This document shows, in pieces, positions 1-64,000 of a DNA stretch of 64,000 nt (position 1 is its first letter; each line of letters starts with the position of its first letter). A model generated the notes under the pieces. The model did no database searches. It had not been told where the DNA came from and worked only from the letters and a program-made list of their open reading frames with translations. This DNA is from Biscogniauxia marginata (lineage: Eukaryota > Ascomycota > Sordariomycetes > Xylariales > Xylariaceae). The stretch is taken from positions 124,001 through 188,000 of the forward strand of contig MU404132.1 of assembly GCA_022695795.1 (NCBI GenBank), in the 5' to 3' direction. Made by a program: the position numbers and the translations under genes.

Positions 1-249
1 TTTCCTAATCCGTCCTTCACTTGTGACGTAGTCGCCGTTATCGACGTGCCTCTACATGGCTTGATCCACTTATAATGTAATATACTTAGTTATAATTATA
101 CCTTTTTAAAAAAGTAAATATTAATAAATTATTAAAATAAATATAATTATATATAATTATTATATAAATAAATAATTTAATTAAAAAATCGAAAAAGTTA
201 AAATTAAAATTAAAAAAAACTTATTTTATTATTATTATTTAATTATATA
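1..249. other. AT-rich left flank without a gene
   Basis: The first 70 bases have balanced composition. From about 70 the sequence becomes almost pure A/T with scattered CG, as in RIP-mutated repeat DNA. No ORF or RNA gene is visible. The TA at 248-249 is the target dinucleotide of the DNA transposon that starts at 250. Confidence 0.6.
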
Positions 250-293
250 ACGTGTTTTATAAGTAAATAAGTTATATAAACGAATAAACTAGT

Positions 294-697
294 TATAACG
301 AACCTCCTTGTGTGTTTCTAGTCAGCTGACTTCACAGGTGAGTACGTACCGGGTTTTCTTGGTTTGAAGGTAACAGTGGGTTGAGATTGGTTTAAGTGAT
401 TTACGATGTTATGTTCGTTAGAGAGGTTTCAAGGTACTCTCACTATAGTATTAAAGAGTGATTATAGTCTTAAATTGATAGCTAAAGAATAAATAACTAG
501 ATATATAAGAAATTCTAATTTATTTATACTTGTTCTTTCTTTATATAAAAACTTTTAAATCATTAAATTATTAATTCTTTATTTATGATTTAATGATTTA
601 TTAAATCATTAAATTATAAATTTTTAATTTATAATTTAATGATTTATTTTAGTTCACGTGACCCACACGTAACATAGTATAAAGAAGGTTTATAATA
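294..697 (-). repeat. E2 3' LTR
   Basis: 404 bp, same orientation and length as 14891-15294. The left edge reads tataacgaacc, a RIP-altered version of tgtgacgaacc. It is bordered on the right (698 onward, minus strand reading) by a purine-rich tract, as expected upstream of a 3' LTR. Confidence 0.8.
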
Positions 698-712
698 TTA
701 TTTTTCCTTTTT
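698..712 (-). other. E2 polypurine tract
   Basis: The minus-strand reading is all A and G except for one T, directly upstream of the 3' LTR. Tracts at the same place exist in E1 and E3. It would prime plus-strand synthesis. Confidence 0.5.
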
Positions 713-798
713 AAGAATCTTTGTTTTAAAGATAAAAAAGAGTGTAACTTAATTACTCCTTTTTTGGTTATTAGTGAGTTTTTTATTCTTATTTTAAC

Positions 799-1312
799 AT
801 GTTTTATCGAGTTATAAAGAACCGTAAAGAAATTCCCGAAGTTTTTCGTCGTGCCTAGAAACAGGTTAAAAACAAATTAGCTTTAATGGACGTAGTTATT
901 TTTAAAGGTCGAAAGGAAATGCCTTGTTTTTACTGCGATCGTAACGGGAAGGAATGTATTGCTTTAAACGAATTTAACTGTTATAGTGAGTATATTTGGA
1001 TGAACCGTACTCGATGTGACGTTTTTGGCATTTCTAGGAGTAGTATAACCGAGATCACTAATTAGTTCCAAAAAATCGAAAACGAATTAAAAGAAGCTAA
1101 AACATGTTAAGAGGCTACGATGATTTGTGTTTGTCGCCTTTATACTTAACATCGTTTTTAGTCCGAAAAGTTAAGAAAAATGATTATACGCGGTTTAAAC
1201 TTTATTGAGGAGTAAAAACGTATTAAGCGCGAAGAAAAAAAACAAAAACGTCTTGTTAAAAAATCATAACGTATAGAGGGATTATAACGTTAATTTGAAT
1301 CTTCGTAGGATC
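799..1312 (+). pseudogene. E2 accessory ORF, antisense to pol: Zn2Cys6-like cluster with basic coiled coil
   Basis: Reads left to right from an ATG at 799, opposite to E2 pol, between the pol end and the 3' LTR. The segment starting MPCFYCDRNGKEC has Cys spacing C-x2-C-x6-C-x8-(C)-x2-(C)-x7-C, the spacing of a fungal Zn2Cys6 binuclear cluster. The fourth and fifth Cys are Tyr here, a TGT/TGC-to-TAT/TAC change expected from RIP. A charged helical region rich in Lys, Arg and Glu follows. The frame continues past the E1 insertion into bases from 8830, so its tail overlaps the end of pol tail to tail. Several CAA-to-TAA stops break it. I recognise it as an ORF seen in related fungal retroelements. 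Its function is unknown to me. Confidence 0.6.
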
Positions 1313-1728
1313 TGTTACGGATCTCGTGTTCCCCCCCCCCTCTACGTGCAGGTCACGTGAGCAAAATATGAATTAGTGAATCATGGGTAAATAAAAGTCG
1401 ATTTATTGATTCAAGGTGAATCAGTGAATCATGGGTAGACAAGAAGCGATTCATTAATTTAACAAGTTTATGTGAAAGAAGAACAAGTATAAGTAAATTG
1501 GAGTTTCCTTATGTATCTAGTTATTCATTCTAGTTCCTTAGCTATTAATTTAAGATTATAGTCACTTTTTAATACTATAATGAGAGTACCTTGAAACCTC
1601 TTTAACGAATATAATATTGTGAATCCTTAAATTAATCTCAACCCATTATTACCTTTAAATCAAGAAAACCTAATACGTACTCACTTGTAAAGTCAGCTAA
1701 CTAGGAATACACAAGGAGATTCGTTACA
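1313..1728 (+). repeat. E1 5' LTR
   Basis: 416 bp, TGTTACGG to CGTTACA, matching 8408-8824. It has a run of ten C at about 1330. The U3 part contains two similar units of about 47 bp, each with gaatcatgggta. A TATA-like tataag is at 1488 and the proposed R start agctattaa at 1540-1548. Confidence 0.85.
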
Positions 1729-1730
1729 TT

Positions 1731-1739
1731 TTAATAGCT
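1731..1739 (+). promoter_or_regulatory. E1 self-priming type primer-binding site
   Basis: ttaatagct, two bases after the 5' LTR, complementary over nine bases to agctattaa at 1540-1548 in the LTR. No TGG-start tRNA-type primer site is visible here. The same pairing and two-base gap hold in E2. Confidence 0.5.
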
Positions 1740-1805
1740 CTTTAATTAATGTTTAACATTGGTTTAAGAAGAGGGATTTTCAGTCGAAACAATCTTAAGA
1801 CAAGC

Positions 1806-4800
1806 ATGCCCCCTAAAACCAGAAAGTAACAAGAAAAGAAACAAGTAAAAGAACAACAATTAATAAGCTTTTAAACGAAAGCTTTAAGTCCTTTTACGAT
1901 ATAATTAAAAAGTTTAAAGGAACTAACACAAAAGTCCATTATAATTATAGCTAAAAAAGAGTCACAAGAGGACCTCTTAAAAGATTAACAAAAAAAAGCA
2001 TTTAAGAAAGAAAAAGAAAAGAAGGAAAAAATACCTAAAGAAAAAGACAAATAAGCAAAACAACCCTAACTACCCTTAAACAATAACAACCTTAACAACT
2101 CGGACGACGACGATAATATAACAACTCCCGATATAAAGGGTTTTAAACTAATTACACTTAATAAATATAATAGGTTAAGCGATTTAAAAAGATTTTTAAT
2201 TTAAGCTAGAACCTATTTACGGTTCTATTATAAAACGATTACCACTAAAAAACAAAAGGTTTTCACGGTATTCCAGCTCCTCGCCGAAACCGCCTTAACC
2301 TAGTTTCAACCAGTGTTAAAGAATTATCTAGAGAACAAATCAAACGCCCAAAAAACACGAAAAAAATCTTTAAAAATTATAAGGAGTTTAAAAAACAACT
2401 TAGGTCTATATTCGGCAATTTAATTCTCAAGTAACAAATCGAAGCTCGACTTCATAAATTACAACAAAACAAAAAGGCTTTAAATTACGCTATTAAGTTC
2501 AAAAAACTCGCAAGTTAATTATAATTACTTATTAAAAGCCTATATTACTTGTTTTATTAAGGGTTAAAAAACCATATAAAGAATAAATTATATAAAACAA
2601 ACCTATATAAAGAAAGGAACCTAGGGAAATTTAATAACTACGTTATAATGGCAATTGCTATTAATAACGAGAACTTCGAACGGTACCTTAAAAAGAAAAA
2701 GACGGTATAACGAAAAAGTGGCGACCAGCTTAAAAAAGGAAATCATAGAAGCGGTACTAAAACTAGAAAAGGCACGAGAATAAAGTCAAATCCCATTAAA
2801 ATCAACGTTATTCAAAAAAAACGAAAAAAACGAGATAAATTAACCATTAAATGTTTCAATTATAAAAAAAAAAGACATTATAAAAACGAGTGCCGAAGTC
2901 CTAAGAAATAAGAACTAAGAATAAGAGGGATTCCTTAACTTGAGAAAAGAGTCATCGAAGTAAAGGTTTAATTTAAAAACAATAAAGAAATAAACCAAGT
3001 ATTTATTATTAACACCATTAAGGCAGAAAAAATTAAAGAGGCTTTTACAGAAAAAATTTATGGATTTTATTAAGTTAACCGCAAAGAATGCCTAAAGGAT
3101 AACTACTCGTATTTAAAACATTTTACATTAAAACAAGTTAAATAAAAATATAACGAAAACGAATTACTATATATATGCGATAATTATAAAATAAGATATA
3201 ACTTAGGAATTAAATTAAACCATAGTGATTTACATTAAAGCCACTATAAAAACGATAAATGCGAAACTTATTAAGAGAAAAGCCAACATAATAACTTAAA
3301 TTAAAGGCTTTATATAAATAATAATTATAATATCTATTAGAGCTTAAAGGAATATATATCGTTACATTAAAGCTTTTATATTAATAACGTTTGTTAAGTA
3401 TATAAAAGTTTTAAGAATAAAGCCGGTTATTATTCTTAAGAACTAAAGAGTAACGACATAAAAGAAAATAAGTGCATCTACGATAACACCCCACGATAGC
3501 CACATTACCCTAAAGCATATTATCTTCACTTAAGCTCTAAAAGAAGCTATAAAGCAATGGCTAAAGGTTACATGTGTTATATCTCGATACTATGCGACGT
3601 ACATAACTTACTTAAAGCAGGTTTCAAAAAAGACAAGATTAAGGAAGAATTATGAGAATTATAAAAGGGACTATATTTTCTATAATGGCTTAAAGAACGA
3701 ACTAAATACGATATTAATTTATTCGGCTTTATAAGAAAACACTTAATAAAGTAGCAAGTAAAAACACATGCGATTAAATAAGGCTATAAACGAATCACTA
3801 AAGCATATCTTAAGAAAAGAGGAAAGCTCCCAAAAATCAATATAAACTTAAAAAGAGACATCGAGATATCTTTAATAAGTAGACTTAATAATTACTTTTT
3901 TTATTTAAGAATAATCTAAAACTTCAAAAAATTCTAAGTTAATAAAACGGACTTAGGTTATAAAAGGGCCCTCGAAAAAAAATTAAAGTTTTAATATATA
4001 AGATTTTATATGAAAAATAAACCTTTCACCTTTTATTACGTAAAAAGTAATTAAAGAGATTATTTAAGTAATAATTACTAGAAACACGCTTTTATAAAAG
4101 CCTAAGAATAGAAAGACATCCGGGTTATAATAACTAAAAAAAAAACCAAAAGGGAAGGGATGTGGAAAACTAAAAAACGGCAAAAGCTTTCGCTAATAAG
4201 GTAGCGAGAAGCCATAAATAATAAGTCTTTATATAAAGTCTAGTCGGGACTTAATAACACTATTATAACTAGAGTCGGGTATAATAAAAGGGAGTATAAA
4301 GCCTTAATAAATTCAAAAGTAAATAAAAGCTATATCTTAATAAAGGTAACTTAAAAAGATAGAATATTATAAGTATATAAACAAAATCCGTATAAGTTAT
4401 AAAACTTTAAAAGAAACATATTTAGTTACGAAAATAGTAAAGTGCTAAAAGAAATAATTCCTTTTTTAATAACTATTTAAAAACATTTTAAACAAGTTAT
4501 CCTTAATATTATATATATATTAAATCACGATATAATCTTAAAAATGAATTAACTTAAAAAAAGTAATTTATAAATAAATTTCGAGATAAATATACTTTAT
4601 TAAGATTAAAAACAAGAGGAGTTAACCGCTACAAGTTACGAAATAAGTACCGCAAATAACTCCAAAGAAACGAATATAAAAACGAAATATATCACCTATA
4701 TAATTCGAGTAACTAAACCTAAAAATCCAACGAAGAAAGTACTATGTAAGTACCTCCGTTTCCACAAATTATTCAAAGATAAAACAAAAAAAGAATTATT

Positions 4801-7789
4801 AAAACATAGCTAATAAGACCACTAAATCCACTTTAAAGAAGGAAAACAACTAAAATTATTCTTAGTATATCTTATAAATCAAGAAAAACAAAGAGCACTA
4901 TAAAAAAGAATCCAGGAGGATCTCGATAAAGGATATATTTAAGAATTCGAATCTTCGTCAAGATACCTGGTAATTATGGTACCCAAAATCGATAAAAACG
5001 GGAAACAACGTATCGATAAAAAAAGAAACTTAATATAAAAACGAGTAATTAATTACTAATACCTTAATAAAATAACCAAGAAAAACGAGTATTCGTTACT
5101 ACTAATGAAACTTATAAAGGGATAAATTAATAAAGCTTAAATCTTTATAGTATTAAACCTTCGCAATAAATACTATATAATTAAAATAGCTAAGAGATAC
5201 GAATAATATATAGCTTTTCGAACGATATATAGATATTATAAGTATAAAGTTATATTATTTAGACTTATTAACGCATTCACTACATTTTAATATATAATCA
5301 TAATAGTTTTTTGTAAGTTTTTAGATAAATTTGTATTTATTTATTTAAACGATATATTAATTTACTCAGAAAACGAAAAGGAACATAAAAAACATATAAA
5401 GTAAATGTTGGAAACCTTGAAAAAGGCAAACTTACTTATTTATTTAATTAAAAGTAAATAATATATTAAGAAATTAAACTATTTAGGGTTTATAATAAGT
5501 CTAGGAGAAATTCGTATTTAAAAAGGAAAAATAGTAATAATTAAGGATTAATTAAAACCCAAAAATGTTATAAACGTACGCGCATTTCTTAGCTTTATTA
5601 ATTATATTAAATAACTTATCAAAAATTTCAGGCGTATCGCTAAACTATTAATAAAACTAACTACCCTAGCAAAAACAAGAGAGGCTTTCCATTTCATTAA
5701 AAAAGCCAAACAAGCTTTTCAACAGCTAAAGGAAGTCGTAACCAGTGAGGTTATATATAAACTTCCAAATAAAAATAAAAAAAAACAATTAAAAACAAAC
5801 GCCTTAGATTTCGCCATTAAAGTAATCCTAAAGCAATTAAAAAACAATAAGAAATAATACCTAGTCGCGTACTTATCTAAAGCACTATATAGTGCTAAAT
5901 TAAACTATTAGATTTATAATAAGGAATTATTAGTAATTATTAAAGCATTAAAAAAATGGGAACTATAACTTAACAGAACTAAGGAACCTATTAACATTTA
6001 TTTAAACCATAAAAACCTTACATGATTCATAATAACACAAACGCTTAACCAAAGACACAAGTGTTAAATAATTTTCTTGTCTAGATTTAATTTCAGAATC
6101 CAGCACATTAAGAGAAAGGAAAACATTTAAGTAGATCTTTTTAGCAAAAAGGGAGATTATAAATTAAAAATCAATAAAAGAAATGTCTAGATGTTTAAAC
6201 AACAAAATAACAAATTAATTATATTAACTTATATACGAATTAATATAGAAAACTAAAAATAATGTTTCAAGGAAAATTACAATCAAAAAGAAAAACAATT
6301 ATAATCTTAATAAGGATCTAACGATAAACTTCTCTTATATAAAGAAAAGGTATATATATTAAAATAAGTGCAAAACGAATTCGTCAAAGAATTTCATAAA
6401 TATCCTCTACATGGCCACTAAGGGATTTTTAAAACGGTGAAACGACTTCAAAAGGAATTCAATTTTCCAGAAATATAACAAATAATTAAAAGAATTATAA
6501 AGAATTATAATATTTATAATAAAGCTAAAGCATCACGACATAAACCATATAAACTATTACAATTAACCTAAATACTTAACAAAGCATGAAATATAATTAT
6601 ATAGGACTTCGTAATGAAACTTTTAAAGTCAAAAGATCTTATAATAGAAGTACATTATAACAACATATAAATAATTGTTAATAAACTCACGAAATACGCC
6701 TACTTTTTACTATTTAACGAATTAAGCATAGCAAAATAATTAATTTTCAGCTTCTTAAAAAAGTATATTAATAAATATGGATTACTAAAACGCATTATTT
6801 CAAACAAAAACAAACTATTTACATTAAAGTTTTAAACTAGCTTAATAAAACGAATAGGAATTAAGTAAAAGCTATTTACAACGTACCATCTTTAAACAAA
6901 CGAATAAACAAAAAGGCTCAACTAAATACTTAAATAATACCTCAAAAGTTATATTAACTAGCAAATAAACAATTAAATAAAATTATTACTTATGACCCAA
7001 GTCGCATATAATACATTAATTAACGAAGACATAAAGCTATCACCATATAAAGCGGTGTATAACTAAAAAGCAAAAATCTACAAAAAACCGTTCGGACTTA
7101 TAAAAGCATCAAATACCACAATAATAACTTCTTAAATAAAAGTATTATTTAAAAAGATCTAAGTAACATAAATAAAGCTATAAAAAGAACTATAATTCAT
7201 TTAAAAAAGAATAACTAAATACTATAATAAAAAGAAAATTAAGGAACCAATTCTTAAAAAAGGAAACATAATTTATTTACTCCGCTAAAGACAAAGCGTA
7301 ACAATAAAAACGCCCTAAATTAAAACAAAACGACCTAGCAAGAAACTCAAATTTAAGAAATTAAGACCTTATAAAATTAAAAAAGTTATTTCGAAAGTTA
7401 ATTACAAACTCTCGCTACTAAAAAGATCTAAAATACATCTTATATTTCATATTTCGCTTTTAAAACTAATACTAAAAAACACCTCGCCGAAAAAACAATT
7501 AGAATTTAAAAAGAATCTTAATAAGTACGAAATCGAAAAAATACTAAATTCAAGAAAAGTTAACAATTAATTACAATATCTTATTAAATAAAAAAGTTAT
7601 TTACTCGAGGAAAATACTTAAAAACTTCTTAAGCATTTAAAGAACTTAATAAATAAAATTAAGGATTTTCACCGCCAAAATCTAAACCGGTTAAGAAGGC
7701 TTAAATATCGAGATCTTAATCTTGTTAAGGAAAATCAAGGAAGGAAAAAAGGTAGGCCTCGGAAATAAATAAGTTTTATAAAGATTTAA
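1806..7789 (+). pseudogene. E1 gag-pol polyprotein, RIP-destroyed
   Basis: ATG at 1806 (MPPKTRK). Gag carries a CCHC knuckle remnant near 2846-2900 (CFNY for CxxC, then H and C in place). Protease is not clearly seen. Reverse transcriptase covers about 4950-5500, with YLND for YLDD and the following ILIYSEN intact. RNase H follows at about 5750-6150, integrase at about 6370-7250, and a chromodomain near 7520-7700 with a hydrophobic/aromatic pattern and a basic GRPRK tail. CAA-to-TAA stops occur throughout. Two possible stops lie at the end (7766 and 7787). The first aligns with a Gln codon in E2, so the true end is probably 7789. Confidence 0.82.
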
Positions 7790-8330
7790 GTTAACGCTAT
7801 AATCCCTTTATACGTTGCGATTTTTTAATAAGACGTTTTTATTTTTCTTCCTCGCGCTCGACGCGCTTTAATTCTTTAATAGAATTAAAACCTTAAGTAA
7901 TTATTCTTTATAACTTTTTAAACTATAGGCTTTTTTATATCCGGAAACGACGCGCCTTATTTATAGTTATTACCGCCTTACTTATAGCCTCCTTAGTTGC
8001 GACATCCGCCTTTTCCAGGTTCGCCTTAACCTTTTAAAACTGCTTAGTAATTTTAACTACACCTTTACGCGAAATACTAAAAACGTTATAACGAGTACGG
8101 TTTAAACGAATATACTTTAAGTAGCGGTCTAAATCTTTAGAAGCCACATACTCCTTTCCAGAATTTTCATAATAAGAACAAGCTATTTCCTTTTTCCCGT
8201 TTAAAGCGACTAACCTTAAAAAAGCAGCCTTGTTTTTTACTATTTTTTCGGCATGTCGCGAAGTGTTAAAAGTTTCTTTTCAGGTTTTAGTTATGCGGTG
8301 AGATATAATAAAAAAATAAAGCTAAGAAAC
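7750..8330 (-). pseudogene. E1 accessory ORF, antisense to pol: Zn2Cys6-like cluster
   Basis: Located between pol and the 3' LTR on the opposite strand. The translation near 8195 begins CSYYENSGKEY. Positions equivalent to the six cluster Cys keep the spacing x2, x6, x8, x2, x7, but all except the first are Tyr, as RIP would produce. A basic helical region follows, ending in repeated KK and RR pairs. The 3' end converges on and overlaps the pol end. Boundaries are approximate because the start codon is not preserved. Confidence 0.55.
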
Positions 8331-8392
8331 TTAAAAAAGGTAACAAATAAGACTTTTTTAGACCCTCTTTTATCTTTAGGACAAAGATCCTC

Positions 8393-8407
8393 AAAGGGGA
8401 AGAATAA
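8393..8407 (+). other. E1 polypurine tract
   Basis: Purine-rich run (aaggggaagaataa) directly before the 3' LTR. The same motif occurs beside the E3 3' LTR on the minus strand at 48915 onward, which supports the LTR boundary. Confidence 0.6.
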
Positions 8408-8824
8408 TGTTACGGATTTTGTGTTCCCCCCCCCCCTTTACGTGCAAGTCACATAAGCAAAATATGAATTAATAAATCATGGGTAAATAAAAGTTAATTT
8501 ATTAATTTAAGGTGAATTAATAAATCATGGGTAAACAAGAAGCGATTCATTAATTTAACGAGTTTATATGAAAAAAGAACAAGTATAAGTAAATTAGAGT
8601 TTCCTTATGTATCTAGTTATTCATTCTAGTTCTTTAGCTATTAATCTAAAACTATAGTCACTCTTTAATACTATAGTAAGAGTACTTTGAAACCTCTCTA
8701 ACGAACATAACATTGTGAATCCTTGAACCAATCTCAACCCACTGTTACCTTCAAATCAAGAAAACCTAGTACGTACTCACCTGTGAAGTCAGCTGACTAG
8801 GAATACACAGGGAGGTTCGTCACA
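8408..8824 (+). repeat. E1 3' LTR
   Basis: 417 bp, matching 1313-1728, with a longer C run near 8430. It ends GTTCGTCACA at 8824, followed by the target duplication ggatc. Confidence 0.85.
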
Positions 8825-8829
8825 GGATC

Positions 8830-11800
8830 TACTTGCTTTCGAGGCTTACCCTTTTTCTTTCCTTAATCTTTCCCAGTAAAATTAAGACTTCGATATCTAG
8901 GCCCTCTTAGCCGGTCTAGATTTTGGCGGTAAAAATTCTTAATTTTATTTGTTAGGTTTTTTAAATGCTTAAAAGGTTCTTAAGTATTCTTTTTAAGTGA
9001 ATAAACTTCCTACTTAACAAGATATTATAGCTAATTATTAACTTTCTTTAAATTTAATATCTTTTCGACTTCGTATTTATTAAGGTTTTCCTTAAATTTT
9101 AATTGTTTTTTTAGCAAGGCGTTTTTTAGTGCTGGTTTTAAGAGCGAAATATAAAATATAAAATGGATTCTGGATTCCTTTAATAATGCTAGCTTGTAAT
9201 TAACTTTCGAAATAACCTCTTTAATTTTATATAGTTTTAATTTCTTAAATTTAAGTTTTTCGTTAGGTCGTTTTGTTTTGATTTAAGGTGTTTTTAATGT
9301 TGCGTTTTGTCGTTAGCAAAGTAAGTAAATTATATCTCCTTTTTTAAGAATTAGTTCTTTAATTCTTTTTTTATTATAGTACTTTGTTATTTTATCTTAA
9401 ATAAATTGTAATTCTTTTTATAGCTGTTATTATACTACTTAGATCTTTTCGGATAGTACTTCTACTCTCGGGGCTTTTATCTTGATTTTTAGCGCTTTTG
9501 TGAGTTTAATCGGTTGTCTTTAAGCTTCCGCTTTTTATCTGTACACTGCCTCGTATAATAACATCTTCATATTTTCGTTAATCGAAGTGTTATATATTAT
9601 TTGGGTTATTAGTAATAATTTTACTTAGTTGTTTATTTCTTAATTAATATAGCTTTATAAATATTATTTTATTATTTGGTTTAGTTTTTTTATTTATTCG
9701 TTTGTTTAAGGGTAATACGTTATAGATAATTTTTATTTAATTTTTATTCGTTTTATTAAGTTAATCCAAAATTTTAACGTAAATAATTTGTTTTTGTTTA
9801 AAATAACGCGTTTTAGTAATCTATATTTACTAACATATTTTCTTAAGAAACTGAAAACTAATTATTTTATTGTGCTTAATTCGTTGAATAATAAAAAGTA
9901 GGCGTATTTCGTGAGTTTATTAACGATTATTTATATGTTGTTATAAGGTACTTTTATAGTAGGATTTTTTGACTTTGAGAGTTTTACTACGAAGTTTTAT
10001 ATAATTATATTTTATGCTTTGTTAAGTATTTAGGTTAATTATAATAATTTATATGGTTTATATCGTGATGTTTTAACTTTATTATAGATATTATAATTCT
10101 TTATAATTTTTTTGACTGTTTATCGTATTTTTAGAAAGTCGAATTCCTTTTAAAGTCGTTTCACCGTTTTGAAAATCCCTTGGTAACCATGTAAAGGATG
10201 TTCGTGAAATTCTTTAACGAATTCATTCTGTACTTGTTTTAATATATATACTTTTTCCTTATATGAGAGAAGTTTATCGCTGGATCCTTATTAAGATTGT
10301 AATTGTTTTTCTTTTTAATTGTAATTTTCTTTAAACTGTTATTTTTATTTTTTTATGTTAATTCGTATGTAAATTAATATAACTAATTTGTCATTTTGTT
10401 GTTTAAACATTTGGATATTTCTTTTGTTGATTTTTAATTTATAATTTCCTTTTTTGCTAAGAAGATTTGTTTAAATGTTTTTCTTCCCTTTGATGTATTG
10501 AATTTTAAAATTGAATTTAAACAGGAAAATCATTTAACGCTCGTGTCTCTGGTTAAGCGTTTATGTTATTATAAATTATGTAAGGTTTTTGTGGTTTAAA
10601 TAAATATTGATAAGTTCCTTGATTTTGTTAAGTTATAGTTCCTATTTTTTTAATGCTTTAATAACTGCTAATAGTTCCTTGTTATAAATCTAATAATTTA
10701 ATTTAGTACTATGTAGTGCTTTAAATAAATACGCGACTAGGTATTATTTCTTATTGTTTTTTAATTACTCTAGAACTGCTTTAATAGCGAAATCTAAAGC
10801 GTTTATCCTTAATTGTTTCTTTTTATTTTTATTTAGAAGTTTATATATAACCTCACTAGTTATAATTTCCTTTAACTGTTAAAAAGCTTGTTTAACTTTT
10901 TTAGTGAAATGAAAAGCCTTTTTTGTTTTTATTAAGGTAGTTAGTTTCGTTAATGGTTTAGCGATACGCCTAAAATCTTTAATAAATTATTTGATATAAT
11001 TAATAAAACCAAGAAATGCGTATATGTTTATAACATTTTTAGGTTTTAGCTAATTCTTAATTGTTGTTATTTTTCTTTTTTAAATGCGAATTTCTCTTAA
11101 ACTTATTATAAACCTTAAATAATTTAGTTTTTTAATATGTTATTCATTTTTAGTCGAATAAATAAGTAGGTTTATCTTTTCTAGGGCTTTTAATACTTGC
11201 TTTACATGTTTTTTATATTTCTTCTTGTTTTTTAAGTAAATTAATATATTATCTAAATAAACAAATACAAATTTATCTAAAAACTTACGAAGAACTGTCA
11301 TAATTATATGTTAAAATGTAGCGGGTGCGTTAATAAGTCTAAATAGTATAACTTTATATTTATAATGTTTATATATCGTTTAAAAAGCTATATATTGTTC
11401 GTGTCCCTTAGCCATTTTAATTATATAATATTTATCGCGAAGATCTAATACTATAAAGATTTAAGCTTTACTAATTTATCCTCTTATGAGTTTTATTAAT
11501 AATAACGAGTATCCGTTTTTTTTGGTTATTTTATTAAGGTGTTGGTAATTAATCACTCGTCGCCATACTAGGTTTCCTTTTTTATCGACATGTTACTTCT
11601 CGTTTTTATTAACTTTAAGTACTATAATCGCTAGGTATCTTAACGAGAATTTGGATTCTCGAATATATCCTTTATCGAGATCCTTTTAAATTCCCTTTTA
11701 TAATACCCTTTGTTTTTCTTGATTTATAAAATATATTAAGAATAATTTTAGCTGTTTTCCTTCTTTAAAGTATATTTAGTGATCTTATTAGTTATATTTT

Positions 11801-14800
11801 AGTAATTCTTCTTTTATTTTATTTCTAAATAATTTGTGGAAATAAAAGTACTCGCGTGGTACTCTTTTCGTTAAATTTTTAGGTTTAGTTACTCGAATTA
11901 TATAAGCGATATGTTTCGTTTCTATATTCGTTTCTCTAGAGTTACTTGCGGTACTCATTTCGTAACCCGTAATAATTAACTCCTTTTGTTTTTAATCTTA
12001 ATAAAGCGTGTTTATCTCGAAATTTATTCGTAAATTACTTCTTTTAAGTTAATTTATTCCTAAGATCATATCGTGATTTAATATATATATAATGTTAAAA
12101 ATGACTTATTTAAAGTGTCTTTAAATAATTACCAAAAAAGGGATTATTTCTCTTAACACTTTACTATTCTCGTAATTAAATATGTTTCCTTTAAAGTTTT
12201 ATAACTTATATGGATTTTATTTATATACTTATAATATTCTATCTTTTTAAACTACCTTTATTAAGACATAGCTTTTATTTACTCCTAAATCTATTAAGGC
12301 TTTATACTCCCTTCCATTATACTTAACTCTAGTTATAATAGTGTTGTTAAATCCCGATTAGACTTTATATAAGGACTTGTTATTTATGGCTTTTCGCTGC
12401 TTTATTAACGAGAGCCTTTGCCGTTTTTTGGTTTTCCATGTCCCCTCCTTTTTAGTTTTCTTTTAATTGTTATAGCCCGGATGTTCTTTTATTTTTGGGC
12501 TTTTATAAAAACGTGTTTCTAGTAATCATTACTTAAATAATCTCTTTAATTACCCTTCACGTAGTAAGGGGTGAGAGGTTTATCCTTTATACAAAATTTT
12601 ACATATTAAAACTTTAATTCTTTTTCGAGAGCCCTTTTATAGCCCAAGTCCGTTCTATTAACTCGGAATTTCTTAAAGTTCTAAATTATCTTTAAATAAA
12701 AAGAGTAATTACTAAGTTTACTTGTTAAGGATATCTCGATATCTCTTTTTAGGTTTATATTGATTTTTAGGAGTTTCTCTCCTTTTTTAAGGTATACCTT
12801 AATAATTCGTTTATAGCCTTATTTAGTTACACGTGTTTTTACTTACTACTTTATTAAGTGTTTTCCTATAAAGCTAAACAAATTAATGTCGTATTTAGTT
12901 CGTTCTTCGAGTCATTATAAAAGATGTAATTCCTTTTATAATTCTTATAATTCTTTTTTAATCTCGTTTTCTTCGAAACCTGCTTCGAGCAAGTCGTATA
13001 CGTCGTATAGTATCGAGGTGTAACATATATAACCTTTAGCCATTACTTCATAGCTTTTTTCGGAGTTTAAGTGAAAATAATATGTTTTAAGGTAATATAA
13101 CCATCGTGAGGTGTTATTATAAATACACTTATTTTCTTCCGTGTTATTACTCTTTAGTTTTTAAGAATAATAACCGGCTTTATTCTTAAAACTTTTATAT
13201 ACTTAATAAACGTCGTTAGTATAAAAGCTTTAATATAACGATATATGTTCTCTTAAGTTTTAATAAATATTATAATTATTATTTATATAAAGCTTCTAAT
13301 TTAAGCTATTATACTAGCTTTTCCCTTAATAGGTTTCGTATTTATCGTTTTTATAGTGGCTTTAATGTAAATCACTATAGTTTAACTTAATTCCTAAGTC
13401 GTATCTTAACTTGTAATTATCGCATATGTATAGTAATTCGCCCTCGTTATATCTTTGTTTAACTTGTTTTAATGTGAGATATTTTAAATACGAGTGGTCA
13501 TCTTTTGAGTAGTTTTTACGGTTAACTTAATAAGATCTATAAATTCCTTTTACAGGAGCCTCTTTGATTTTTTCTGCCTTGATAGTGTTAATAATAAATA
13601 CTTGGTTTATTTTTTCGTTATTTTCGAATTAAACCCTTACTTCGGCGACTTTTTTTTTAGGTTAAGAAATCCCTTTTATTTTTAGTTCTTGTTTTTTAGG
13701 ACTTCGGCACTCGTTCTTATAATGTCCTTTTTTTTTATAGTTGAAACACTTAATGGTTAATTTATCTCGTTTCTTTCGTTCTTTTTAAATAACGTTAATT
13801 TTAATGGAATTTGACTTTGTTCCTATGCTTTTTCTAGTTCCGGCACCGCTTTTGTGATTTCCTTCCTTTAGCTAGTTACCATTCCTTCGTTGTACCGTCT
13901 TTTTCTTTTCAAGGTACCGTTCGAAGTTTTCGTTATTAATAGTAATTACTATTATAACGTAATTATTAAACTTTCTTAGGTTCCTTTCTTTATATAGGTT
14001 TGTTTTATATAACTTATTCTTTATATGGTTTTTTAACCTTTAATAAAATAAATAATATAGGTTTTTAATAAGTAATTATAACTAGCTTACGAGTTTCTTA
14101 AACTTAATAACGTAGTTTAAAGCCTTTTTATTTTGTCGTAGTTTATAAAGTCGAGCTTTGGCTTATTACTTAAGAATTAAATTACCGAATATAGACTTAA
14201 GTTGTTTTTTAAATTCTTTATAATTTTTAAAGACTTTTTTCGTGTTTTCTCGGGCGTTTGATTCGTTTTCTAAATAGTCTTTTAATACTGGTTAAAACCA
14301 GGTTAAAGCGGTTTCGGTTAAGAGTTAGGATATCGTGAGAATCTTTTGTTCTTTAGTGGTAATCGTTTTATAATAAAACCGTAAGTAGGTTCTAGCCTAG
14401 ATTAAAAATCCTTTTAGATCGCTTAACCCATTATATTTACTAAGTGCAATTAATTTAAAACTTTTTACGTTAAGGGTTATTATATTATTTTCATCGTTTA
14501 AGTTGTTAAGGTCGTTATTGTTTAAGGGTAATTACTTATTTTTAAGAGGTAGGGTTTATTTTGCCTATTTATTTTCTTTTTTAGGTATTTTTTCTTCTTT
14601 TTCTTTTTCTTTTTTTAATGCTTTTTCTTGTTGATTTTCCGAGATGTCCTCTTATGACTCTTTTTTAGTTATAATTATAATAAATTCTTGTGTTGGTTCT
14701 TTTAAACCTTTTTGTTATACCGTAAAAAGATTTAAAGTTTTCGTTTAAGAGCTTATTAATTATTGTTTTTTTACTTGTTTCTTTTCTTGTTACTCTTTAG

Positions 14801-14813
14801 TTTTAAGGGGCAT
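8830..14813 (-). pseudogene. E2 gag-pol polyprotein, RIP-destroyed
   Basis: Begins with an ATG at 14813 (MPLK-like N-terminus). It runs through a gag region with a zinc-knuckle remnant, reverse transcriptase (YLDN for YLDD near 11,250), RNase H, integrase with a HxxxH/CxxC-like zinc-binding segment, and a C-terminal chromodomain ending in a basic tail (GKPRK) beside 8830. Domain order RT, RNase H, integrase, chromodomain identifies a chromovirus-type Ty3 element. Frequent in-frame TAA and TAG codons at expected Gln and Trp positions show RIP. E1 is inserted at the tail of this gene. Confidence 0.8.
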
Positions 14814-14879
14814 GCTTGTCTTAAGATTGTTTCGATTAAAAGTCCCTCCTTTTAAACCAATATTAAGCACTAATTAAGA

Positions 14880-14888
14880 AGCTATTAA
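14880..14888 (-). promoter_or_regulatory. E2 self-priming type primer-binding site
   Basis: Minus-strand ttaatagct, two bases inside the 5' LTR. It is perfectly complementary to agctattaa within the same LTR (15072-15080). Tf1/sushi-group Ty3 elements are known to prime from the 5' end of their own mRNA. Use of this site is inferred. Confidence 0.45.
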
Positions 14889-14890
14889 AA

Positions 14891-15294
14891 TGTGACGAAC
14901 CTCCTTATGTGTTTCTAGTTAACTAACTTCATAAGTAAGTACGTACCAGGTTTTCTTGGTTTGAAGATAATAGTGGGTTAAGATTGGTTTAAATAATTCA
15001 CGATGTTATATTCGTTAAAGAGGTTTTAAAATACTTTTACTATAGTATCAAAAAGTGACTATAGTCTTAGATTAATAGCTAAAGAATGAATAACTAAATA
15101 CATAGGAAATTCTAATCTACTTATACTTGTTTTCCCCTCACATAAAAACTTTTAAATTATTGAATTACTAATTCTTTATTTATGATTTAATAATTCATTA
15201 AATTATTAAATTATGGATTCTTAATCCATGATTCAACGATTTATTCTGGTCCACGTGACCCACACGTAACACAGCATAAGGAAGGTTCATAACA
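14891..15294 (-). repeat. E2 5' LTR
   Basis: Partner of 294-697. Read on the minus strand it starts TGTTATGAACC and ends GTTCGTCACA. The nonamer agctattaa that would begin R (complement at 15072-15080) is complementary to the primer site at 14880-14888. Confidence 0.8.
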
Positions 15295-15299
15295 CTAGT

Positions 15300-15440
15300 T
15301 TTTATAACTTTTATAGTTTTAATTATTAAAAAATATTTACGTGGTATTAAAATTAATAAATAATTATTATTATTTAAATCGTTTTTTTAATTTTACATTT
15401 TAAAAACTAAATACTTTTTTTATATTAAATATTCGGTTTT
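15300..15440 (+). repeat. inner part of the pogo left terminal inverted repeat
   Basis: Continues the left terminal repeat (250-293) after the ctagt target duplication of E2 (289-293 and 15295-15299). It is the inverse of about 18230-18340, with mismatches that are almost all C/T or G/A. Confidence 0.65.
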
Positions 15441-15576
15441 TTAATATATAATTTAAATTAACTAATTTATAAATAATATATTTATTATTATTATTAAAAC
15501 GCGTAAAACTATATTTATATTTTTTTAAAATAAAATAAAATAAAATAAATTTATTTGTTTATTTTAAAATTTAATA

Positions 15577-16459
15577 ACGTGTCTTATAAGCGAGTGGGCC
15601 ACTGTCACGAACCAACCAGGGTAAGCAATCAAGTGACAGGGGTACTGTTCCCACTCTTCTTGCGTCCGGCTCGGACATGGATCCTGAAAGGGAAGGCGAC
15701 CTATTGTCACGTGATATGGATGAGTGTGGATGAGACTCATCCAACAGTATCCAGTGGAGAATAGATAAGTATGGATAAGACTCATTTAAAGGTATCCAAC
15801 ATACCAATTATGGGGAATGAAAAACAAAATAACAAGTATAAAAAGGATAAGATTTCCTATGTGTCTAGTCATTCATTCTAGTTCTTTAGCTATTAATTTA
15901 ATACTATAGTCACTCTTTAATACTATAGTGAAAGTACCTTGAAATCTCTCTAACGAATAAAGCATTATGAATCTCTTGAACCCATCTTAATCCATTATTA
16001 CCTTTAAATCAAGAAAACCTAGTACGTACTCACCTATGAAGTCAGCTGACTAGGAACACACAGGAAGGTTCGTCACAGCCACTTGATTTCCTATATAAAA
16101 TCGACTTTTTCGAAAATTTATAACTTTGCACGTAAGAATCGTAAAAATCTCGGACCTTTTTCATTAGTTATATAACTATACGGTTTAATTAAAAATAAAA
16201 TCGAAAAAATTAATTTCAAAAGACGCAAAAAGAAAACGTGTAAAAACTAAAATTAAAATAAAATATATAAACCTTTTTATATATATTTTTTATATATGTC
16301 ATTTTTATTTTTTTGATTTTATTTTTAATTAAACCTTATAATTATATAACTAAAAAAAAGGTTTAAGATTTTTAAGATTTTTACGTGTAAAGTTATGAAT
16401 TTTTGAAAAAGTCGATTTTATATAAAAAATTAAGTGGCTTACTCGCTTATAAGACACAT
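15577..16459. mobile_element. non-autonomous inverted-repeat element (MITE 1), split by a solo LTR
   Basis: The ends acgtgtcttataag and cttataagacacat are inverted and flanked by TA (15575-15576 and 16460-16461). With the solo LTR removed, the left arm resumes at 16083 and mirrors the right arm for about 165 bp, making the roughly 400-bp element almost entirely a foldback. The outer bases match the pogo element ends, so it may have been moved by that transposase. It has no coding capacity. Confidence 0.7.
15603..16077 (+). repeat. solo LTR of the same Ty3 family inside MITE 1
   Basis: 475 bp from TGTCACG to GTCACA, with the target duplication gccac at 15598-15602 and 16078-16082. The right half is nearly identical to the E1, E2 and E3 LTRs. 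The left half is a different, more GC-rich U3 with two related units of about 45-50 bp containing gtatccaaca/gtatccagtg. A good TATA box (tataaaaagg) lies near 15838, about 55 bp before the conserved agctattaa. It was left behind by LTR-LTR recombination. Confidence 0.8.
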
Positions 16460-16460
16460 T

Positions 16461-17900
16461 AATATTAATAAAAACTCGAATAACTTATATAGTTAAATAT
16501 AAATAATATTATTCGAGAATAAGTTATTATAAATTAATAATACTTTATAATATCCTTTATATAATATTATAAAAACGAAATAACGATATATTTATATTAT
16601 TAATTTAAATAATTAGTTATTTTTTTCTCGTTTAAGTTATATTATTATAATAATAAACTTTTTATTATATAAACGTAATATAAAGCGAGTTAAAAAAAAC
16701 TAAACTTTTAATTTCGTATAATAATAAAAATCATTATAAACGCGTTTAAATAAATAAATAAAAAGCTTTATATAAAAACTTAAATATATCGAAAATAGTT
16801 TAAATTAATACGTAAAACGATTACGAAATATAAAATTTTAAAAGAAAATATATATAATTTTAACGAGACAAGATTTATACTTAAAATAATTATTTAAATT
16901 ATTAATAATATTATTTATTATATTAATAAAAAATATTTAACTTTATAATATTATAATAATTTATTATTACGAAAAAATAAAGTTAAAATATTAAATAATA
17001 ACTAAATAATAAATAAATTTAATATAAAATTTATAAAGCATTTTAACTTTTATATTAAAAATTAAATACGAGGTTTTAAATACTTATTAATTTTAAATAG
17101 TTATAAAAGTTATTATTTTATAAAATTTTAAAAATGTTATAAAAACTTAATATTATTATATTTTATATATTTAATTATTTATTATATAAATTATAACCTT
17201 TTAACTTTATATATTTTAATATTTTTAAAAAGATATATAATAATTATTTAAAAAATTTAATAAAATGTTATTATTATTATATTATAAAAAAACTTTTTAA
17301 TTAACTTTATAAAAATATTTATCATTATAATAACTATTTTAAATATAACTATAAATTAAGTTTTATATAATTAAATTAATTCTTTTTAATTTTAAAATGT
17401 TATTATTATATTACTTTTTATATAAAAAATACGTATATTTTTTCTCGACTTTAATATAAATTAAGTATTTTAAAAAACTAAAATATTTATAATAACTCGC
17501 AAGGTATTATTATAATTTAATTTTATTATAAATAAAATTAAAAAGCATTAAAAATTCTTTTATAAATATTATAAATATTTATAACTAATTTATAAAAACT
17601 AATTTATTATTAATATATAAAATAGTTTTATTATAAATTAAATTATATTTTTAATAAATAACATAAAACTATAAATAAATAATTATAAATAAAAAACATT
17701 TAATATAAAAAAAGAAATAACTTTATAAGTTAAAAAGAATAATATTATAATTAATAATAAAGAAAAAAGGTCTCGAAAAAATAATAATAATTAAACGGAA
17801 ATAATATAATATATATATTTATATAACAAATAAAAATATAATTAATAACATTTATATAATAAATAAAAAGGAATTTAATAATTTAGATTTTAAAGAGTTA
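16461..17900 (+). pseudogene. pogo/Fot1-family DDE transposase, RIP-destroyed
   Basis: The plus strand shows the C-terminal landmarks of a Fot1/pogo transposase in degraded form. The block usually read as LILDGHxSH appears as LILNSYKSY near 17,090, so the second catalytic Asp is Asn and His codons have become Tyr. A block equivalent to NGWTNNEFG precedes it, with its Trp codon turned to a stop. It is followed by the LQPLDV-like block in another frame (LxPFNFIYF), so at least one indel is present, and by a Lys-rich tail. Many TAA codons stand where CAA is expected. The N-terminal DNA-binding half is too eroded to delimit, so the boundaries are approximate. It cannot encode a working enzyme. 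Confidence 0.6.
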
Positions 17901-18229
17901 TAATTAATTTTATTTATTATTAATTCTTTATTTTAATTTTAAAGGGCTTTAACTCGAAAAATATAATAAATTAATTGATTTAAATCACGCGTTAAAAAAC
18001 CGAATACTTAATATAAAAAAGGTATTTAATTTTTAAAGCGTAATATCAAGGTATAAATATAAAGACGTAAAGATAAGGTTATTATAATTGCAATTTATAA
18101 GATAAATTAATAAGTTAAAGAAAAAAGAAACTATTTACAATTTATACGTGTAGGTTACGAGGTATTTAAGTATTATAACCCCACTTATAAGCACGTGAAA
18201 TAAGATATAAAGGTATATAATAAGTTACG

Positions 18230-18379
18230 TTATAATATATAAAACTAAAAAAACGATTTAAATAATAATAATAATTAATTAATTTTAATATCGCGTAAAT
18301 GTTTTTTAATAATTAAAACTACGAAAATTATAAAAATTAACTTACTTATTTATATAGCTTATTTACTTATAAAACATGT
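18230..18379 (-). repeat. right terminal inverted repeat of the pogo element
   Basis: Its reverse complement matches 250-293 joined to 15300 onward. It ends at a TA dinucleotide (18380-18381). The outermost bases are shared with both small inverted-repeat elements in the window. Confidence 0.7.
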
Positions 18380-18381
18380 TA

Positions 18382-18620
18382 TTTTAAATTTAATTTTTTT
18401 TAGTTTTATATAATAAATATAACCACTTTATTTTATATATTATTAAAATATTAATACATTTTTTTTTAAATATTTCGAAGATATAACTTTATTATATAAG
18501 ATATATAATAATTATGAGGCGTAAATAAAGGTGTTATATTATTATGCCTCATTTTATATGGCCGTTAACAAAAAAGGCTTATACGCGACGTGCAGTCCCC
18601 TTGCCTCAGTTTAATATTAT
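18382..18620. other. AT-rich spacer
   Basis: Low-GC sequence after the pogo right end, changing at about 18540 to balanced composition. No gene or repeat edge is recognised. Confidence 0.5.
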
Positions 18621-18623
18621 CAG

Positions 18624-18956
18624 CTATATCACCACTATGAGATATAGGCTCGCTATTAAGTGTAGGCACGAAGAGCCATTTTCTTGCCTTAATTCTAAGG
18701 TGATCTCAGCTATGTAGCCCTTAAAGACAGCTCTCAACCATTTTAGAAGGTATAACCTCACCCGGGCTACCATTACGTCGGCGGCGATATTCTCGGTGCT
18801 CGTCGCATTGAAAATCTCGACTAGTGAACTAAGCCTAACTTCACAAACTCCTTGCTTGCTAGGTTTTGTGCCGTGCCTATTGCCAGTGGCAGACTGGACA
18901 TTTACTAGGACAGAGCCAAGGATGATGTGTAAAGTCGATCTTGAAGACATAAACAT
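18624..18956 (-). CDS. unrecognised ORF, 110 aa
   Basis: An open frame in a balanced-GC island between repeats. The product has an Arg/Leu-rich middle (VARVRLYLLKWLRAVF) and a hydrophobic C-terminus. I see no known domain, signal peptide or intron signals. It may be a fragment of an older gene or chance. It is listed because it is the only substantial frame in the island. Confidence 0.2.
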   Translation of the reverse strand: MFMSSRSTLHIILGSVLVNVQSATGNRHGTKPSKQGVCEVRLSSLVEIFNATSTENIAADVMVARVRLYLLKWLRAVFKGYIAEITLELRQENGSSCLHLIASLYLIVVI

Positions 18957-19160
18957 GGCTTGAAGTCTTCAAAGAAACTAATAACTAACTAATAATGATG
19001 CGTGCACTAAGTATAAATATTGATTTTTATTTAGATAACTATGACTAAGGAGTTTGAAGGTGAACTATATGCCTAGTTGCGCAAAATTCTGCTAATGAAG
19101 ATATTTGGATGGGATATAATATCATTTGTGGCTTGCGTTGATCAACGACCCAACAAGGAA

Positions 19161-19242
19161 TCCTCCGTGGCGCAATTGGCTAGCGCGTCTGACTGTTATA
19201 AAGCAAATCAGGAGGTTGACAGTTCAAGCCTGTCCGGGGGAG
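19161..19242 (+). tRNA. tRNA-Asn (anticodon GTT) with an 8-nt intron
   Basis: The acceptor stem pairs tcctccg (19161-19167) with cggggga (19235-19241). The D arm is gcgc-loop-gcgc. The anticodon stem is tctga/tcagg. The T arm is gacag-ttcaagc-ctgtc. The anticodon loop is ctgtta, then an extra taaagcaa, then a. Removing eight bases after position 37, the canonical tRNA intron site, restores a seven-base loop with anticodon GTT. The body matches fungal tRNA-Asn. The acceptor stem contains one T-G pair. An overlapping protein frame across this gene is a by-product. Retention of good stems between RIP-damaged repeats suggests it is functional or recent. Confidence 0.8.
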
Positions 19243-19251
19243 TAAAATGTT

Positions 19252-19260
19252 TATTTTTTT
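19252..19260 (+). terminator. RNA polymerase III terminator of the tRNA gene
   Basis: A run of T beginning about ten bases after the tRNA 3' end, the standard Pol III stop signal. Confidence 0.6.
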
Positions 19261-19416
19261 TGCCTATTTCCCCCAAGAATTTCCTTTTTTTGGCCCGCTT
19301 AGCTCCCGTAATAAGTATAAAGACCCACATCAATAAATAAAGCCATAATCATATTAACCTTTTATATAAAAGTTTTATATATAAAATAAAATAAAATAAT
19401 AATATTAATATATATA

Positions 19417-19889
19417 ACGTGTTTTATAAGTAAATAAGCCATATAAACAAGTGGGCTATTTAATTTCCTATATAAAATCGACTTTTTCAAAAATTCATAA
19501 CTTTATACGTAAAAATCGTAAAAATCTCGAACCTTTATTTTTAGTTATATAATTATACGGTTTAATTAAAAATAAAATTAAAAGAATTAATATTAAAAAA
19601 TATAAAAAGAAAACGCGTAAAAACTAAAATTAAAATAAAACATATACACTTGTTTATATATTTCTTCGTATATTTAATTTTATATTTTTTCGATTTTTAT
19701 TTTAGTTATACTATATAATTATATAACTAAAAGAAAGATCCGAGATTTTTCCGACTTTTACGTGTAAAATATTGGGATAGGGCAAGCGTTTGTCTTGCTT
19801 TATCCCTCTCTCATAGGAATACACTGGTTGTACCTAGCTTGCCTTCTCGACGTGACAGCTTGTTTTGTTTACTCGCTTATGTGGTACGT
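19417..19889. mobile_element. non-autonomous inverted-repeat element (MITE 2)
   Basis: The ends acgtgttttataag and cttatgtggtacgt are flanked by TA (19415-19416 and 19890-19891). The inner arm starting atttcctatataaaatcg is shared with MITE 1. The outer 45 bp also match the pogo left end (250-293). The right arm is interrupted near 19770-19870 by about 100 bp of unrelated sequence containing a hairpin (gggatagggcaag / cttgctttatccc). Confidence 0.65.
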
Positions 19890-19891
19890 TA

Positions 19892-22821
19892 TTATAATAT
19901 TATTATTATAAAGTTTATTAATAACTAAATAAACGTAATTAATATAACGTTTTATAAAATTATTATAAAAGTATATATCGCGAGATATTAAAACTAAAAA
20001 GAAATAATATATAAAAGGCTAACTAGGTATATATCTAATATATTAAATATTCGAAAATGGCAATATAAGTTTTATATTGGCCTATCGCTGTCGAAATAGA
20101 AAATATCAATTTGCTGGCTGGATGGGAATTTGTTACTGTCCCATTCAGAAGAGCGCTATAAGGGTCTTGTTCGAGAGCCCCAAATTCACCTTATAGAATT
20201 TGACTAGACATTCAAGAATCGATGTGTTTGAAGTAGGGCTTATGATTATCGGTGGTGAAATTCCTACCTTTCCTCGACCTTAACCTCAGGTCTGCCCCTA
20301 GTTCTTCTCCTATCTCTGCAGTTGAACATTCTTCAACATCTCGGCCGTTCTCTATCGAGCTGGCGTCAACATATCGACGTCGGGAGTCTTAGTTTTAAAG
20401 CCCGCTTAACAGAAGGGAAAATAAAACGGTGTACGAGTTTCGTCGGGCTTCGACTAAAACAAGAAATTATTTCTAAAATATGATAGAGAGAAAACATGTA
20501 TTATCTACTTCCTTTTTGAGCGGTTAATAAATGGTTAATATCTTATTAGAAGCGCGAATATACTTAATTAAGGTTGATGCTAGAGATTATAGGGAGTTCT
20601 TTATATAGGTTGGACGACGTATATGGATGTCAAGACCGCTCGCCCGGTGGATATCCGAACGTTCGGCGGCGGCGGATGGCTGTCCCTGTACGAAGCTTTC
20701 GCTCACAAGTCAAAGCATGCGAAAGCCCTGGAAGAAGAATGGGAGAAGGAGCGCCTAAAACCTGCAAGACACGCGGGTGCAAAGATGTGAGAGGCGAAAA
20801 AGGTTTGACGGGGAGAAGCCTCCTTAGCACATCGTCTCCTTGTATCGAGACCTGATAAATTGTTCTTTTTATTAGAGTTACTCAGAGACGAAGAATGGAG
20901 GAGTGATTGTGGAGGGAATATTTGTAGTGGCAAAAGCAATTGTATTGAGTTGTGTTTTCCACCCTGGCCGAAACCATGGTTTGAAAAGGGAGTTTGATTT
21001 TAAGAAACTGATACCACAAGGCCAACGTAACCCAATGACTACGTTTCAGAGAAAGATGGTAATAGTATTTTCTCGGCATAGTATGAAGTAGAAACTCTAG
21101 ATATCGAATGAAGATGATCGCTTTGTAAGGGTTGGTATATTACTTGTTGTTGCGCTGGAGAGGAAAGCTACTCTCCAGGCCCACTATCTCATAGTACTAT
21201 ATACATGCTCAAAGCATGGGCCACTGACCGTGACACGCTTTGAAAGCTTCGGTCGCAATTGGTCTTGGAATGGCCGACTCCCTTGGTTCGGGACGATATT
21301 AGATTTCTAGTTTGTCAACTTGGGCTGGCCAAAGCGCATGAAAACGATTATTATATTTCTCTCTCTCACGTTTAAATGTCATGTCAGAGGTTCACGAAAA
21401 GGGGTGTGTGTATGGTCTCCCTACATGTAACAAGGACGGTTCAGCCCAAGCAAAGAAGGAAACATATTGATCTGAGTGTCGATAAAATCGATGGGTCTAT
21501 GGAATGCTTGATGGATCACCAGCGAGCTACTAGTTTCGGATGCTCTTTTGAAGAGTCGATAGTAGTGGTGACTGATATATCCTCCCCTTCGGCTGGGTTC
21601 GAAGTAGTACAAATCCTTTCTGAAATCAAAAAAGATACAATGAATGTCTTTAGTCAAAGTCTTTCTGAACGTACCAGGGTCTCCCGAGGTTAGAAATAAA
21701 TACATGCGCCGCTCACCGAAGGTATTGCTTACCTCTACGATGATCTACTAGAGCGAGTACTGTGCCGTGTAGAGATACCGGAAGGACGTTGGCTTGAATA
21801 CATAATTTAAGAAGCGAGCTGGTGCAACGAGGGATATTATGAGGAAATGCACGTGGTCTATCTAGTCACTGCACATGAACAGTTGATTAAGTGCAGAAAA
21901 GTGTTACACGTATGGTGGAAAGGGGCAGGGGCTAGAGACATAGAGAGCTTCAATATATACCTGCATTTTAAGATAACCGTCGATTTTCTCAAAGAGAGTC
22001 TTCTCATATCGTCCCCAATTCAGATTGTCCTCGACCGACAAGTGAAGCCAGCCCCCTTTTCCCTTGAGAACCTATGTTCACAGAGAGAAACCAATTTGAT
22101 CTGGAAGACCGTACAGGGATGCCTACCGATAAGTACGAGTAGGCGAAATAATACTTCATCGGAAATAAGCAATGCGATAACTTTGCATTTAACGAGATCT
22201 GTGTCTCGTGAATGGAAATGACACAGCAGTTTTTAGTGGACTGCTTCTGTGGTAGAAGGCCTGTTCGATTCTTCTGTTAAGACGACCATATGCCATATGC
22301 AAAAGAGAAGAAAAGGCATACCGGTGGTATCTTACGCAAGGGAGTGGTCATACAGTAGGAAAACCCTGCCGAGGCATCTATTGTCTAACGGTTCTGATAC
22401 TTGCTGCGATTGTCTTCAACTACCTAGGTGGTTAAGTTATAGGCCTGGTTTGAACTACAAGTAGCAATCAGGATGTATGTTAGTCGGACTCAAGTAAACA
22501 TTTGAAGCCGGCTATGTAACGGCCGAGACTTTATATCTATATCAACGACAACTAAGAAAATACGGGCAATGCGAGTACTGATGTCTGTGAGACGTGATAT
22601 TTTAACCCCTGAGTACCTAAGCATGCTATTTCCCATCGAGTCTGGCACGGCCCATTAGCCTCATGCATGTCATCAACTGCGCCGCGACACCCTCTTACAT
22701 ACATTCACAACAACAAGGGATATATCCTAACATCCCGCATTGCTTCTTCGATAAAAATCTTCAGACTACATATACTTCTTAGCAAAAGTGATCTACCAGT
22801 GCCTTCATCAATACCACTATT
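19892..22821. other. gene-poor stretch
   Basis: AT-rich to about 20080, then balanced composition. Short open frames at 21376-21693 and 21847-22221 show no domain or coding-like pattern that I can defend. Nothing else is recognised apart from the short ORF at 20623-20790. Confidence 0.5.
20623..20790 (+). CDS. short ORF, 55 aa, possible gene fragment
   Basis: ATG at 20623, stop TGA ending 20790. The peptide has coding-like character: a Gly run (TFGGGGW), an aromatic/hydrophobic stretch (LSLYEAFAH) and a Lys/Glu-rich helix (KALEEEWEKERLK). The frame is GC-rich compared with its surroundings. The family is not recognised. It may be a remnant of a longer gene. Confidence 0.25.
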   Translation: MDVKTARPVDIRTFGGGGWLSLYEAFAHKSKHAKALEEEWEKERLKPARHAGAKM

Positions 22822-23868
22822 ATGGCTTCCGAGAAACTCTTTAGAGAGATCCCTACCTTTCCCGACGATGTCCCCGCAATGCCCATGTCCACCATTACGC
22901 TGGCGAGCCTGCGCTCGGGTGATATAAACACTGCTCAGCGTATGCTAGCCGCGTGTCAGGAGCTTGGCTTTTTCCTTCTTGACCTACGCGAGGATAAGCT
23001 AGGCGAGATGATCATGGAGGAGATCGATCAACTTTTCGATGTTGGAAAGGATATAATGAACCTTCCCGAAGATATTAAACAACAGTATCTGCATGATATC
23101 CCAAGAAGCTTTTTAGGGTAAGTGTCATTTCAACTATGCCAGTCTTCTCTTCCCATGCCCCCTTTTATGATTTATGCGCCGCTTCTCCTTCATTCTCACG
23201 ACCCAAATAGCTTTAAGCCACGTGGCGACGCCAAAACTGAGACCGGCGCGCCAGATCGCTTCGAATGGTTCAACATAGGCCAGGATGGCTTGATGGGAAA
23301 CACCCCGCTCCAACCGCTCCCGCCGCCCGTACATAATCACCTCCATCTTTTTACGTCGTTTCTTAAGCACGGCCAAGATATAGTGGCAGCAATAAGCTCT
23401 ACCCTGGCATCCCAGCTTTCCCTCCCGTTAGATACCTTCACATCCTTGCAGACGCCGACAAAGCCCTCGGGGACAGTTATCAGAATCGTCAAGGCGTTCG
23501 CGTTTACCGATCCGGACGAGGACCTCCGTACGAGCATGGTCCACCACACCGACTTCGGTACCATTACGCTCCTGGCGAACGTCCTCGGTGGCCTGCAGAT
23601 CCTGGCCCCCGGCGGGTCGGCGTCGGACGAAGGCGCCTGGCGCTGGGTCCGCCCGCAGCCGGGCTGCCTGATCGTGAACCTCGGCGATGCGATGGTGCAG
23701 TGGACTAGTGGGATCTTGCGTAGCAACGTGCACCGCATCAGGTATGCACCGGGACAGCAGCGCTTCGTCGATAGATACAGCCTAGCGCTCCTCGTCCGGC
23801 CGGAACGCGAGGCGAGCATGAGGAGCAAGGTGGGCGGAGAGGTTGAGGAACGAAAGAAGACAACTTAA
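22822..23868 (+). CDS. 2-oxoglutarate/Fe(II)-dependent dioxygenase (isopenicillin-N-synthase-like)
   Basis: Two exons: 22822-23117 and 23211-23868. The intron is 23118-23210 (GTAAGT to AAATAG, 93 nt, branch-like ctcac). The protein is 317 aa. The N-terminal DIOX_N-type domain covers about residues 12-125. The C-terminal oxygenase domain has all metal and co-substrate residues: H211 and D213 in HHTDFG, H273 in NVHRIR, and Arg287/Ser289 in DRYS for 2-oxoglutarate. Such enzymes oxidise small molecules in the cytosol. The substrate cannot be told and no biosynthetic cluster surrounds it. The C-terminus is uncertain: a plausible tail (TAWEWEVKKMM) follows in another frame up to 23960, reached by a 50-nt intron (23830-23879, GT to AG) or lost by a frameshift. 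Exon 2 is much more GC-rich than its flanks. Confidence 0.8.
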
Positions 23869-23960
23869 CTGCCTGGGAGTGGGAAGTGAAGAAGATGATG
23901 TCGTTGTCGAGGGAGGGGGCGGTCACGCGGAGTAAAGGTGGAAAGGCTCTTACGGTCTAA

Positions 23961-25284
23961 CCCCTGAACTGAACTACTGGGCGGTAGTATTTGACGCTCA
24001 CTCTAAACTGGCGTCCTAGATGTGGGTTGTAGAGGATGAATGACTGCTCTACGGTTTAAATAGCCCTTACTTAATTAAACAGATTAGAAACAGAAATCTA
24101 AATAATCACAATAACTGTTGCCCTAATGCATTGGATATACGTACATATACGAGTACATATATTGAACTTGGTAGTGTAGCAAATTTTGGTGTACACCACA
24201 GTGTAAGTTGCGTGGTTGATTAGACTCCTGTTGCCAAGTCTATGCTATGCTTCCATCGGGTTTGTTTAATAGTCTCTGAATATATCACTTCTTTCAGTTA
24301 ACGACAGTAAGATGTGGGCTGGGTCTATCGTTCCACTCCTTCGGGAGTAGGGCCTTCCATTATGATCGAATTTCAAAAGTCTTCCGCAGGAGTACCGTAA
24401 CCCAGTCCCTTACAGGGCTGTACTGACACTCACTTATCAGGGGCCTCCCACATTGATACATCGAATAACAAAGCTACATTGTTGTTATTGTACATTTATA
24501 AAGATATAAAGTACGAGGGGGCTATGGGAGCTGGATCCATCCGGAGGCCAGAAGCCAATGACTATCGAGCCTTACCCATACATTCAAAGATCCTTCCGCA
24601 CAGCGGCTAGTCTATCACCCCGAGACACTCACATTCCCTGAAACCCCTGACAGTCCCGTAGTCAGATTATGTAGTAAGGCAGTTGGCCTAGAGTCGTCGA
24701 GTAGCCTGTATAAAAAGAATTAAAGGAAGAAAAAAACAATCATGACCGCTCTTTTATACATTTCTTCCTGTCTTGTACGATGGATAGAAGAGTTTCTGTC
24801 GACTTTGTAAGTCATTACTCTGCTACACTTGCGACCACAGAGATAACATAAGAATATTAACTAGCCATATCGGGGGGGTACAAGTTGAGGACTTGGTTGG
24901 GCGCGTAATGGATTGCACGACCTGCTGGTGCTGAGTAACCCTAAGCCATAATACGATGAAGGACAAACTGCGAACTATATTTCCGATGGCATCTGCATAT
25001 CGAGATGCATAATACCTTTCTAAGAAGTGATGTGCTGAATATACATTGGTAATTTTCGCGAGAAAGAGACCGGGAACATCGATATATGGATGAAATTATA
25101 TTCTTCGAAGTATAGCCACTGCAAATTAGCTTGCTGTCAGTAATACTCCAAGGGTATAGGTATATTATGTACAGCCAAGACATGCGAATGAAACCCAAAA
25201 GGCGGTTGACAGGGTAGAGCACTGAAAACCCAAGACAATAGTACATCAAAGATTATATCTATCCAAAATGTAAGTCTGTATTTC
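23961..25284. other. intergenic, nothing recognised
   Basis: Moderate GC, no long coding frame with recognisable features. The frame at 24941-25249 (-) is Cys/Ser/Tyr-rich without a domain and looks like chance. Confidence 0.5.
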
Positions 25285-25367
25285 TCAGTTCTCTTCACAG
25301 CATCTAGGCAAGACCAGGAGCACTCGAGTATCAAGACTAACAAAACTTCCGCATGCCGCAGTCATCA

Positions 25368-26117
25368 TCATGAAGTCCAGGCTAGATCGAAAGCTCCGAG
25401 GTAAGAAAGCACAGATAAAAGAGAACGAGCACATATAACTGTAGAGTGAACTGCAGGACGAAGTGAAACAGATCCTGGGCATAGAATAGCCAAGGCCCTG
25501 CGGGAGGAAGTTCGTTCGTAAAGTGCTTCGTATGCTGGCCGCCTGCCCCGAGTCTGGCGCTGAGTTATTGATTGGCGCAGGGCGTCTGCTTCCAATAAAT
25601 CCTCTTGCATTTTCCACTCTTGAAGTGCTGCACGCTGCCGATAAAGCTCTGCTTCGGCCTGCCAGTATTTCTGATTGTCGATTGACTGTCGAATTTCGCT
25701 TATTTGTTGTGGTGAGAGCCCATTTTCTCTTAGGAGACCTTGGTAGAATACCGCGAGTGTCCGCCAGCCATCTGCCGACGGCCCACGACCTACGCCGTGT
25801 GCAACACATGCCTTCTTCCACATGAGCTCTTCGACTGCCTCACCATAAACTCGGGCTTCGAGTTCCCAGTACTCGCGGTGAGGAATGGCCATTCGGTGCT
25901 TTTCAGCTTCGTCTGGTGTGAAGTGTCTGCGCAGCTCTTCGCATATCCATTGATAGCACTGCTCTACGTCGTCGTCCTGAAACACGGGCTCGGGAGTCGC
26001 TTTCTCGCGGCTATTAATCACTTCTTCCAAACGTTTAGAGAGGTCTTGGGCTAGAAATTTAGCTGTGATGTCGGTCATAGAGGGAACGCCCTGGATTCCC
26101 GTAGGTGGCGTGTTCAT
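25368..26117 (-). CDS. hypothetical protein, 249 aa, mostly helical and charged
   Basis: Starts MNTPPTGIQGVP and has a long acidic/basic helical body (for example QDLSKRLEEVINSREK and IRQSIDNQKYWQAEAELY), with Trp and Tyr spaced as in helical bundles. To about residue 205 it reads as real protein. The last 40 residues (from AILCPG) change character, so an unrecognised 3' intron near 25,500 is possible and the C-terminus is uncertain. No family is recognised. An alternative start is the internal Met at residue 14 (MTDITAKFL). There is no signal peptide or membrane segment in the body. Confidence 0.5.
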   Translation of the reverse strand: MNTPPTGIQGVPSMTDITAKFLAQDLSKRLEEVINSREKATPEPVFQDDDVEQCYQWICEELRRHFTPDEAEKHRMAIPHREYWELEARVYGEAVEELMWKKACVAHGVGRGPSADGWRTLAVFYQGLLRENGLSPQQISEIRQSIDNQKYWQAEAELYRQRAALQEWKMQEDLLEADALRQSITQRQTRGRRPAYEALYERTSSRRALAILCPGSVSLRPAVHSTVICARSLLSVLSYLGAFDLAWTS

Positions 26118-26847
26118 CTTCCTGTTTCGCTAGCAAGTGTACTCTAATGCTCTAAATAAGTCATTAAGCGACAACTCTCGAGAGTAGATGGGCGAGAGCT
26201 CTTTTTCTCAATTGGGTTTTCGAGAGCGTTGACCAGCCGCAGGATTTATACGGACTCATCACGTGCCTTTGTACAGTGAGATACATTAAATGACCGGACA
26301 CCTAAAAAATCAGAACGGTTAACATCTGTTTTAATAACAGATACCGTGGCGAGAAATTGTGTGGACTAAGGGATATATATTATAATGATAATATCAAGAA
26401 TCTAAAACTAACAATAAAGAATTGATTTTAACTTTTAATCATTATTAAATAAACATTATTTATGGTAATTTTTAATATTATAAAAAATAGAACGGAAGCT
26501 CACCTTTCTAGCAACACGATACCAAGACACAGTAATCGATATTCTTAATAATCAACTCAACAGGGTCGGCCGTATTTCATATGTCAATTACCTCCCTAAT
26601 CATGTTGATCTTTACGCTCAAGCTGGCCAAATATGCGCCAGCTGAATTGCCGAATTCCGTTGACCACTCATGCAAGTGATTTTCCATTGTCTGTTCTGGT
26701 CCCCGTTCGGTCCTCGTTCCTTCTCTCGTAGCCATTCTCCGATATTAAACCGTCTATGAACTAGGCGCCATAGGACGGGTGCTTCATTGTTACATTGGAG
26801 ATAAAATACCATCGTTGTGAAGATACCTTCATTAAGAGAAGCTTGTG
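26118..26847. other. intergenic with a short RIP-like AT block
   Basis: A tract at about 26370-26500 is strongly AT-rich and resembles decayed repeat DNA. No element ends are recognised. Frames on the minus strand at 26618-27027 are shadows of the phosphotransferase remnant or chance. Confidence 0.45.
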
Positions 26848-27360
26848 GCCCAGGAAGTTTCGCATGGAATATCGTATCGTGGTCTTCGCATCCCTCGTCC
26901 CAGGAACAAAAGCCTCGTGAACGAAGCCCAAACGCTGCGATACATTCGACACCGCACTGACATCACGGTTCCCACTGTGTACTGGGGTCTCGAGGATGAC
27001 GACGCATATTACTTGATAATAAAACATATCGAAGGCGTGAGCATGTCGGCACTTGTTCTCTCGTCCGCAAAGAGCTTCAGGGTCGTTCAGCGAAGCTCAA
27101 AACCTTAAAAGTCTAAGTGAATGAGCGCGCCGTCAGGACTCGTGATTCCTCCACATTGAGTTTTGCGACGTGTAGAGACAGACCACTAGCATCTACGCCT
27201 ATCGAGTAATAACGAATATGTCTTCTACTATGACGATATATATTAACAGAACGTCATTGTTGACCCAGACGTATTAACAATCAGGGCGAATATGTACTGG
27301 GAATACGACTGTTTCTACCCACCTCGCCTCAAGTGGCCATCTTACAACAGACTCGGCCCT
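26848..27360 (+). pseudogene. aminoglycoside-phosphotransferase-like kinase, RIP-damaged remnant
   Basis: Three frames carry successive blocks of the fungal APH/choline-kinase-like family. First comes an N-lobe segment (LRYIRHRTDITVPTVYW, then YYLIIKHIEGVSM). The next is a PSGLVIPP-type block near 27,130 in a different frame. Third is the catalytic region at 27211-27360: VIVDPDVLTIRA and WEY. The expected HND catalytic triplet reads YDD and the metal-binding DWEYAGF reads YWEYDCF. Together with a TAA where CAA is expected, these fit C-to-T decay. There is no start codon (a stop lies just upstream) and frameshifts are present. It is not functional. Confidence 0.7.
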
Positions 27361-28264
27361 TCTTCTGCCATCAACGGCGAGATTGACGAGTCGTTCACGT
27401 AACTGGAGTTCCTCAATTCTAGAAACGATACCTGTGGCTAGGCCTCGTATCACTTCGCTAACTGGCGTGAAAGATTGATCAAAACCCTTGTGATTTCGCG
27501 TGTGCAAGAACGATTTTTTTTGGTCACATAGTCTAGGCCCTCTTCTAAACAGGGGAAATATTTCTCAGTGTCATTGACTATGTTGTTTCCTCGCAAAACA
27601 GACTATTCCGTCAAACTTCCATCGTGTCAACTCGACTTCGTAGAACTTGTCCGGTAGCCAGCTACAAGACTATTCAGATATCCTACTTCAACTCAAGATG
27701 ACTCTCTACGCTACAAGCCTTTCAGCGATTCCGATACTTCCGTCGGTTAATTTGCAATAAATCATCCTGCTAAGCATTCCAAGGCTCCAGTATCACGACT
27801 TTGGAGAAAACAACCTGCAGGATTCGAGGTTATGGGAAGGTGGATATAATGCTTTTTCTCAAACGACTGGTCATACGACAGCATCAAGAGATTAGATTAT
27901 AGCGTTTCAGTCATTTACTCACTATAATAAGTGCAACTTTGCTAGATATAATGGTTTGGTTGCTATCGATAGATATGACTCGCCGTGAAAATGACTTGGC
28001 GCAGTCGTAAGAGCGAGGCACTGCAAGGGTTGGGAGAAAGCGAATTGATGAGTCTACAGATCTCTTCATCGAGAACTCCTACGTGAGCTCGCCCTCTCCT
28101 TCTAGTCTGAAGCTAGCGTCGACGCAGCCTTCATAGGTCATGTTCGATATCTTCGAAAAGGAGATTAGGGAGGCAATCTGCAGCTGCATCCTCGCACCCC
28201 TTTGATTAGACTCTTGATGGCTCATCTAAGGCACCATCCAGGAGTATGGGATAACTCTCAATAA
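27361..28264. other. intergenic, nothing recognised
   Basis: No coding frame or repeat with supportable features. The minus-strand frame at 27274-27507 overlaps the kinase remnant and is not credible. Confidence 0.5.
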
Positions 28265-28879
28265 TCACGTTAGTTTCTGTCTCTCGGCGACCGAACTGTT
28301 CACCCTCCCACGATCTTGCGTACCCTTCCTCTTTTGACAACATCTTGGCACAGCTAGAACCATGTGTCCTTGATATTTTGCCAAATCCACTGTAAAAGGT
28401 AGCCAGCGATTCGCATACGCCCCCCCGTCGTTTTCGACCTCGATAATATTGATCTGGAGCACCTCCGGGTCGGGATCGCTGACGGGAACGAGATAGTCGA
28501 ACGTGACGCCGTAGTAGTCGATGCGACTAATGATGTTCAGCATTGAACGCGACGGCCCTGGTAGAACCAAAAGCGCTATTAATTACCTCAATGGTTCTTC
28601 CACCACCCACCCGAGATACTCATCCCGCACGATCACATCATCAGCCTCTGGTTCCCGCTCATATATTGCCTCGTATGCCAACTTCGCAAGTGCCGGGCCG
28701 GCCGGCTGTGGGAATTCCAGGTGCCTAACATTAGTATGCCATGATACCGCTGGAAGGAGTCTCTCAATGGACACTGTTGGACCTTCGATTTGGATTCTCA
28801 GGGGTCGCTTGGGTACCGGGGGGTGGAGACAGTGAGCTGGAGTCTGTATGCAATGTGGAATGTGAAGCTTGAGGGCCAT
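28265..28879 (-). CDS. hypothetical protein, 184 aa, two exons
   Basis: Exon 1 is 28879-28587. A 60-nt intron (28586-28527, GTAATT to ATTAG, with a ctgaac branch-like site) is followed by exon 2, 28526-28265. The join keeps the frame: EEPL continues as SRIDYYGVTFDYLVP. Typical soluble-protein composition, Pro-rich near the N-terminus, with an acidic central segment (YEREPEADDVIVRDEYLGW). No domain is recognised. The start at MALKLHIPHC is the first Met of the frame. The C-terminal 25 residues are basic and may be read-through if a further intron exists. Confidence 0.55.
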
Positions 28880-30501
28880 GATGACGACAATAGAAACGGA
28901 CAGCTAAATGGAGCTGGCGTAGGGAAAAGACAGAGGATGTAAGAAAGTTGTGTTTAATTCCGAAGTAGCGGCAATGCGACTGCCTAGTTATAAGTTGGTT
29001 AGCTAGCAGGCAGACACGAATATACAGAAATCTCTATAAGTACCTAGTGACATAACTAAGTATATATATTAAAAGCATTATTTATATATAAAGATTTATA
29101 AACTTTGTTATATAGGTAACTTTTAAATAATAAAGACTTTTTATAATAACATTTAATATTTAAATATTCATTATATATATACGATGTATCTACGGATTAT
29201 TATCAGGGGACTCCCTAGTATGTGGTTTCATACCTACCTACCTAGTAGGGAGGAACTTAGATCCCCGATGCCTGCCTGGTCTTAGGGCCAGTCATGGAAT
29301 CCCCTGCATGCATCATAAGCACAGCCGCTGATAAACCAACCGATTTTAGTGCTAACAAGGCCGGCTGCCTACTAAACAAGGTTGTCACCTAGTTTACGGC
29401 CACCAGATCATATAGAGAAATAAATGATAGTAGGTAAATGGAGGATCCATACATACATACTGTAACAGTTTGCATCAAGGTAAGTATATTACTTGATACC
29501 TACCGACTGCAAAGGCTAGACCCGGACCCAGCACCTTGGATCCGTTCCTCGGAATTCTACTTGAGGACCAGAATATAGGTTAAGTAACATGCATTAATTA
29601 TACAGATCGTTGTTGACGAACCAAGCGAGTCGGGGGAATATGTATTTAGAACATAAAATAAAATGAGTACCTTTAATCTCAAAGATTTTCAACTATACTT
29701 ATTATATCATCCTGTTAATATAATAATGTCGAATAATCTAGGTACTTATACTTACTCGTCGATCTTAATATACATATACATAATATTATATAGCTACTTA
29801 TAAGTATAAAAGCCGTGTTTTAATCCATTTAAATTAATAATAAACTTACTTTATATTTGGTTACCCAGGTATACTTCAAATATTTAAAGCCTTAAATCGG
29901 ACACTTTACGCTTTAAAAAGAATATACAAGTAACAAAGCAACATAAAAACGTTAACAGTTCGCTAACACCAATTACTCTTGGGAAAACGGCGCCTTTAAC
30001 GAGTAGAGACTAAAAAGGGGTAAATACCTCTAGTCCATGATGCCCCGTCGGTAGGATAATCAATGTTCGAGAGAGACAGAAAAAGACGAAATGTATTCCT
30101 CAGGATCGGTCCATGTATGGCTACTAACGGGGTATTTATTATATTATATCCATTCCCAGACCAAAATATGGGGGCCGCGCGTGCCCACTACCCTCATAAG
30201 CGAATATCTTACATCTTTCGCCCGAAGGAACAGGCTATCCGTCGGGAACAAAACCAACTAGAATCTTGCCCTCTACCGTCTACGTCTCTTCTGAACTGCA
30301 CAACAGGCCCCAGGAAGGTACCAGAGAGCAGAAAGGTGCCTGGAAATAACAGATAGCCCTTCCATCCACCTGTTCACCATAGTTCAAGAATGCCCTTCCG
30401 TACCCAGAGTGTGGTAAGAAGGAAAAAAAAAAGTCATTTCGCTATGATTTCACCGAACGCCGTGCTTGGTGATGAAAGAGAACATGCTATTCGAGTGCCA
30501 A
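28880..30501. other. intergenic, partly AT-rich
   Basis: 29040-29190 and 29640-29950 are AT-rich and RIP-like. Between them lies ordinary sequence with tacctacc repeats. No gene is recognised. Confidence 0.5.
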
Positions 30502-33124
30502 TCACCGACCGCGGTACTCTGTGTCGTCATCTGGCGCCCGGCCTCGCCGAGAAAATCGATCTCGGAGATTGTTAGAAAGCATGCCGAACCAGCTCTCCTG
30601 TTGCGAGCGATGGGGTGATGTGGAGACCCCTTGCTCCACGTCCGAGTCGTCGTTCCTTGGTAGAGGTGAGTCATTAGACGGAGACCGTATGTTTTGGGCT
30701 ACCATATCATCGTCATCGCTGTCGTCTTGGTATGGTTCGTATCGTGGGCTAGATGGCGAACCACGAGCAAGGGATCTCACAACATCACCTTTGCAGATGG
30801 GACAGGTGCGTCGTCGGGTTGTTAACCACGGAGTTCTAAAACTTCGGTTAGTCTGGCATGACCTAAATATAAATAATGGACCCAAAAACTTACATGCAGT
30901 CCACGTGGAATTCGTGCCCACAAGGGAGACTCATAACTTGGCTGACACCGTCGACATACTCCTCAAGACACACGACGCATTCGACTTGCCTACCCATATA
31001 CCTTTTCCACTCGCTTGGGCCATGACGCTTTTCCCCTTCCCGGCGCGAAGGTGGCCTCGGCGTTGATAATGTGGCATCCACATCTAGGAGATCACTAGGT
31101 GATGGGACACCAGTGGTTGTTCGCGATCGGGGTCTCGACCTCGATGGGCCGTGCTGGCTCTGGAGAAGTGGAGTAGTCGGAGACGAACTTGTCGGCGATG
31201 GTACGCGGGAGGAATGACTCGGACTCGACGCCACAGTATGGTAAGTCCGCACTGGTAGCCGTTCTACGACCGATTTCGGAGCCCTCCATCTGCGTCGACG
31301 TATGCGTGCCCGTATGATGAGAAGCGCATATACTACGGTTAGTGTGATTAGTGGGCTAATAACTAGAACCAGAAGCGTATCAAAGAATGGGCTAGCACCA
31401 CTCGATGGAGTTATGACAACCCAAAGACCCTCGCGTTCCTCAGGGGGTGGAGTTCCTCCGAGGCCAGGAGGGGGTTTCTCAATTGTAGGCACGTCGGCCG
31501 ACTTGGGCTGTTCCTCAGCCTTGGTGAAATCAGCACCGTCGTCATCACCGAATATCCTGGAAATGAACCCGCCGCGGCTAGTAGACTTTGAAGACTTCCC
31601 AGACCCTATAGCGTCTTTCCCCTTGGCGGGCATGTGATCTGCGACATACTCTACACTGCTGGAAGACCTGCCACTTCCCCTAGACCCGCTCAAATCTGGG
31701 TTTTTCGTGTTTGAAGTGCGACCCGACCCGGTACCCTGGCTGGTAGATTCCTCAGAGTTTTCCCCAGAGCTGTGCGGCTTATCGGTACCGATCAAATCAG
31801 GATCTCGCCAGTCTTCGACGCCGATTTGGAAGTCGTCAGTAGAGGTTTGCTGCATATTGGACCTGTAGGCATCATTTCCACGGCGCCTAGAAGCTCGTTC
31901 AAGACTGTTTCTGATGAGTTTATCCTTCTCGTCTGAAAAGTCTTCGACTAATACCCAATCCTGGCTATTTTTTGTAGGGGAGCGGCTGCCCCTTGAAACT
32001 CTGGAGCTCGAACTAAGGCCAAACATTCTAGCCAACCACCCAGGCTTGGAATCAGAGGCTGCTGGGGTTGTCATAGCTGGGCGCTTTCTGGTTGCCAGTT
32101 TTTTGGTGCTTCTAGTGATTGCGGATGCCTTCGTACTTTGACTTGCCGCCGCCTGTCTCGCTATTCTACTCTTTCGAGCCTTTTCAGATTGTTGTACTTT
32201 GAGAGATGGCTTGCCATTTTCGTCAATGATATCCTCAATGAAGCTTCCAGGCTGCATCATCAGCGAGAGGAGATATGCTGTCGTCCGCGAGGTGAAAATA
32301 GAGGGGATGGTGACATTGGAAGTGTCGCCGTGGGCATACATCTGTATCAACGGCCCCCCACGCTGGTTGTCACCAACAATAAGGGCTACAGCACCTCGGC
32401 GCTGTGCCCATTTCACCTTCTCGAGAAACCCGCACCCGCCTCGGCTCAATAGAACAATCTTGCCAGCGATTTCGGCCCCTTCCTGTATTGATTGGATATC
32501 GGCATGACCCGAACTCGACCCAGGCGCATCGCTCGGCGACTTTTGCGACTTGTCTAGATGCTGGTGTAGATAGTCGTCCGTGCCATCGTCTACGGGCTTA
32601 TTCTTCGACTTGGGCTCGGGCTCGGGCTCGGCAACAGCAGTGCGATCGACAACGGGGCTCTTGGGTTGGGCTCTTTTCTGGTTTTTGGTCTTGCTGGTAG
32701 CAGCAACAGACTTGGATTTGTCCTGGACTTCCTTCATCGACGTCTTGAGAATGACAGTGGAGGTGCCATCATTCCACCCCGGAACATCGCTGCATCCCAG
32801 TTCACCCTCGCCCTCGCCATCCTGCATCGTCTCCTCGGTAAAGCCGCTGCCTATCCATAGCTGGCCATTCAAGCCCTTCGATGGCAATGGCGGTCCGAAA
32901 GCGGCGGGCCGCGCGGCGAACGAGGTGCTGTTGTCATCGGCGATGGTTATAACGGCATTCGGGGGGAAGAGGGTGAAAGGAGCTGAAAAGGAAAAGAAAG
33001 ACCTAAAGCCGGATTTCTGCGAGATGACGGGGGCGGGACGTCCAATAGACGTTATAGCGCGGCAAAGGAGAAAGAGGCAAGCGGCGAAGAAGAGGGCGAG
33101 AATGACGATTCTCGGTGGCCGCAT
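30502..33124 (-). CDS. PA-TM-RING E3 ubiquitin ligase
   Basis: Two exons: 33124-30894 and 30835-30502. The intron is 58 nt (30893-30836, GTAAGT to TTTAG) and falls inside the RING finger. The 854-aa protein starts at MRPPRIVIL, a signal peptide (residues 1-23); the open frame extends upstream, but this Met precedes the hydrophobic core. A protease-associated domain follows, interrupted by a disordered insert, with its end around GKIVLLSRGGCGF and AVALIVGD (about residues 215-290). A Ser-rich region, one membrane helix near 582-604 followed by RARIRRRR, and a RING-H2 finger (CVVC from about 716, CGHEFHVDC, then CPIC in exon 2) come next, and then an acidic Ser-rich tail. By family knowledge it is an endosome/vacuole membrane ubiquitin ligase with a lumenal PA domain and a cytosolic RING. 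Confidence 0.9.
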
Positions 33125-34449
33125 GGTTGCTGAGTAGTGAATCAAGGACCGATGGGATGTCGAGTCCGAGTGCGGCAGCGGAGAGGAGTTCAACAGAGCT
33201 GGCGACTCAGCTTTCTTATAACGGAGACGACCATTCGCGACAGTGTCCAAGAATATGGAAATAAAACTGGACGTAGTGGGGAGGGGATACAAAATACTGC
33301 CCGATAGCCCGGCCGGAATAACTACACTGAAGGGTCAAGTCGAATACAAAATCAGCAAAAAAAAGTAGTGGCGACAAAAAGAATAATAGATTCAAAGTTG
33401 GCAATGGTGGTTAGGCGGGACGGAGAGAAGGTGTAGATGCATGTAGTGCGATGCGATACAAAGCGATGCAAATAGATGGTTTGGTTGGACCCTGGAGAGG
33501 AGGCCAGTCTTTGGAGAAAAGTGAGGATGAGGATGATGATGATGATGATTTATGATAGTGATGGGGGAAGAGGAGGAGTGCATGTGGAGTTTAGTTTGGT
33601 TATTTAGCTAACCTAGGTTAGTTGAGCACATAACGTAAGTACATCTTAACTAGCACCTGATATCCAGCATAGTAAAATGCTCCTGGCACTTCCGCATCAG
33701 TGTTAGGATAGGAGAAGGATTACAGAAGCTGTTACGTAGTGTAGTTGTAGTTGTAGAGGGGCTACCGACGTGGGTGGGCATGTACAGTAGGTAATGTACC
33801 TGGTAGTGTTGTAATGGGTGGAGAGGAGGGGAGATAGCTAGCTGGCTGCCTCTTTTTTCGCTTTTCGCCTAGGGATGGTGAGGTCAGTCAGCTGTTCAAC
33901 CTGGCAGGCCCCCCGTGACTCGCCGAGCTGCCTGGCAGCTCAGACCACCCAGCTCAAAAGTGGTTTAACGTACTATTCTCTTAGGCGTCTAACTTTTGTG
34001 GACACTGCGGGTCAGTAGAGCTGGTAAGGCGGTAGGCGCATTGCGTTTAAAATATAGTGACATGAAGATTGATGAGAGAAACGGCGTTTGATGCTACCTC
34101 ATGAAACATCAGCCCGACTAACCTGGGGAATCTTATCGTCATTTTATCCGCCGGCAACCTTCCAAGGTTTTTTAATCTGTAAACCGCACTTGTCAGATTT
34201 CTCGGGTTACGGCACACTCCAAGTGCCACTCTAGTTATTTCGTACCAGCTTGTAATTTATTATTATTAATGCATACATATACGCATATGCTACACGTAAG
34301 TAAATCCATTCCTTGACACAGTTGTTAATCATTCAAGATAGTTGCACTAGGAATCGCTTCCTCTCGTACCAGCCGAGTTTTACACTCGAGTGTTGTGTGA
34401 TGCTGAAGGACGATACTGTCGTATCGACGAAAGTCGCTTCTGCAATACC
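33125..34449. other. intergenic: promoter of the PA-TM-RING gene and 3' side of the dynamin gene
   Basis: Contains a short gat/tga trinucleotide run near 33,525-33,550 and gtagttgtagttgtag near 33,740. No coding frame is recognised. Confidence 0.5.
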
Positions 34450-36844
34450 TCATTCTATGAGCTCACTGTAAAGCTTGATACTAAAGGCTAAATACTGCCG
34501 GTATACTCCTAAGACGCGTCGTCTTACTATTCGTGTCTCATTGAGAAGCCCCTCTTCAACCACCCCAGTTAGCATCGATATTTGTAAATCCAGGGGATAC
34601 CGACTTACCTGAATATTCAATGTCGGGGGACCTTGTTTCCTCATTTTTCTTAATTCCGCCATGCTGTCTTCCAACACCCGGAGCTTTTCCGTCACGCGCT
34701 CTCGTGTCGTTACTGACGCATCGCTCTCAGCTGCAATACGTTGGATTTCTGCATCTGTGAGGTTCCAAACAATCTCCGGAGTGAAAAGGTGAGGGAGTCT
34801 CTGGACCACACATCTTTCAATCGCCAGAACACCAATGTCGTCGACGATTTTCTTCCTAGCCGCCTAGCCCTTGTTAGCTACCTGACCGAGGGCACGGGAG
34901 TAGACCACTAACTATATAATACGCTTGCATCATGTCTATAGCCATGAAGCAAGAATATTGCTCCATGTTCGGTTCCAAGGAGTCGACTAGAGTGTCCGAC
35001 GCCGACTTGCTTAGAGAGCCCGCCCTTAAGAGACGTTTTAGATCCTCCTCTACACTACGCCGTTGTCGGGCATTCTGAGCTCTCTGCACATTCGCGGCTA
35101 GGTCCTGATTATAAGTGATCGGGTGGCCGGAAATATGTGGTTCTAGAAGCTCATCCACTTTGGCCCTCAAGTTCTTTTTCAATTCTTCAATTGATGGATC
35201 AACAAGTTCTCGGAGAACTGCCGTGGCCGTTTTTTCGTCCGTAACGTGATGGATAATGGAGCTGATCGTAGGGCTGATAGAAGCAAATAAGCGCGTAGTA
35301 AGATCTCTCACGAGCTGCTGCCACGGTTTGCACTGCCTATTGAAGAGCTCGGTCACAACCAAGGGGTTATACGAGCCTGGGAGCTCTCTCCCTCGGCTTT
35401 GCTTCATCACAACCTTGATCTCTTCGATATAGGCAGATTGTGTAATATACCGACTATCATTCTCCTTGGTGTTGGGATACTCCTGGATGATCTTTGCATG
35501 GCCGTCCCGTCTCATTTGCTCCGAGAAATCGGATAGAATGTTTTGTACGACTGCTCGAAGTCGTCTTGTATAAGCCCCCGGCACCTCTACGCCAGCGAAG
35601 AAGACGTCTGTATAAACACCATCGATAGCAGCTCTCATTAAACCCGAGAATGCCGTGCTTGCACCAAGGAGATACTTTCTCTGGTTTGATACCGTGCGCC
35701 TCGAGGCTCCTAGATTTGTGAGTCTAACTTGGCATTCTGCAATTTCGGACTGAACGTCTTTGAGAACATTAGGGAGCTGCTTCACCGTTTGATCCCACAA
35801 TATATTGCTGAGGTGTACATGCAGGGCTATTACGCCTAGCTGCGATGGATCCAGTGATGCCCAGGCACCTTTCGAGAAGAAATTGTACTCCGCCATGTCA
35901 CGTTCAGTGATGAATGTCCCGTGCTCGGCATAGTTTCGGTTCCGCAACACATGCCAACCTAGTTTGAATCGGACGTTTCGGTTATGCGCAAGTTCGACGA
36001 AGGATTTCTCGCTATCAGAACCTTCATCCAATGTGTCCGGCTTAGTGATGAGACCCAACGTGCAGGCTCCCTTCTGATCCAGAGCTCTAGCATGTCCTAT
36101 CACTTGCTGTAAGGCGAAGTCACTCTTGGCAGAAACCACTGCTAATATGATGCTCCCGGGCCTTCTCATATACGAGAGGACGAGCGACTTGACAAGCGCA
36201 GCATCCTGTTCCGTCTGGCCCTTGTTATCAGCTAGGAAAAGACCAGGCAGATCCACCATGGTGAGGTGTGGGTGGTTCGGGCCCGATATCTCGATCCGGA
36301 GGACGTCGGTACTGAAGAGCTTGTCCTTGCTATTGATACCCATAGCCTCTTTCGCATCCTCGACAACCCGGCCGATGTCTAGTCTTGTATCCCCATGTTT
36401 AAAACGAGCCAGTCTCTTCTTGTCCTCGACCGATCGGTCAGGACCCGGTTTGATGCGGACTTTGACCCCCGGTGTGGGGCTCCGGCGCAGGCTGAGTTCC
36501 GTCGCGAAGCGAGTGCAGGGTTCGCCGTTAGTAGGAAATGACAGGCCGGATACCGCCTCTAGAACGGAGCTCTTGCCAGAAGACCGGTCGCCGCAGACGA
36601 TGATCTGAGGTGCATTCGCGAACCGACTGATCCCCAGGGATCGTAGCTTGCCGATAATGTCGAGGAGGTCGCTGTAGTTGTGGGATAAAACAGGAGCACT
36701 CCTATTGGTAGTCTCCTGGTTAATAATTAAATCATTTTGTTGAGCTCGATTTGGGTGAGAAATAAATGGAATAAAAGTCCTCCTGAAGATGTGTACTTGT
36801 CTAAGTAAAACGACTGCACGACGCCCGTGGGGGTGAAAGGTCAT
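34450..36844 (-). CDS. dynamin-like large GTPase (Mx/Vps1-type)
   Basis: Exon 1 36844-34913 and exon 2 34863-34450, with a 49-nt intron (GTTAGT, branch ctaac, end GGCTAG). The protein is 781 aa. The GTPase domain shows G1 GDRSSGKSS (residues 85-93), a G2 Thr in CTRFATEL, G3 DLPG (198-201) and G4 TKPD (267-270). G1 has Arg where family members normally have Gln, next to the P-loop Ser. A middle/stalk region follows. Exon 2 (TDAEIQRIAAES and a Leu/Glu-rich helix) supplies a GTPase effector domain. No PH or Pro-rich domain is present, so it resembles the expanded fungal Mx-like group, not endocytic dynamin. The N-terminal 50 residues before SDLLDIIGKLRSLGI are basic and atypical. The role is probably membrane remodelling or defence-like, which is inferred. 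Confidence 0.88.
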
Positions 36845-38713
36845 TGTGAAAGTTTTCAGTCAAGACACCTGACTCTTTGTCTCTGTCTTCTTGACTTTCA
36901 ATTACTGCTCGGGTGGCGAGACGTTAAATAGGAGGTGGCTCGCTGATGTTCATCCTATGCCGTATTGTACAATATCTATCATTTCAATGTATATTCTAAT
37001 AAAACCTGGCATCGCAATGATAGCTATATCGTCTCTAATCCCTCGTCATGATCAGGAACACTACTTGACGTATCTCCAGCATAATCCCGCCTACCGACAT
37101 ATCCTATGCCTCACAGGGTGCAAGTGTCTAAAATGGGAGAGTAATAATGAGATGATTGAGGGACTCTATGATAACGAAGAAGCTCATTCGCGTCTCGTGT
37201 GGTTTCTGCAAACGCCTACCCCCGTAGCTATCATCTCGTCAATTTAGCCACGATGGATCCTTCTCAGGACAGGCGCTGTCACGAATACACCAGCATACTA
37301 TGTGATAATAAAAAAATTGTTGCGCGAAGAACTAAAACTGGGTATACCTAAGGAAGCGGTCCCTTGCATACAAACGTCTCCTGTGTTGCTTATTCTGCCT
37401 GGTACAACCGGTCTCTTCATTGCTGTAACCCCTTGAGCCTAGTGCTGACCTTGTAATGGAGACTGAAAAGACTCATTTCGGACAGGCGTGCTATATTATT
37501 GAGTCGAGCATACACGCACTCACAGGAATCATTATACATGATATGACTTTTGTGATATGAATGCGTAGCAAACCGGGGATGTTTGTTCCAGAACGCCTAT
37601 GTCAGTCGACGGCCCGGTGCAGTGTGATTATATGAGCGAATGTGGTTCAGCGTTGCAAACGCGCGCGCGACTTAAACACGAGGGGACACAGGACTCGGCC
37701 GGACAAGCAATTTTATTTGTTGCTATTTTAAGTACCGTGCCTATCGTTTGGATCATAACTTGCCAATGATGTTCGTTTCCCTTCGTGCACCCGCTTCGAG
37801 TTCTCGCATACCAAAGGCAAGAACCCGTTTAATTACCAACTACGCGAGGAACGAAGAAAACAAACCTAGTTCCGTAGTTTTCGTGGGAATCAATCAATGT
37901 GACTACGAACAACTCGGTCTTGATTATTGGCAAGAAAAACATGTTATTGTGTGGACTGGGTGTTTCCGTTCGAGAGTCGGTTAGGTTGAACGGATATGAG
38001 TCATCTAAGGTTGCGAGCTGATAGGCTGTGGTGTTGTTTGAATATACTACCTTGTAACAGGAAATGAAATTTTCGAAGGAGACAACAAGCACCCTGGGGA
38101 CTCATAATGCGTTGTATTAAAAATGAATGACCCAGTCTCAAGCCTTTGAGAATCAAGTCCACTATTATTTCTCAAGACTTGGGCTTGAGTTTTTGAATTA
38201 TTCTATAATACCCCTATTTCGCCTGCATTCAAATGTTTAATATTAAAATTTGGGGCCTTTGGTATAGTCCTATAGAGACACCAATATAATTAAAGAGTAG
38301 AGGATGTAGAGTATTCAAAAGACTCAAGAAAGCAGCAGCAAGAGATGGTGTGAATCAATCTAGCAGTATTCCCTTGGAAGAGATGGACTGAAATTCTATT
38401 CACTATAAAGAGTTCATAGAGTTGCATATTAGATAGCACTATCCAAGAAATCGAAGACTGCAGCGTGGGGGTTACGAGGAATCCTTTTTCAGGCTGGGCC
38501 GGTTCTGGGGCCATTGGGTAGAAATTTCCCCCAAGCAGTCAAGCCCTCCATCACAACCCAACATCAAATAGAATCACTGCCACACCAATGCTATAGTACC
38601 TGCATGTCCTCTGAATCTGGAGCATTCTTTGAACTAGACTACGTGGAACCCCGAGATAATTCCCCTTTTTACTTCCTATATACACCCTAATATACCGATC
38701 TAATGCATCGACG
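36845..38713. other. intergenic between divergent dynamin-like and HET genes
   Basis: About 1.9 kb serving as upstream DNA for both genes. A 36891-37247 (+) frame begins with TTG, not ATG, and has no domain. A short inverted motif (ctcaagcc / gggcttgag) lies at about 38133-38190. No other structure is supported. Confidence 0.45.
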
Positions 38714-41585
38714 ATGCGGCTCCTGCATACGAAGACGCTCGAACTGCACACCTTCATTGGCGGCGACGATGTACCTCCCTATACCGTCCTATCCCACACA
38801 TGGGGTGATGACGAGGTCACCTTTGAGGACATGAGTAGAAGCGAAACCCGCACGAAGAAGCAGGGTTGGGATAAGATTGTGAATTTCTGCCGACGCGCTG
38901 CTGCCGACGGCTGGGAGTATGGCTGGATCGATACATGCTGCATTAACAAGACGGACGCGAGCGAGCTTGGCGAGGCGATTAACTCCATGTTCAGACTGTA
39001 CGAGGAATCCGAGGTTTGCTACGCGTATCTCACCGACGTCCCGCCGAAGTACGCACTATCGCCATCGGCGTCTGACGCCCGGGGGGTCAACGAAGAGGAC
39101 AGGAGCAATAACAACAACAAGGTGCCATGGAAGTGGTACTTCCGGAGTAGCAAGTGGTTCACGCGGGGCTGGACCCTGCAAGAGCTGCTCGCACCGAGCT
39201 TTCTGCTCTTCCTAGACTGGAACTGGGATGATATCGGATCGCGTGAGGCGTGGGCGACCGAGGTGCACGCAGCCACGGGCATCGAGACGAAACAGCTCTG
39301 GGATTTCAAGTCTTGCTCTATCGCGACGAAGCTGTCATGGGCATCGGGACGCCGGACGACCCGAGTAGAGGATCGCGCGTACAGTCTCCTTGGTCTTCTG
39401 GGCGTCAACATGCCCCTGATCTACGGCGAGGGCAAGCGCGCCTTCGTGCGTCTTCAACACGAGCTGATACGGGCTCACAACGACGAGACAATCTTCGCTT
39501 GGGGAGATCTTCCAGGTTTGAATCTACCTACCTACCTAACTGAACTAGCTTCACAAAGCGTGCAGCGGCTAAGAAAGATTATATGGAACAGTCGAGGACC
39601 ATGTCCTGTCCGTCGGCGACCCCGCTGACATACTCGCGAGCTCCCCCGAGGACTTCCAGTTCTCGAGCGGGCTCATGACCTGGCCCTTCGATCAGCACAG
39701 GCGGTTCTTCGCGATGACGAATGCGGGCCTCAGCATGAACGCGGAGATCTTTGAGTTCACCGGGAAGTGGACAGGCGAGAAACCACTGTGCGCCTTGCGT
39801 CTCAACTGCACTTCACAGCCCCTGAATTCAAGGAGGACCCCGACCATCCTCTTCCTGTACGCCCTCGACCCGGACCGTACCATCTTCGAGCGAGCCGGCA
39901 AGATCTTCCGCGACTGGAATGACGTCAGTACTATCACCTGGAAGAGCCTCGGCCGGCTCGACATCATAATCACCCACCATCAGTCGGATGACCACCACCG
40001 CCGCCTAGGGCCATGCCCCTCGTATACGATCAGTTTCGATGTCGGCTCACTCGGTGCCCTGCGCGACATCGAGACGCGCTGGTACGACGAGCGCTGGACC
40101 TGTGTCGACGCGTCGCACTCGAGCGCGGTAAGCTACAATAACAAAGCCGATGTCAGCGCAAATGGCGCCATGTCGCGAACCATCACACGCGTCCGTCACG
40201 CCGCCCGGGGCGAATCATTTGCCATCGTCGTGAGGTCGGGCCCCCGCGCGCCCCAGTTCGGCATATGGCGATGCGACGGGCCTCTGGGCACGCAGCGCGT
40301 GATCGAGGAGCTCGAGAGTGCCGAGCGAAGGCGCGAGGGGGTCCCGTACCCGGCGGCTGCGCGGTCGCACGACGGCAAGATGCTCCACATCTCGGCGCGG
40401 CCGGTGCCCGTGCCGAGGGCCTTGATGCCGAAAAGGGGCTCTCTGGAGACCCCGAACAAACCCACCAAGAAGGCGTTCCTGGTCGAGGTCGTCGTCGAGG
40501 CTGCCGAGAAGGACTTTGGCGATATCGGGCGCTTCACACGAGTAGGTAGTACCGCCGGTTCCGATAGCTCTGCTACTTTCGTTAGCGTCGGCGGTAATGG
40601 CCACGGCAATGGCGAAGGCGACGGAGGTGAAGCACCAGTGCCGGCGCCGGTGCCGCATAACATCAAGCGGCCTACTTACCACCATCCTCCCCCCCCTGCC
40701 GCTGCCCCCAACCCTACTCCTGCTCCGGCTGCGGCTCCAACTGCGGCTCCGGCTATGGGGATAGGAATAAACGACACAACCAAGAAACCGAAACCGAAAC
40801 CGAAGGCGAAGCCTCGCATCGAGACCTTCACCAACAACACCAATCCGCCCAACCCCCGGACCTCCCGCCCTACGACCCCCCGTCCCGTGACCCCGACTTC
40901 CACTCCGACCCCGAACCCCCGCAGACCGCCACCTCCCCCTTTCTACATCCATCATCATCCCTATACCCACCCCCCTCCTCCACCTCCCGCCATCCCGCCC
41001 TCCGAACCCGACTACGACGACGACATCGACATCGACACGCCGACCACCGAGACCGAAAGCGAGAGCTCAGTGGCGCCGCGACCGCAGCCGCGGCCCGGAC
41101 CGCGCGTCAGCATCCGCGGCGGCAAGAAACTGCGCTTCGCGAGCGACGTCAAGGCCGCCGCCGCCGATCCCACATCTCCTTCCCTCCCACACGGCGGCAG
41201 CGGTGATGGTGGTAGTGGCGTATACAAACAACAACAAAAACAACAACCACAACCACAACCGCAACCGCAAACTTTCGCCGCGCCGGCGCCGCCGGCGCCG
41301 ATGACGGGGACGGCGGCGAAGAGGGAGAGGGACAATATTCGGCGGTCGTGGATTCCTAATCCTCCTCCGGTGACGGTGACGACGACGACGACGACGACGG
41401 GGGATCGCCCTACGATGAGGAGGAGGAGCACGACGACGGCGGCGGCGGCGGCGATGAGGAGGCAGAACCCGTTTTTTGCGGGCGTGGGCCCGGGCCCGGG
41501 CCCGGGGACGGTAGGGACGGGGACGGGGACGGGGACGGGAGTAGGTGATTATGGGAATTATAGCAGGGGGACGATGGAGTTATGA
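38714..41585 (+). CDS. HET-domain protein with long disordered C-terminus
   Basis: Exon 1 38714-39515, intron 39516-39591 (76 nt, GTTTGA to AACAG, branch ctaac), exon 2 39592-41585, giving 931 aa. The HET domain occupies about residues 20-180 with the family blocks YTVLSHTWGDDEVTFEDM, YGWIDTCCINK, EAINSMFRLYEESEVCYAYL and RGWTLQELLAP, then VEDRAYSLLGLLGVNMPLIYGEG. The middle of the protein (after DFQFSSGLMTW) is the region that usually follows HET in this class. From about residue 610 it is low complexity: Pro/Ala runs, KPKPKPK, QPQPQPQ, a run of Thr, and GTGTGTG. HET proteins trigger heterokaryon incompatibility and cell death on non-self recognition. The partner allele is not predictable. 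The tail is encoded by expanded microsatellites. Confidence 0.88.
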
Positions 41586-42860
41586 TGGAGTGTAAACGAC
41601 AATTGTCCGGATGGGATAGTCAAGCTTTCTTGGGGGGTTGGGGTTCTTCATCTCTTTCCGTTTCCCCTTTTCCTTTCATTTTATTTCCTTCTTCTTGGTT
41701 TCTTTTCTAAAACTGGGTTTTCTTTTTTCAGATTTGTATGAATGTATGTATGTATGTATGTATGTACCGCTTCAGGTCGCGATATTCCAGTTACAGCTTC
41801 CCGGATGAGGAAGGATGAGGATATAATGGCTTTCTGTACAACGATGACGTTGGCGACGATGTAGGATGAATGAATGTAGGATCTGGGATCTGGGATCTGG
41901 ATTAGATTGGAAATTGGGAAATTGGGTACTGTGTCTTACGAACGATATGTTTTTTTTTTTTTTTTTCCATATTCGAGATTGTGTATAACTTATTCAATAA
42001 CGAATGCTACTACTGCCCCCGTACGATAAATAATTGGGTTTGCCAACAACCTCAGAACTCGAGTATTCCATTGCCAGGCTACAGGTAGTCAACTAACTGA
42101 ATAGCAACGTCAAGTGGAGTCATCACATTCGATAATCGTAGTAGTGGTAGTAGTCGCTCTAGTCTATAGCTCTGTATATATTCGTTCTTTAGAGGAGCAA
42201 AGAGCTTCGGGTATGCCAGAACCAACATGATCGTTCTTTATAGTGGAAGAGCCGCGCATAGCAGCAAGGGGCTGATTCATCTGGTAATGGACCTAAGACT
42301 TCAGTCTTGATAGACCCGAATTGAGATGGCGGTGGCAGCGGCGGCCTGGTGGGCAGTGGCGGCATAGTTCTAGTTAGCACTCTTCCGTCAGACATAAGTC
42401 TAAGTATAGATACCCGTTACCTATAGCCTTCACCTTCCCCTATTTCTCTGTTGATAACAACCAGACTTCGCGATATAGAAGAAAGGAAGCAAGTCTTATC
42501 AACGAGCGCCCACCAAATTCATGTACGTAAATATCTACATATCACTGTCGGCGAAGAACAAGAATAGTTAAGTTTAGTTTAGAAGATGATAGTGCAGTCC
42601 GTAAGAACTCAGTAGGTATTTTGGGGGAAAAGAAAATTGATCCGCTATTCGGGCTAGAACTCCCATCATAACCCCTTTACGCCTCAAGAATATCCCGTAG
42701 ACGCCCGTGTCTATGTGGACAAAAAGATAATGATTCGATATGTAATGCAATGCAATGCCAAACCAAAGAACTCTCACAATTTCCAGTGATTATGTCTGCG
42801 TCCGTCCGTCCGCAATTCTTCAGAACAGCGAAGCGACCTCAAGCTCCTGTGCGCCATTTT
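41586..42860. other. intergenic with simple repeats
   Basis: Contains a (tatg)n run near 41738-41765, repeats of ggatctg near 41880, and a T run of about 19 at 41950. It is the shared 3' side of two convergent genes. No gene is recognised. Confidence 0.55.
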
Positions 42861-44108
42861 TCACGAGTCCTTCAGGCGCCCCCACTCCGCCTTGACGGAC
42901 ACGCTCCCGTCGTGGTCGAGCACCTTGCCGCGGTCCCACTCGCGGACGCCGCCGTGCGTGTTCCACTGCACGTCCGACTCGTCCTTACGGTCGCCCTTCT
43001 CCCACTTCTGTATCTGCTCCTCCGTGAAGCCGGCGGAGCGCAGCCTTTCGGCGCCCTGCTGCCGCCACTTCTGGCGGTCGCGGAACGCCTCTACCGCGCT
43101 GTCCCAGTCGCCGGTTCCTCCACCGCCGCCGACACTATCTTCGTCGATCGCTGCGGCTACGTCGGCCTGTGGGTCGTAGTTATCTGCGAACCGGCTGTCA
43201 ATGCCGGAGGTGGCCGAGTTAGCACCCCGTCCGCGGCGCCGGATTGGAGCCTTGCTGTGTGGCGGTGGCGGTGCGGGGCCAATGATATCGTCTAGGGGGT
43301 CTGAATCGGACGATTCGTCGTCTTTGGGTGACGAAGCAGCAGACCCGAGGCGCCTTCGCCGGTCTGGGCGACGTCGGTCGTCGTCGAATAAATCATCCTT
43401 GTGCCGCGGGGAGCGTTCTCTATACTTTCGTCCCCGTTCCTCTGGGGATTGCGACCTCAACGTGTCCCTTCTCGAGTCCCGACGGTGACTGTGCCTGCGA
43501 TCGCGATGGTGCGAATCTGAGAATAGCTCTTTTCGACTATTCCTATTATCTGACTCGACTCTCGTGTCCGTGGGTTTCCGTCTTCTATCTTCGCTACTAC
43601 CTCCCGGCGTGTTGCTTGCGTGGCTATCAGCCTGATCGGTCCTGCGCTTCTTAGATGATCCACCGAGTATTGCGGCAATATCTCCTAGCATGCGCTTCCT
43701 AGTGTCGTCGGGGCCAGGTTTTGATCTCCGCAACCTCCGCTCCTCCTCTTGGCGCTTTTTCTCCTCGGCGTCTTCAAGGTCGCGCAACCGTGCCCGAGAT
43801 TCGGCATTTTCCTTCGCTCGCAGCGCCCGGTTGTGACTGTTCGTATCTCGGATTATGTTGTTTAAGAATCGGGTGTTCGGCTTGGGTTGGTTCGCCGGGC
43901 GCCTGTGCAGTAAGACAGACATTGGTTAGTAGTGGTCGTAAATGGGCCATAAGTGAGACAGCGGTGAGTGTGGGGATGTTTTCGCTTACTTGGACGATTT
44001 GTAGGCGTCAAGACCCATTGCGGAGTACTTCAGCGAGCAGTCCTTCGCTTCCTTGGCTAGCAGGTCGGCGACATAATCATCGGTGAGGAGATCTTGCTGA
44101 GGTGGCAT
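42861..44108 (-). CDS. conserved RS/DR-rich nuclear protein, possible RNA-processing factor
   Basis: Exon 1 44108-43990 is short (MPPQQDLLTDDYVADLL...). The intron is 87 nt (43989-43903) with a perfect ctaac branch site and CACAG end. Exon 2 is 43902-42861. The total is 386 aa. The N-terminal acidic helix is followed by a conserved-looking block (PKPNTRFLNNIIRDTNSHN), a Glu/Arg-rich coiled segment, a long Arg/Asp/Ser-rich region (residues about 130-240) and a C-terminal block GFTEEQIQKWEKGD with DVQWNTHGGVREWDRGK. It resembles a family of fungal nuclear proteins with RS-like regions. A splicing link is an inference from composition only. The exon-1 start is supported by the splice join SSKRPANQP. 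Confidence 0.7.
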
Positions 44109-44457
44109 GTTGTATAAGAGATGAAGTGAATATTAGTACAAAATAAATAAAGAGATGTAGTGACAACAGTCGCCCGTGTGGTGCGTGAGGAGAAAATACA
44201 GGTTGCTTGACTTGGCTTGTCAAGCCAGCTAGATCAACATGGGCAGGGCATGGAAGACTAATAAATGGTTGAATCGTTTTAATGACTGGTGAAAGGATTC
44301 AGTCCGGTACATCGGCACCCTTAGCGGCCTATCGAATAATACTGCCGGATTCCACCGCCTAGATAAGATTACGATAACGCCCCGCTTTGTGTCACCTTGA
44401 ACCCTGTTGACGAGCCTTTTTCCTCTTTAGGGCAAAAGTAAATAAGGCACCTTAGTT

Positions 44458-44475
44458 GACTTTGACGTCAAAGTC
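44458..44475. promoter_or_regulatory. perfect 18-bp palindrome with CRE/ATF core TGACGTCA
   Basis: gactttgacgtcaaagtc equals its own reverse complement and contains the octamer tgacgtca (44463-44470), the consensus for CREB/ATF-type bZIP factors. It lies about 190 bp upstream of the Sos7-like gene and 350 bp upstream of the divergent RS-rich gene. Binding is inferred. Confidence 0.5.
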
Positions 44476-44665
44476 GCGACCACTTGCACCCCTTTTCATT
44501 TCACGTCGCACTTCGTATCCTGAAACCTAGAGCTTGCGATAAGTCTCTTTAATGTTCTTTATACACATGCTCTTTCACAGATGCAGATTGAACCCCGCAC
44601 TGTGAATTAGGCTATCTCAAAGACAGACCATACACAAGCGGCAGAGACACAGTCAACAACCAGCT

Positions 44666-45523
44666 ATGGCGTATCCCAGCCCGGACGAAGTCTTGGCGCA
44701 ACTCCAGGTCCTAGTTGAAAACCAGGAGATCACCATCCTAAAGCTCAGCGAACCCATCTCCTCCGAGATCGCACAGCTGCAGGACCCCTATCAGCGCACA
44801 TCTGATATCTCAAACTCGTCGCTCGACGCCACAACTCCCGCCTCCCTGGAGGCCGACCTTACGCACTACCGGGAGCTGTTTGCCAAGCTACGTTTCAGCT
44901 ATGTAGAACAGGTAACCAAGGAGAAATTCATCCGCGCCATCGTGGGCGATCCGCCCCTGATCGTGAGCCCCCAGGAGAATGTCGACCTCGAGAAGCAGAA
45001 CTTGGAGTCCAAGGCCACGCTCAAGGCGCTGAAGACGGAGGTGGCCGACATGGTCACGCAGCTCGAGGCGAAGGCGAAGGACCTGAGCAAGAAGTACGAG
45101 AGGGTCAAACTCGAGACGGTGAAGCTCGATGAGTTGCCCGGCAAGATCTCGGATCTCGAAGAAGCCGTCGCGCAACTGAAGGAGACACAAGAAAAGGCAT
45201 TGAACCCAAACCCTGAATTGAATTTACCCCTGGGCAAGACTACGGATCTGGTCGAGGCCAAGAAACGTCAGAGGGCCGAGCTAGACCGCCAACTAGAGCA
45301 ATTGCAAAGCCAAGTCCCGCGGAAGAAGAAAGAGCTAGAGCGTCTACATGCCGAGATGCAGCCGCTGGAGACAAAGAGGCAGAATAGTACGGCGGCAGCG
45401 AAGGAGGCGAGGAGGCGGAAAGAAGCCGCTCTAGGTGGAGTCGAGGACGATCTGGAAGAGAGAGGACGGTGGTTCAGAGCTGCCGAGACAGGATTGAAGC
45501 AGATGCTTGAGATTGAGGGCTGA
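44666..45523 (+). CDS. Sos7-like kinetochore coiled-coil protein
   Basis: A single exon of 285 aa. The N-terminal part has a helical region with LRFSYVEQVTKEKFIRAIVGDPP, the conserved core of fungal Sos7 (partner of Spc7/KNL1). It is followed by a long coiled coil rich in Lys, Glu and Leu heptads (about 105-260). Sos7-Spc7 forms the KNL1 arm of the outer kinetochore in fission yeast; the counterpart in budding yeast is Kre28. The length and the order of core then coiled coil fit the family. The ATG follows a short 5' leader with an AC-rich context. It is divergent from the RS-rich gene across 557 bp. Confidence 0.75.
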   Translation: MAYPSPDEVLAQLQVLVENQEITILKLSEPISSEIAQLQDPYQRTSDISNSSLDATTPASLEADLTHYRELFAKLRFSYVEQVTKEKFIRAIVGDPPLIVSPQENVDLEKQNLESKATLKALKTEVADMVTQLEAKAKDLSKKYERVKLETVKLDELPGKISDLEEAVAQLKETQEKALNPNPELNLPLGKTTDLVEAKKRQRAELDRQLEQLQSQVPRKKKELERLHAEMQPLETKRQNSTAAAKEARRRKEAALGGVEDDLEERGRWFRAAETGLKQMLEIEG

Positions 45524-45924
45524 ACAACTTATGAGGCGTTTGGAGTTATACGACTTACACTGGTGATATTATGTACTATGGAAAAGTTGAAGGAACGACT
45601 ACGGATCCAAGGTTACGGTCCACAGTCATAAACATTTTTCTTGTGCCTACTTCAGCTTAACGGGAAAATTAATGCGAGTGTGACTTCTGTTCCGAGCTGG
45701 AAATTATTCACCTTAACCTTGTGAATGTCTACTCTGAATACTGGCTATTTCTATCTAACTCCGCTCCATTCGACCCTTTCGAAGACATTCGTTTAGTAGC
45801 ATCGCCAAATCCTAAATCATCTCATCAATACAATATTCTATCGTTGATTCTATGTTTACGGAGCCGATAGATTTTATACAAATCTTTCTTCCCAAACCCC
45901 CTGCTCTGATTCATTCGAGCGATC

Positions 45925-47014
45925 ATGCCACCATCCTCGACAAACCACGCTGAAATAGCTCCTCTGACCGAATTCCACTACTTCAAACAACTCCCACCGG
46001 AGATCCGCCTCGAGATATGGAAACATCATCTCTGGACCGTCCTTGGCCCACGCGTCCACCGGATCACCTCCATCAATCGCCTCCATAACGGCTACTATCT
46101 CCACCTCAGCTTCACCATAAACAGCTTCGCGAAACGCACGATTAGCCCGAATGACATGAACATCACACGAGAGTGCCAGACGGCGGCACGATGGGTAGAG
46201 CTGGCCCGCGGTGCCGAAGAGCCCGTGCTCGCAGACATCATAAACAATGCCCGAAGCCTCTACAGCGAGCTCCCCCTCCCGAGCCTGGATAGGGGACTCG
46301 AACTCTTCGCCGCTCTTGCCAGGCCGACGAGGATCAACTGGGCCGAGGACGTACTATACTTAAAGCTGCCGAACGTCCGCAACCCTTTCGACTTCCTCCT
46401 TAACCCCCAAGAACCCCGCCCGTGGATCGGCAAAGTCCAGCGGCTGGCCCTCTACCTCAACGCAAGGAGCAGTATGTATTTCAGGAGCTTTTATCCCTAC
46501 CTCTTTTTTGTCCTATCTCGGGAGCTAGAATCTCCCTATCACGATCATTTGAGAGCATTTTTGCTCCCGAGACAATGCGTTTAAATCCCGTTTTCTTTAC
46601 AAGAAAGGGCAGGAAATTTGTAACTCACATTTACAACCAGTAACTCAGTTCCGCCCTCGCGTGGGCCACCCCATCGGGGGGCTCGACGAGCGCGCGGTCC
46701 CGTTCGAGTCCCTGCGCGAGCTCACGCTCATCATCGATCGACCCGTCCCTTCTCTCGCCACGGCCACGGCCATGACCACGGTCTTCAGCTCGCCCTTCGC
46801 CGCGGAAGAGGGCATGCGGGGCACGGAAGCGCACGGCTTCGTCGAGTTCACGGAAGCGGCCAGGCGCCGCTTGTTCGCGGACGACTTCGTGCAGCTCGCG
46901 TTCTCGCTCGTGCACCTGCACTTCATCGCCGCGTGGCGGTTGCCGCTGCTGAAGATCTACGGCCGCGAACTCAGGCTGAGGGTTGCGGCGGTGAATCCTG
47001 CGGCGAGGATATGA
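45925..47014 (+). CDS. 2EXR-domain protein
   Basis: Exon 1 45925-46471, a 169-nt intron (GTATGT to ACCAG), exon 2 46641-47014, giving 306 aa. The N-terminal signature FHYFKQLPPEIRLEIWKHHLW is the 2EXR domain, an F-box-like fungal module. The rest follows the family layout, with a RP-I-NWAEDVLYL block and Leu-rich C-terminal helices. Function is unknown. The domain is hugely expanded in ascomycetes. The exon join reads SS-I-TQFRP, in frame. Confidence 0.8.
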
Positions 47015-47378
47015 ATATGTACTAGTGAGGGAGGAAGGGCCAGGAGGGAAGGAGGAAAAGGAGGGATTTTTTTCTTCGTTGGGTGGGGCGGTTGAGTTGC
47101 CCAAAAAGGGGGGGTCGCAAAGTTGGAAGTTGAAGGGAACTGGTTTGGGGGTTTAATTCTTTTCGTTTAACACTCAGCGATTTGATTTTCTTTTCTAGAT
47201 ATTTTGTTCATAACACTACTTAATTACAGCCTTGGGGTCTTTACGCCCCCTTAGAAGCGAAAATCGCTTCATTAAACGATCCATGACCACTTGAAAAAAA
47301 AAATTTAGGTTTTTAATAATACAACTTATATTGTCCTGGACGTGAATATTACTATAATTGCGTGTGCGTGTTGAACTG

Positions 47379-47483
47379 CTAATATCGATGACGCCGGGTA
47401 ACTAAGCGTAGCAAGATCAGAAATATTATGCAGACGCCGAAGAACGTCCCCACGACAATGCCTGCGATGGCACCTGCTTCCAT
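47379..47483 (-). CDS. possible 34-aa single-pass membrane protein
   Basis: ATG at 47483. The peptide MEAGAIAGIVVGTFFGV continues through a hydrophobic helix and ends in a basic tail (RLVTRRHRY). The Gly-zipper helix with positive end is typical of small fungal membrane proteins. Upstream sequence has leader-like composition. It may instead be the terminal exon of something larger or chance. Confidence 0.35.
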   Translation of the reverse strand: MEAGAIAGIVVGTFFGVCIIFLILLRLVTRRHRY

Positions 47484-48285
47484 GACGATATTAGTTGAAT
47501 AATATCAAGTGGATCTTGTATGGCTGTCTTGCTCTAGTATCGTTTGTCTTTAAACTTTTGTTTAGGCGTCTGTCGGTTTGTTTTGTAGTGTTGGTGAGGT
47601 TGAGAGTACTCAATTGAAGCGAAAGAGGTCGTGGAGAGGCCGTATTTATACGTTTTAGCAGACAGGGGGGAACAGTTATCGCCATAATCAATGGGCTTTT
47701 ATATCTCCATTGGAAAGATTCACTTTCATGCGTAAAATGTATCGATGTGAGCCAATGGTAAAGTCATGGCCTTCTCTTCATTCACTCTGCCAATGACTAG
47801 GGAGTCGCGGACAGGAGAGAGAGAGACATTCAGGCTTGTGGGCTGGATTATGAGAAATCACTAGTGAAATTATTTTGATAAAAATATATTTGACTGGATC
47901 TTAAATTGTTGTGGTGTGTGAAAAATCAGGATTCACCACCGGGCTCTTAAGATTATATTTTACATCCTAACTTGCTGACCTGTTATTTTATTCAGCACAA
48001 CAGAACGGTACACCTTTCCCTGGCCCCCTTATATCTTCGCACTGCGTTTAGCGATATAATATGGATACTTATTCACCATGAAAGTGAAAATTGTTGAAAT
48101 ATAAGCCTCACTAAGCTTAGGCGCATAACACGTTTTCCCTAGAAATCAACAAAAATGCTGCACCGTAGAAAGCTAGGAAGGAGTTGTTGCGAGTCCGACT
48201 TGATGAGATCTGCAGCATACAAGACTAAAAGCCAGCCGGGCCCTTGGCAGGTTTTCACATACGTGGTAGGTATTTAAGCCCATGA
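47484..48285. other. intergenic
   Basis: Upstream of the small ORF and downstream of the oxidoreductase remnant. There is no further recognisable gene, RNA or repeat. Confidence 0.45.
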
Positions 48286-48509
48286 TTAATCAATATAACG
48301 ACCCCCTTTCTCCGCGATAGCGTACACGCTCTGACACATATTCGCCCCAGACAGCACGGGCATGATATTCGCGTCGATGACCCGTAGCCCCTTAGCGACA
48401 TATACCTTTGGATCCTCGTCCACGCCGCCGCCAATCTCGCAGGGTGGAACTCGTAGGTGGACACCTTCCCACGCATTATATACAATGGATCCGCTCGCGT
48501 GCCTGTCCG
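48286..48509 (-). pseudogene. GMC oxidoreductase C-terminus, remnant cut by E3
   Basis: Minus strand, ending at a TAA at 48286. It contains the C-terminal signature of GMC flavoenzymes (EFHPA, then GGVDEDPKVYV, GLRVIDANIMPVLSG and VYAIAEKGG). The EFHPA block and the rest are in different frames, and residues between them are missing, so it was damaged before or independently of the insertion. The E3 target duplication gtccg (48505-48509) ends it. The right flank after 56317 shows no upstream GMC sequence. The catalytic His region is broken, so it is non-functional. Confidence 0.65.
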
Positions 48510-48914
48510 TGTGACGAACCTCCCTGTGTATTCCTAGTCAGCTGACTTCACAGGTGAGTACGTACTAGGTTTTCTTGATTTAAAGGTAATAGTGGGTTAA
48601 GATTGGTTTAATTGATTTACAATGTTATGTTCGTCAAAGAGGTTTCAAGGTACTCTTATTATAGTATTAAAGAGTAACTATAGTCTTAAATTAATAGCTA
48701 AAAAACGAGAGACTAATTACACAAGGAAATTCTAATTTACTTATACTCGTTTTTCCTTTTATATAATTCACTAAATAATTGAATTATAAGTTGCCCTACC
48801 TACTATTTATATATTCACTAAATAATTGAATCGTAGGTTACCCCACCCATTATTCATATATTCGATAGGGTTATGTGCACGACACTCGTTTCCCACTTTA
48901 AGAGTCTCGTAACA
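48510..48914 (-). repeat. E3 3' LTR
   Basis: 405 bp. It is 47 bp longer than its partner because the U3 unit beginning ttcactaaataattgaat is present twice. Confidence 0.8.
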
Positions 48915-48930
48915 TTATTCTTCCCCTTCG
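48915..48930 (-). other. E3 polypurine tract
   Basis: Minus-strand cgaaggggaagaataa immediately upstream of the 3' LTR, the same motif as in E1. Confidence 0.55.
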
Positions 48931-49017
48931 AGAATCTTTATCTCAAAAATAAAAAGAGGGTTAATTATCCTTCCCTCCGATTTGTTAAGAGGTCTAAGCC
49001 TTCTTTAACTTAGTTTA

Positions 49018-49575
49018 TAATATCTTATTATATAATAAAACTTCGTAAAGAAAATTCCAATATCTCGTGTCGGGCCGAGAAACAAGCTAAAAACAAGATA
49101 GCTCTTTTAAATTTTATTACTTTTTATAATAAAAAAAAGATAACTTATTTCTACTACGAACGTAATAAAAAAGATTATATTGCTTCGGAGGATTTTAATC
49201 GTTATATAAAATACATAAAATTAAGTTAATCGCGATATAACGTGTTTAATATCTCGCGAAAGAGTATATTTAAAATCACGAAACAGTTTTAAAAGGTCGA
49301 GGCCGAGCTCGAAAAAGCGGAATCCCATTATAAGATTGCTCGTGCTACTAAGGAGGCAGCTATAAACCGCATTTTGCGCCTTAAGACCAAGCGTAAACTA
49401 TAATCAAGTAAACTTCGTAAAATGGTTACTTAGGGTCTTAATTCTATAAAGGATTTAAAGCGTGTTAAGCGTAAAAAAAAAGAATAGAAACGTCTTATTA
49501 AAGAATCGCAACGCATAAAGGGATTACAGTGTTAATCTAAATCTTCATAGAACTTGTTTATTTCCGAGGCCTACC
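49018..49575 (+). pseudogene. E3 accessory ORF, antisense to pol: Zn2Cys6-like cluster
   Basis: Aligned start at about 49018 reads ATA. The cluster region reads YFYYERNKKDY, then RYIKYIKL and RY, keeping the spacing x2, x6, x8, x2, x7, with every Cys turned to Tyr. It is followed by Glu/Lys/Arg-rich helices. The reading frame would continue into 49938 onward if the solo LTR were absent, overlapping the pol end. Confidence 0.55.
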
Positions 49576-49932
49576 TGTTACGAGACTCTTAAAGTGGGAA
49601 ACGAGTGCCGCGCACGTGACCCCATCGAATATGTGAATAGTGGGTGGGGTAACCTACGATTCAACTATTCAGTGAATTGTATGAGAGGAAGGACGAGTAT
49701 AAGTAGATTAGAATTTCCTTGTGTAATTAGTCTCTCGTTCCTTAGCTATCAATCTAAGATTACAGTCACTCTTTAATACTATAGTGAGAGTACCTTGAAA
49801 CCTCTCTGACGAACATAACATTGTGAATCCTTGAACTAATCTCAACCCACTGTTACCTCCAAATCAAGAAAACCCAGTACGTACTCACCTGTGAAGTCAG
49901 CTGACTAGGAATACACAGGGAGGTTCGTCACA
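49576..49932 (+). repeat. solo LTR inserted at the end of E3 pol
   Basis: 357 bp, TGTTACG to GTCACA, with the target duplication ctacc at 49571-49575 and 49933-49937. Opposite orientation to E3. It is the least RIP-mutated LTR in the window, so probably the youngest. Its sequence belongs to the E3 subfamily (shared U3). Confidence 0.85.
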
Positions 49933-52900
49933 CTACCCTTCTTCCTTCCTTAATCCTCCCTAGTAAAATCAAGATCTCAATATCCAAGCCTTCCTAGCCG
50001 GTTTGGATTCTAGCGGTGAAAATCCTCAATTTCATCTGTTAGGTTCTTCAAATGCTTAAAAAGTTCTTAAGTATTCTCCTTAAGTGGGTAACCTTCCCAT
50101 TTAACGAGATATTATAATTAATTACCAACTTTTTTTAAATCTAATATCTTTTCGACTTCGTACTTATTAGGATTTTCTTTAAATTCTAATTATTCTTCCG
50201 GCGAGATGTTTTTTAGTACTGGTTCTAGAAATAAAACATGAAATACAAAATATATTCTGGATCTTTTTAATAGCGAAAATTTGTAATTAACTTTTAAAAC
50301 AACCTTTTTAATTCTATATAGTCCTAATTTTTTAAATTCTAGTTTTTCGCTGGGTCGTTTTATTTTAATTTAAGGTATTTTTAATATTACGCCTTATCGT
50401 TAGCGGAGCAAATAAACCATATCTCCTCTCTTAAAAATTAGTCCCTTAATTCTTCTTTTATTATAATACTTTGTTATTTTATCTTAAATAAATTATAATT
50501 TTTTCTATAGCCGTTATTATACTGCCTAGATCTTTTTGGATAGTATTTCTACTCTCAGGGTTTCTATTTCGACTTTTGGTGCTTTCGTGAGTTCGATTGG
50601 TTGTTTTTAGGCTTCCGCTTTTTACCCGTACACTGCCTTATGTAGTGACATCTTCATGTTTTCGTTAATCGAAGTGTTATATGCTATTTAGGCTATTAAT
50701 AGCAATTCTACCTAGTTGTTTATTTCCTAGTTAACATAGCTTCGTAGATATTATTCTATTATTTGGTTTAGTTTTTTTGTTTGCCCGTCCGTCTAGGGGT
50801 AATATGCTATAAACAACTTTTATTTAATTCTTATTCGTTTTATTAAGCTAGTCCAAAATTTCGATATAAACAATTTATCTCTATTTAAAATAATGCGTTT
50901 TAATAACCCATATTTGCTGACATATTTCTTTAAAAAGTTAAAAGCCAATTGTTTTACTATGTTTAATTCGTTGAATAGTAAGAAGTAAGCGTATTTCGTG
51001 AGTCTATTAATAATTACCTATATACTGTTATAATGTATTTCTATAATAAAATCTTTTAACTTTAGGAGTTTCATTACGAAGTCCCATGCAATTATATTTC
51101 ATGCTTTATTAAATATCTATGTTAATTATAATAGTTTATATGATTTATATCGTAATGCTTTAGCCTTATTATAGATATTACAATTCTTTACAATTCTTTT
51201 AACTGTTTATCGTATTCTTAAAAAGTCGAATTCCTCTTAAAATCGTTTCACCGTTTTGAAAATCCCTTGGTGGCCGTGTAAAGAATGTTCGTGAAATTTT
51301 TTAACGAATTCGTCTTGTACTTATTTTAATATATATACCTTTTCTTTATATAAAAGAAGTTCATCGCTAGATCCTTATTAAAACTATAATTGTTTTTCTT
51401 TTTAATTGTAATTTTCTTTGAACCGTTATTTCTAGTCTCCTATGTTAATTCATATATAAATTAATACAACTAATCCGTTATTTTGTTATTTAAACATCTA
51501 GATATCTCTTTTATTGATTTTTAATTTATAATCTCCTTTTTTACTAAGAAGATTTACTTAAATGTTTTCCTTTCCCTTAATATACTAGATTCTGAAATTA
51601 AATTTAAACAAGAAAATCATTTAACGCTCGTGTCTCTAGTTAAGCGTTTATATTATTATAAATTATGTAAAGTTCTTATAGTTTAAATAGATATTAATAG
51701 TTTCTTTGGTTTTACTAAGCTATGGTTCTTATTTCTTTAATGCTTTAATAACTACTAATAGTTCTTTATTATAAATCTAATAATTTAATTTAGTATTATA
51801 TAGTGCTTTAAATAGGTACGCGACTAGGTACCATTTCCCATTATCTTCCAATTGCTCTAGAACTACTTTAATAGCGAAATTTAAAGCGTTTATCTTTAAT
51901 CGTTTCTTTTTATTTTCATTTAGAAGTTTATATATAACCTCACTAGTTATAACTTCCTTTAATTATTAAAAAGCTTGTTTAGCTTCTTTAATGAAATGGA
52001 AAGCCTCTCTTGTTTTTACTAAGGTAATTAATTCCGTTAATAGTTTAGCGATACGCCTAAAATCTTTGATAAGTTATTTAACATAATTAACAAAGCCAAG
52101 AAATGCGCGTACGTTTATAACATTCTTAGGTTCTAGCTAATCCTTAATTACTGCTATTTTTCCTTTTTAAATGCGAATTTCTCTTAGACTTATTATAAAC
52201 CTTAAATAATCTAGTTTTTTAATATATTATTTACTTTTAATTAAATAAATAAGTAGGTTCGTCTTTTCCAAGGCTTTTAATACTTGCTTTATATGTTCCT
52301 TATATTCTTTCTCGTTTTCTAAGTAAATTAGTATATCGTCTAGGTAAACGAATACAAATTTATCTAGAAACTTGCGAAGGATTGTTATAATTATATGTTA
52401 AAATGTAGCGGGTGCGTTAATAAGTCTAAATAGTATAACTTTATACTTATAATGTCCATATATCGTTCGGAAGGTTATATATTATTTGTGTCCCTTGGTT
52501 ATTTTAATTATATAATATTTATTACGAAGGTTTAATATTATAAAGATTTAAGCCTTGCTAATTTGTCTTTTTATAAGTTTCATTAATGGTAATAAATACC
52601 CGTTTTTTTTAGTTATTTTATTTAAATGTCGGTAGTTAATTACTCGTCTCCATACTAGGTTTCCTTTTTTATTGACATGTTATTTCCCGTTTTTGTCGAT
52701 TTTAGGTACTATAATTACTGGGTATCTTAACAAGAATTCGGATTCTCGAATATATTCTTTATCGAGATCCTCTTGGATTCCCTTTTATAATGCTCTTTAT
52801 TTTTCTTGATTCATAAAATATACTAAAAACAATTTTAATTGTTTTCCTTCTTTAAAGTAAATCTAGTAATCCTATTAGCTATATTCTAGTAATTCTTTCT

Positions 52901-55882
52901 TTATTTTATCTTTAAATAATTTATAAAAACGGAGGTACTTACGCGGTACTCTCTTTATTAAATTTTCAGGTTTAGTTACTCGAATTATATAAGTAATATA
53001 TTTCGTTTTTACATTTATTTCTCTGGAGTTATTTGCGGTACTTATTTCGTAACCCGTAACGATTAACTCCTCTTGTTTCTAATCCTAATAAAGCGTATTT
53101 ATCTTGAAATTTATTTATAAATTACTTTTTTTAAGTTAATTTATTCCTAAGATTATATCGTGATCTAATATGTATATAATATTAAAAATAACTTATTTGG
53201 GATGTCTTTAAATAATTACCAAGAAAGGAATTGTTTCTCTTAGCACTTTATCATTCTTATAACTAAACATATTTCCTTTAAAGTTTTATAACCTATATAG
53301 ACTTTATTTATATACCTATAGTATTTTGTTTTCTTAAACTACCTTTATTAAGACATAACTTTTGTTTACTCTTGAATTTATTAAGGCTTTATACTCCCTT
53401 TTATTATACCTAACTCTAGTTATAATAGTGTTGTTAAGTCCTAACTAGATTTTATATAAGGATTTATTATTTATGGCTTTTCGTTGCTTTACTAGCGAGA
53501 GCTTTTATCGTTTTTTGGTTTTTCACGTCCCTTCCTTTTTGGTTTTCTCTTAGTTGCTATAGCCTAGATATCCTTTTATTTTTAAGCTTTCATAAAAGCG
53601 TGTTTCCAGCAATCATTACTTAAATAATCTCTTTAATTACTCTTTACATAATAAGGGGTAAGAAGTTTATCTTTTATATAGAATTTTGCACATTAAAACT
53701 TTAATTCTTTTTTAAAGGCCTTTTTATAGCCTAAGTCCGTTTTATTAACTCGGAATTTTTTGAAGTTCTAAATTATCCTTAAATAAAAAGAGTAATTACT
53801 AAGTCTATTTATTATAAATATCTTAATGTTTCTTTTTAAGTTTATATTAATTTTTAAGAGCTTCCCTCCTTTTTTGAAATATACTTTAATGATTCGTTTA
53901 TAGCCTCGTTTAATTGTATATGTTTTTACTTATTACTTTGTTAAGTGTTTTCTTATAAAGCCAAATAAATTAGTGTCGTATTTAGTTCGTTCTTCGAGCT
54001 ATTATAAAAAATATAGTTCTTTTTATAATTCCTATAATTCTTCCTTAATCTCGTCTTTTTCGAAACCTACTTTAAGTAAGTCGTGTACGTCGCATAGTAC
54101 CGAGGTGTAACATATATAACTTTTAGTTATTACTTCGTAGCTTCTTTTAGAGCTTGGGTAAAAATAACATGCTTTAAAGTAATATGGCCATCGTGAGGTG
54201 TTATCGTAAATACACTTATTTTCTTTTGTGTCGTTACTCTTTAGTTCTTAAGAATAATAACCGGCTTTATCCTTAAAACTTTTATGTATTTAACAAACGT
54301 CGTTAATATAAAAGCTTTAATATAACGATGCATGTTCTTTTAAGCTTTAATGGATACTATAGCTATTATTTATATAAAGCCTTTAGTTCAAGCTATTATG
54401 CTGGCTTTTCCCTTAATAAGTTTCGTATTTATCATTTTTATAGTGGCTTTAATGTAGATCACTATGGTTTAACTTAATTCCTAAGTTATATCCTAGCTTA
54501 TAATTATCGTATATATATAGTAGTTCGCTTTCGTTATATCTTTATTTAATTTATTTTAGTGTAAAATGTTTTAAATATAAATAGTCATTTTTTAGGCAGT
54601 TTTTGCGGTTAATTTAATAAGATTCATAAATTCCTTTTATAAAAGCCTTTTTAATCTTTTTTGCCTTAATAGTGCCGATAATAAATACTTGGTTTATTTT
54701 TTCGTTATTTTCAAATTAAATCCTTGCTTTGGCGACTCTTTTCTTAGGTTAAAGAATCCCTCCTATTTTTAGTTTTTGTTTCTTAGAACTTCGGCACTCG
54801 TTTTTATAATGTCCTTTTTTTTTGTAATTAAAACACTTAATAGTTGATTTATCTCGTTTTTTTTGTTCTTTTTGAACAATGTTAATTTCAATGAGATCTG
54901 ACTTTATTCCCGTGCCTTTTCTAGTTCTGGCACCGCTTTTGTGATTTCCTCTTTTTAGCTGGTCGTTATTCCTTCGTTATACCGTCTTTTTCTTTTCAAG
55001 GTACCGTTCGAAGTTTTCGTTATTAATAGTAATTACCATTGTAACGTAGTTATTAAACTTCCCTAGGTTCCTTTCTTTATATAGGTTTATTTTGTATAAT
55101 TCATCCTTTATATGGTCTTTTAACCCTTAATAAAACAAGTAATATAAGCTTTTAATAAGTAGTTATAATTAGCTTACGAGTTTTTTAAACTTAATAACAT
55201 AGTTTAAAGCCTTTTTATCTTATTGTAATTTATAAAGTTAAGTTTCGGCTTGTTACTTGAAGATTAAATTGCTAAATATAGACCTAAGTTGTTTTTTAAA
55301 CTCTTTATAATTTTTGAAGACTTTTTTCGTGTCTTTCTAAGCGTTTAATCCGTTCTCTAGATAATCCTTTAACACTGGTTAAAACCAGGTTAAAACGGTT
55401 CTAGTAAAGAACTGGGACACCGTGAAAACCTTTTATTCCTTAGTGGTAATCGTTTTATAATAGAATTATAAATAGGTTCCAGTTTAAATTAAAAATCCTT
55501 TTAAATCGCTTAACCCATTATATCTATTAAGTGTAATTAATTTGAAACTTTTTACGTCGGGGGTTGTTATATTGTCGTCGTCGTCCGAGTTATTAGGGTC
55601 GTTATCGTTTAAAAGTGATTAAGGTTATTTTGCCTATTTATCTTCTTTTTTAGGCATTTCTTCCTCCTCCTTTTTCTTTTTTTTAAATACTTCTTCTTAT
55701 TAATCTTCCGAGATGTCCTCTTGTGACTCTTTTTTAGCTACAATTATAATGAACTTTTATATTAGTTCCTTTAAACCTTTTAGTTATATCGTAAAAAGAC
55801 CTAAAGCTTTCGTTTAAGAGTTTATTAATTGTTATTTTTTTATTTGTTTCTTTTCTTGTTGCTTTTTAGTCTTAAGGGGTAT
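49933..55882 (-). pseudogene. E3 gag-pol polyprotein, RIP-damaged
   Basis: The start codon equivalent at 55882 reads ATA instead of ATG. Gag with zinc-knuckle remnant, reverse transcriptase with FVFVYLDDILIYL intact near 52,345, RNase H, integrase and C-terminal chromodomain are recognisable in order. Gln-to-stop changes recur. The last codons are split by the solo LTR; the 3' end resumes at about 49570 with the tail gcctcggaaa. Confidence 0.78.
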
Positions 55883-55948
55883 GCTTGTCCTAAAACTATT
55901 TCGATTGAAAGTCCCTTTTCTTAAACCAATATTAAGCACTAATTAAGG

Positions 55949-55957
55949 AGCTATCAA
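55949..55957 (-). promoter_or_regulatory. E3 self-priming type primer-binding site
   Basis: Minus-strand ttgatagct two bases inside the 5' LTR. It is complementary to agctatcaa as seen in the family solo LTR at 49576-49932. In the E3 5' LTR the partner reads agctattaa (56141-56149), leaving one G-U type pair. Confidence 0.4.
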
Positions 55958-55959
55958 AA

Positions 55960-56317
55960 TGTGATAAACCTCCTTATGTATTCCTAGTCAGCTAACTTCA
56001 CAAGTAAATACGTACTAGGTTTTCTTAATTTAAAGGTAATAATAGGTTAAGATTGGTTTAATTAATTTATAATGTTATGTTCGTTAAAGAGGTTTCAAGG
56101 TACTCTTATTATAATATTAAAAAGTGACTATAGTTTTAGATTAATAGCTAAAGAACAAGAAACTAATTACATAAGGAAATTCTAATTTATTTATACTCGT
56201 CCTTCCTTTTATATAATTCACTGAATAGTTGAATCGTAGGTTGCCTCACCCACTATTCACATATTCGATGGGGTTACGTGCGCGGCACTTGTTTCCCACT
56301 TTAGGAGTCTCGTAACA
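55960..56317 (-). repeat. E3 5' LTR
   Basis: 358 bp with one copy of the U3 unit. The left edge reads tgtgataaacc, more RIP-changed than the 3' LTR. Right edge cgtaaca, then the target duplication gtccg. Confidence 0.8.
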
Positions 56318-56322
56318 GTCCG

Positions 56323-57490
56323 TGCTATTATGATAATTAAAACCTAACGTTTAACCTTTTATTACTTAATATTCTCCATTATTTATATTATACTTTTAAA
56401 AAGAAATTATTAGCCTTTATAAAGTTTATTTATTTCTCGTTTTTCTTTTTTAAATATAATAAAAATGTCATTTTTAATAAAAGTTTAAATAATAATCAGT
56501 GTTTTTTTAAAATCCTTTATAAAATGTGTTAAGTTATTTTGTTTTTATTATAAGATTAAACCTGGTGTAAGAAAGGAGGGATTATATACTCCATGTCGTA
56601 GAATGGTCTTAGTATATAATATGTGCGTATATATATATATATATATACACGCACATATTAGATGAGGTGGAGGGAATGAAGAAAGCGTGGTGCCACCAGT
56701 AGTTAGAACTTCTTAAGTACGTGGAATAATAATACGAGCCCTTTGTCCAGGTGTATATCTAACTGACACCTCGGCCATAAGTAAAAATGCCCGGTAAGCC
56801 CGGCTCGTGCTTAAATCCTTGGGAAAGGTTTGCAAGCACCTCCCAAGAATTTAAATACGTTGAAAATCAGAGTGCAAGCACTTCCGATTTTTGTGGTGGA
56901 ATACGTGGGGAAATATAATAATTCACACGTGACGACTCACGTGAATTAAAAAACAAATAAAAAACTCCAAAAGAAACCCCAAAAAACAAAAACAACAAAA
57001 CTCATTCATCACCGAGGAGACGAAGAACCTTGAAGGCCGGATTAGGGTTCAAGCTGGACCTCTATTCCCCCCCTGTCTAGTTCGAACTTAACTTAGGTAA
57101 AGGTTCTAGCTAGCTTCACCAGCGTCAAACCTTTCCCAATAAATAAAAAGAACGATCTCCATGACTACCTAGCCGACAGTGTTACAGCTAAGGGATTCTC
57201 CCCCTTGCCTCCCTTTCCACCCATCACTTTCTTGACGCGAGGCAAGAAAAGCACCAGTCGCTCCAACTTCACACAAAGCCCGATGATTGACGCGAGCAAC
57301 ATAAAACCAGACCTTTAATCTCAGGTCGAAGGGTTCAAGGGAAGAGCCTAACTACTTAGAATTCAAGTAGAGACGAAATCCCCCTCCTATCTTCTCCCTT
57401 CTACCTCTCGTTCCTCCTCCGCTACCAACGAACAAAATCGTGATCAGGAATTACCGTTTCCACCACAACATATACCACCGAATTATCAAG
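56323..57490. other. spacer with hairpins, upstream of the EthD remnant
   Basis: AT-rich to about 56570, then balanced. Contains an AT-core palindrome (56618-56659) and two imperfect inverted repeats (56811-56854 and 56863-56892). No coding frame is recognised. Confidence 0.5.
56618..56659. repeat. 42-bp palindrome with an alternating AT core
   Basis: The arms aatatgtgcgt and acgcacatatt enclose a (ta)n run. There is one mismatch near the core. It can form a cruciform. Confidence 0.6.
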
Positions 57491-57986
57491 ATGACCGAAG
57501 CACCTGCGCAGAATGGAGCCCAGCCTCTGAAATATACAGTCACCCATTGATTACCGCAAGCCGCAGCACACCAATGAGGCATTCATCAAATGGATGGTGG
57601 AGGAGCACCTCCCAATAGCTATGCCTATCTTCAAGAGGCACGGTATGCTTGGTTATTCACTCGTGAGTACTTCTAGTAGGGTCATGGTACCACCCAGGGT
57701 ACTTACGTCCGACATTTAGTTCGTGACGCCGGTGTCTCTCAACGGTGCTCTTAAAGAGGAGATGAGCAAGCTACGACTTAGCTGGGACTTCGCCGACTTC
57801 GACTGTTTTATCGAGTACACGCTTCCCAGTGTAGAAGCCATTAAGAAGGTCGTGTATGATCCAGACTGGCCTGTAGCCGTGAAGGACCAGGACGACTGGG
57901 TTGACATGAGCAAGGCCTTGGTCTCCCTGTGATATTGTACCCCTTACCTCCTGGAGACCGGGGAAGTTGTTAATATGTCAAAATGA
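57491..57986 (+). pseudogene. EthD-domain protein, recently broken
   Basis: ATG at 57491 (MTEAPAQNGAQPLKYTV). A one-base frame change near 57545 separates it from the next block (RKPQHTNEAFIKW, EEHLPIAMPIFKRHGMLGYSL). An intron (about 57663-57719, GTGAGT to TTTAG) leads to the second exon with SWDFADFDCFIEYTLPS and DQDDWVDMSKALVSL. There a TGA (57930-57932) interrupts a frame that continues to TPYLLETGEVVN and stops at 57986. In EthD-type fungal proteins, often in dehydratase or ring-cleavage pathways, this stretch is continuous. Two lesions make it a pseudogene. Little RIP is seen, so the loss looks recent. Confidence 0.7.
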
Positions 57987-58439
57987 TTGGGCGTTGTGCA
58001 CATGATGTAAGGCAAAGTAGAACTAGCCTCATTTAACATCATCCAACTCCCATTTACCTAGCCTAGTAGTACCTGGCAGCCTTGATAGCTAGAATGACCA
58101 GAATGACACCTTCTTCCTTGGAACTTCAAGTCATAAATTTTCACGTTATTTGTCACATTTCACTTGAGAGGGGAATATGCATGGGAAATCTAACCGCGCA
58201 AACTGGTCTGAGGTTTGAATCATCTCCCGTCTCTCTATATAAACAAAATACCTACCGGGTTCCAACACCATCGGGTGTTGTATCAATATGCTGATTGGTG
58301 TGAGGCCAAAGAAGTGGCGTCCAATATATCGCAGCAGGTAGGCATAGCTTTCCTTGGAAGGAATGTGTCCGCCTTCTCCCCAGTGCAACAACACACAAGA
58401 TAAAGGGTCTGCTGGATTGCCTCTCTTCTATACATGTGA

Positions 58440-59193
58440 ATCATAGCGTTCATCAAATGTGCGATTTTTCTGGAATGGACAAGCATATTTGTCCCCGAAG
58501 GAAAACGCGGCTTTTTCACTTGGGCATGCTACACCACCTGCGGGGCCGTCCCGGCCTCTCGATCATCATATTCATCATGAACCTTGTCAACTGCACTCCC
58601 TTTGAGAGCAATTGGAACTCGCCTATTCCTGGTGCTTATTGTCGCTTCGCTGTCCCGCAATTAGGCCTGGCATCGGCCACTACCAACCTCACCCTAGATC
58701 TGATTCCTCTCATCCTAGCGCAGAAGGTGATCTGGGGCCTGCGCATATCGTGGCAGAAGAAACTGGGTGTAAGCCTCATATTACTCATTGGTATAACGTA
58801 AATTGCAAAGTGCTGAATTCCGCTCGCGTTCGCGAATGCTGACAATCTCTGTACGATAGGGGCTGCGTTGCGAGTCTAGTGCGCCTATACTACGCGACGT
58901 TTTTCTATAGATCGAATGATACCAGTTACTATTTATCTATCTTGGCGCTGTGCTCTCTATGGGAGACAACCTGCGCTAACTTGATTTTATGCATGCCTTT
59001 CGTGCCGAAGGCTATAGTTGGTCTCAAGCAGGCGAAAGTGTTGACAAGCCTGAAGCGATATATGTCTTTGAAGAGTGAGTCCACATACGTTAATCACTCG
59101 GAATCTTTTCGTGATAATAAGGAAAAACGTCCCGTCAAACCAAGAGAGCACTGGTTTTCAGATTCGAGGGACATCGACAACAACTGTATCTAG
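58440..59193 (+). pseudogene. rhodopsin-domain (PTH11-like) integral membrane protein, partial
   Basis: Blocks of the fungal rhodopsin-like membrane family in order: FIKCAIFLEWTSIFVPEGK (58449 onward), a one-frame shift, then FIMNLVNCTPFESNW and the helix DLIPLILAQKVIWGL. A good intron (58798-58859, GTAAAT to GATAG) restores GITGCVASLVRLYY, followed by NDTSYY and LWETTCANLILCMPF. The C-terminal tail ends HWFSDSRDIDNNCI at 59193, family-like. The N-terminal three helices are absent or unrecognisable, and the frameshift near 58,540 breaks the chain. Such proteins are surface receptor or sensor candidates. The stop-rich 5' part means no functional product. Confidence 0.65.
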
Positions 59194-62100
59194 AGGATTC
59201 GTGGCCGGCCCTTCAAAGATCGGATATCGTCCACTCGACGGGGCATTATTCAGCTTGAGCTCAGTAGGGTTCATACGATGGAATGGCTCGGTGGTTATAG
59301 GTAATAAGTTTACATAGCCAAACTGAATGAACGAAGTTTAGATATCAGTTGCTTTTTTAGGGGTATCAAGTTCACACAGAAACCTATTAGAAGCCTCGCG
59401 TGGCTTCCAGCAGACTTGAATAGGGGATACAGGGACATAAATGCGGGACATGAAAGAGCTGGCTTGTACGTATAATGGCTGGTAGCTTTCATCTATTTCT
59501 AAGTTGATTTGCTTGCGCAACATCAACCTTGGTAACTCCCTACGTAAGGATCTAAACTCATGACTGTAACGCAATTTCTACCCATTTATGAAGTTATGTT
59601 CTTCTTAGTGCGAAGGACTCAGATAGCTGACTCGTAACTGTGAAAGAGACTGGAAGCATCTGAGATTGTATAGATACAGTGAAGTTCAGGTATAATTCAA
59701 AAGAAGATGGGATCTATGACCTCTTTAAAACACCTTAGATTCATTTGAACAATGTATATATACTTCTTACTACCCTATAGTCAGAATAGCTACCTCTACG
59801 TTAAAATGCCACTTGTTACTCAGAATACACTATACTTGCCGTTAACAATCATGATGAACTATTTACTATTTAGACTCATAGTTCCTCCTTCGAACGTGAA
59901 TCAACCCTGACATATTCGTCCGAGAACTAGCCAAACGCCACAAAAAGCAGTAAGGCCCTCAACGTACCCTAGTATTATTAACACACCCTCGTTCGATGGT
60001 CGGTAGTGATATTTGTAATTGGATATATTCTAAAATCGACATATATGGCAAGATCTATCTATCTGTCTCTCTTCCCATCTCTCACTCTCTCTCCCTGACC
60101 ACCGCGTGTAGGTATAATACCATAAAGGATCTCCCCTAGCTCACGTCAGCAAGAGCCTCGTCCCCAGCCTACTAGGACTTTACCTGCCCTATAGGTTGTA
60201 CGACTCTTTGCGGGGATGTGACCCTATATGACAGTTGTATCGAGGTGGTGGGGCTGAGGGAATAACATAATCAAGCCTAGATGTGATTAGAGACTACCCC
60301 CAAGTCTCTGTGATACCCTTCCTGCCTGACCCTTGAATGCAGGACTTTTGGGTATCGTATCTAGGCACCGGAAATCATGTTATAAGGGGTAACTAGTGCA
60401 CCATAGGGTCTATTTCCTAATATCGACAATATTGGTTGCTTACCTACCTACCTAATGCACTTATATACCACTTAGATCCAATCGGACAGGCGAAAAATGC
60501 CACAGACATCAGACCTATCTACCTGTTCTACCATGGCATCGGCAGGGCTTTCGGTCATGCTGCCTCTCGTCCCGGTCGTGTTAACCACTTGCTCTTTGTG
60601 GGTTGCCTGGGACCAGTATTGCGTTCTTGACGCTGTTTCGGAAGCCAGACTTGCAGCCATTGAGTAACAAACGCTTACGCTCCTACTTTACCTCTTTTTT
60701 CAACCGCGACGCACCTCGAGTGCTTGGTCTCCTCTCTATCACCGCCATCTCCTGTGGTGCTATATTGCGGTACTCCCCCGGCACTGTTATCCATGACGGG
60801 GGCGCATTCCCCTGGTATGTCTCAGGTAGGTACCTACCCTTCAAACTCTACCGACACACGTATGTAAAGTCAGTGTAAATAACCCTGTGAGGAAGGTCTC
60901 TTATTCGCGCTGGGACACCAGATATACGTTCCCTTCATTCTTCCCAGCATACGAGCTCTTCGAGGAGATGCAAAGGAGCAAAACGTTGCTGAGCTGGAGA
61001 ACTGGCTTCGCGTTCGTACGTGACAAAGCCATACCGTTGATATAGCCGCCTGGATATGCTGTACTGTTGCTACTCTGAGTAGTATCCGTTCTGAATAAAG
61101 GGAGCCTAAGGTCGCAGAATCCTTTCAACAATGCAAATGACGTCCGTGTAACACGCTGACTCCTGTAGTTCCGTCGCGGAGAGAAGGAATAGTATGCAAC
61201 GAAACCCAAGATGGCCGGTACAGTACCCCATCGCCTTCCTGGGCTTATGGGAGGGGAATATATCAATGTTTCGTAGGTAGATAGCTCATCAGCATAATGT
61301 ACAATCTCGTATTGGCTGCCCATACAGCTAGGTATTGTCAGTAGCGCATGCAACTATCCTGCCCTCCCGATGTTACCCGTTTACATTGTACGACAGCAAC
61401 AAGGCGAGAAAGGAAGTGGAATGGTGAATAGATCGGTTCGCGGGCTCTTCTGTTTATTGGTAGTTGGTTTGGGTAGTCAACGGTACCCCTTGTATTTAAT
61501 ATGGTAACCTTTATGACCGGCGATCTAATTTATTTCCAGCTTCGCCCCCACCCCTCTTCACCCATCAAACGCCTCACCCTCTTTATGTCTAATATACCCG
61601 TAGCATGTACCCTGTACTTGGGCAGGCTGTCTTGGAATCCTGACCCTTAGTAGGCTGCTCAAATAGAGATCTCAGATCAGAACTGGGAAGTGAGTGACCC
61701 TGGTCATCGGTGCTCCCTCTCTGCCTCTGCAGCATGCATCAGTAAAATAAGCTCCATAAAAATATTACATACTGTACACGTAAGTTATCTCACCAAATAA
61801 CAGTTTTCCCTTTAATAAGAACATATATTATTAAGGAGATATTTATAAATCTTTCTATATATGATGATGATTATATGTAACGTGGAGACCGTCCCGTAAT
61901 AAAGCAAACTATGCGTCCCAGGGCCATTATATCGCAGGGTTATAAAGGTATTAAAAGGGAACCCCGCGAGGTCCTCGGCCTCCTCGAGGACGTAGTCGGA
62001 CAGCTGCAACTGTCGCAGCCCGAACCCATGCAACTGCGTCTCAGAGATATAGTTTACGTTCCTTATATTGTAAATATGCAGTTGCTCCGAAAGTCAACAC

Positions 62101-62304
62101 CGATTTCTATTCTTAACTATCACTATTGACCCAAATCGCAAGGGACACTGCGATAGCCTTACATTCCTCCATATGCCGACATCATTGATTAAATCGTGGT
62201 CGTGTTACATGCTTTCTATGATTAGGTGAAATACTCGGGTGTAAGCTGTTGGCCTGTTGTCATATTGTCCAAGGGCAATTGAATTTGGATCGATTAGGCT
62301 ACCC
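59194..62304. other. 3.1 kb without recognisable genes
   Basis: Moderate GC, no RIP-like AT collapse. Frames such as 60901-61353 (-) and 60603-60878 (+) have no domain, intron logic or coding character. A tctctctcccatctctcactctctctc tract lies near 60,060-60,100. No LTR or terminal repeat is recognised. Confidence 0.5.
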
Positions 62305-63105
62305 CTAATTCATCTTCTCGCACACGTACAACAGATCAGTCCGCATTGTATATTTAACACCCTGTAAAACATCGTCGCCCGAGTGCAGCGTATCCCTCTG
62401 TTGGAAGAGCAGAATCCGCCCGGCCTTGGGCTCCACATCGTACCGTCTCTTCATATTCATTGCATGGAATGTCGTCGCACCGCCGACTGTCACATTTGCG
62501 GTGGCCTCTTTTCTCTCCTCCGTAGTCATCTTCGCGAGCTCCTCCTCGGGAGGCATCCCGGAATCGTTTAGGTACAGGTGAATGGTGAAGTACGACCTCT
62601 CCTTGGTGTCGGGCGCTTCATACATCGCGTCGCAGTGGGGACGGAAGTACTCGCCGCCGACGTACTTCAGGAAGCGCATGCGCTCGTTAGGTCCTGTAGC
62701 CGTCCAGACTTCACCCTTCTTCATCGGCCTTATCCCCGTGATTCTTGGTCTAGATTCCAATCGTAAGATCTCTTGCACTTCGGGAAGATGCTCAATACGT
62801 TTCCAAATTTTGACCGCAATGTCTCGCGAGTCCCAAATGATTCGGCCACATTTGCGGGTGTCTTCATACATGGCTTGCTTGCCCATGCCGGTTTTAACCA
62901 TAGCTCTCTCCCAGGCACCATCGCAGGTCGCCTCGGCGGCCTTGATGAGCAACTGGCACTCTTCAGGCGAGAGGGCGTTGTCGATGACGCAGGCATATAG
63001 CTGAGACATCTCTGGAATTTCTGTCTTGGTGAAATCGACCTTCTCCGCTTTAACATCGTTTGCCGGCTGCGATAAGAAGTCACTTGGGAGGACTTCGTCC
63101 GCCAT
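62305..63105 (-). CDS. prolyl-4-hydroxylase-like 2OG-Fe(II) oxygenase
   Basis: A single exon of 266 aa. The P4Hc fold is shown by the metal ligands H157 and D159 in RPHCDAMYE and H241 in DTLHSGDD. K251 or R255 (GVKYTMRTD) is the 2-oxoglutarate-binding base. An N-terminal region with CVIDNALSPEECQLLI precedes the oxygenase core. No signal peptide, so probably a cytosolic or nuclear hydroxylase. The substrate is unknown. The catalytic set is complete. Upstream sequence (63106 onward) is the promoter side. Confidence 0.85.
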   Translation of the reverse strand: MADEVLPSDFLSQPANDVKAEKVDFTKTEIPEMSQLYACVIDNALSPEECQLLIKAAEATCDGAWERAMVKTGMGKQAMYEDTRKCGRIIWDSRDIAVKIWKRIEHLPEVQEILRLESRPRITGIRPMKKGEVWTATGPNERMRFLKYVGGEYFRPHCDAMYEAPDTKERSYFTIHLYLNDSGMPPEEELAKMTTEERKEATANVTVGGATTFHAMNMKRRYDVEPKAGRILLFQQRDTLHSGDDVLQGVKYTMRTDLLYVCEKMN

Positions 63106-64000
63106 TGTAGTTGTGTCGTGTGCGTTTAGCTAAGGCTTAAACGATTTCACTGGAGTTGCATTAATTTTGAGAAGACATGCGTCGAGCTTGGGAATGAATC
63201 GTCCACGTGTGTATCAACATTCGAATCCTGACGCCTGCGTGGCGCAGCTATCGTCCGATGGGGTCGATCGCCATTGACCGGGGAACGGGGAATGGTGAGT
63301 CGCTGTCGGCCCCTGCCTAACACCCGAATGAGGATGAACCACGCTGGAAGCCGTGTTAAGAATAGTAGACGCTTATAAGCACTAGTCTGAGCCCAGGATT
63401 TGACAGCTATAGGCTCCGCAACTAGTTTTATACATTATATTCTAATAGTTGCGAAGCGTGATCCCTTTCGCGAGTAACGTCTACTTACGTATGTCAAAAT
63501 ATTATATGAATACTTACTACATAGTTGCATCTTAGAAACTGATGAAGATGTTCCTTGCCCAAGGTATTCACGGTGACATATGCCGTTGAGTATACCTTAG
63601 GTAATTGGGGTTCATGCGATCAATAGGTGGCGCTCTAGTAAATATATCCATCTTCTTTCATCAATTGCCTTGAACCATTATTAATCAGCTTAATCGTAGT
63701 CGGGACGCATTCATTATAGGGGGGTATAGTTGCGCGAGGAAGAAATGGAGACCTCCAGCTAGATACGAAGAGGATTTCTTATGTAGACCACTTATATCAT
63801 ATAAGTATGACTGCCATGTCTTGAATAAGTGTCAACGGAGTGAGTAGACGCACAACAGACTGAGATTAAATGCGAGTATGGGATCACTAGAGAGCCCCGG
63901 ACATTCGGGGCGGCTGCATCCTATGTTATATACGAACCTGCTGTAACTCTTGTCTAAGCTTGCCTGGTTACTTGTATGATACCTCTTAGCCTTCATGTCC
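63106..64000. other. upstream flank to window end, nothing recognised
   Basis: No supportable gene, repeat or RNA. Composition is balanced to slightly AT-rich. Confidence 0.5.

What the first reader, a model, noticed from the sequence alone, without database searches (positions are those of the whole stretch)
799..8330. All three Ty3 copies carry an antisense accessory ORF with Zn2Cys6 spacing
In E1, E2 and E3 the segment between pol and the 3' LTR encodes, on the opposite strand, a protein with spacing C-x2-C-x6-C-x8-C-x2-C-x7-C. Surviving Cys are in E2; Cys-to-Tyr RIP changes sit at the same positions in the others. A basic helical region follows. A Gal4-type cluster encoded antisense in a retrotransposon suggests an element-encoded DNA-binding regulator, expressed against pol and perhaps limiting or targeting the element. 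The function is inference.
Basis: partly seen in the sequence, partly recalled or inferred. Interest (0 to 1): 0.75.

Follow-up and report, generated by a model that had tools for sequence, protein, structure and literature searches.

The report
Retrotransposon's antisense zinc-cluster regulator gene
A family of fungal retrotransposons carries, on its opposite strand, a gene for a small protein that looks DNA-binding, and that gene seems to be swapped between elements together with the control region it probably acts on, much as bacterial viruses swap immunity switches.

Summary
The window has three Ty3/Gypsy elements with 5-bp target duplications: E1, nested in E2, and E3. Between pol and the 3' LTR each encodes, antisense, a six-Cys plus coiled-coil protein. 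Across 54 distinct copies in this genome, all 323 residues at the six Cys columns are Cys (113) or Tyr (210), the signature of RIP. Codon-position bias of transversions shows past purifying selection on the antisense frame. A search gave 172 relatives; 113 of the 123 sequences held carry all six Cys. None passes Pfam's Zn_clus cut-off and fold evidence is mixed, so I call it Zn2Cys6-like.

New here: gag, pol (except one integrase patch) and R-U5 of E1, E2 and E3 are nearly identical in transversions, while the DNA-binding part of the antisense gene and the U3 upstream of the TATA box are diverged and mostly travel together. The same antisense/U3 module sits on different pol types and the reverse. 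U3 carries an inverted-repeat array of fixed spacing in 43 of 50 copies.

Most likely: an antisense-encoded regulator binding operators in its own LTR, exchanged as a cassette. Binding, expression and sign of regulation are untested.

The parts
1313..8824 (+). E1, Ty3/Gypsy element with chromodomain-like pol C-terminus, LTRs 1313-1728 and 8408-8824, TSD GGATC (1308-1312, 8825-8829)
   Evidence: self-blastn and junction reading; RNase H PF17919 and Tf2-1-like SH3 PF24626 over cut-off
294..1312 (-). E2, 3' part (3' LTR and antisense ORF), cut off by E1
   Evidence: TSD CTAGT 289-293
8825..15294 (-). E2, 5' LTR, gag and pol up to the E1 insertion
   Evidence: TSD CTAGT 15295-15299
48510..56317 (-). 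E3, element with both LTRs, TSD GTCCG; holds a solo LTR
49576..49932 (+). solo LTR inserted in E3 at the pol/antisense-ORF boundary, TSD CTACC
799..1266 (+). antisense ORF of E2 (broken by stops; end as far as located)
925..1017 (+). six-Cys stretch in E2 (four Cys kept)
7800..8306 (-). antisense ORF of E1 (broken by stops; end as far as located)
8088..8180 (-). six-Cys stretch in E1 (one Cys, five Tyr)
49020..49532 (+). antisense ORF of E3 (broken by stops; end as far as located)
49146..49238 (+). six-Cys stretch in E3 (all six Tyr)
   Evidence: end worked out by hand
7885..8306 (-). diverged (exchanged) part of the E1 antisense ORF: DNA-binding and coiled-coil part; the leader up to about 8364 is diverged too
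   Evidence: 60-nt map of transversions: 5 to 24 per bin here against 0-3 per bin at 7765-7884
8393..8407 (+). polypurine tract of E1, conserved
   Evidence: read; position; 2-3 of 60 transversions in its bin
8408..8582 (+). E1 U3 upstream of TATA (cluster-specific, divergence mainly 8425-8544)
8466..8508 (.). first inverted-repeat pair in E1 U3 (RAAT-N4-RAAT, +31, ATTY-N4-ATTY)
   Evidence: window position worked out by hand
8514..8556 (.). second inverted-repeat pair in E1 U3
   Evidence: window position worked out by hand
8583..8589 (+). GTATAAG, putative TATA element near which the conserved R-U5 part begins
7319..7768 (+). pol C-terminus of E1 (integrase SH3 and chromodomain-like end), converging on the antisense ORF

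Best explanation
The element family carries an antisense accessory gene between pol and the 3' LTR. It encodes a Zn2Cys6-like, coiled-coil, presumably dimeric DNA-binding protein. In E1 its start lies 102 nt from the inner edge of the 3' LTR, so its transcript most likely starts in the U3 of that LTR, back to back with the element's own promoter. The protein most likely binds the inverted-repeat array in U3 and controls transcription of the element and of itself, probably as a brake. Its DNA-binding and coiled-coil part together with U3 forms a cassette exchanged between elements that share gag, pol and R-U5, while the ORF's last part next to pol stays with the backbone. Shown: the conserved antisense frame, its position, divergence and discordance of the modules, the U3 array. 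Inferred: zinc and DNA binding, promoter, direction of regulation, and that protein and U3 match each other.
For: Frame real: 323 of 323 Cys-column cells are Cys or Tyr in 54 copies; codon-position-3 excess of transversions; 113 of 123 outside relatives with six Cys. Position: 59 of 62 loci (50 of 53 distinct places) have pol's C-terminus convergent on the opposite strand, 45 of the 59 at 71-92 nt. Module: third-position transversions 27-30% in the antisense ORF against 1.4-2.1% in the pol C-terminus next door (Fisher p at most 2.3e-10); E1 against E2 and E3 at most 1.4% transversions per 300-nt window over about 1640-6720; R-U5 near zero, U3 diverged. Medians within and between ORF clusters: ORF 0.007 and 0.120, U3 0.021 and 0.079, R-U5 0.008 and 0.012, pol 0.029 and 0.027. 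Discordance: one pol cluster carries ORF modules a1 (15 copies), a2 (4) and a4 (10); another carries a2 (2), a5 (1) and a6 (1). Spearman of ORF distance with U3 0.66, with pol 0.17, with R-U5 0.14, over 47 copies. Operator-like array: pair at 30-32 nt in 43 of 50 copies, 0.0 expected from dinucleotide shuffles, 0 of 74 control windows. Pyricularia relatives, 24 aligned and 8 compared pairwise: N part 62 of 92 identical with C part 93 of 100 (P0036-P0090), and the reverse in P0015-P0053, 99 of 106 with 82 of 100. Fold: model 1 Foldseek 6 of 6 hits Zn2Cys6 domains; VIA lists Hap1 for both models.
Confidence: 0.55

Rival explanations
1. The antisense protein is real and DNA-binding but acts elsewhere: it steers integration or host genes, or counters silencing. 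Co-exchange with U3 reflects physical linkage and template switching between pol and R.
For: ORF and U3 are contiguous in the genomic RNA; coupling has exceptions; no binding data.
Against: The U3 array keeps its 30-32 nt geometry while U3 diverges; in Pyricularia proteins and in the window the diverged part is the DNA-binding and coiled-coil part, not the tail.
Confidence: 0.25
2. The protein is an activator that the element supplies for its own LTR promoter, and cassettes differ in the conditions under which they switch the element on.
For: Zn2Cys6 proteins are often activators (recalled); low-confidence tails in the models, acidic-looking by eye in several relatives printed.
Against: Antisense transcription against pol would tend to lower element expression (inference).
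Confidence: 0.15
3. A host transcription-factor gene caught by chance and carried as a passenger.
For: The host genome holds many Zn_clus genes (117 matches).
Against: Same place and orientation in 59 of 62 loci; purifying selection; relatives in many genera.
Confidence: 0.03
4. Chance open frame or RIP artefact.
For: Every window copy is broken by stops.
Confidence: 0.01

Closest known systems
Retand-lineage plant Gypsy elements with antisense TRP28 ORFs (PMC11963269; abstract, background and discussion read)
   Same: Antisense ORF between pol and 3' LTR in nearly all recent copies, predicted DNA-binding, suggested transcriptional role
   Different: Plant non-chromovirus lineage and TRP28 domain; in the sections I read no exchange with U3 is described
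HTLV-1 HBZ (recalled; named in PMC11963269)
   Same: Nuclear regulator encoded antisense, near the 3' LTR
   Different: bZIP protein of a retrovirus (recalled); here a Zn2Cys6-like cluster with coiled coil in a fungal retrotransposon
Tnt1 superfamily U3 diversification (PMC1838419; passages read, abstract passages among them)
   Same: Conserved coding region with modular, hypervariable U3
   Different: Copia elements (recalled); in the passages read no element-encoded regulator travels with U3
Fungal Zn2Cys6 (Gal4/Hap1-type) regulators, PF00172
   Same: Six-Cys spacing in the window copies, two short predicted helices, following coiled coil; Hap1 listed by VIA for both models
   Different: Below the Pfam cut-off; first loop one residue longer in most relatives (83 of the 113 with the motif are x7, x9, x7); first loop less basic by eye
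Lambdoid phage immunity regions (recalled)
   Same: Repressor gene and its operators exchanged as one module on a common backbone
   Different: Analogy only; no repression or immunity shown here

Membership tests
Fungal Zn2Cys6 binuclear cluster (PF00172) | Six Cys as C-x2-C-x6-C-x5..12-C-x2-C-x6..8-C (consensus recalled) | tested here: met
   Window copies and L070 fit; 113 of 123 relatives have six Cys, but 83 of them with x7 in the first loop
Fungal Zn2Cys6 binuclear cluster (PF00172) | Pfam gathering score of 21 bits | tested here: not met
   13.3 bits P0001, 13.1 P0002, 13.9 L070; 10 of 65 relatives match at E <= 1, best E 0.092; not listed for ten RIPed copies
Fungal Zn2Cys6 binuclear cluster (PF00172) | Zn2Cys6 fold | tested here: inconclusive
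Fungal Zn2Cys6 binuclear cluster (PF00172) | Coiled coil after the cluster | tested here: met
   Predicted single long helix 78-136, pLDDT above 90 for most of it; coiled-coil pairing itself not modelled
Fungal Zn2Cys6 binuclear cluster (PF00172) | Zinc and DNA binding | not testable with these tools
   needs bench work
Ty3/Gypsy LTR retrotransposon | LTRs with TG..CA ends, 5-bp TSD, PPT, RNase H and integrase domains | tested here: met
Ty3/Gypsy chromovirus clade | Chromodomain at the integrase C-terminus | tested here: inconclusive
   chromodomain-like stretch read by eye; the part given to Pfam ends before it, so no profile test was made of it
LTR elements with antisense accessory ORF (as Retand) | Antisense ORF between pol and 3' LTR, conserved across copies | tested here: met
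   59 of 62 loci convergent with pol; R-U5 found on the other side in 50 of 54 copies
LTR elements with antisense accessory ORF (as Retand) | TRP28 domain | not tested
   no TRP28 model was used

The most novel reading that the evidence does not exclude
These retrotransposons carry a eukaryotic counterpart of phage immunity modules: an antisense repressor gene and its operators in U3, diversified into classes that do not cross-react and exchanged as a cassette on a common gag-pol backbone, so that an element of a new class escapes the brake set by resident copies.
Probability: 0.25. Interest if true: 0.92.

Novelty: new variant of a known kind. Interest (0 to 1): 0.73.

Why it matters
Antisense genes between pol and the 3' LTR are known from plants, with function unknown (PMC11963269), and antisense regulators from retroviruses. 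Here one is tied to a likely DNA-binding domain, to a candidate binding array in the LTR, and to module exchange. That makes the question whether such genes are self-regulators directly testable: does each protein bind its own U3 and not another's? If so, self-limitation and immunity-class switching would be part of retrotransposon biology in a large group of fungi.

Tried and rejected
Tried without result: scan of viral contigs with A3 (182 pattern matches, no relative); PDB sequence profile searches gave only weak hits (4 at E 0.15-1.1; 6 at E 0.033-4.8), none of them named as a Zn2Cys6 protein; Pfam on E1's open 81-aa piece gave nothing, on the three window frames one row at E 9.2, on ten copies no Zn_clus; NCBIfam on the E2 frame gave nothing; Foldseek with model 2 gave two unrelated hits at E 7.7. 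DUF465, PHM7_cyt and similar Pfam rows I took for coiled-coil cross-matches, without testing. Paper searches listed no paper on a fungal antisense zinc-cluster ORF, judged from titles and abstract starts; subscription journals are mostly missing from that library.

Rejected: chance ORF, RIP artefact, passenger host gene (see rivals). Also rejected: fast protein evolution alone as the cause of the divergence, because third codon positions differ as well (27-30% against about 2%).

Results against my reading: U3 and ORF uncoupled in L056/L046 and L024/L025; the U3 array missing in 7 of 50 copies (L015, L021, L020, L028, L070, L036, L071); E1's inverted repeat as scored is reached by 29 of 300 shuffles, L071's by 37, L043's by 6 and L070's by 1. 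The 43 of 50 are related copies, so the independent count is the number of U3 groups. In one search I set the N/C boundary by hand at the EELDRVEREE motif. Dropped before counts: duplicates (64 sequences to 54); copies without an R-U5 hit (4 of 54); copies lacking one of the four segments (54 to 47); 65 of the 123 relatives were put into A5; the best 120 of 172 hits were listed, and one search scored only its 7996 best candidates. The pol columns for L045 are not valid, because E1 lies between; searches used window 8832-9282 for E2 instead.
Full report
What is there. Self-comparison and reading of junctions give three Ty3/Gypsy insertions. E1 (1313-8824, +; TSD GGATC) sits inside E2 (- strand; 294-1312 and 8825-15294; TSD CTAGT). 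E3 is at 48510-56317 (- strand; TSD GTCCG) and contains a solo LTR (TSD CTACC). RNase H and integrase SH3 pieces of the window pass Pfam cut-offs. The pol C-terminus reads like a chromodomain followed by a basic tail (by eye).

The antisense frame. In all three elements the stretch between pol and the 3' LTR reads, on the other strand, as one protein frame with the stated spacing, broken by stops. A DNA search of the window's own genome (45.3 Mb, 229 contigs) gave 42 matches, and a search with an outside relative gave 116 at E <= 0.1; the tool calls such counts lower bounds. Of 64 sequences collected, 54 are distinct. At the six Cys columns all 323 non-gap residues are Cys (113) or Tyr (210), with codons TGY or TAY only. 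Cys kept per copy runs from 0 (9 copies) to 6 (1 copy, L070). Of 282 stops, 196 lie in six columns where copies or outside relatives have Q or W.

Selection. RIP makes transitions only (established knowledge), so transversions show older change. Between E1, E2 and E3 the transversions in the antisense frame by codon position are 17/12/42 (E1-E3), 18/9/45 (E1-E2) and 18/7/40 (E2-E3) (p at most 1.8e-5). In the three pairs within a cluster that one search prints they are 0 to 2; the largest cluster, a1, holds two groups about 3.4% apart. The frame therefore coded for a constrained protein before RIP.

Relatives. Three alignment searches gave 3, 6 and 172 proteins. Host names seen include Rostrohypoxylon, Annulohypoxylon, Cordyceps, Cytospora, Pyricularia, Colletotrichum, Gaeumannomyces, Fusarium, Hirsutella, Metarhizium, Beauveria, Microdochium and Chaetomium, which I recall as Sordariomycetes; many other hits bear no host name. 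Of the 123 sequences held, 113 carry the full motif: 83 as C2-C7-C9-C2-C7-C, 21 as C2-C6-C9-C2-C7-C, 6 as C2-C6-C8-C2-C7-C (the window's spacing) and 3 others. Whether these lie in retrotransposons was not tested.

Place in the element. In 59 of 62 loci (50 of 53 distinct places) pol's C-terminus lies on the opposite strand, convergent; in 45 of the 59 the aligned parts are 71-92 nt apart. Of the other three, L045 is E2 itself, L030 gave no alignable pol, and L070 is an internal-deletion derivative in which gag's start runs into the antisense ORF. In E1 the ORF starts at 8306, 102 nt from the 3' LTR, with the polypurine tract between.

Module exchange. E1 differs from E2 and E3 by at most 1.4% transversions per 300-nt window over about 1640-6720, mostly 0-0.7%. 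An integrase patch at 6900-7319 is an exception: 26 transversions between E1 and each of the others, none between E2 and E3. The pol C-terminus next to the antisense ORF differs at 2-5 sites in 145-149 codons, the ORF at 65-72 sites in 148-155 codons. Third-position transversions are 27-30% against 1.4-2.1%. A 60-nt map shows where the divergence lies: low at 7765-7884 (the ORF's last part), high at 7885-8364, low in the polypurine bin, high in U3 at 8425-8544, lower at 8545-8604, then 0-2 per bin (LTR alignment). Across copies, cluster labels for ORF, U3 and pol are discordant: one pol cluster carries ORF modules a1 (15 copies), a2 (4) and a4 (10); another carries a2 (2), a5 (1) and a6 (1). 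Copies with the same ORF and U3 can differ in pol (0.000, 0.000 and 0.018 for the a4 sets compared). Medians within and between ORF clusters are 0.007 and 0.120 for the ORF, 0.021 and 0.079 for U3, 0.008 and 0.012 for R-U5, 0.029 and 0.027 for pol. Distances of ORF and U3 go together (Spearman 0.66), those of ORF with pol or R-U5 weakly (0.17, 0.14), though also these are reached by only 0 and 1 of 200 permutations (47 copies). Exceptions to the ORF-U3 link are L056/L046 and L024/L025. In Pyricularia proteins (24 aligned, 8 compared by pairs) the N part (zinc cluster and coil) and the C part are discordant in both directions. I set that boundary by hand at the EELDRVEREE motif; the matching motif in E1 lies at 7842-7874, within the last low bin of the map.

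U3 array. U3 of most groups shares a geometry: RAAT-N4-RAAT, then its inverse 30-32 nt further, once or twice per U3. It occurs in 43 of 50 copies, with 0.0 copies expected from dinucleotide shuffles, and in 0 of 74 control windows of E1. The inverted repeat beats all 300 shuffles in 7 of 11 U3 examined (some of the same group), and none of 6 R-U5 controls does. An E-box-like [CT]ACGT[GA] occurs in 42 of 50 copies against 10.7% in mononucleotide shuffles. The U3s are diverged but still alignable, so the array may be shared by descent.

Reading. I take this as a regulator/operator cassette: an antisense-encoded dimeric DNA-binding protein acting on U3, exchanged as a unit. A shared tail and shared backbone with a variable DNA-binding part and variable U3 is what such a system would leave. 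Direction of control, expression and binding are not shown, and linkage of neighbours could produce the co-exchange without function.

Known kinds. Antisense ORFs between pol and 3' LTR are known in plant Retand elements, with a DNA-binding prediction (PMC11963269; abstract, background, discussion read). Modular U3 change is known in Tnt1 (PMC1838419; passages read). I saw no report of the combination, nor of a fungal antisense zinc-cluster ORF, in the listings.

Noticed in passing
1308-1312/8825-8829 and 49571-49575/49933-49937: E1 in E2 and the solo LTR in E3 were inserted independently (different TSDs) within about 25 nt (by eye) of the same place at the pol/antisense-ORF boundary, both opposite to the host element; target preference or chance.
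   Followed up: partly
6900-7319: A patch in the integrase region where E1 differs from E2 and from E3 by 26 transversions each while E2 and E3 agree (0): another exchange tract.
   Followed up: partly
L070:1106-1856: Internal-deletion derivative: gag start joined to the antisense ORF's first part between two LTRs, GC near 0.47 inside against 0.11-0.23 around; keeps all six Cys.
   Followed up: partly
L069:128-859: Contig-end copy with an open antisense frame (GC 0.47-0.50) while the pol part of the same copy shows stops and falling GC.
   Followed up: partly
8408-8824 and relatives: An E-box-like [CT]ACGT[GA] in U3 in 42 of 50 copies, possibly a host factor site.
   Followed up: partly
16000-19800: Very AT-rich stretch (GC 0.085 at 17001-18000) with a repeat pair 16083-16391/19460-19768 beside E2.
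   Followed up: no
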